Assembly: GCA_025458915.1 (NCBI GenBank)
Contig: JALORL010000009.1
Coordinates: 1 to 33,866 of the forward strand
Length of the DNA stretch: 33,866 nucleotides
Direction of reading: 5' to 3'
Source of the DNA: Hydrogenophaga sp.
Lineage (GTDB): Bacteria > Pseudomonadota > Gammaproteobacteria > Burkholderiales > Burkholderiaceae_C
The translations under genes and the position numbers were made by a program. Every line of letters starts with the position of its first letter. The stretch's first letter is position 1. The notes beneath the pieces were generated by a model. That model saw only the letters and a program-made list of their open reading frames with translations, searched no databases and was not told the origin of the DNA. Positions 1 through 33,866 of the stretch are shown here, piece by piece.

Positions 1-1191
1 ATGCGGCTGGCGTTCTGCCGCCCAGGCCGCTTCGTCCGGCAGCGTGAGATCGTCCAGATCGGCTGGGGTGGTATTCGCGTTGTCCACCCACTCCCGCAAA
101 GCTGGCCCGCCGTTGATGAGGTCGATGGCCAGGCGGTCGTGCTCGTATTCGTAGGGGAAATCGCGCCACAGCGGATAGTCGGGAGCTTGCAGGCGCAGCG
201 CCTTGAAGGCCAGGGCCTGCAGGCGCCAGGGCTTGAACGCTTGGTGGTCGTAGTGCTGCGGGTCTTCCACGTGGATCTGGAGGCCGGCGCACAGTTTGCC
301 CACGTGCTTGTGGAAGGTGGGTTCGAAGAAGCACTCGCGCAGCACGCACCCCTGCAGCCACTGCGGCGCCAGTTGGCGCATGTCGGCCAGCAGGCGGCGG
401 GCGTCGATGTCGGGGGCGCCGAACAGCTCCAGCGGGCGGGTGGTGCCGCGTCCTTCCGACAGCGTGGTGCCTTCGAGCATGACGGTGCCAGCGTACGCCC
501 GCGCCATGGACAGGTTGGCGGCGTTGGGGCTGGGGTTGACCCAGCTGCGGCCCACGGGCCAGCCGAAGCCGGGGGCTTCTTCGGGCTGCCAGCGGTCCAT
601 GGTGATGACGCGGTATTCCAGGTTCAAACCCAGGGTCGCGATGAACCACTGGCCCAGCTCGCCCATGGTCATGCCGTGGCGCATGGGCATGGCGCCAGCG
701 CCCACGAAGCTCTCCCAGCCGGGGCGAAGCGTGAGACCTTCCACCGGTCTTCCGGCCGGGTTGGGTCGGTCCAGCACCCACACCGCCTTGCCGTTGGCTG
801 CAGCCGCCTCCAGCACATAACGAAGCGTGGTGATGAAGGTGTAGATGCGGCAACCCAGGTCCTGCAGGTCCACCAGCAGCACGTCGAAGTGTTCCAGCAT
901 GGCGTCGGTGGGGCGGCGCACCGTGCCGTACAGGCTGAACACCGGGATGCCCAGGCGCGGGTCGTGGAAGTCGGGCGACTCGACCATGTTGTCCTGCTTG
1001 TCCCCGCGCAGTCCGTGCTGGGGGCCGAACGCGGCGGTGAGCTTCACGTCCGGCAGGGTGGCCAGGGCATCGAGCGCGTGGGTGAGGTCCCGCGTGACCG
1101 AAGCGGGGTGGGCCAGCAGGGCCACACGCCGGCCAGCCAGCGGTGCGCGAAGGGTCGGGTCAGAGAGGAAACGTTCGAGGCCGAGTTGCAT
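1..1191 (-). CDS. NamZ/DUF1343-type exo-beta-N-acetylmuramidase, C-terminus cut by window edge
   Basis: The reverse strand stays open from position 1191 to the window edge (397 codons, no stop reached). The N-terminus contains LAGRRVALLAHPASVT and, further on, VLLVDLQDLGCRIYTF. Both are hallmarks of the DUF1343 family, whose studied members (such as Bacillus subtilis NamZ) remove N-acetylmuramic acid from the ends of peptidoglycan fragments. The visible end (YEYEHDRLAIDLINGG) lies close to the usual family C-terminus, so little is missing. No signal peptide is visible, so a cytoplasmic, wall-recycling role is likelier than a secreted one; this is inference. The ATG at 1191 fits the usual family start. 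An in-frame GTG at 1227 would overlap the upstream gene's stop as GTGA and add 12 residues. The upstream neighbours are the DOMON-like and lipoprotein genes on the same strand. Confidence 0.88.
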   Translation of the reverse strand, partial: MQLGLERFLSDPTLRAPLAGRRVALLAHPASVTRDLTHALDALATLPDVKLTAAFGPQHGLRGDKQDNMVESPDFHDPRLGIPVFSLYGTVRRPTDAMLEHFDVLLVDLQDLGCRIYTFITTLRYVLEAAAANGKAVWVLDRPNPAGRPVEGLTLRPGWESFVGAGAMPMRHGMTMGELGQWFIATLGLNLEYRVITMDRWQPEEAPGFGWPVGRSWVNPSPNAANLSMARAYAGTVMLEGTTLSEGRGTTRPLELFGAPDIDARRLLADMRQLAPQWLQGCVLRECFFEPTFHKHVGKLCAGLQIHVEDPQHYDHQAFKPWRLQALAFKALRLQAPDYPLWRDFPYEYEHDRLAIDLINGGPALREWVDNANTTPADLDDLTLPDEAAWAAERQPH

Positions 1192-1223
1192 GGCGCTAGC
1201 GATGTGCTGAGGAAGGGGGCCGG

Positions 1224-1826
1224 TCACAGCTGCGCAACGAATGCGCTGCGGTGGTGGAAGTCGGGTTGGGGCTGGGGGTGGTGCAGGGCCCAGTGGCTCA
1301 CGGCACCGTCGAGCGTTTCAATGACAGCGCTCAGGCTCAGTTCCAGCGGCTCGCCAGGCAGGGCGGTGGGCCAGGCGGCTGCTGGCACCCAGGCCTGCAG
1401 CAAGAAGGTGTTGTCGGTTGACCGACAAGCAATCGCGGGAGCGAAGGCCTGGAGGGGCGTCTCGGTGTGTGGGTCGCGCTGGCGCTGGTCCGAAAAGGCG
1501 TAGTGGGCCCACTGGCTGGAGGGCGAAAAGTTGAACTCGCGGTAGGCCGGGTCGCGGTGCAGACCCAAAAAGGCTTCAAAGCAGGTGTGGCGCCACAGGC
1601 CGTCGGCCTGCCCGGGCGCTTGTGGAGCGGGAAAACGAACGGCGGCCACATCTCCTACCAGTTCATAGTGGAAGCACCAGCCCGCAGCAGGGCCGAGGGT
1701 GCTTGGCCAGACCCAGGCGTTGAGGGACAGCGATGGGCCTTGTGGCGAGACGGGATGGCGCACCAGTGGCTGCGCGGCAACGGTTTCAGGACGGGGTATC
1801 GGGGTAGTCACAACGGGCGGCTTCAC
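1224..1826 (-). CDS. DOMON-like domain protein
   Basis: This 200-residue protein carries the pattern of the DOMON-like family often found near cell-wall genes in proteobacteria. LWRHTCFEAFLG lies near residue 77, YREFNFSPSSQWAHYAF near 95 and SLSAVIETLDGAVSHWAL near 164, with a PDFHHRSAF tail. DOMON folds are beta-sandwiches that in other proteins bind haem or sugars. The ligand of this soluble bacterial subfamily is, to my knowledge, not established. No signal peptide or membrane segment is seen. The start is a GTG at 1826 without a clear ribosome-binding site; no in-frame ATG lies before the conserved part. The gene sits 31 nt after the lipoprotein gene and touches the NamZ-like gene downstream, so the three are probably one transcript. 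Confidence 0.85.
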   Translation of the reverse strand: MKPPVVTTPIPRPETVAAQPLVRHPVSPQGPSLSLNAWVWPSTLGPAAGWCFHYELVGDVAAVRFPAPQAPGQADGLWRHTCFEAFLGLHRDPAYREFNFSPSSQWAHYAFSDQRQRDPHTETPLQAFAPAIACRSTDNTFLLQAWVPAAAWPTALPGEPLELSLSAVIETLDGAVSHWALHHPQPQPDFHHRSAFVAQL

Positions 1827-1857
1827 GGTGCGTGATTGTCGCAGCCCGCCGCCCCCC

Positions 1858-2328
1858 TCAAGGCTGGTAGCAGCGGCCGCTGGGGTCCACCTCGATGCGG
1901 ATCAGCTCCTGGCCGCCGCCACCCCAGTCGCGCCCACCGGTAAAGGTCAGGCAGCCTTCCCCCCGGTAGAGGGTGATCATGCGGCGCGAGTCGGTGCCGA
2001 AGTAGAAGGGGATCCAGCGCTTGCCGGTTTCGTGGGCGTATTGCGCGTCGGGAATGCCGATGAGCCGCTGCACCGGAAGCATCTGCATGCCGATCTGCAG
2101 CTGGGCGAAGCGGCTGCCAGGTGCAGCGACGCCGATGATCTCGCCTTCGAAGGAGCCGTCCTGCGAGGGCACGATGCGGGTCTCGCCTGGGCCCGGCGTG
2201 GCGGCCGTGCTGGCCGCGGGCCCTGAACCGGCCCGGGGCTTCGGGGGCTCATCCAGCGATACGGTGGCACAGCCAGCCAGCAGGACGGCTGCCAGGGCAA
2301 AGGGCAGGGCGGGGCGGGCAAAGGACAT
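1858..2328 (-). CDS. Small outer-membrane-type lipoprotein with BamE/SmpA-like motif
   Basis: This 156-residue protein begins with a lipoprotein signal peptide ending in LLAGC, so it should be lipidated on Cys20 after signal peptidase II cleavage. A Pro/Ala-rich linker follows (about residues 28-50). Then comes a domain containing FAQLQIGM and VQRLIGIPD, which resembles the IGM...V...LG.PD signature of BamE/SmpA/OmlA-like lipoproteins. That fold match is inference from a short motif. The C-terminus contains a Gly stretch (DWGGGG) and ends RCYQP. The ATG at 2328 is preceded by AGGAG at suitable spacing. A TAGAAT hexamer on the minus strand (2399-2394) could be its -10 element, but no good -35 is visible. 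First gene of the leftward trio; specific function not recognised. Confidence 0.8.
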   Translation of the reverse strand: MSFARPALPFALAAVLLAGCATVSLDEPPKPRAGSGPAASTAATPGPGETRIVPSQDGSFEGEIIGVAAPGSRFAQLQIGMQMLPVQRLIGIPDAQYAHETGKRWIPFYFGTDSRRMITLYRGEGCLTFTGGRDWGGGGQELIRIEVDPSGRCYQP

Positions 2329-2519
2329 CGGATGGGCTCCTGTGGTGTGGGGGTGGCGGTAGTGCCCTCAAGGGGGCTCGCCAATGGCCAGAGATTCTAG
2401 GGAGCGCCCGGGCGTGAAACGCACTTCCGCGTGGGTACAGGCGTAACACAGTGTGCTTCGGTCAACCGGTTGGGAAGGGGGTCGGTTCGCTTGTACCGCC
2501 GGGCTCGAGGCCTGCGTTG

Positions 2520-2575
2520 GTGTCACCAAAGCTTCATGGCAATGCCACGGAAGGTTCACCGCACCTTCCCAGAAT
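2520..2575 (+). promoter_or_regulatory. Candidate PhoB-dependent promoter of olsB
   Basis: Four half-sites are spaced exactly 11 bp apart: GTGTCAC (2520), GCTTCAT (2531), ATGCCAC (2542) and GGTTCAC (2553). Each has TCA or CCA at the same position as the PhoB half-site CTGTCAT. A -10 hexamer, CAGAAT (2570-2575), starts 10 nt after the last half-site. No -35 element is visible, as expected for PhoB promoters where the box replaces it. The individual half-sites are degenerate, so the phasing is the main support. The implied transcription start (about 2582) makes the ATG at 2584 nearly leaderless and favours initiation at 2644. Confidence 0.6.
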
Positions 2576-2601
2576 GGGGACTCATGAACAAACACACCAA
2601 A

Positions 2602-2625
2602 GCCCACCCGGCAGTTGCGGTGGGC
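2602..2625 (+). other. Leader hairpin before olsB ribosome-binding site
   Basis: GCCCACC (2602-2608) pairs perfectly with GGTGGGC (2619-2625) around a 10-nt loop. The hairpin lies in the proposed 5' leader, 5 nt before the GAGGGAG ribosome-binding site at 2631-2637. It may affect translation of olsB, but nothing in the sequence shows that it does. The rest of the 2329-2643 intergenic region holds only the PhoB-type promoter and a possible leftward -10. Confidence 0.4.
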
Positions 2626-2643
2626 GCTCCGAGGGAGATGCTC

Positions 2644-3507
2644 ATGAACACCGGCGCCATCGACCTGCCGTTGCTGCAAAACAGTTCAACGATGGGCTCT
2701 GCGATCCCACCGATCCAGCTCATACCCACGTCACCGCGCGCTGCAGCCCTTCCGGAGGCAGCGCGCACCGGCGGCATTGAGGTGTCATGGGCGCGGCATC
2801 TGGACGAAGTTCGGGAAGCCCAACGGCTGCGGTACGCGGTGTTCGCCGGGGAAATGGGAGCCAATCTGCCCCAAACGTTGCCCGGCCACGATGTGGATCT
2901 GTTTGACGATTTCTGCGAACACCTGCTCGTGCGCGACGCCGACACCCGCGAGGTGATTGGCACCTACCGCGTGCTCACGCCCGTGCAGGCGCGCCGCGTG
3001 GGCAGCACCTACAGCGACACCGAGTTCGACCTCACCCGCCTGCGCCTCATCCGCGACCGCATGGTGGAGCTCGGCCGCAGCTGTGTGCATGCCGATCACC
3101 GCCACGGCGGCGTGATCATGGCCCTGTGGGGCGCTTTGGCCGAATTCATGGTGCGCAACCAGCTCGACACCATGGTGGGGTGCGCCAGCATGCCGATGAA
3201 TGGACAGGGTTCCAGCGGTGCCTTGGCAGCGGGTCATGCGGCTGCAAGCATCTGGCGCAAGGTGAGCCAGACGCACATGGCCTCCATCGAGTTTCATGTG
3301 CGCCCGCGCCTGCCCTTGCCCATCGAGCGCCTGGACAGCTCGCTGGAGCTGGAGCCTCCGGCGCTCATCAAAGGCTACCTGCGCCTGGGCGCCAGGGTGC
3401 TCGGCCCACCGGCCTGGGACCCGGACTTCAACACCGCCGACCTGCCCATGATGATGCGCATTGCCGACCTTCCGCCCCGCTACCGCAAGCACTTCCTGGG
3501 GGCGTGA
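2644..3507 (+). CDS. olsB: GNAT-family L-ornithine N-acyltransferase (ornithine lipid synthesis)
   Basis: OlsB transfers a 3-hydroxy fatty acid from acyl-ACP to ornithine, giving lyso-ornithine lipid, the first step to phosphate-free ornithine lipids. The 287-residue protein is close to the length of the Sinorhizobium OlsB as I recall it. The acyltransferase core starts near residue 47, with RLRYAVFAGEMGA (62-73), VDLFDDFCEHLLV (84-96), IGTYRVL (105-111) and ELGRSCVHADHRHGGVI (142-158) as the signature blocks. ATG 2644 has GGAG 6 nt upstream. ATG 2638 and ATG 2584 are in-frame alternatives, the latter adding 20 residues and carrying its own GGGGA. The stop overlaps the start of the metallophosphoesterase gene (ATGA), implying translational coupling. 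A PhoB-type promoter lies upstream. The partner O-acyltransferase gene olsA is not in this window. Confidence 0.85.
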   Translation: MNTGAIDLPLLQNSSTMGSAIPPIQLIPTSPRAAALPEAARTGGIEVSWARHLDEVREAQRLRYAVFAGEMGANLPQTLPGHDVDLFDDFCEHLLVRDADTREVIGTYRVLTPVQARRVGSTYSDTEFDLTRLRLIRDRMVELGRSCVHADHRHGGVIMALWGALAEFMVRNQLDTMVGCASMPMNGQGSSGALAAGHAAASIWRKVSQTHMASIEFHVRPRLPLPIERLDSSLELEPPALIKGYLRLGARVLGPPAWDPDFNTADLPMMMRIADLPPRYRKHFLGA

Positions 3508-4412
3508 TGAAGACGGCCTTCGAAGCGCTGGGAGGCTGGAGTTTCAAAGGGGTTCCACCGGCCGGCTTCGATACCGCCAGCATCAGCCCTGGGGCCGGGG
3601 ACGATGCCATTCATGAAGACGGCGAGCGCGCCACCTACCGCGCGGTGTTCATCTCCGATCTGCACCTGGGCACCGCGGGTTGCCAGGCGCATGCCTTGCT
3701 GGACTTCCTGAAGCACCACCCCAGCCAGTCGCTGTATCTGGTGGGTGACATCATCGACGGCTGGCAGTTGCGCCGGAAGTGGTTCTGGCCACAGTCGCAC
3801 AACGACGTGGTGCAGAAATTGCTGCGGCGCGCGCGCAAGGGCTGCCGGGTGGTGTTCGTGCCGGGGAACCACGACGAATTTGCCCGCCAGTTCCACGGCC
3901 ACAGCTTCGGCGGCATAGAGGTCAGCAACGAAGCCGTGCACACCACTGCCGATGGCCGGCGCCTTTGGGTCGTTCACGGTGACCATTTCGACGGCGTGAT
4001 CCAGTGCGCGAAGTGGCTGGCCTACGTGGGCGACAACCTGTACGAATTCACGTTGCGCCTGAACCGGCACCTGAATTCGCTGCGGGCCCGTCTGGGGCTG
4101 CCGTACTGGTCGCTATCGCAGTACCTCAAGCACAAGGTCAAGACAGCCGTGAACTACGTGAGCGACTTTGAAGGCGCAGTGGCTTCCGAAGCGCGCCGTC
4201 AGGGCTACCACGGCGTGGTCTGCGGCCACATCCACCGCCCGGAAATGCGGCTGATCGGCGACACCCTGTACTGCAACGACGGCGACTGGGTGGAGAGCCT
4301 GTCCGCGCTGGTGGAGCACGCCGATGGCCGGCTGGAACTGGTGCATTGGGCCCATCCGCTGGCGCAGGACATGCGTGTCGACGAAGCGCAGGGCGCAGTC
4401 GAAGCGCGGTAG
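3507..4412 (+). CDS. Calcineurin-like metallophosphoesterase, PlcP/LpxH-like
   Basis: This 301-residue protein has all the metal-binding blocks of the family: SDLHLG (D51, H53), GDIIDGW (D81), PGNHDE (N121, H122), VHGDHFD (H157) and GHIHRPE (H241, H243). Automatic annotation would probably call it UDP-2,3-diacylglucosamine diphosphatase. However, the blocks LYLVGDIIDGW, WPQSHNDVVQKLLR and LPYWSLSQYLK match, from memory, the PlcP phospholipase C of rhizobia and marine bacteria. That enzyme cuts phospholipids to diacylglycerol during phosphate starvation. Coupling to olsB by a 1-nt stop/start overlap, and the PhoB-type promoter ahead of olsB, support the PlcP reading; substrate is inferred. The first 44 residues are an extra N-terminal extension without recognisable motifs. 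ppk follows after 156 nt from its own promoter. Confidence 0.82.
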   Translation: MKTAFEALGGWSFKGVPPAGFDTASISPGAGDDAIHEDGERATYRAVFISDLHLGTAGCQAHALLDFLKHHPSQSLYLVGDIIDGWQLRRKWFWPQSHNDVVQKLLRRARKGCRVVFVPGNHDEFARQFHGHSFGGIEVSNEAVHTTADGRRLWVVHGDHFDGVIQCAKWLAYVGDNLYEFTLRLNRHLNSLRARLGLPYWSLSQYLKHKVKTAVNYVSDFEGAVASEARRQGYHGVVCGHIHRPEMRLIGDTLYCNDGDWVESLSALVEHADGRLELVHWAHPLAQDMRVDEAQGAVEAR

Positions 4413-4438
4413 TCAGGCCGGTTCGCAGCCCGCGGGGA

Positions 4439-4494
4439 TCTTCACCCGAACGCCACAAAACTGTCACACAAAAGTCATGCGTCCGTTGAATAAT
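4439..4494 (+). promoter_or_regulatory. Candidate PhoB-dependent promoter of ppk
   Basis: Four half-sites at exact 11-bp intervals are visible: TCTTCAC (4439), ACGCCAC (4450), CTGTCAC (4461) and AAGTCAT (4472). The last two form a near-consensus Pho box (CTGTCAC, 4-nt spacer, AAGTCAT). The -10 hexamer AATAAT (4489-4494) starts 10 nt after the box. Transcription would begin near 4501, giving ppk a leader of about 68 nt. Confidence 0.75.
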
Positions 4495-4568
4495 TGAAGA
4501 CACTTTGCGTCTCCGGAGGGCCCCTGCGGGGCCAGCCAGAGGCGTCCATTCACCCTCCAACGGTCTTC

Positions 4569-6650
4569 ATGAGCGCCAGCAGCCAGCCCAACAAGATTCC
4601 CTTCCTGGACCGCGACCACAGCATCCTGGCCTTCAACGAGCGGGTGATGGACTGGGCGCGCCGGCCCGACGTTCCGCTGCTGGAACGCTTGCGCTACCTC
4701 ACCATCGTCTCCAGCAATCTGGACGAGTTCTTCGAGGTGCGCATGGCCCCGCACCTCAACGCGCTGAAAGCGAACGAGCAGCGCGGCATCTACACCGCCC
4801 AGACCCACCAGCTGATTGCGGAAAAGATCCACCTGTTGGTGGCCCAGCAGTACGCCATCTACAACGACGAACTGCTGCCGCTGCTGGAGAAGAAGGGCAT
4901 CAAGCTCATCACCCACGGTGAGCGCAACCCGCGCCAGCGGCGCTGGATCAAGGACTACTTCAGCCGCGAGGTGCAACCCCTGCTGCTGCCCATCGGGCTG
5001 GACCCGTCGCACCCGTTTCCCCAGGTGGCCAACAAGTCGCTGAACTTCATCGTTCGGCTGGCGGGCAAGGATGCGTTCGGCCGGGAAAACGAAATTGCCA
5101 TCGTGAAGGTGCCGCGCATCCTGCCGCGCTTTTTCCGCATGCCGCCGGTGAAAGGCTCCAAGCAGGCGCACTTTGTCTCCATCTCCAGTCTCATCCGCTC
5201 TCATCTGGGCGACCTGTTCCCTGGGCGCCAGGTGACCGAGTTTTCGCAATTCCGCGTGACGCGGCACTCCGACCTGGCGGTGGACGAAGAAGAAGTGAAG
5301 AACCTGCGCACCGCCCTGCGCAAGGGGTTGCAGCAGCGCCACTACGGCGAGGCCTTGCGGCTGGAGGTCACTGCCGGTTGTTCAGAATACCTGTCGGGCT
5401 TCCTGCTGGCGCAGTTCGGACTGCCGGAACAGGCGCTCTACCGCGTTCCGGGTCCGGTGAACCTGGTGCGGCTGAACCAGCTGATCGACCAGGTGGAAGC
5501 GCCCGCGTTGCGGTTCGAGCGCTACAACGCCGGTTGGCCCGCACAGCTCACGCCAGGGCAGTCGTTCTTCGAACGGTTGCAGCAGGGCGACGTGTTGATC
5601 CACCAGCCTTATGAGAGCTTCGACGCGGTGCTGGCCTTCCTGCGCGAGGCGGTGGAAGACCCGCAGGTGCTGGCCATCAAGCAGACCATCTACCGCGCGG
5701 GGGCGCGCTCCGAGTTGATGAACCTGCTGCGCGAGGCGGTGCGGCGCGGCAAGGAAGTCACCGCTGTGGTGGAACTCAAGGCCCGCTTCGATGAAGAGGC
5801 GAACATCAACTACGCCGAGCGGCTGGAGTCGGTGGGGGCGCAGGTGGTGTATGGCGTGGTGGGCCTGAAAACCCACGCCAAGATGCTGCTCATCACCCGG
5901 CGCGAAGACGGTCAGCTTCGGCGCTACGCCCACATGTCCACCGGCAACTACAACGCGTCCACCGCGCGCCTGTACACCGACCTGAACTACCTCACGGCGG
6001 ACGAAGCCCTCACCGCCGACCTGGACCAGATCTTCCTGCACCTGGCGAGCCAGAACCGGCTGCCCAGGCTGAACAAGGCGCTCATTGCGCCGTTTCACCT
6101 GCACAAGGCCATGCTGGACAAGGTGGACGCCGCCGCCGCGGCGGCCAGGGCAGGCAAGGAGGCGCGCATCATCCTCAAGATGAATGCGCTCACCGACGAG
6201 CCGCTGGCCCGTGCGCTGGCCCATGCGTCCCAGCAAGGCGTGAAGATCGACATCATCGTGCGCGGCGCCTGCATCCTGCCTGCCCAGGTGCCCGGCATCA
6301 CCGACAACGTGCGGGTGCGTTCCATCATCGGCCGGCTGCTGGAGCATTCGCGGGTGTACTACTTCCGGGTCGATGGCGTGGACGACCTCTGGCTCTCCAG
6401 TGCCGACTGGATGAACCGCAACATGCTGCGTCGCCTGGAGCTGGCCTGGCCGGTGACCGATCCGGGTCTGCGCGCCCGCATCATGGACGAATGCCTGTCG
6501 TCGTACCTGCACGACAACAAGGACGCCTGGTTGCTCCAGCCCGACGGTCAATATGTGCCTGCCGGCAGCGGTGGCACAGGAGGCAAGGGCCGCGCTGCCC
6601 AGCACTCGGCGCAGTCGGCCCTGATGGCGCGCTACGGCAGCAAGGGCTGA
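4569..6650 (+). CDS. ppk: Polyphosphate kinase 1
   Basis: Ppk1 reversibly builds inorganic polyphosphate from the terminal phosphate of ATP. At 693 residues it matches the usual length. The N-terminal domain opens with FLDRDHSILAFNERV and contains SSNLDEFFEVRM. The catalytic half contains IYRAGARSELM, the phosphorylated histidine in GLKTHAKML (H436) and the second essential histidine in LLEHSRVYYFR (H593), close to E. coli H435 and H592. The last 30 residues are a low-complexity Gly/Ala tail. The ATG at 4569 is chosen because the conserved N-terminus starts about ten codons later; its ribosome-binding site is weak. The gene has its own PhoB-type promoter, so it should be induced with pstS. 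sixA follows after 14 nt. Confidence 0.97.
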   Translation: MSASSQPNKIPFLDRDHSILAFNERVMDWARRPDVPLLERLRYLTIVSSNLDEFFEVRMAPHLNALKANEQRGIYTAQTHQLIAEKIHLLVAQQYAIYNDELLPLLEKKGIKLITHGERNPRQRRWIKDYFSREVQPLLLPIGLDPSHPFPQVANKSLNFIVRLAGKDAFGRENEIAIVKVPRILPRFFRMPPVKGSKQAHFVSISSLIRSHLGDLFPGRQVTEFSQFRVTRHSDLAVDEEEVKNLRTALRKGLQQRHYGEALRLEVTAGCSEYLSGFLLAQFGLPEQALYRVPGPVNLVRLNQLIDQVEAPALRFERYNAGWPAQLTPGQSFFERLQQGDVLIHQPYESFDAVLAFLREAVEDPQVLAIKQTIYRAGARSELMNLLREAVRRGKEVTAVVELKARFDEEANINYAERLESVGAQVVYGVVGLKTHAKMLLITRREDGQLRRYAHMSTGNYNASTARLYTDLNYLTADEALTADLDQIFLHLASQNRLPRLNKALIAPFHLHKAMLDKVDAAAAAARAGKEARIILKMNALTDEPLARALAHASQQGVKIDIIVRGACILPAQVPGITDNVRVRSIIGRLLEHSRVYYFRVDGVDDLWLSSADWMNRNMLRRLELAWPVTDPGLRARIMDECLSSYLHDNKDAWLLQPDGQYVPAGSGGTGGKGRAAQHSAQSALMARYGSKG

Positions 6651-6664
6651 AGGGCGGGGCAGAC

Positions 6665-7147
6665 ATGGATCTCATTCTCTGGCGGCACGCCGAGGCACAC
6701 GAACATCCCGACCCGCTGCACGGTGCGCAGGGCGATGCACTGGACCTCGCCCGCAAGCTCACGCTCCGTGGGGAAAAGCAGGCCAGCCGCATGGCAGCCT
6801 GGCTGGACCGCCAGCTGCCGGAGGGGGCGCGCATCTTCAGCAGCCCGGCGGCGCGCTGTGAACAAACGGCCATGGCACTGGGACGCAAGTTCAAGCTGCG
6901 CGATGAACTGGTGCCAGAGGGCGACCCGCTTGAGCTGCTCCAGGTGGCCCAGTGGCCCGAAGGCCGTGCGCCCGTGTTGGTGGTGGGCCACCAGCCCACA
7001 CTGGGACGCGTGATCGCCCGGTTGCTGCATCTCAGCGAAGAGGAATGTTCCGTCAAGAAGGGCGCGGTCTGGTGGCTGCGCTACCGCCAGCGCGGCTCCT
7101 CCGGTCAGACGGTGGTGGTGACAGTACAGACCCCCGAGCTGCTGTAG
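6665..7147 (+). CDS. sixA: Phosphohistidine phosphatase SixA
   Basis: SixA is a small histidine phosphatase that removes phosphate from phosphohistidine, classically on HPt domains or PTS proteins. The 160-residue protein starts LILWRHAEA, the RHG-type catalytic motif with the phosphate-accepting H8. It has SSPAARCEQTA near residue 58 and a second catalytic histidine in VVGHQPTLG (near 109). Length and layout agree with E. coli SixA. The gene begins 14 nt after ppk and is probably co-transcribed with it. Possible local substrates are the HPt domain of the hybrid kinase at 9082-12036, or phosphotransfer proteins elsewhere; this is speculation. It converges with the H1-like gene, 35 nt away. 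Confidence 0.92.
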   Translation: MDLILWRHAEAHEHPDPLHGAQGDALDLARKLTLRGEKQASRMAAWLDRQLPEGARIFSSPAARCEQTAMALGRKFKLRDELVPEGDPLELLQVAQWPEGRAPVLVVGHQPTLGRVIARLLHLSEEECSVKKGAVWWLRYRQRGSSGQTVVVTVQTPELL

Positions 7148-7182
7148 ACAGGCCCCAGACCACCACGCTGCCTGCCAGCGGT

Positions 7183-7707
7183 TCAGCCGGCGGGCTTCGC
7201 TGCTGGTGCCGATGCCGCCTTGGCTGGTGCCTTGCGTGCTGGGGCGGCTTTGGGGGCTGGCTTGGCAGCTGCCTTCGGCGCAGGTTTCCTGGCGGGTTTG
7301 CCTTCAACTTGGGTACCAACCTTGCCCGCTGCCTGAACAGGAACAGCCTTCGAGTCCGCGGCTTTTGTGGGTTTTTTCGCCGACTCCGTGGGCTTGGCCT
7401 GGCGCTGGCTGGCCGGTTTGGCTGTGGTGGTGCGGGCTTTGGCGGGCTGGGTTTTTTCTTCTGCGGCGGGGCGTCCGGTCTTGAGCTGGGGGACTGCTGC
7501 AACGGCAGTCTTGAACGCGTTGTCGCTCAGGCTGGTGAGCAGCATCAGGCCTGCGCGCAGCAGTTCGCTTTTCTTGACACTCGTGCCCATGGCCATGGCA
7601 CGGCTCTTCAGCGTGTCGATGGCGGCAAATTCGGTCTTGGGAATGGTGAAGCTGTCGCGGACGAGCTTGGGCTTTTTGTGGGAAGGCTTGGTGGATGCGT
7701 CGGCCAT
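7183..7707 (-). CDS. Lysine/alanine/proline-rich histone-H1-like protein
   Basis: This 174-residue protein has two parts. The N-terminal region (about 1-70) contains KLVRDSFTIPKTEFAAIDTL and KKSELLRAGLMLL, a conserved block of small betaproteobacterial proteins that may form a ribbon-helix-helix-like DNA-binding unit; the fold is inferred. The C-terminal 100 residues are strongly basic and built of K, P and A (for example KPARKPAPKAAAKPAPK), like the histone H1 tail and the AlgP tail of Pseudomonas. Such tails bind DNA and other polyanions. The ATG at 7707 has AGGAG upstream. The gene converges on ppk-sixA and has an AT-rich promoter with a palindrome. AlgP has been reported to associate with polyphosphate granules, so its position here may matter; that link is inference. 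Confidence 0.82.
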   Translation of the reverse strand: MADASTKPSHKKPKLVRDSFTIPKTEFAAIDTLKSRAMAMGTSVKKSELLRAGLMLLTSLSDNAFKTAVAAVPQLKTGRPAAEEKTQPAKARTTTAKPASQRQAKPTESAKKPTKAADSKAVPVQAAGKVGTQVEGKPARKPAPKAAAKPAPKAAPARKAPAKAASAPAAKPAG

Positions 7708-7740
7708 GCGGCTCTCCTGGGTTGGCTAAAATGAATAGTA

Positions 7741-7760
7741 TAAACCGTATATACCGTTTA
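7741..7760. promoter_or_regulatory. Operator-like palindrome in the divergent H1-like/AraC promoter
   Basis: TAAACCGTATATACCGTTTA is a 20-bp dyad with a single mispair (C against C) around a GTATATAC core. It lies in an AT-rich patch (about 7728-7766) that contrasts with the GC-rich surroundings. It overlaps TATACT (7742-7737, minus strand), the best -10 hexamer for the H1-like gene whose ATG is at 7707. A repressor bound here would block that promoter. The binding protein is unknown; the H1-like protein itself or the adjacent AraC regulator are candidates. Confidence 0.5.
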
Positions 7761-7857
7761 AAAATACTCCACTGCACTCCACCTCCATGCTCCCAGGCCA
7801 GGCTTTCTTGGCGCTGGCTATGCTTGCAGCCTGTTCAATGCCGGGAACACCTGCGCG

Positions 7858-8634
7858 ATGTACGACCCGATCCACGATGGCATGCAGTCCACGGCCGAGG
7901 CCGTGTGCTACGCAGACGCTCGGCCACCCGAACACCTCTCCAGCCTGGTGCATTGCTACTGGGAGCTGAAAACCGTGTACCCGCTAGCGGCAGATTTCCA
8001 GCTCCATGCCCTGCCGGACGCCTGTGTGAATCTGCTGTTCAACTTGCTGGACACCCGGATCGCGGGCGTCACCGCACTGCACACCCGCTTTGAGTTGCTG
8101 AACCTGGGCAAGGCGTTCCACTACGCTGGCGTTCAGTTGTTCCCGGGTGTGTGGCGTGGCGACCCGCAGGAACTGTCCGACCGATTTGTGGGCACTCCCT
8201 ATGGTGGTCCACTCCCGTTGGTGTCCGTCAATCACCGCCTGGCTGGTCTGGACTTTCAGGCCCAGCAAGCGGTGATGACCACCCTGGTGGAAGAACTCCA
8301 GGCCGGCGGACTGGTGGTGGCGAACCCGGTCACCGAAAGCATCCTGCGCCAGCTGGACAGCATCCGCACCGTGGCCGACATGGCAGCTGCGGCGGGTCTG
8401 TCGCCCCGGCAGTTGCAGCGGGTGATCCGGCAGACCACTGGTTTTGCTCCGCACGACCTGTTGAAGGTGTTGCGTCTGCAAGGTTCGTTCAGGCGGCACT
8501 ATCTCGACCTGTACGCGGATCAGTCGCACTACATCCATTCGTTCCGCAAGGTGGCGGGCTACACCCCGACCCGCTATGCGCAGCGGTATGGTGCGGCGGG
8601 CACCATGTCCGATTTGCACAATACGAAGACCTGA
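7858..8634 (+). CDS. AraC-family transcriptional regulator
   Basis: This 258-residue protein has an N-terminal effector-type domain (HLSSLVHCYWEL, FQLHALPDACVNLLFN, GVQLFPGVW) of the kind common in AraC proteins with a DUF6597-like sensor half. The C-terminal AraC DNA-binding domain starts near residue 165. It contains DMAAAAGLSPRQLQRVIRQTTGFAPHDLLKVLRLQ as first helix-turn-helix and YADQSHYIHSFRKVAGYTPTRYAQRY as second, both close to the family consensus. The ATG at 7858 has no convincing ribosome-binding site. The gene is divergent from the H1-like gene and lies 45 nt before the VOC gene on the same strand, which is a plausible target or operon partner. The effector is unknown. Confidence 0.88.
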   Translation: MYDPIHDGMQSTAEAVCYADARPPEHLSSLVHCYWELKTVYPLAADFQLHALPDACVNLLFNLLDTRIAGVTALHTRFELLNLGKAFHYAGVQLFPGVWRGDPQELSDRFVGTPYGGPLPLVSVNHRLAGLDFQAQQAVMTTLVEELQAGGLVVANPVTESILRQLDSIRTVADMAAAAGLSPRQLQRVIRQTTGFAPHDLLKVLRLQGSFRRHYLDLYADQSHYIHSFRKVAGYTPTRYAQRYGAAGTMSDLHNTKT

Positions 8635-8679
8635 CCGATTTTTAGACTTCGCGCTCCCTCAACCCCCAAGGAGTGCTTC

Positions 8680-9060
8680 ATGCCAAATTCGAACGCCATC
8701 GGCTGGTTTGACATCTACGTCAATGACCTGAAACGGGCTACTGCCTTTTACGAACAGGTGCTGGGGCGAACGCTCAGCCCCCTGGGCGATCCGACCGGCG
8801 AAACCGTGATGATGGGCTTTGCAACCGACATGGGCGTCTATGGCGCAGGCGGCGCACTGGTGCAATCCGCCCATTCCCGTCCGGGTGCCGGCGGATGCAT
8901 GGTGTACTTCAGTGTGGCGGATTGCGCGGTGGAAGCTTCGCGCGTGGTCAGCGCGGGTGGCCGACTCGTACGACCCAAGTTTTCGATCGGTGAATTCGGC
9001 TGGGTGGCCCTGTGCGAGGACGCCGAGGGCAATCTGTTCGGGCTCAGTTCGCCCCGCTAG
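8680..9060 (+). CDS. VOC-superfamily (glyoxalase/bleomycin-resistance fold) protein
   Basis: This 126-residue protein is a single vicinal-oxygen-chelate domain. GWFDIYVNDLKRATAFYEQVLG (residues 8-29) is the typical first beta-alpha unit. CMVYFSVADCAVEASRVVSAGGRLV forms the second repeat, and GWVALCEDAEGNLFGL the usual end. VOC proteins include glyoxalases, dioxygenases and antibiotic-binding proteins. The substrate here cannot be read from the sequence. The start is secure: AAGGAG lies 7 nt before the ATG at 8680. It is downstream of the AraC gene, with which it may share a transcript, and it converges with the hybrid kinase gene. Confidence 0.88.
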   Translation: MPNSNAIGWFDIYVNDLKRATAFYEQVLGRTLSPLGDPTGETVMMGFATDMGVYGAGGALVQSAHSRPGAGGCMVYFSVADCAVEASRVVSAGGRLVRPKFSIGEFGWVALCEDAEGNLFGLSSPR

Positions 9061-9090
9061 GACCCGCAGCAGCCGGTGCCGTCAGGGTCC
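9060..9090. terminator. Inverted repeat between convergent stops
   Basis: GGACCC (9060-9065) pairs with GGGTCC (9085-9090) across a 19-nt GC-rich loop, spanning the stops of the VOC and hybrid-kinase genes. There is no T-run on either side, so intrinsic termination is not shown; it may be a Rho-dependent or RNA-end-stabilising hairpin. Confidence 0.3.
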
Positions 9091-12036
9091 GCGCAGCGCC
9101 CGTTCAGTGGCGGTGGCGCGCTGGCGCAACACGGCCACCGCCTCCCAGACCGACGTGGGCTGGTGGGCCACCGACTCCAGCTGCCCACAGCTGTCCGCCA
9201 GCGCTTCGGCGCCCACATTGCCCGCTGCTCCCTTGAGCACATGGGCCGCCTGGCGCAGGGCAGTGGAGTCCTCGGCCGTGGCAGCGCGCACCAGGTCGTC
9301 CACGCGGGTCGGAAGCGCGCTCAGAAAATCGTTCACGACCTGCTGGCGCAGGCTGCCTGCCGCGTCGTCGAACTCGGCAAATGCCTCCCAGCGGTCGGGG
9401 TCGATCAGACGCGGCTCCGCTGGCAAAGGCGGCGTTGTTGCAGGCAGGACGGTGTGGACTGCTGCCTGCCCGGTGCTGCCCGGCGTGGCCAGGCGCGTTG
9501 CGCCGGGCAAAAGCCGGTGCAGGCAGTGGGCCAGTTTTTCCAGGTCCAGCGGCTTGCTCAGGTAGTCAGCCATGCCGGCGGTGCGGCAACGTTCGCGGTC
9601 TTCGCCCAGCGACGATGCCGACGCGCCGATCATGACCGGCCCATACGCTCCCCACCGGGCCAGCATGGTCTGGGCGGTGGCCGGGCCATCCAGGTCCGGC
9701 ATGTGGCTGTCGATCAGTACCGCGGCAAAAGGTTGTTGCCGCTCCATGGCACGCTGTACGGCGTCCAGCGCCTGTGCGCCCGAGTCCACCGTGCTGGGCA
9801 CATAGCCCAGGCGTGCCAGCATGGCTTCAGCCACTTTGCGGTTGATGGCGTTGTCGTCCACCACCAGCACCCGCTGTCCTGCACTGGCCAGGGGCAGGTC
9901 GGCGGCGTTGCCCATGGTGATGGCATTGGGCTCTGCCACCTGGCAGCGCACGGTGAAATGGAAGGTGGAGCCTGCGCCGGGCTGGCTGCTCACCTGGATG
10001 TGGCCACCCATGCGCTCGACCAGATGCTTGCAGATCATCAGCCCCAGCCCGGTGCCGCCGTAGACCCGTGTAACGGAGGTGTCTCCCTGGGCGAATGGCT
10101 GGAACAGTTCTTCCATGCGTTCGGCGCGGATGCCCACGCCGGTGTCGCTCACGCTGAAGTGCAGCACGGTGTCCAGGCCCTCGCCGTGTCGCCAAACCCG
10201 CAGCGTGATTTCGCCCTGGTGCGTGAACTTGATGGCGTTGGACAGCAGGTTGATCAGCACCTGCCGCAGCCGGGTGATGTCGCCGACCACCGCTTGCGGG
10301 ACGTCGCCTGCCACGTGCACGGCCAGGTGCAGGCCCTTTTCCTGGGCCCGCAGTTTCAGGATATCTTGCGCCTGCTGGATGGCCGCGCGCAGGTCGAATG
10401 CCCGTTGCTCCAGGGCCAGCTTGCCGGACTCGATGCGGGAAAAATCCAGGATGTCGCCCACCACAGCAAGCAATTGTTCGCTGGAAGCCTCCAGCACGCC
10501 CAGCATCTCGCGCTGAGGTTCGGTCATTGGCGTTTCGCGCAGCAGATGGCCCATGCCCACCACGCCGTTGAGCGGGGTTCGGATTTCGTGGCTCATCACT
10601 GCCAGGAAGCCGGCTTTGGCCTTGACCGCGGCCAGCGCTTCTTCCCGGGAGGCGGCCAGTTCCGCGGTGCGCAGGCGTACACGTTCTTCCAGCAGCTGTG
10701 CGGCTTCCAGCAGCTGTTGATTCTTGTCCTGGATTTCCCGGGTGGAGATCTGCAGCGACTGCGCACTGTCGTGCAGCACCCGGGACAGGCGGTGCACTTC
10801 CCGGAAGCCGGTGTTTTCCTGAACCTGCGGCACCTGCCCGGCACCCACCGCCGTGGCCGCGGCATTGAGCAAGCGGAACTGGCCCGAGAGACCCCTTGCC
10901 ACCAGATAGGCCAGCATGGCACCCAGCGAAATCAGGCCGGCCAACGCGATGAGGGCGATCTGGCGCGCGGCAATCACGGGCTGGGTGAAGTCGGACTCGG
11001 GTGCCACCACGATCAATTGCCAGTTGAGGTTGTATTTCTGGCCAAACGGCCGCTGCAGCGCGATCAGGCGTGAGTCGCCCAGTCCCAGCGATTGCCGCCA
11101 TCCCGGGTTGTTGCCCAGCCGGAGCAGACCCGGGTCGCGCCGCAGCGTGTCGCGGACCTGCGCGCTGAGCTGGGTATAGGACTCGCGCACCAGCGGATCG
11201 CTGCTCTGCAGGGGCGAGATGCGCTGGAAGCGGTTGTCGACCTGCAGGCTCAGTTCTTCGTCCACCGACGATGCGACCATCAGGCCTTGCCCGTCGACGA
11301 GATAGGTCACCGCGTTCTCGCTGATGCGCGAAGCGCGGATCAGGTCGGTCAGGCGGGCCAGGCTCATGTCCACCGCAATCACGCCGAGCACGGTGCGGTT
11401 GTCGGTGTCGAAGATCGGGTGGGCCAGCGTCAGGTCGAACTGGGCCTTCACGGCCGACCGGTAAACGTCGGTGAAAGTGCGCTGACCCGTGCTCAGGGCC
11501 AACTGGTACCACGGTCGCTTTCGCGGGTCGTACACCTGGGACTCCTGGCGCAGCAGGCTGCTTCGGTCCCCCGGGTGCGTCAGCAGGTAGTGCCGGCGGC
11601 CCGCATCGCCGGGCCGGATCTCCCGCGCCACAAACCCTTCCTGCTCGCGCTCCACGCCCAGAAACGACCCGTCCGCGGCACCCATGTAGAGGTAGGGCAC
11701 GTTCAGGGACTGCTGGGTCAGTGCGTATGCCATCGTCTCGAACGCCCGGTTGTCCGTGAGCCAGTTCCGGGTGCGCGCCGCCTCGGCCTCGGTGGTGATG
11801 GTGGGTGGCACCAGGGCGTTGACCACCGTGTGCGCTTCGCCCAGGTGGGCCAGCGCGCCCACATCGACCCGGTGCGCCGCCTGCTGCATGGCGTTTTCGG
11901 CCAGGGTGTTGATGGAATCCGAACTGTTGCGGGACAGGATCCAGGCGGCAAGCAGGGCGGGAATCAGCGCGGCCAGCACCAGCGCGACAATCAGCGTACC
12001 GCCCATGGGCAGTCGCTGCCGGAATAAAGCGTTCAT
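9082..12036 (-). CDS. Hybrid sensor histidine kinase with Cache sensor, REC and HPt domains
   Basis: This 984-residue membrane kinase carries four phosphorelay units. A first membrane helix (about 12-34) leads to a periplasmic Cache-type sensor (about 40-350, with [12 protein letters not shown] and a repeated LVDGQGLM segment). The second helix (about 356-380) leads to a HAMP-like and coiled-coil linker. The HisKA box is [15 protein letters not shown] (H483), followed by an ATPase domain ([21 protein letters not shown]). The receiver domain has [18 protein letters not shown] (D776) and SKPL. The C-terminal HPt has [11 protein letters not shown] (H932). The ligand is unknown. The ATG at 12036 precedes the first helix closely; an ATG at 12090 would add 18 residues. 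It lies 22 nt after the response regulator gene and is surely its partner. Confidence 0.93.
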
Positions 12037-12058
12037 GGAGATGCGGTGGAGAAGGGTG

Positions 12059-13180
12059 TCAGGCCGGCAGCGGTTCCACCAGACATACATCGAGCGGATC
12101 GGCGCGGTGGGGAAGGTTCATGAGGTAACGGCGAACCGGCTGCACTGCGCCGGTGATGCTGCGCAGCATTTGAGCCGACACCGTGACTCCGCTGCGGCTG
12201 GGCGCACCGGCCTGTTTGTGCATGGCAAGGGCATCCAGAACGGTTTCCCCCATGGGAACTGCCTGGGCTGCACCTCCGAGCAGTCCGCCCAGCCGCATCA
12301 TGGCCACGGGGCCGCTGTGCAGGCTCACGCCGATATCGATACCGGGTTCCGTTTGTCCGGGTGCCAGTTCCTGCAGCAGCGGCATCAGGTTGGCCGATGC
12401 CTTGCGCAGTGCCAGAGCCGCCTTGGCTGCGCGCAGGCCTTGGGGTGCCGAGGGCGCGGCGTCCGGACCATCGGCAAACACGGCCACCACGCCGTCGCCC
12501 TGGAATTGCAGGCTGTGGGCGCCGAACAGGAACACGGTGTCGCCGCAGTTGTCGTAGAACCGCTTCATGAGCTGAGCCAGCGCGGTGGCCTCCAGGCGGG
12601 TGGCCAGTCGCTCGAATGCCAGAACACTCGCACACAGCACGGTGGCTTGCGCGTGGAAGCCGGCATCACGCGCCTGGCTGGCGCCTGGCCATTGTTCGTT
12701 CAGAGCCTGTGCCAGGCGCAGTTCGTAGGCATCGCTGAGTTCGTTGGCCTGGGTTTTCAGGGCCTGGTCCAGGCTGGCCTGCACCTTCAGGTCCTGTGAT
12801 GCTGCGCGCATCTGGTTCTTGTTCACCTGGGCCAGCACGGCTTCCGCCAGCTCGCGCGCCCGGAATGGCTTGACGATGTAGTCGTCTGCGCCCAGGCTCA
12901 TCGCCTGGCGCATGTCGCGGCGCTCCTGCAGCGAAGTCAGGAAGATGAAGGGCGTCAGGCCCAGGTGAGGGTGGGTACGTACCCGCTCCAGCAGCTGCAA
13001 GCCCGACAACCCCGGCATGTGGATGTCACTCACCACCACGTCGGGGCGCAGCTCTGCGATGCGCTCCCAGGCAGTCTGTCCGTCGGCCACACCCAGCACA
13101 TCGTGGCCCTTTTTCTCCAGGACCACGCACAGCAGCCGCAGGGTGCCGGGGTCGTCTTCTGCCACAACGATCAGGCTCAT
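12059..13180 (-). CDS. Response regulator with degenerate class III cyclase-like output domain
   Basis: Residues 1-120 are a receiver domain: VVAEDDPGTLRLL, VVVSDIHMPGLSG (D52 phosphoacceptor), LTSL and VKPF (K104). A helical linker (about 120-165) leads to a domain resembling adenylate/guanylate cyclases: ATVLCASVLAFERLA (179-193), LQFQGDGVVAVF (224-235) and IDIGVSLHSGPVAMMRLGG (281-299). The first metal-binding aspartate of the usual FADIRGFT motif is a serine here (S185). The K of KxxGD is Q, and the NLAARL motif is missing. GD (228-229) remains. The domain is therefore probably inactive as a cyclase and may bind a nucleotide or a protein instead. It is transcribed ahead of the hybrid kinase and 123 nt after ppx. 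Confidence 0.88.
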   Translation of the reverse strand: MSLIVVAEDDPGTLRLLCVVLEKKGHDVLGVADGQTAWERIAELRPDVVVSDIHMPGLSGLQLLERVRTHPHLGLTPFIFLTSLQERRDMRQAMSLGADDYIVKPFRARELAEAVLAQVNKNQMRAASQDLKVQASLDQALKTQANELSDAYELRLAQALNEQWPGASQARDAGFHAQATVLCASVLAFERLATRLEATALAQLMKRFYDNCGDTVFLFGAHSLQFQGDGVVAVFADGPDAAPSAPQGLRAAKAALALRKASANLMPLLQELAPGQTEPGIDIGVSLHSGPVAMMRLGGLLGGAAQAVPMGETVLDALAMHKQAGAPSRSGVTVSAQMLRSITGAVQPVRRYLMNLPHRADPLDVCLVEPLPA

Positions 13181-13303
13181 GTCGGGTCGGGGTTCGAATG
13201 AAGGTGGCCCATGCTAGGGGTGTTGGTGCTGCCTGTGCCGCATCCGGGCCCTGGTGCCAGCGAAAACTGTGATCGATTGCCGGCCCGGAACGGCCCACTG
13301 CAG

Positions 13304-14788
13304 CTACCGCACCTCGGCGGAGAACTTCCAGCTGGTTTTCTGCCACGCAATCACTTCCTCACCGATCAACCAGGCTGACTGTGGATAGCGGCGCGCCCAG
13401 CCCGGATGGGTGACGAGCTTGAAGGCGCCTGACTTGTAGCTCAGACGGATGGACTCGTACTCCGGCATCTGGCGGGCGTGGCAGAGCAGCGTGGCCAGCC
13501 GCAGGCACATCAGTTGCTTGGCAAACAGCTCGTCCCCCAGCGATTGCTCGAGCTTGCGCAACTTGCCACGCTGGCCCAGCACCAACTGGCTCATCCGGTG
13601 CAGTTCGGGAAAGGAAAAGCCGGGCGCATCCACGTTGTCGAGGATGTAGGCGCCGTGGTGGTACGACCGGTCGTGGGAGATGTGCGTGCCGATTTCATGC
13701 AGCCGCGCCGCCCAGGCCAGCTTCCGGGAATACCGCTCGTTCTGGGCATCCACCGCTGCCACCTGGGCAAACAGGGCGGTGGCCACGGTGCTCACGCGCT
13801 TGGCCTGGGCTTCGTCGATCGAGAACCGTTCCGCCAGCCAGCGCACCGTGCGTTCGCGCACATCGCCGCCATCGGTCTCGCGGTCGATCAGGTCGTACAG
13901 CGCACCCTGGCGCAGGGCGCCCTGGGCCGGGAGCAGTTGTTGGATGTCGAACAGGTCGACGATGGCGCACAGCACGCTCAACCCGCCCGCGATGACCGGA
14001 CGGCGGTCGTCCTTGAGGCCTTCCAGCCGCACCAGGTCCACATTGGATGCTTTGGAAAAGCGATCCTCCAGCCAGGCCAACCCGGACCGGGTGATGACAC
14101 CCGACGCCCAGCCATTGGCGGCCAGGATGTCCGCCACCGCGCCCACGGTGCCCGACGAGCCGTAGGCCGCATTCCATTCGGTGGGCGGAAAGCTGTCCAG
14201 CGCCTCGTCCAGCACGGCCTTGGCCGCCACCTCGGCCGTCTTGAATGCCGTGGGAGTAATCTGCCCGCGTGGGAAATACTTGTTCGACCATGCCACGCTG
14301 CCCAGCCGGTACGACTCCATGCGGTGGGCCTTGTAGCCTTCTCCCAGGATCATTTCGGTGGAGCGGCCACCAATGTCGAACACCAGGCGCTTCTCGTCGG
14401 ATTGCGGCAGCAGCCGGGACACCCCCTGGTAGATCAGCCGGGCCTCTTCCTGGCCGGCAATCACTTCGATGGCAAAACCCAGGATCTTCTGGGCCTGTTG
14501 CAGGAACTCCTCGCGGTTGCGGGCCTCCCGCAGCGTCTGGGTGGCCACGGCACGCACCTGCTGCTTCTTGAAGCCATGCAGGCGCTCGGCAAACCGGGCC
14601 AGGCAGTCCCAGCCGCGCTCCATGGCGGCCTGGCTGAGCACCTTGTTTTCGTCCAGCCCGGCGCCCTGGCGAACGGTTTCCTTGATGTACTCGATGCGCT
14701 CGATGTGGCCCGAGTGGTAGCGGCCAATTTCCAGCCGGAAGCTGTTGGACCCGAGATCGATGGCGGCCAGAAGGGTACCGTTTTGCAT
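13304..14788 (-). CDS. ppx: Exopolyphosphatase / Ppx-GppA phosphatase
   Basis: Ppx removes terminal phosphates from polyphosphate, and family members can also hydrolyse pppGpp. The 494-residue protein starts with the ASKHA-fold block LLAAIDLGSNSFRLEIG. VRAVATQTLREARN, GQEEARLIYQGV, VFDIGGRSTEMILGEG and AYGSSGTVGAVADIL follow as the nucleotide and phosphate loops. The C-terminal half has the HD-like helical region (AARLHEIGTHISHDRSYHHGAYIL), typical of long Ppx proteins. The ATG at 14788 places the conserved block at residue 6; the ribosome-binding site is weak. It is divergent from pstS with a 281-nt gap. A clear PhoB box facing ppx was not found, so its expression may differ from that of ppk. 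Confidence 0.95.
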   Translation of the reverse strand: MQNGTLLAAIDLGSNSFRLEIGRYHSGHIERIEYIKETVRQGAGLDENKVLSQAAMERGWDCLARFAERLHGFKKQQVRAVATQTLREARNREEFLQQAQKILGFAIEVIAGQEEARLIYQGVSRLLPQSDEKRLVFDIGGRSTEMILGEGYKAHRMESYRLGSVAWSNKYFPRGQITPTAFKTAEVAAKAVLDEALDSFPPTEWNAAYGSSGTVGAVADILAANGWASGVITRSGLAWLEDRFSKASNVDLVRLEGLKDDRRPVIAGGLSVLCAIVDLFDIQQLLPAQGALRQGALYDLIDRETDGGDVRERTVRWLAERFSIDEAQAKRVSTVATALFAQVAAVDAQNERYSRKLAWAARLHEIGTHISHDRSYHHGAYILDNVDAPGFSFPELHRMSQLVLGQRGKLRKLEQSLGDELFAKQLMCLRLATLLCHARQMPEYESIRLSYKSGAFKLVTHPGWARRYPQSAWLIGEEVIAWQKTSWKFSAEVR

Positions 14789-14995
14789 GCGTGGCGAGGG
14801 TGACCGACAACGGCACCCGGGAAAACCAGAATCGTGGGAAGAGCCGGAATTGTGACGCATTGGGGCGTTTTGCCTTGTCCAGACACCCGCTCCGGTCCTT
14901 GTTCGCGGGTTTCCAACCGGCTTCGGGGCGGCTTCCGGCGCCCGATGGCGCTCTGGTGGCGCCGGGTTTCGCGCATATTCGTGACAACTCTGCGC

Positions 14996-15029
14996 ATGTC
15001 ACAAGGCTGTCACATTGCCTGCCTACAGT
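14996..15029 (+). promoter_or_regulatory. PhoB-dependent promoter of pstS
   Basis: ATGTCAC (14996) and CTGTCAC (15007) are 11 bp apart and form a strong Pho box. The -10 hexamer TACAGT (15024-15029) starts 10 nt after it, the standard arrangement for PhoB-activated promoters. The rest of the 14789-15069 gap, which also has to hold the ppx promoter, shows no other clear element. Confidence 0.85.
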
Positions 15030-15069
15030 GCACCCCAGGCGATTTCCCAACCCCCTGAGAGGACCCTTC

Positions 15070-16104
15070 ATGATCACCAAACGCACTCTGCTCAAGTCCG
15101 TGGCTGCTGCCACCTTCGCCGCCCTGGCTGTGGGCACCGCCCACGCCGCCGACATCACTGGTGCCGGCGCCACCTTCCCATTCCCCATCTACGCCAAGTG
15201 GGCGGAGATGTACAAGGCCCAGACCGGTACCGGTCTGAACTACCAATCCATCGGTTCCTCCGGCGGCCTGCGCCAGATCCGCGCCAAGACCGTGGCTTTC
15301 GGTGCCTCGGATGCCCCCGTGAGCGGGGCCGACCTCGACAAGGACGGCATGGTGCAGTTCCCCGCCATCATCGGCGGCACCATTCCCGTGTTCAACCTGG
15401 AAGGCTTCGCCCAGGGCGAAGTGCGCATCACCGGCCCGGTGCTGGCCGAGATGTTCCTGGGCAAGATCACCAACTGGAACGACCCCAAGATCGCAGCCCT
15501 GAACCCCGGCAAGACCTTCCCCAACCAGGCCGTGACCGTCGTGCACCGCGCCGACGGTTCGGGCACCACCTTCAACTTCACCGACTACCTCAGCGTGGTG
15601 AGCAAGGACTGGGCGGACACCGTGGGCAAAGGCGCGGCCGTGAAGTGGCCCGCACCCACCTCCGTGGGCGGTCGTGGCAACGAAGGCGTGGCCGCCAACG
15701 TGAGCCGCACCAAGGGCGCCATCGGCTACGTGGAATACGCCTACGCCAAGAAGAACAACATCCCGTACATGTCCATGCAGAATGCCGACGGCAAGTTCGT
15801 GCGACCGGATGACAAGTCGTTTGCCGCTGCCGCTGCCGGTGTGGACTGGTTCAGCGTGCCCGGCATGGGCGTGTCCATGGTCAACGCCAAGGGCGCTGAC
15901 AGCTGGCCCATCAGCACCGCTTCCTTCATCCTGATGTACAAGGAGCCGACCAACAAGGCCGAATCTGCCGAGGTGCTGAAGTTCTTCGACTGGGCCTTCA
16001 AGAACGGCGGCGCCGCGGCGGTGGAGCTGGACTACGTGCCGATGCCGGCAGCCGTGACCGATCAGATCCGCACCCGTGTGTGGTCGCAGATCAACAACAA
16101 ATAA
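15070..16104 (+). CDS. pstS: Phosphate ABC transporter, periplasmic substrate-binding protein
   Basis: PstS captures inorganic phosphate in the periplasm and hands it to PstCA. The 344-residue precursor has a signal peptide (KRTLLKSVAAATFAALAVGTAHA, cleavage after about residue 26). The mature protein starts ADITGAGATFPFPIYAKW. Phosphate-contacting blocks are visible: GSSGGLRQI, GASDAPV and the RADGSGTTFNFTDYL loop. The ATG at 15070 follows GAGAGG. A strong Pho box drives it. A hairpin with a T-run follows its stop, which would let PstS be made in excess over the membrane parts. Confidence 0.97.
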   Translation: MITKRTLLKSVAAATFAALAVGTAHAADITGAGATFPFPIYAKWAEMYKAQTGTGLNYQSIGSSGGLRQIRAKTVAFGASDAPVSGADLDKDGMVQFPAIIGGTIPVFNLEGFAQGEVRITGPVLAEMFLGKITNWNDPKIAALNPGKTFPNQAVTVVHRADGSGTTFNFTDYLSVVSKDWADTVGKGAAVKWPAPTSVGGRGNEGVAANVSRTKGAIGYVEYAYAKKNNIPYMSMQNADGKFVRPDDKSFAAAAAGVDWFSVPGMGVSMVNAKGADSWPISTASFILMYKEPTNKAESAEVLKFFDWAFKNGGAAAVELDYVPMPAAVTDQIRTRVWSQINNK

Positions 16105-16128
16105 TCAGAGGCGGAACGCCCGGAACAA

Positions 16129-16163
16129 CCCATCGGCAGGCGCTGGCTGGCCGGTGGGTTTTT
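16129..16163 (+). terminator. Intrinsic terminator/attenuator between pstS and pstC
   Basis: CCCATCGGC (16129-16137) pairs with GCCGGTGGG (16150-16158) in a 9-bp stem (one T-G pair) with a 12-nt loop, followed directly by TTTTT. This is a typical intrinsic terminator, 24 nt after the pstS stop. Partial read-through would serve pstCAB-phoUBR. Confidence 0.8.
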
Positions 16164-16214
16164 GCAGTTGAATGCCTTTCAATGACTGTCACACATTGAC
16201 CCGGAGGGGGTCCG

Positions 16215-17246
16215 ATGAACACCACCACAGCCAACGCCGACAGCATGTCCAGTCCCATTTCCCCGTTCAGCAGCAGCTCCGGGTCCGACCAGCGAAGTGA
16301 CGCATCCATGCGCGCCATTGCCAGCAGGGCGCGCATCCAGGACATCGTTTTTCACCGGCTCACCCAGTCGTTTTCCCTGCTGGTGCTGATCGCACTGGTG
16401 GGCATCATCGTTTCGCTGTTCTACAACGCCTGGCCCACCTTCCAGAAGTTCGGCCTGGCATTCGTCACCACCATTGAGTGGGACATCATCAACGAGGAGT
16501 ACGGCGCGGCGATCGCCATCGTCGGCACGCTGCTGAGCGCCGGCATCGCCATGGTGATCGCCGTCCCGCTGGCCTTTGGCATTGCGCTGTTCCTCACCGA
16601 AACCTGCCCGGTCTGGCTGCGCCGGCCGCTGGGTACGGCCATCGAGTTGCTGGCTGCCGTGCCGTCCATCATCTACGGCATGTTCGGCCTGTTCGTGTTC
16701 GCGCCCATCTTTGCCGACTACATGCAGGTGCCGCTGCAACAGGTGCTGGGTGGCCTGCCGCTGGTGGGCTGGCTGTTCGGCGGGGCTCCCAACGGCCTGG
16801 GCATCATGGCCGCCGGCGTCATCCTGGCGTTCATGGTGCTGCCGTTCATTGCCGCGGTGATGCGCGACGTGTTCGAGATCACCCCGCCCATCCTGCGCGA
16901 GTCGGCCTACGGCCTGGGGTGCACCACCTGGGAGGTGGTGCGCAAGGTGGTTCTGCCCTACACGCAGAAGGGCGTCATTGGCGGGATCATGCTCGGCCTG
17001 GGCCGGGCGCTCGGCGAAACCATGGCCGTCACGTTCGTGATCGGCAACGCCAACCGCATGCCCACGTCGCTGTTCTCCCCGGGCACCTCGATTGCTTCGG
17101 TGCTGGCCAACGAATTCGGTGAAGCGGCTGACCTGCACTTCAACACCCTGTTCGCCCTGGGTTTCCTGCTGTTCTGCATCACATTCCTGGTGCTGGCGAT
17201 GGCCAAGTGGATGATCATCCGGGCCGAAAAAGCCAAGGGCAGCTGA
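16215..17246 (+). CDS. pstC: Phosphate ABC transporter permease PstC
   Basis: PstC is one of two membrane subunits forming the phosphate channel. The 343-residue protein has about six hydrophobic segments. The permease loop that docks to PstB is [29 protein letters not shown] (EAA motif), followed by [17 protein letters not shown]. The first 45 residues are Ser-rich and hydrophilic ([12 protein letters not shown]), longer than in many PstC proteins. The start at 16215 is supported by GGAGGGGG upstream; a shorter start at 16308 is possible. It follows the pstS terminator and lies 39 nt before pstA. Confidence 0.96.
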
Positions 17247-17285
17247 TCCTGCATATCCAACCCAGAAGACCAAGACGAGAACGCC

Positions 17286-18140
17286 ATGGAAATGAACAAG
17301 AGCCTTTATGCCAAGCGCCGGCGGGCCAACTGGATCGGTCTCACCCTGTCGATGTCGGCCATGGCCCTGGGCCTGACCGTGCTGCTTTGGATCCTGTGGG
17401 TGCTGTTCTCCAACGGCATTGCCGGGCTGGACAGCAACATCTTCACCGCCGATACCCCCGCGCCGGGTACCGAGGGCGGTGGTTTGCGCAATGCGCTGCT
17501 GGGCAGCCTGATGATCGTGGGTCTGGCGGTGGTGGTGTCCACGCCCATCGGCATTCTGGCGGGCGTGTACCTGGCCGAGTACGGGGACAGCAGCAAGACC
17601 GCCGAGGTCACGCGCTTCGTCACCGACATCATGCTGTCGGCGCCTTCCATCGTGCTGGGCCTGTTCGTGTACGCAATAGCCGTGGCCACGGTGGGCAACT
17701 TCTCCGGCTATGCCGGGAGCCTCGCACTGTCGCTGATTGCCATTCCGGTGGTGGTTCGAACCACCGAGAACATGCTGCGCCTGGTGCCGGGCAGCCTGCG
17801 CGAAGCCGCCTTTGCCCTGGGCGCACCGCGCTGGAAGGTGGCCACCATGGTGACGCTGCGCGCGGCCAAGAGCGGTGTGATCACCGGCCTGCTGCTGGCG
17901 GTGGCCCGCATTGCCGGTGAAACTGCACCGTTGCTGTTCACGGCGCTGAACAACCAATTCTTCAGCACCGACATGGGCGGTCCCATGGCCAACCTGCCGG
18001 TGGTGATCTTCCAGTTCGCCCTCAGCCCGTACGACAACTGGATCCGCCTGGCCTGGAGTGGTGCACTCATCATCACCATGACCGTGCTGGTGCTCAACAT
18101 CCTGGCGCGGGTGTTCTTCCGCGAAAAAGTGAAAGCCTGA
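17286..18140 (+). CDS. pstA: Phosphate ABC transporter permease PstA
   Basis: PstA is the second permease subunit of the phosphate importer. The 284-residue protein has six probable membrane helices. The EAA loop is [29 protein letters not shown], followed by [20 protein letters not shown], typical of PstA. The N-terminus is short and basic ([10 protein letters not shown]). The ATG at 17286 is used; a second ATG two codons later is equally possible. It is 39 nt after pstC and 54 nt before pstB, clearly in one operon. Confidence 0.96.
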
Positions 18141-18194
18141 TCCCGCAGGCGCTGCACCCCCAGAAGCAACAACAAATACCGTCAAGGAAAAGCC

Positions 18195-19016
<822 letters not shown>

Positions 19017-19083
19017 TACCGTCAGGCGTTGTCCGATCCGCGCCGCCAACCCCAAACCATTCGCATCCCAGGGGAGTCATCCA

Positions 19084-19785
19084 ATGAGCGACAAACACAT
19101 TTCCAGCCAGTTCGACGCCGAACTCAACTCCATTTCCACCCACGTGCTTGAAATGGGTGGCCTCGTAGAATCGCAGCTGCACCAGGCAGTTCATGCCCTG
19201 GTGCACATGAGTCTGGAGTCGGCCGAGCAGGTGATTGCCAACGAAGCCCGCATCAACCAGATGGAGCTTCAGATCGATCACGAAATCATTTCCACCATCG
19301 GCCGCCGGCAACCCACCGCCCGCGACCTGCGCTTCCTCATGGCCATTTCCCGCACCACCCAGAACCTGGAACGGGCAGGCGACGAGGTGGCCCGCATCGC
19401 CCGCATGGTCAAGAGCATCATCAACAACGGTACGCCACGCAATCTGCCCATTTCGGAGTTGCGGCTGGCGGCCGACCTCGCTTCTGCGCTGCTGAGAAAA
19501 TCGCTGGATTCCTTTGCCCGGCTGGACACGTCCATGGCCGTGACCATCATCAAGCAGGACAATGAGATCGACGACGAATACAACGGCTTCCTGCGCAAGC
19601 TCATCACGTACATGATGGAAGACCCCCGCACCATCACGCCCAGTCTGGACCTGCTGTTCCTGGCCAAGTCCATCGAACGTGTGGGCGACCATGCCAAGAA
19701 CATCGCCGAGCAGATCATCTTCATTGTCAAGGGTGAAGACATCCGCCACACCTCGGTCGACAAAGTGGAGTCGGTGGTCCGATGA
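19084..19785 (+). CDS. phoU: Phosphate signalling regulator PhoU
   Basis: PhoU links the Pst transporter to PhoR and keeps the Pho response off when phosphate is plentiful. The 233-residue protein is all-helical with two PhoU repeats. Each carries the metal-site signature: RTTQNLERAGDEVARIARM in the first and LAKSIERVGDHAKNIAEQI in the second. The start is supported by CAGGGGAG upstream of the ATG at 19084. Its stop overlaps the phoB start (ATGA), implying coupled translation. Confidence 0.96.
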   Translation: MSDKHISSQFDAELNSISTHVLEMGGLVESQLHQAVHALVHMSLESAEQVIANEARINQMELQIDHEIISTIGRRQPTARDLRFLMAISRTTQNLERAGDEVARIARMVKSIINNGTPRNLPISELRLAADLASALLRKSLDSFARLDTSMAVTIIKQDNEIDDEYNGFLRKLITYMMEDPRTITPSLDLLFLAKSIERVGDHAKNIAEQIIFIVKGEDIRHTSVDKVESVVR

Positions 19786-20513
19786 GAAAACTCCCGCGCG
19801 TTCTGGTGGTGGAGGACGAGCCTTCCATTGCCGAGCTGATCGCCGTGAATCTCCGCCACAACGGCTTTGCCCCTACGGTGGTGTTCGACGGCCTGGCGGC
19901 ACAACGCGAGGTCGATGCGGTCCTGCCCGACGTCATCCTGCTCGACTGGATGCTGCCCGGGGAAAGCGGCGCCGCGCTGGCCCGGCAATGGCGCAAGAAC
20001 GAACGCACCCGCACGGTTCCCATTCTCATGCTCACCGCCCGCAGCGACGAGTCCGACAAGGTGCAGGGGCTGGACGCCGGCGCCGATGACTACATCACCA
20101 AGCCCTTTTCGACGCAGGAACTGCTGGCGCGCATCCGGGCTGTGCTGCGCCGCCGCGCCCCCGAGATCGTCAACGATTCGGTGCAGGTGGGCGAACTGGC
20201 GCTGGACGCAGCCACCTACCGCATCACGTTCCGGGGGGCCGAGCTGAAGGTCGGACCCACCGAATTCAAGCTGCTGCACTACCTCATGAAGCATGCAGAA
20301 CGCGTGCACACCCGTGGTACGCTGCTCGACAAGATCTGGGGCGACCATGTCTTCATCGAGGAGCGAACCGTGGATGTGCATGTCAAGCGTTTGAGGGAAT
20401 CCCTCGGTGAAGCCGCTGCCATGGTGGAGACCGTGCGCGGAGCGGGTTACCGGCTCACGGCCTTGAACACCAGCACCCGAGGGGCTCAGGCCTCGCCCAG
20501 CTCCAGCGCATGA
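19782..20513 (+). CDS. phoB: Phosphate regulon response regulator PhoB
   Basis: PhoB activates phosphate-starvation genes by binding Pho boxes. The 243-residue protein has a receiver domain with VLVVEDEPSIAELI, the phosphoacceptor D55 in VILLDWMLPG, LMLTARSDE and ITKPF. The C-terminal winged-helix DNA-binding domain follows, with VGPTEFKLLHYLM, LLDKIWG and RTVDVHVKRLRESL. A short Ser/Thr-rich tail of about 15 residues follows the winged helix. It overlaps phoU upstream and phoR downstream, both by ATGA. The three PhoB-type promoters in this window are its probable targets. Confidence 0.97.
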   Translation: MRKLPRVLVVEDEPSIAELIAVNLRHNGFAPTVVFDGLAAQREVDAVLPDVILLDWMLPGESGAALARQWRKNERTRTVPILMLTARSDESDKVQGLDAGADDYITKPFSTQELLARIRAVLRRRAPEIVNDSVQVGELALDAATYRITFRGAELKVGPTEFKLLHYLMKHAERVHTRGTLLDKIWGDHVFIEERTVDVHVKRLRESLGEAAAMVETVRGAGYRLTALNTSTRGAQASPSSSA

Positions 20514-21829
20514 CCCGCCGGGCCATCGAACTGCTGCTCCTCGTGGCCCTGGGAGCGGTGGCCGGGTGGATCCGGGGAACCGAGGGCTGGACCTTTGGCG
20601 GAGCACTCGCTGGCGCACTGGCGTGGAGCGTGATCGACGGTCTTCGGGCCCGGCGCGTCCTGCACTGGCTCAACAAGGCTGACCCTGCGCGCGCGCCGCA
20701 CATGCACGGCACCTGGGGCGAGGTGGTGGAACGCAGCCGCAAGGCCTTTCGGAAGCTGGAGAAAAAGGCCGCCAACAGCGACGCCCGACTGGAAGACTTT
20801 CTCGCTGCCATACAGGCCTCACCCAATGGCGTGGTGCTGCTGGACGCGGCCGGCCGCATCGAATGGTGCAACCTCACTGCGGCCAACCAACTCGGCTTTG
20901 ATCCTCAGCGCGACCTTGGTCAGTACATCCGCAACCTGGTGCGCCACCCCACGTTCACGGCCTACATGGCATCGGGGCAGTTCCAGCACGAGATCCAGAT
21001 CGATGGTCCCGGGGTTCGCCCGTCCCAGCCGAGCAAGATCCTGTTGCAGATCCATCCCTATGGCAAGAAGCGAAAGCTGCTGCTCTCGCGCGACGTCACT
21101 GCGGTGCAACTTGCAGAGGCCATGCGGCGTGACTTCGTGGCCAATGTGTCGCACGAAATCCGAACGCCGCTCACCGTACTCAGCGGCTTCGTGGAAACCC
21201 TGCAGAACATTCCCCTGGAAGAAGCCGACCGCAACCGCTACCTCGGGCTCATGAGCCAGCAGGCCCAGCGCATGCAGACGCTGGTCAGTGATCTGCTCAC
21301 TCTGTCCCGCCTGGAAGGCAGCCCGGCACCGGGCCAGGGCGAATGGATCGACAGTGGCGAACTGCTGGAGCATGTGGTGCAGGAGGCCAGGGGTCTGTCG
21401 GAGGTGATTGCCCAGCCTCCCCATGACATTGCTGCCCTGGACAATGCGTCGATCTGGGTGGCCGGCGTGAAAACCGAACTGCTCAGCGCCATGTCCAATC
21501 TGCTGAGCAACGCCGTGCGTTACACCCCGGGCGGCGGCACCATCCGTGCGCACTGGGCGCTGCGTGCCGACGGCTCCGGCGAATTTTGCGTTGCCGACAC
21601 GGGTCCCGGCATTGCCGAAGAACACATTCCCCGCCTGACCGAACGCTTTTACCGGGTGGACCGTAGCCGCTCCCGGGAAACCGGCGGAACCGGTCTGGGA
21701 CTGGCCATTGTCAAGCACGTCATCCAGCGGCACGGCGGGCAACTGGAGGTGGACAGCACCGTGGGAGAAGGGACGCGCTTCATGATGGTGTTGCCCGCTT
21801 CCCGCATTCGGGTGCATCCCAGGGGATGA
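20510..21829 (+). CDS. phoR: Phosphate regulon sensor histidine kinase PhoR
   Basis: PhoR phosphorylates PhoB when phosphate is scarce and dephosphorylates it otherwise. The 439-residue protein starts with two close membrane helices (about 5-21 and 28-44) and no real periplasmic domain, as usual for PhoR. A charged linker and a PAS domain (about 93-200, ASPNGVVLLDAAGRIEWCN) follow. The HisKA box is [19 protein letters not shown] (H215). The ATPase domain has NLLSNAVRYTPGGG, VADTGPGI and GGTGLGLAIVKHVI. It is the last gene of the pst-pho operon; the next gene is convergent. Confidence 0.97.
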   Translation: MTRRAIELLLLVALGAVAGWIRGTEGWTFGGALAGALAWSVIDGLRARRVLHWLNKADPARAPHMHGTWGEVVERSRKAFRKLEKKAANSDARLEDFLAAIQASPNGVVLLDAAGRIEWCNLTAANQLGFDPQRDLGQYIRNLVRHPTFTAYMASGQFQHEIQIDGPGVRPSQPSKILLQIHPYGKKRKLLLSRDVTAVQLAEAMRRDFVANVSHEIRTPLTVLSGFVETLQNIPLEEADRNRYLGLMSQQAQRMQTLVSDLLTLSRLEGSPAPGQGEWIDSGELLEHVVQEARGLSEVIAQPPHDIAALDNASIWVAGVKTELLSAMSNLLSNAVRYTPGGGTIRAHWALRADGSGEFCVADTGPGIAEEHIPRLTERFYRVDRSRSRETGGTGLGLAIVKHVIQRHGGQLEVDSTVGEGTRFMMVLPASRIRVHPRG

Positions 21830-21858
21830 GGGTCCTGGCCATGCAGGCTGGCAGCGCC

Positions 21859-21877
21859 TGACCCTGCTGGCGGGTCA
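21859..21877. terminator. Small hairpin between convergent phoR and membrane-protein genes
   Basis: TGACCC (21859-21864) pairs with GGGTCA (21872-21877) around a 7-nt loop, in the 56-nt gap between the two stops. There is no T-run, so this is a weak candidate for a bidirectional transcript end. Confidence 0.3.
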
Positions 21878-21885
21878 TCGCCCGG

Positions 21886-23643
21886 TCAATCGCCCACCCG
21901 CTGGTACAGCAGCAAACTTTCCTTGCGGTCCGAGAGCCGGCTCACGCGGGCGCGAAACGCCCAGCGGGTCAGGTCCACCCGCTCGTCCAGCGTGGGCTGG
22001 GCTTCGGGCGACACAACCAGGCTTTTGCACGCAGAACCTGCCGGGTCGTTGAGGCGGGTCAACGACAGCCCGCCTTGCTGTTTCAGCGCCGCAATCTGGG
22101 CCTGGCTCAGTCCGTCCACCAGCACACAGGATGTGCCAGGAACCAGATTCGCCAGCCCTCGCGCCAGCGGGCCGTAGCTGCGGCCAAAGTCCAGCAGCGG
22201 CAACCACAGGGTGGTGAGCAACAGCCAGCACAGCGTACTGCCGGCTGCAGGCAGCACCAGGCTTTTCCAGATGGCCTGCCGGTGCCTGCCCACCCGCCAT
22301 TTCACCAGGGCAAACCATGCCAGTGTTGCGACAGCGGCCACGGCAAAGGGCACGATGAAAAACTCGGGAACGAAACCGGGTGCCAGACGCGCCACATTGG
22401 ACGCCGGTTTTGCGGGGACACCGGTCATCATCGACACCCAGACCACCCAGATGATCACGGCACATCCGGTGAAGAAGAGCAGGGTGAACCAGTCGATCAG
22501 CGCCGAGACGCTGCGTCTGAGCGTGGGCAAGGCAAACGCTGCCAACACCGCCATGGACGGCAGGATCAGCAACAGGGCGCGATCCTCACGCTCCTGCAAC
22601 GCGCTGGAGACCACACAGACCAACGCGCCCCACAGGGGCAGTGCCACATGGGGACTCAGCAACTGGCGGCGCCATGACCAGAGGGTCCAGATCACGAGCG
22701 GCCACGCGGGCCATGTGAACCAGACCAGCAACCGCGCAAACCTGACCCAGGCCAGTGGCTCGTTGGGCGCATCGCTGGCAGGGGATGGGGCCAGCGGACT
22801 CGTCGAAAGAACCATGTCCAACGGCGGCGATAGTTTGAACCAGCCAGCCCATGCGGCAACCGCCGTCGTCACGATCAGCCCGGACAGCACAAGCGCGCGC
22901 CCGGAGATGGCTGTCGTGGCATGGTCGGGATGCGGGTCGGTGGTGGGCGGCTTGCCCAGCAGCAGCCACCAGCCAAAAGCCATCAACACCGCTTGCCATC
23001 CCATGGCGCTGAGGTACAGGCCCGGCAGTGCCAGGCCCACCATGAGCAGGCTGAGCCAATGCCGGTCGCCCTGCACTGGCGCGAGCCGTGCCAGTGCGTG
23101 GAGCAGCATGGCCAACAAGGCCAGTCGAACCAAGTCCGGGGTGGTTTCATGGCCCAGCTGGGCCAGCCCCAGACAGGCCAGAAGAGCCAGCAGACCGGCA
23201 TCGGCCAGGGCACGTGCATACGCTTTGGGACTGGCCTCTCCACCAAATGCGAAAGCCAGTGGTTGCGCCGACGGCAGGCGGGCAAGGTGGTACACCGTGT
23301 ACCAGGTGCTGACCAGCGTCAGCAACAGCAACAGCGCAAAGGGAATGCGCGATGCCACTACCGGATCGAGAAACGGAAACGCCTGGATGAACAGCGCACC
23401 AAGCCAGTAGGGCAGCAGTGCGGTGTCTCCGGGCGGTGCGCCCAGAAGCTGGGGGTTCCACCAGTCGCTCAACCCCTCGGCAAGGGCCTGCATGATGCCG
23501 AAAGAGGCGACATCATCCACTTTCCAGGGTTCACGCCCCAGAAAACCGGGCAGCACATAGGCCGCGCAGAACAGCCAGAGCGCGATTCGGGGCAGCGGGC
23601 GCACCGCCGTTTGGGTGACGATGGCAGGGGTTGGTCGGTTCAC
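21886..23643 (-). CDS. Multi-spanning membrane protein, GT-C (ArnT/PMT-like) glycosyltransferase candidate
   Basis: This protein of about 585 residues has roughly twelve hydrophobic segments. Near the N-terminus, GREPWKVDDVASFGIMQAL occupies the place where ArnT/PMT-type glycosyltransferases have their acidic catalytic pair in the first external loop. Such enzymes transfer sugars from polyprenyl-phosphate donors at the outer face of the inner membrane. The C-terminal 110 residues are soluble (CVLVDGLSQAQIAALKQQGG, LLLYQRVGD) and probably periplasmic. Family assignment rests on this layout, so donor and acceptor are unknown. The start is not an ATG: GTG at 23643 or TTG at 23652, without a clear ribosome-binding site. 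It is transcribed toward phoR and sits 130 nt after rpmE2, behind a strong terminator, so it needs its own promoter. Confidence 0.7.
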   Translation of the reverse strand: MNRPTPAIVTQTAVRPLPRIALWLFCAAYVLPGFLGREPWKVDDVASFGIMQALAEGLSDWWNPQLLGAPPGDTALLPYWLGALFIQAFPFLDPVVASRIPFALLLLLTLVSTWYTVYHLARLPSAQPLAFAFGGEASPKAYARALADAGLLALLACLGLAQLGHETTPDLVRLALLAMLLHALARLAPVQGDRHWLSLLMVGLALPGLYLSAMGWQAVLMAFGWWLLLGKPPTTDPHPDHATTAISGRALVLSGLIVTTAVAAWAGWFKLSPPLDMVLSTSPLAPSPASDAPNEPLAWVRFARLLVWFTWPAWPLVIWTLWSWRRQLLSPHVALPLWGALVCVVSSALQEREDRALLLILPSMAVLAAFALPTLRRSVSALIDWFTLLFFTGCAVIIWVVWVSMMTGVPAKPASNVARLAPGFVPEFFIVPFAVAAVATLAWFALVKWRVGRHRQAIWKSLVLPAAGSTLCWLLLTTLWLPLLDFGRSYGPLARGLANLVPGTSCVLVDGLSQAQIAALKQQGGLSLTRLNDPAGSACKSLVVSPEAQPTLDERVDLTRWAFRARVSRLSDRKESLLLYQRVGD

Positions 23644-23699
23644 TGCGGGCAATATACAGGCGTGCGACGATCACAGTCCTGTCCGGACGGGCTATGGCG

Positions 23700-23724
23700 A
23701 AAAAAAAGCAGCCACGGAGGCTGC
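23700..23724 (-). terminator. Intrinsic terminator after rpmE2
   Basis: Read on the minus strand, GCAGCC (23724-23719), a 5-nt loop and GGCTGC (23713-23708) are followed by eight T residues (23707-23700). This is a textbook intrinsic terminator 50 nt past the rpmE2 stop. A second perfect hairpin (TGCCGG/CCGGCA, 23740-23760) lies just before it. Confidence 0.9.
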
Positions 23725-23773
23725 CTGGTGTGAAGCGCTTGCCGGAGCCATGCCCCGGCAGGCGAAACCACTG

Positions 23774-24037
23774 TTACTTGGAAGCAGGGGCTCCCTTGGC
23801 GTAGCGGTTGCGGAAACGCTCGACGCGGCCGCCCATGTTGTCCACGCTCTTCTGGGTGCCGGTATAGAAGGGGTGCGATTCGCTGGAGGTGTCCAGCTTG
23901 TAGAGCGGCAGTTCGCGGCCGTCTTCCAGCTTGATGGTCTCTTTCGTGTTCGCGCACGAGCGGGTCACGAACTTGAAGTTGTTGGACAGGTCCAGGAAGC
24001 AGACTTCGCGGTAGTTGGGGTGAATGCCGTCTTTCAT
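23774..24037 (-). CDS. rpmE2: Type B 50S ribosomal protein L31
   Basis: This 87-residue protein is a zinc-independent type B L31 of the large ribosomal subunit. It has the opening [18 protein letters not shown], the [13 protein letters not shown] motif and the [11 protein letters not shown] end. The CxxC zinc motif of type A L31 is absent, although two isolated cysteines remain (C13, C28). In many bacteria this paralogue is made under zinc limitation, but no Zur box was recognised upstream. Start ATG 24037 follows AAGGAAA. It is downstream of rho with a 372-nt gap and has a good -10 element of its own. Confidence 0.95.
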
Positions 24038-24115
24038 GACGTTTCCTTACGGTTCAGGTGCGGCAGCCGCAGCGGAACCATTCCACTGTACTTGTCGCAA
24101 TCAGCAAAGCCTCGG

Positions 24116-24121
24116 ATTATA
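24116..24121 (-). promoter_or_regulatory. -10 element of the rpmE2 promoter
   Basis: On the minus strand the hexamer is a perfect TATAAT (24121-24116), about 80 nt before the rpmE2 ATG. The expected -35 region (about 24139-24144, AAGGTG) is poor. The AT-rich stretch stands out against a C-rich upstream sequence. Confidence 0.55.
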
Positions 24122-24409
24122 ACTCCCCCCGCGCCGCACACCTTGGTACCCCCCACGCCGCCTTCGGCGTCCCCCCCCCAGGGGGCGATGCCTGTGGCCC
24201 GGCGAAGCCGGTTCCACGGCATCTCTGGACGGGAGACACGTGCGCCTGAAACGCTGAAGCGAATCAGGCAGAGGAAATCGAGGGGGAGTTCATTCCAGAA
24301 ACACCGAGGAACCGGCTTCGCCGGGCCTCAGGTGTTGTCCCCCCTCGAAGCGCCGCAGGCGCGCTACGGAGGGGGGAAGCCGCGTCAGCGGCGCAGGGGG
24401 GAGTCCGGA
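24122..24409. repeat. Repeat-rich intergenic region between rho and rpmE2
   Basis: This region has no plausible gene. It holds an inverted repeat of 25 bp with one mismatch: 24191-24215 and 24308-24332, of which GGCCCGGCGAAGCCGGTTCC and its exact complement are 20 bp perfect. Outside it lie two more dyads: ACGCCG/CGGCGT (24155-24170) and a nested hairpin at 24339-24376 (CCCCCCTC/GAGGGGGG enclosing GCGCC/GGCGC). C- and G-runs flank both ends. From memory this resembles dispersed intergenic elements of Comamonadaceae genomes. It may end or process rho mRNA, but no T-run follows the rho stop. Confidence 0.65.
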
Positions 24410-25675
24410 TCAGCCGCCTCTTCGCATCATGTCGAAGAACTCGGAATTGTTTTTCGTGGCTTTCATGCTCTTGAGGACCATTTCCATGGCCTCGATCTCG
24501 TCCATGTTGTACATGAACTGGCGCAGGATGCGGGTCTTTTGCAGGATCTCGGGCTGCAGCAGCAGCTCTTCCCGGCGGGTGCCGCTGCGGTTGAGCTGGA
24601 TTGAGGGGAAAACGCGCTTTTCGTACAGGCGGCGGTCCAGGTGGATCTCGCAGTTGCCGGTGCCCTTGAATTCTTCAAAGATCACCTCGTCCATGCGCGA
24701 GCCGGTGTCGACCAAGGCGGTGGCGATGATGGTGAGCGAGCCGCCTTCTTCGATCTTGCGTGCGGCACCGAAGAAGCGCTTGGGGCGCTGCAGGGCGTTG
24801 GCGTCCACGCCGCCGGTGAGCACCTTGCCGCTGGAGGGCAACACGTTGTTGTAGGCGCGGGCCAGGCGGGTGATCGAGTCCAGCATGATCACCACGTCTT
24901 TCTTGAGCTCGACCAGGCGCTTGGCCCGTTCGATCACCATTTCGGCAACGTGCACGTGGCGGGCGGCGGGCTCGTCGAAGGTGGAGGCGATCACCTCGCC
25001 GCGCACGGTGCGCTGCATTTCGGTCACTTCCTCGGGACGTTCGTCCACCAGCAGCACCATCAGCTCCACATCCGGGTGGTTGGCGGTGATGGCGTGGCAG
25101 ATGTGCTGCATCATCACCGTCTTGCCGCTTTTGGGCGGTGCCACGATCAGCGCACGCTGGCCGCGCCCGATGGGCGAGATGATGTCGATCACGCGGCCGG
25201 TGATGTTTTCGTCGCCCTTGAAGCTGTCACGCTCCAGACGCATCTGTTCCTTGGGGAACAGCGGCGTCAGGTTTTCGAACATGATCTTGTGCTTGTTGTC
25301 CTCGGGGGGCAAGCCGTTGATCTTGTCGAGCTTGTTGAGGGCAAAGTAGCGTTCCCCGTCCTTGGGAATCCGCACCTCGCCCTCGATCATGTCGCCGGTG
25401 TGCAGGTTGAAGCGGCGGATCTGGCTGGGCGATATGTAGATGTCGTCGGTGCTGGCGGTGTAGCTGGTGTCGGGCGCGCGCAAAAAGCCGAAACCGTCGG
25501 GAAGCACTTCCAGAACGCCATCCGCGTTGACCAGTTCCCCGCCTTTGGCGCGCTTCTTGATGATGGCGAACATCAGCTCCTGCTTGCGCATGCGGCCGGT
25601 GTTTTCGATCTCAAGCGCTTCTGCCTGCTTGAGGACTTCAGACACGTGCAGTGCCTTGAGTTCGTTGAGGTGCAT
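24410..25675 (-). CDS. rho: Transcription termination factor Rho
   Basis: Rho is the hexameric RNA-dependent ATPase that ends untranslated transcripts. The 421-residue protein has the usual length. The N-terminal helical domain ([19 protein letters not shown]) is followed by the RNA-binding cold-shock-like fold with [12 protein letters not shown] and [14 protein letters not shown]. The ATPase domain has Walker A APPKSGKT (179-186), Walker [17 protein letters not shown] and the Q/R-loop region [23 protein letters not shown]. The ATG at 25675 follows GGAG; a GTG three codons earlier is a weaker alternative. It lies downstream of trxA, separated by a terminator-like hairpin, and upstream of rpmE2. 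Confidence 0.98.
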
Positions 25676-25799
25676 GGAAATCACTCCGGGAGGGAGTTGC
25701 AGGAATACCGGGGGGAGGGTGCGCCGGCGCCTGGATGTGGGGCGGGACGCGAGGGGGAGGCAGGCCCTATTGGCGCAGCTCTGTAGAAATTATGACAGG

Positions 25800-25816
25800 A
25801 AAAACCGGCTCGCCGG
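25800..25816 (-). terminator. Intrinsic terminator after trxA
   Basis: On the minus strand, CCGGC-GA-GCCGG is followed by TTTTT (25804-25800), about 50 nt after the trxA stop. A longer GGTGGG/CCCACC pairing lies just before it. CATAAT (25794-25789) directly after may serve as -10 for rho, but lacks a good -35. Confidence 0.6.
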
Positions 25817-25865
25817 ATGGGTGGGGCATTGCACCCGACCCACCAGGGCGAGGGAATGAGATGGG

Positions 25866-26198
25866 TCAGGCCAATTGCTGGTCAATGAAGGCCGTGAGCT
25901 GGGCCTTGCTCAAGGCGCCCACTTTGGTGGCAGCCGGCTGGCCATTCTTGAACAGGATGAGGGTGGGGATGCCGCGGATGCCGAACTTGGCGGGCACATC
26001 CCGGTTGTCGTCCACGTTGAGCTTGGCGATCTGCAGCTTGCCGTTGTAGGAGCCTGCCACCTCGTCCAGGATGGGCGCGATCATTTTGCAGGGACCACAC
26101 CATTCGGCCCAGAAATCCACCAGCACCGGAGACTGAGCGTCGAGCACATCGGACTTGAAGCTCGCATCGGAAACGTGTTTGATCAGGTCGCTGGCCAT
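25866..26198 (-). CDS. trxA: Thioredoxin 1
   Basis: This 110-residue protein is a single thioredoxin domain that reduces protein disulphides in the cytoplasm. The active site is WCGPC (residues 33-37) within [15 protein letters not shown]. The buried Asp (D28), the cis-proline loop GIRGIPTL and LILFKNG are all present. The ATG at 26198 follows AGGACGA. No signal peptide is visible. The order trxA-rho-rpmE2 is common in betaproteobacteria. It is divergent from the addB-like gene with a 122-nt gap. Confidence 0.97.
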
Positions 26199-26320
26199 GA
26201 TTCGTCCTAAATTTGCGTTGAGGGGCAGGTTACATTTTGGGCAGATGCGCGGGCTTCAAGTGCCTGAGTGGTTGGCGCCTGGCTCGCCGTGTCGCGCATT
26301 GTGACAGAAACCCCCATTTC

Positions 26321-28975
26321 ATGACGTCTGCCTCTCCAGTCCCTGCGCCGGCGTGTCTGGCTGCGTCCGACAGCGCTGTCCTGCAGGCTGACCGACGCTG
26401 GGACGCCCTGATCCAGTCCATTGACAGGGCTTGCGCACAGCGCGGTGTGCCGCCGGCCCAGGTGGTGGTGGTGGTGCCTTACGCACAGCTCATGGATATC
26501 GGGCGCAAGGCGTGGGCCCGGCACCACCCCGATGGCTACGTTCCCCGGTTCGAGACCACCCGGAACTGGGCAACGGCTTTGCATCCGTTCTTGCCCGGGC
26601 CCAGTGACCTGTGTCTGGATGCAGCGCGCGACAGCCTGGTGGCCACGGCGCTGCTGGCCCGCGTGATTCCGCCGGGCACCCCACCGGATCTGCGGATAGT
26701 CATGGTCCGTCGGCTCATGGACAGCGCCCGGCCGCTGGCAGCGGTGGTGGCTGCCATTCCACCGGAGCAGCGTGCAAAGTGGGTGGAGACGTTGCAGCAG
26801 GACCTGTTTCCTGCGCTTGGAGCCCTGCAATGGGAAGGCCTGGTGGGCGTCCTGGCGCTGACCTGGGCCAGCGCTTCGTCGTATGGCACCGACGTGCTGT
26901 GGACGGACCTTGCCGCGCCTGGCCGCACGGCGCAGCTGCTGGTGGTCGTGAAGGGCTTTCAGCCAGACCCTTTGGTGGATGCGTTGCAGGAACGCTGGGG
27001 GGATCGCGCCGTGGCGATTCCCTGGGTCGATCCAGCGCTGCCGGACCTTCCCGGCGGGGAGTGCCTGCTGCATGCCTGCGACGATGCCGAGGACGAGGCG
27101 CAGCGGGCAGCTGCCTGCGTCATGCGCCAGATCCAGCTCGGCCATGTGCCCGTGGCTCTGGTGGCGACCGACCGCCTGATCACCCGACGCATCAGTGCAC
27201 TGCTGCACGCCGCAGGTGTGCGTGTCCACGATGAAACGGGTTGGAAGCTCTCCACCACCCATGTGGCAGCCCAGCTCATGTGCCTGTTGCGTGCGGCCGC
27301 ACCGCTTGCGTCCATGGACGATGTGCTGGCATTGCTGAAGCATGGCAGCGGATGGGCAGAGCAGTCCGTTCAGGCCATGGAGCTGCGCGCCCGGGAGCAG
27401 GGCGTGTCGTCCTGGCGCATGGCCTTGCAGTCGCAGCTGCTGTTGCCCTTGCTGCCCGCCGGGCTGGTCGAACTTCTCGCTGGTTTGCAGGCTCCCCGCA
27501 GTTTGGTGCGGTGGCTGGAGACTCTGACGGCCACACTGCAACAGCTAGGCTGGTGGTCGGCCTGGCAAGGCGACGAGGCCGGGAAGTGGATGGTGCAGGT
27601 GCTGCGCCTGGGAGAGGGCGCTGCACAGGAATTGGCGGGTCTGGGTCACATCGATTCCGCCGCAAGGCCGCTGGCGCGTGAATCAGGTCTCTCGCTGGGG
27701 GCATTCACCGCCTGGGTACGGGACGTTCTGGAAGGTGCCACCTTCCTGCCAGTGGGCCCGGATCATCCGGAGGTGATGATTCTTCCCATGCCGCATCTGT
27801 TGGGGCGGTCTTTTGCTGCGGCTGTGGTTCCAGGTTGCGACGAAGTCCGCCTCAACCCGTCCCCCGAGCCAGCTGGGGAGTGGACCGCCACGGCGCGCGA
27901 GCGGCTGGGACTGCCCGCGCGCGAGACACTGGCGCAGTCGGCCCGGCAAGCCTGGTGGTGGTTGCTGCAGTCGCAGCGGCTGGACGTGCTGTGGCGGACG
28001 CAGGACCAGGGCGAACCGGTGCTGCCCAACGCGTGGGTGATGGCTTTGCAGTCTGCTGGCGTGCCCGCAGCCGGGGAGCCCCGGCAGCAGCGCGAGCTGA
28101 CTGCGGCATCGACGGGCCGGCCTTTTCCCTCGGCGCCGGATTTGTTGTCTGGGTCCCTGTCGGCCAGTGCCTACCAGGACCTGCGCAATTGCCCGTACCG
28201 CTTCTTTGCCCAGAGGCAGTTGCGCCTGGCGGATGTTCCCGAACTGGATGTGGAGCCAGACCAGCGGGACTTCGGGAACTGGCTGCACGCCGTGTTGCGA
28301 ACGTTTCATGAGGAGCGGGCCGCCGACCGGCCGGGCAGGACGGCCGATGCAGCGGCGTTGGACCGCATTGCACACGACACCACGGTGCGCATGGGTCTGC
28401 GAACCGACGAAGGCGCCGCCGGATTCTTGCCCTACGAGGTGGTGTGGCCGTCCCTGCGGGACGGCTATCTCGACTGGCTGGCCCAGTTTGAAGCTGCACC
28501 CGGCCGGGCCGGGCCGCGGTTCCTGCGGGCGGAGGCCGAGCTCACTGCCGGTGCCGGCCCCTGGAAGCTGTACGGCAAGCTGGACCGGATCGATGCGCAG
28601 CACAGTCCGGAGGGGCCGATCCCGTTCGTGATCGACTACAAGACCGAAAGCAGAAGCACCACCCAGGCCCGTCTGAAGGAGCCCCTCGAAGATGTGCAGC
28701 TGGCCTTCTATGCTGCGCTCATGCCGGACGCTACCTTGCGCGCTGGCTACCTCAGCATCAACGACCGCCCGGGATCGAGGGAGCACGAGACGCGCACCCA
28801 GTTGATGGAACACACCGAGGTGTTGCAGGCGCGTGAACAGCTGCGCGAGGGTCTGGTGCAGGACCTGGGGCGCATCGCTGGGGGTCATGCCCTGGCAGCG
28901 CTGGGCGAGGGCCGCGTCTGTGCGTACTGTGCCGTGCGCGGCCTTTGTCGCAAGGACTTCTGGGAGGGCGCATGA
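26321..28975 (+). CDS. AddB-like PD-(D/E)XK nuclease/inactive helicase subunit
   Basis: This 884-residue protein looks like the AddB-type partner of a helicase-nuclease that processes double-strand breaks for RecA. The N-terminal two thirds has a degenerate helicase layout (VVVVVPYAQLMDIGRKAW, EVMILPMPHLLGRSFAAAVVPGC) and I see no Walker A motif. The C-terminal nuclease has LDRID (D755) and IDYKTE (D772, K774). Four cysteines, C624 in NCPYRFF and C867, C870 and C876 in VCAYCAVRGLC, match the iron-sulphur staple of AddB nucleases. The ATG at 26321 is chosen because an upstream TTG has no ribosome-binding site. Its stop overlaps the addA-like start by ATGA. Confidence 0.85.
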   Translation: MTSASPVPAPACLAASDSAVLQADRRWDALIQSIDRACAQRGVPPAQVVVVVPYAQLMDIGRKAWARHHPDGYVPRFETTRNWATALHPFLPGPSDLCLDAARDSLVATALLARVIPPGTPPDLRIVMVRRLMDSARPLAAVVAAIPPEQRAKWVETLQQDLFPALGALQWEGLVGVLALTWASASSYGTDVLWTDLAAPGRTAQLLVVVKGFQPDPLVDALQERWGDRAVAIPWVDPALPDLPGGECLLHACDDAEDEAQRAAACVMRQIQLGHVPVALVATDRLITRRISALLHAAGVRVHDETGWKLSTTHVAAQLMCLLRAAAPLASMDDVLALLKHGSGWAEQSVQAMELRAREQGVSSWRMALQSQLLLPLLPAGLVELLAGLQAPRSLVRWLETLTATLQQLGWWSAWQGDEAGKWMVQVLRLGEGAAQELAGLGHIDSAARPLARESGLSLGAFTAWVRDVLEGATFLPVGPDHPEVMILPMPHLLGRSFAAAVVPGCDEVRLNPSPEPAGEWTATARERLGLPARETLAQSARQAWWWLLQSQRLDVLWRTQDQGEPVLPNAWVMALQSAGVPAAGEPRQQRELTAASTGRPFPSAPDLLSGSLSASAYQDLRNCPYRFFAQRQLRLADVPELDVEPDQRDFGNWLHAVLRTFHEERAADRPGRTADAAALDRIAHDTTVRMGLRTDEGAAGFLPYEVVWPSLRDGYLDWLAQFEAAPGRAGPRFLRAEAELTAGAGPWKLYGKLDRIDAQHSPEGPIPFVIDYKTESRSTTQARLKEPLEDVQLAFYAALMPDATLRAGYLSINDRPGSREHETRTQLMEHTEVLQAREQLREGLVQDLGRIAGGHALAALGEGRVCAYCAVRGLCRKDFWEGA

Positions 28976-31900
28976 CAGGACAGGCTGCCTTTCGCGCCAA
29001 TGGCCAACCCGTGTCCAGCGCTGCCTTCTATGCCCTGGCCTGCGACCCGGGGCGCAGCATTGCCGTGGAGGCCTGTGCAGGTGCGGGCAAAACCTGGATG
29101 CTGGTCTCGCGCATTCTTCGGGCCTTGCTCGACGGTTGCCCTCCGCAGGACATTCTCGCCATCACCTTCACCCGCAAGGCCGCTGGAGAAATGCGAAAGC
29201 GCCTGGCGGACGACATGCGTCGGTGGGCGTCGCTGCCGGACGAGGCGCTGGCCGCCGAGCTGCATCAGCGCGGTCTGCCGGAGCAGGAGGCTTGGCAGCG
29301 GGTAGCGCAGGCGCAATCCCTGCATGCCCGCGTGGCAGCCCACGGAAGGCCGGTGCAGCTGAAAACCTTCCACAGCTGGTTTGCCGCCTTGCTGCGTGGC
29401 GCGCCGCTCGCGGTGCTGGACGAGTTGAAGCTGCCGGTGCAATACGAGTTGCTGGAGGACGACACCCAGGCCATACGCCTGGTGTGGCCCCGCTTTTACG
29501 GTGCCCTGACACGCGACCCTGCCGTGCGCCAGGACTTTGCCGACACCGTGCGCAGCCACGGCCGGCACCAGACCCAGCAGGCGTTGCTGAACGCGCTGAA
29601 CAAGCGGGTCGAGTTTGCCCTGGCCGACGCGCAGGGCGTGGTGCAGCGCTCGGTGGACCCGCTGTCCGCCCGTTTCCCCGAATTCGACGGCTGCGACGAT
29701 CCGCTGCGCTGGCTGGTGGACGATGCCGGCGCGAGGGCGTCGCTGTCTGAAGCCGCGATCGCACTGGGCCGCGCCAGCGCCAAGACCTTCTCTGCCAAAG
29801 GCGCTGAGCTGGAAAAGGCGCTGACAGAGCGTGCAAGCGCTGATGCCCTCAAAGCGTTGCTGACCAATGAGGGCGCACCCCGCAAATTCTCGGAGAAGGT
29901 GGTCGGTCTCGAAGCAGTGCGCCATGCGCAGGGGCTGGCGGAACGTGCCATGCAGGCTGCTTCGCAACTCCAGTCGTGGCGGCACCACCAGCGCATGGTG
30001 CGCCTGAGCCGGGTGCTGCTCGACATCTACGCGGCGCTGAAGCGCGAACGTGGCTGGGTCGACATGAGCGACGTGGAGCTGGCCGCCCGGCGCCTGCTGG
30101 GCGATACCGAACTGGCAGGCTGGATGCAGCAACGGCTGGACGCCCGCGTGCGCCACCTCCTGATCGACGAGTTCCAGGACACCAACCCGCTGCAGTGGCA
30201 AGCCCTGCACGGCTGGTTGTCCTCCTACGCGGGCGCCGGCGCGGGTGAAGCGCCCAGCGTGTTCCTGGTGGGCGATCCCAAGCAGTCCATCTACCGGTTC
30301 CGACGTGCCGAACCCCAGGTGTTCAAGGCGGCACAGAGCTTTGTGGTGCAGGGGCTGGGCGGTACGCTGCTCAGTTGCGACCACACCCGCCGTTGCGCAC
30401 CGGCGGTCGTGAGCGCGTTGAACGCCGCCATGCTGGCCGCCGTGCAGGCGGGCGACTACAGCAGCGACTTCCGCACCCACACCACGCAAAGCACAGGTGA
30501 GGGCGCCGTGCTGGCGCTGCCGCAGGTTTCGCGCAGCGAACGCGAGACGACCGTGAGCGAGGAAGACCGGGAGGGCTGGCGCGACAGCCTGACCACACCC
30601 AAGGTCTCGCCCGAGGACACGATGCCGGCGCTGGAGGCGCGGCAGGCGGCGCGCTGGGTGGCGCTGGAGATCGCTGAAGGGCGTTTGAAGCCCGGGGAAC
30701 TGATGGTGCTGGCCCGCAAGCGCGAACGCCTGGTGTGGATGTTCGAGGCCCTGCGGGAACTCGGCATTGCCAGCGAACAGCCCGAAAAACTCGATCTGTG
30801 CGAAGCGCCTGCGGTGCAGGACGTGGTGGCGCTGCTCGATGTGCTGGTATCCAGCGGGCACGACCTCAGTCTGGCCCGCGCGCTCAAGTCCCCGCTGTTT
30901 GGCTGGAACGATGGTGCGTTGGCCACCGTGGCCCGCCTGCAACGGCACTGGACCCCCGCCGCGGAGCCGGGCAACGAACAGCCCGAGCGGCCCCGCTGGT
31001 GGGCCGTGTTGCAGCGCTTTGCAGCGTTGCCGCAGCAGCAACGCATTGACACCCTGCAGGCTGTGTCGATCGAGTCCACTGCAGCGCCGGCACTGGCAGA
31101 CGCCATCGCAGCGGCGGCCACGCGCCTGCTGCGTTACCAGCACTGGGCGCTCAATCTGCCTCCGCACGACGCACTGTCGGCCATCTACGCCGATGGCGAT
31201 GTAATCGCCCGATTCGCGCAGGCGGTTCCTGCGGCGCAGCGCACCGGTGTTCTGGTTGCCTTGCGCGACCTGCTGGCGCAGGCACTGGCGCAGGACGGCG
31301 GGCGATTCCTTACCGCCTACCGGTTCGTGCGTGCGCTCAAGGCGGGCGGTATTCCAGCCAGCCCCACCCACCACGGAGAGGCCGTGCGCCTGCTGACCAT
31401 CCACGGCGCAAAGGGCCTGGAGGCCCCTACGGTCCTGATGCTCGACACCGACAGCACCGCATCCCGGCCAGAGACCATGGGCGTGCTGATCGATTGGCCC
31501 GGCGAGGCTCCGGTACCGCAGCGGTTTGTGTTCCTCGCCAGCGAGAAAAGGCCACCGGTGTGTGCCGTGGACACGCTGGCGTCGGAGCAGCGTGCGCGTT
31601 CGCTGGAGGAAATCAATGCGCTCTACGTGGCCATCACGCGGGCAGAGTCCCGACTGGTGATTTCCAGTTTCGAGCCCCACACCCGAGGGACTGGCACCAG
31701 CTGGTATCAGCGCCTGCAGGCAGCGGCATTGCAGCAGCCTGTACCCGCCCCGCTGGAGGAGCGCAATACCATGCCGTGCACGGGTCTGGCAGGGGGCGGC
31801 ACAAGCCACCGCTTTCACCTGTTGGAACTGCCAGCGCTTGTACCGCGGCAAACGGCCGAGCCGTCTGCGGCAGCGCTGTCCGTGCCCAGTTCATCGGCAA

Positions 31901-32391
31901 CCGAGGACGTGACCGCCCGCATCGGGCAGGCCTTGCACCGGCTGTTGCAATGGCACCCCACGCAGAACCCGCAGGCCGGAGCGCCTTGCTGGGATTGGTC
32001 GGACACCCACCTGCAGGCAGTGGTACGCGAGTTCGGACTGGCGCAGGAGAGCGCCAGGCAGGCCCTGGACATGGCGCGTCGTACCGTGGGCGGCGAAGCC
32101 GCCTGGGTCTGGGACGCTGCAACGGTGGACCAGGCCGACAATGAGCTGGATGTTTTCCTGGGCGGCGCGTTGCTGCGGCTGGACAGGCTGGTGCGGCGGC
32201 GCGATTCGGGGGAATGGTGGGTGCTGGATTACAAGAGCGCGCTGCGGCCCGAGCTGCAACCTGAACTGGTCCGTAAGATGGAACAGTACCGGAATGCGGT
32301 ACAGCAGGCACAACCAGGCGCGGTGGTGCGGCTGGCGTTCATCAATTCGCACGGCAGGCTCATCGAGCTGCCTGAATCGGGGGTGACATGA
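28972..32391 (+). CDS. AddA-like UvrD-family helicase with C-terminal nuclease
   Basis: This 1139-residue protein is a superfamily 1 helicase fused to a nuclease, as in AddA/RecB. Walker A is ACAGAGKTW (34-42), motif Ia AITFTRKAAGEM, Walker B LLIDEFQDTNPLQW (D399-D403), motif III VGDPKQSIYRFRRAE, motif V LLTIHGAKGLEAPTVLML and motif VI ALYVAITRAESRLVIS. The C-terminal nuclease has LRLDRLVRR and VLDYKSA (D1086, K1088). With the AddB-like protein it should unwind and trim DNA ends for recombination. Whether it recognises a Chi-like sequence cannot be seen. The ATG overlaps the addB-like stop, and its own stop overlaps the flavoprotein start. Confidence 0.9.
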   Translation: MTGQAAFRANGQPVSSAAFYALACDPGRSIAVEACAGAGKTWMLVSRILRALLDGCPPQDILAITFTRKAAGEMRKRLADDMRRWASLPDEALAAELHQRGLPEQEAWQRVAQAQSLHARVAAHGRPVQLKTFHSWFAALLRGAPLAVLDELKLPVQYELLEDDTQAIRLVWPRFYGALTRDPAVRQDFADTVRSHGRHQTQQALLNALNKRVEFALADAQGVVQRSVDPLSARFPEFDGCDDPLRWLVDDAGARASLSEAAIALGRASAKTFSAKGAELEKALTERASADALKALLTNEGAPRKFSEKVVGLEAVRHAQGLAERAMQAASQLQSWRHHQRMVRLSRVLLDIYAALKRERGWVDMSDVELAARRLLGDTELAGWMQQRLDARVRHLLIDEFQDTNPLQWQALHGWLSSYAGAGAGEAPSVFLVGDPKQSIYRFRRAEPQVFKAAQSFVVQGLGGTLLSCDHTRRCAPAVVSALNAAMLAAVQAGDYSSDFRTHTTQSTGEGAVLALPQVSRSERETTVSEEDREGWRDSLTTPKVSPEDTMPALEARQAARWVALEIAEGRLKPGELMVLARKRERLVWMFEALRELGIASEQPEKLDLCEAPAVQDVVALLDVLVSSGHDLSLARALKSPLFGWNDGALATVARLQRHWTPAAEPGNEQPERPRWWAVLQRFAALPQQQRIDTLQAVSIESTAAPALADAIAAAATRLLRYQHWALNLPPHDALSAIYADGDVIARFAQAVPAAQRTGVLVALRDLLAQALAQDGGRFLTAYRFVRALKAGGIPASPTHHGEAVRLLTIHGAKGLEAPTVLMLDTDSTASRPETMGVLIDWPGEAPVPQRFVFLASEKRPPVCAVDTLASEQRARSLEEINALYVAITRAESRLVISSFEPHTRGTGTSWYQRLQAAALQQPVPAPLEERNTMPCTGLAGGGTSHRFHLLELPALVPRQTAEPSAAALSVPSSSATEDVTARIGQALHRLLQWHPTQNPQAGAPCWDWSDTHLQAVVREFGLAQESARQALDMARRTVGGEAAWVWDAATVDQADNELDVFLGGALLRLDRLVRRRDSGEWWVLDYKSALRPELQPELVRKMEQYRNAVQQAQPGAVVRLAFINSHGRLIELPESGVT

Positions 32392-33716
32392 ACCCTGTCG
32401 GACGGGAAGATCCTCCCTGGGAAGCGGTTGAGGTGGCCGTGGTCGGAGGCGGACCGGCTGGCCTGATGGCTGCAGAGGTGCTCGGCGCGGCGGGTCGCTC
32501 GGTGCACCTGTACGACGCCATGCCTTCGGTCGGGCGCAAGTTCCTGCTGGCGGGCAAAGGCGGCATGAACCTCACCCATGCAGAACCCGATGCAGCCTTC
32601 CGGACCCGGTACGCCGAAGCAGGAGTGGCGCTGGGACCATGGCTGGAGCGCTTTGGTTCAGGTGCGGTTCGGCAATGGGCTTCGGGCCTGGGCATCGAGA
32701 CCTTTGTGGGCTCCTCGAACCGGGTGTTTCCCACCGACATGAAGGCCGCCCCGCTGTTGCGGGCCTGGCTGCAGCGTCTGCGCCACCCAGTGGCGCCGGG
32801 CATGCCTGTGCGCTTCCACATGCGGCACCGATGGACCGGCTGGTGGCCGGCACCGGCGGGCCAGGTTGGCCTGACCCTGCGCACTCCCGAGGGCGAGCGG
32901 CGCGTACAGGCCCGTGCGGTGGTGATGGCGCTCGGTGGTGGCAGCTGGGCACGGCTGGGTTCGGACGGCGCCTGGGTCTCTTCCTTCGCAGCGGAAGGGG
33001 TTCCCGTGGCCCCATTGCGGCCGAGCAACTGTGGCTTCGACGTGGCCGGTGGTCCACACACCGCTGGCCAGGGCTGGAGCCCGTTCTTCGCTGAACGCTT
33101 TGCCGGGCAGCCGTTCAAGGCGGTGAGCCTTCGCTTCCAGGGCGATGGCGGCACGGTGTTCCACCGGCGTGGCGAATTCGTGGCCACCGCGACCGGCGTC
33201 GAGGGCAGCCTGATCTATGCGGTATCGGCCCTGTTGCGTGAACACATTGCATGCCACGGCAGCGCCACTTTTCACCTGGACCTGCAGCCTGACCGCAGCC
33301 TGGAGCAGGTGCAACAGCAGGTTGCGCATCCCCGCGGCTCGCGCAGCCTGTCCAGCCACCTCAAGAGCCGGCTGGGGATCGACGGCATCCGCATGGCGCT
33401 GCTCAACGAACGGCTCGACAAGGCCACGCTGCACGACCCCGCTGCCCTGGCCCGAGCCATCAAGGCCTTGCCGGTCACGGTGCTGACGCCGCGCCCTCTG
33501 GACGAAGCCATCAGCAGCGCGGGCGGGGTGCGCTGGGCGGCGCTGGACGACGGTCTGATGCTGCGTCCGTTGCCCGGCGTGTTCTGCGCCGGAGAAATGC
33601 TGGACTGGGAAGCGCCGACTGGCGGCTACTTGCTCACCGCCTGTCTGGCCACTGGTCGCGCCGCGGGCGAGGGCGCTCTGCGGTATCTCGGCGCGCTGCC
33701 AATGGCCGACCGCTAA
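32388..33716 (+). CDS. TIGR03862-type flavoprotein (BaiN/HI0933-like FAD-binding)
   Basis: This 442-residue protein has a dinucleotide-binding start VAVVGGGPAGLMAAEVL (residues 16-32) and the family block GRKFLLAGKGGMNLTH. The mid-protein insert contains ALGGGSWARLGSDG. The C-terminal FAD site is SSAGGVRW with GVFCAGEMLDWEAPTGGYLLTACLATG. These are the hallmarks of the HI0933/BaiN group; the wording and spacing fit TIGR03862. The reaction of this group is poorly known, and names such as aminoacetone oxidase are weakly based. It overlaps the addA-like stop by ATGA, so it is translated with the DNA-repair pair, although no functional link is evident. Confidence 0.9.
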   Translation: MNPVGREDPPWEAVEVAVVGGGPAGLMAAEVLGAAGRSVHLYDAMPSVGRKFLLAGKGGMNLTHAEPDAAFRTRYAEAGVALGPWLERFGSGAVRQWASGLGIETFVGSSNRVFPTDMKAAPLLRAWLQRLRHPVAPGMPVRFHMRHRWTGWWPAPAGQVGLTLRTPEGERRVQARAVVMALGGGSWARLGSDGAWVSSFAAEGVPVAPLRPSNCGFDVAGGPHTAGQGWSPFFAERFAGQPFKAVSLRFQGDGGTVFHRRGEFVATATGVEGSLIYAVSALLREHIACHGSATFHLDLQPDRSLEQVQQQVAHPRGSRSLSSHLKSRLGIDGIRMALLNERLDKATLHDPAALARAIKALPVTVLTPRPLDEAISSAGGVRWAALDDGLMLRPLPGVFCAGEMLDWEAPTGGYLLTACLATGRAAGEGALRYLGALPMADR

Positions 33717-33737
33717 CTTGACTGCGTCTCCGGTGGT

Positions 33738-33866
33738 TCAGGGGATGGCCGGCTCGGGCTGTTCTGCGCAGGCCTGGGCGGCGATCGTGAGCGAGCGCAG
33801 CCGCAGGGCGGGGTCGAACACGTCGCTGACCAGCACGAGCTCGTCGGCTTCGGTGGCTTCGCGCAG
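33738..33866 (-). CDS. Luciferase-like (LLM) flavin-dependent oxidoreductase, C-terminal fragment
   Basis: The minus strand is open from the window edge to a TGA at 33740-33738 (42 residues). The visible end reads LREATEADELVLVSDVFDPALR followed by LRSLTIAAQA. This resembles the C-terminus of LuxA-like monooxygenases of the MsnO8/YhbW group (ADE...SDIFD...R...). The N-terminal part with the flavin site lies outside the window. It converges with the flavoprotein gene, with 21 nt between the stops. The family call is based on a short stretch. Confidence 0.6.
   Translation of the reverse strand: MREATEADELVLVSDVFDPALRLRSLTIAAQACAEQPEPAIP

Follow-up and report, generated by a model that had tools for sequence, protein, structure and literature searches.

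The locus described here raises the question of what a phosphoesterase gene, of a type that often carries the name of the lipid A enzyme LpxH, is doing directly behind olsB, the gene for an ornithine N-acyltransferase. The two genes lie in a 33,866-nucleotide stretch of DNA from Hydrogenophaga sp., referred to below as the window, which also contains a pst-phoUBR operon. Low-phosphate lipid replacement is best known in marine alphaproteobacteria, Pseudomonas and rhizobia; among the named members of the window's family are Hydrogenophaga, Acidovorax and further bacteria common in fresh water and soil, and the family sampled below is presumably theirs. We consider it probable that olsB and the phosphoesterase gene form a PhoB-controlled operon for membrane-lipid replacement that serves two parallel arms, the sugar-lipid arm running through an enzyme encoded elsewhere in the genome.

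Identity of the two enzymes

The product of positions 3,507-4,412 (forward strand), a calcineurin-like protein, was compared twice with two reference genes, and is 47-49% identical to PlcP of Sinorhizobium meliloti and 50-52% identical to PlcP of Pseudomonas aeruginosa, against 23-30% to LpxH. We take these references to be the characterised intracellular phospholipase C genes from their neighbours and from their tags (SMc00171 for S. meliloti): the S. meliloti gene (L085) adjoins genes for an acyl-homoserine-lactone synthase and a LuxR protein, and the P. aeruginosa gene (L086) is followed by a glycosyltransferase gene. The window protein has the metal-site residues D51, H53, D81, N121, H157, H241 and H243, which are invariant columns in the alignment, and it reads GNHDE where LpxH has GNRDF. 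For scale, the PlcP proteins of PA3219 and of MED193 are given as 47% identical to each other (PMC8528852). In a phylogenetic tree 34 PlcP-type sequences stood apart from both LpxH sequences with support of 100/100, and a set of 32 that includes both reference proteins was recovered at 94/99, the inner order being unsure with several long branches. A phmmer search against solved structures returned no match at E values up to 1.

It could be argued that the protein is nevertheless an LpxH-like lipid A enzyme whose place beside olsB is incidental, since this is its standard product name in public records and it does match two LpxH families of NCBIfam weakly, at 51.5 and 39.9 bits. These scores are, however, far below the respective cut-offs of 134 and 190.35, the scores of the two PlcP references are similarly weak, and the genome encodes a separate LpxH on another contig (C97, 8,035-8,712; 191.7 bits, barely above the cut-off of 190.35). 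Together with the tree, the identities and the motif, this largely refutes an LpxH function, which we regard as very improbable. The phosphoesterase is PlcP-like, as the initial annotation had proposed, and is predicted to hydrolyse phospholipids to diacylglycerol in low phosphate. The accompanying warning that automatic naming would hide it was justified: among the matches listed, 24 of the 30 plasmid relatives bear the product name LpxH and the other six are unannotated under the match, and PlcP relatives in the window's family often bear the lipid A enzyme's name.

The upstream gene, olsB (2,644-3,507, forward strand), was assigned a start that is served by the ribosome-binding site GAGGGAG, with an alternative ATG at 2,584. 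Its product is a GNAT acyltransferase of the OlsB type (PF13444, 116.4 bits in a Pfam profile search) and is the only protein in the assembled genome to match this profile. Within NCBIfam it is matched best by two OlsB equivalogs, at 149.7 and 145.5 bits and thus under their cut-offs of 350 and 320; these models are named for the Rhodobacter and Brucella types, so that the name OlsB rests here on family and context.

The olsB-plcP tandem and its predicted control

The two genes run in the same direction and the last base of the olsB stop codon (3,505-3,507) is the first base of the plcP start codon (3,507-3,509), giving a shared TGATG at 3,505-3,509. The overlap that was originally read as ATGA is therefore real but measures one base rather than four; the letters ATGA do stand at 3,507-3,510, although they do not represent a four-base gene overlap. 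In a sample of 70 genera of the window's family PlcP was found in 53, and the olsB-plcP tandem in 22 of the 50 that have both genes, where it maps to one group, having arisen in a single change on the tree of PlcP (support 83). The claim that olsB and a PlcP-like gene form a tandem, credibly of Pho type, is upheld, and the tandem is conserved. Both genes are present without the tandem in the other 28 genera, including G067, the sole genome drawn from the same genus, where they are 1.66 Mb apart. The tandem is also present in 68 of 80 named relatives, which with the window gives 69 loci. A TGATG or TAATG junction, with the start in the plcP frame and no intervening stop, is kept at 48 of these, more than would be expected by chance, and the one-base overlap suggests translational coupling of the two genes.

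It had further been claimed that removal of phospholipid and supply of its substitute would be made in fixed ratio, and this is unsupported. The junction is missing from 21 of the 69 loci, and OlsB, whose substrates are acyl-ACP and ornithine, has no use for the diacylglycerol released by PlcP; the two steps thus have no intermediate in common.

The evidence for Pho control is comparative. Upstream of olsB, positions 2,520-2,574 (forward strand) read as five 11-base-phased units, GTGTCACCAAA/GCTTCATGGCA/ATGCCACGGAA/GGTTCACCGCA/CCTTCCCAGAA, of which the core half-site pair GTGTCACCAAAGCTTCAT at 2,520-2,537 has the correct 11-base spacing and agrees with CTGTCATNNNNCTGTCAT at 9 of the 14 specified bases. 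Shuffled olsB upstream regions reach at least 9/14 about 69% of the time, so this Pho box alone is not significant. Across relatives, a score of at least 11/14 is attained in 24 of 66 olsB upstream regions (window included), compared with 1.4 expected from shuffles, and the same block is found in four of six aligned relatives (L005, L006, L007 and L030), reaching 12/14 in L006 as CTGTCATCAAAGTTTCAT. A weak version of it is present in L008, and the aligned stretch of L004 starts downstream of the block, although an upstream scan does find such a site there. The PhoB half-sites that were initially annotated thus have the spacing and the relatives on their side while scoring at chance level in the window itself, and a Pho box upstream of this olsB is credible by comparison with relatives. 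Pho control of olsB-plcP would be in keeping with the surrounding genes. Downstream lies ppk1 for polyphosphate kinase 1 (4,569-6,650, forward strand; TIGR03705, 853.7 bits, above cut-off), preceded by a Pho box, CTGTCACACAAAAGTCAT, at 4,461-4,478 on the same strand that scores 11/14; a box of at least 11/14 precedes ppk1 in 39 of 56 loci (window included) as a raw count. A sixA-like histidine phosphatase gene (6,656-7,147, forward strand; PF00300, and TIGR00249 at 62.2 bits, under the cut-off of 74.5) comes after it, and ppx for exopolyphosphatase (PF02541) occupies 13,304-14,860 on the reverse strand. The operon pstS, pstC, pstA, pstB, phoU, phoB, phoR spans 14,791-21,829 on the forward strand (Pfam PBP_like_2, BPD_transp_1 twice, ABC_tran, PhoU, Response_reg with Trans_reg_C, and PhoR with HisKA). 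The Pho box before pstS, ATGTCACAAGGCTGTCAC at 14,996-15,013 (forward strand), likewise scores 11/14 and serves as a same-genome yardstick; 14,791 is the start of the first open frame, and pstS itself probably begins downstream of this box.

Glycosyltransferases of the proposed sugar-lipid arm

In 17 of the 22 tandem genera plcP is directly followed by agt, a GT4 glycosyltransferase gene, at the site that corresponds to positions 4,413-4,460 (forward strand) of the window, where agt is absent. It is carried by 47 of the 69 tandem loci, overlapping plcP by four bases in 41 of them, and the operonic genes cluster with the Agt1-type gene of P. aeruginosa (support 97). Because agt follows plcP in so many tandem genera, the ancestral unit was likely olsB-plcP-agt, joining both replacement-lipid arms, and agt appears to have been lost repeatedly, including in the window's lineage. 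Genome searches found no agt-clade gene either in the window's genome, whose assembly, at 81% completeness, may have missed an agt located elsewhere, or in that of the close relative L004. A merely relocated agt was considered for the window's genome and rejected, the sole find being a 38-39% relative from another clade; in searches of the genomes of 19 of the 21 named tandem relatives that lack agt, one (G014) showed an unlinked closer copy, at 48%.

These findings speak against the suggestion that PlcP is coupled here to the ornithine-lipid enzyme instead of to a glycosyltransferase, since the absence of agt is probably derived. Nor is the genome devoid of a candidate glycosyltransferase partner, because it keeps another lipid-type gene, on contig C73, adjoining phoX and unlinked to olsB-plcP. 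The C73 protein has its best matches in two lipid glycosyltransferase families, both below cut-off, the first of which is Agt's own best family. Members of this second clade occur in 21 of the 53 plcP genomes of the family sample and in none of the 17 without plcP, and they are found in 18 of 27 agt-less plcP genomes compared with 3 of 26 that have Agt (Fisher, 6e-5, kinship ignored); a pairs test of this near exclusion on the tree had few pairs to draw on. One or other enzyme is present in 44 of 53 PlcP genera and in none of the 17 non-PlcP genera (kinship again ignored), leaving nine plcP genomes, the tandem genus G178 among them, with neither at the threshold used. The stretch before the C73 gene contains a Pho box of 13/14, oriented towards an Mpo1-like gene; the best site facing the glycosyltransferase scores 10/14, and the phoX site 11/14. 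Over 14 loci, eight have a site of at least 11/14 in this stretch, against 0.2 expected. It is tentatively proposed, at a little short of even chances, that the family has two interchangeable sugar-lipid enzymes, the operonic Agt and this second GT4 clade, the latter replacing a lost agt as in the window's genome.

Two other readings have to be weighed against a sugar-lipid arm. The first dedicates PlcP to the ornithine-lipid arm alone, as a coupled two-gene operon working in fixed ratio. The conserved tandem and junction would fit this, as would the retention of olsB-plcP at the 22 of 69 tandem loci that lack agt, the two genomes without an agt-clade gene, and the distribution of OlsB, which 50 of the 53 PlcP genera possess compared with 10 of the 17 that lack PlcP. 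It is hard to reconcile, however, with agt as the usual third gene, with the second glycosyltransferase in most agt-less plcP genomes, with the 31 of 53 PlcP genera in which olsB does not stand in tandem with plcP, or with the established biochemistry by which OlsB makes no use of PlcP's product, and we regard it as unlikely. According to the second, PlcP acts in phosphate salvage only: its diacylglycerol would be re-phosphorylated by DgkA or degraded, ornithine lipid would be the sole replacement, and the C73 glycosyltransferase would be employed otherwise. The genome does encode DgkA and lacks a detected agt, and the nine plcP genomes without a detected partner point the same way, whereas the confinement of the second glycosyltransferase to plcP genomes and its position in the window's genome, next to phoX and behind Pho-box-like sites, speak against it. 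Salvage alone is a less than probable account, to which we allow roughly one chance in five.

A model for two-arm lipid replacement

According to the two-arm model, exhaustion of phosphate would cause PhoR and PhoB, both encoded in the window, to turn on olsB-plcP. PlcP would remove the phosphate head group of phospholipids, yielding diacylglycerol and free phosphate, while OlsB would begin ornithine lipid from ornithine and acyl-ACP, for completion by an unlinked OlsA; the two enzymes would thus act in parallel arms and not in a single pathway. A candidate OlsA, below the NCBIfam cut-off, is encoded on contig C4, unlinked to olsB (NCBIfam was run on five of the six PlsC-type proteins found, leaving out L119). 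In the ancestral operon, olsB-plcP-agt followed by ppk1, the diacylglycerol would have been passed to the adjacent Agt; with agt gone, it would most likely go to the C73 glycosyltransferase, the remainder being recycled by diacylglycerol kinase. These activities, and the destination of the diacylglycerol, are predicted from gene content.

The closest parallels are the PlcP-Agt systems of P. aeruginosa (PA3219-PA3218), Methylosinus trichosporium (plcP-agt) and SAR11 HTCC7211, which share with the tandem loci a PlcP orthologue, Pho boxes or box-like sites and, in most tandem relatives, an agt of the P. aeruginosa Agt1-type clade directly downstream. They differ in that the window's unit begins with olsB, is followed by ppk1 and has no agt. 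The S. meliloti protein has the same metal-site motifs, but neither olsB nor agt is annotated beside its gene. The plcP-btaAB genes of Phaeobacter sp. MED193, which Sebastian et al. (PMC4796936) class as the betaine lipid type, likewise join plcP to a gene set for a phosphate-free lipid; by established biochemistry the betaine-lipid genes use up the released diacylglycerol, whereas olsB does not. Pseudomonas is described as having an olsBA operon (PMC9804370), and the ornithine-lipid genes of P. putida as PhoBR-dependent (PMC5082522); the partner of olsB is thus olsA in that operon and plcP in the window. The second P. aeruginosa glycosyltransferase, Agt2 (PA0842), is described as unlinked and provided with a Pho box (PMC8528852), and in these respects it resembles the C73 gene. 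In the titles, abstract openings and passages seen of the open-licence literature we found no description of an olsB-plcP unit.

One group of these bacteria has a predicted phospholipid-removal gene joined with genes for both types of substitute lipid. The natural loss of agt offers pairs of relatives with and without it in which to ask which lipid replaces phospholipid, and whether either can take the place of the other. The second GT4 clade, for which no description was found, usually lies behind Pho-box-like sites and divergent from the gene for an Mpo1-like membrane protein. A general link with phoX was rejected, as phoX is adjacent in none of 20 other loci; the usual neighbour is the Mpo1-like gene, in 13 of the 20.

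Identity of the phosphoesterase downstream of olsB

The genome holding the window as its contig C58 (3.19 Mb in 355 contigs, given as 81% complete) carries olsB, the ornithine N-acyltransferase gene, at 2644-3507, directly followed by a phosphoesterase gene at 3507-4412 whose nearest named relatives come from Hydrogenophaga MAGs. The two genes do overlap, as the initial annotation had it, but the junction reads TGATG and shares one base, not the four of an ATGA overlap. Downstream lie ppk1 (start 4569), a sixA-like gene, ppx and a pstSCAB-phoU-phoB-phoR operon, and we therefore regard the window as a phosphate-response region. At its other end, positions 1-1300 of the minus strand contain a stop-free frame of 433 codons that runs off the contig start.

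By sequence comparison, the phosphoesterase is the intracellular phospholipase C PlcP. It scores 51.5 and 39.9 bits against two NCBIfam LpxH models with cut-offs of 134 and 190.35, and the plcP genes of S. meliloti and P. aeruginosa score similarly low. It is 49% identical to the S. meliloti protein and 52% to that of P. aeruginosa (47.1 and 50.0% in a second alignment), 30% identical to E. coli LpxH (22.7% in the second) and 25.1% identical to the genome's own LpxH, encoded on contig C97 at 8035-8712 and itself barely above cut-off (191.7 bits against 190.35). A tree of 36 proteins, the inner branches of which are partly unresolved with several long rows, separates the LpxH pair from the rest with full support. 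Two outcomes named in the initial annotation as refuting it, grouping with LpxH and lack of another lpxH in the genome, thus did not occur. Its warning that automatic LpxH-like naming would hide such enzymes also holds among plasmid relatives: matches fell in 32 records, and of the 30 listed 24 are named UDP-2,3-diacylglucosamine diphosphatase, the other six having no annotation under the match.

The S. meliloti plcP used here adjoins genes for an acyl-homoserine-lactone synthase and a LuxR protein, and is presumably SMc00171 beside sinRI. The P. aeruginosa gene has a family 1 glycosyltransferase gene next downstream and a cyclase gene after that, an order consistent with PA3219-PA3218-PA3217, with the cyclase gene as PA3217. 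This locus comes from a plasmid (NZ_CP137508.1, 23367-32080) that apparently includes a segment of chromosome comprising plcP-agt and adjacent genes, and two further P. aeruginosa plasmids have a match of the same identity. PA3219 and PA3218 are given as PlcP and Agt1 in the relevant passages of PMC8528852.

A conserved tandem and its missing third gene

The olsB-plcP tandem is conserved, not universal. Among 80 named relatives picked by PlcP similarity, 68 have olsB immediately before plcP and in the same orientation, giving 69 tandem loci with the window, 48 of which have the one-base in-frame junction. In a less biased family sample (70 genera, one genome each, the window's included), PlcP was found in 53 genera, OlsB in 60 and both in 50, and the tandem in 22 that form a single group on the PlcP tree (one change, SH-aLRT 83). 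Against wide conservation, 28 of the 50 genera with both genes lack the tandem, and in G067, the sole same-genus genome drawn, the genes are 1.66 Mb apart. An order-level survey of 110 genomes found both genes in 44, with distances, derived by hand and counting the window, of 3 kb or less in 7 and 10 kb or less in 12, in several differing arrangements. OlsB is present in 50 of 53 genera with PlcP vs 10 of 17 without, which speaks for the link between the two enzymes put forward in the initial annotation. A different arrangement of the pair occurs on the alphaproteobacterial plasmid pMVF16-1 of Microvirga sp. VF16, where an olsB match lies within about 270 bases of a partial match to plcP on the opposite strand.

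For marine bacteria, the neighbourhood descriptions in Sebastian et al. (PMC4796936) distinguish six plcP types, naming btaAB or glycosyltransferases, and no olsB type appears in the passages on them. As far as the pertinent parts of the two reports go, plcP of a methanotroph adjoins agt, with olsA/olsB under separate locus tags (PMC9239053), and in Pseudomonas putida PlcP and OlsAB are PhoBR-dependent with locus tags far apart (PMC5082522).

In many relatives about 1.1 kb between plcP and ppk1 is occupied by a GT4 glycosyltransferase gene, which we name agt because 16 operonic copies fall together with the Agt1-type gene of P. aeruginosa in a quick tree (support 97). Of the 22 tandem genera, 17 have it downstream of plcP in the same orientation (G141 after an 846-base gap), and it overlaps plcP by four bases in 41 of the 47 tandem loci bearing it; after plcP it is absent from the window and from 21 named tandem relatives. 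On the best PlcP tree, presence and absence of agt cannot be explained with fewer than 11 changes, five of them forced by well-supported branches. Since adjacency of agt and plcP is the wider state, seen in P. aeruginosa and most tandem relatives, we read the probable ancestral unit as olsB-plcP-agt-ppk1, from which agt would have been lost repeatedly. On this reading, coupling of PlcP to the ornithine-lipid enzyme instead of a glycosyltransferase, as put in the initial annotation, would be a derived state.

A phoX homologue, 38-40% identical to that on contig C73, lies upstream of olsB in 5 of 52 fetched plcP loci (L123, L130, L133, L135 and L139), standing just before it and giving phoX-olsB-plcP-agt-ppk1 clusters. 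On a Pannonibacter phragmitetus plasmid, a distant PlcP-like phosphoesterase (30-34%) adjoins a gene annotated as ceramide glucosyltransferase, and the pair may be a sphingolipid version of plcP-agt.

A second glycosyltransferase type

The sole Agt relative found in the window genome (C73, 5700-7013; 38-39% identical) falls in a clade separate from Agt (support 99), and its top NCBIfam families, glycosyl-phosphatidylglycerol synthase and diacylglycerol glucosyltransferase, are both below their cut-offs. Within this locus (3276-7739) the gene directly precedes phoX (PF05787, 420.7 bits) and lies opposite an Mpo1-like gene whose Pfam match is slightly below cut-off. Between the glycosyltransferase and Mpo1-like genes a Pho box matching 13 of the 14 specified consensus bases is oriented towards the Mpo1-like gene; the best site in the glycosyltransferase direction matches 10, and that of phoX 11.

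This glycosyltransferase may have replaced agt. In the family sample, Agt (called at a minimum of 45% identity to the query) or the second type is carried by 44 of the 53 PlcP genomes, neither by the other 9, and neither was detected at E 1e-20 in the 17 genomes without PlcP. The two types seldom share a genome: the second occurs in 3 of 26 Agt genomes vs 18 of 27 Agt-less PlcP genomes (Fisher 6e-5, kinship ignored), and a tree-based pairs test of this near exclusion gave no decision. Twenty further second-type loci encode proteins 46-57% identical to that on C73; phoX adjoins none of the 20, being seen there in the window genome only, and the Mpo1-like neighbour recurs in 13. Pho scores of at least 11 were found on either strand in 8 of 14 intergenic stretches between the glycosyltransferase and Mpo1-like genes, the window genome included, where a first-order Markov control predicts 0.2.

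Probable Pho control and the relation between the two enzymes

Direct reading of 2520-2574 shows 11-base-phased units, where the initial annotation had noted PhoB-phased half-sites, but the site at 2520-2537 matches only 9 of 14 bases and, taken alone, is at chance level. Comparison lends support: scores of at least 11 occur in 24 of 66 upstream regions, vs 1.4 expected from shuffles, and the Pho-box block of olsB is present in four of six aligned relatives. The pstS and ppk1 sites in the window each match 11 of 14 bases, though scores of 10-11 are also found elsewhere in it (22 places at 10 or more). Pho control of olsB-plcP is likely on this pattern of sites.

From established biochemistry, the products of PlcP are diacylglycerol and a phosphorylated head group. 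In ornithine-lipid synthesis, OlsB acylates ornithine with a 3-hydroxyacyl group taken from ACP, after which OlsA attaches the second chain. OlsB and PlcP would consequently share a signal and a transcript but no intermediate, and the fixed ratio of phospholipid removal to substitute envisaged in the initial annotation does not follow, gene order not setting the lipid ratio. The best family of a protein encoded on C4 is OlsA (134.3 bits, below the cut-off of 300), making it a candidate for the second acylation, and DgkA is encoded on C55.
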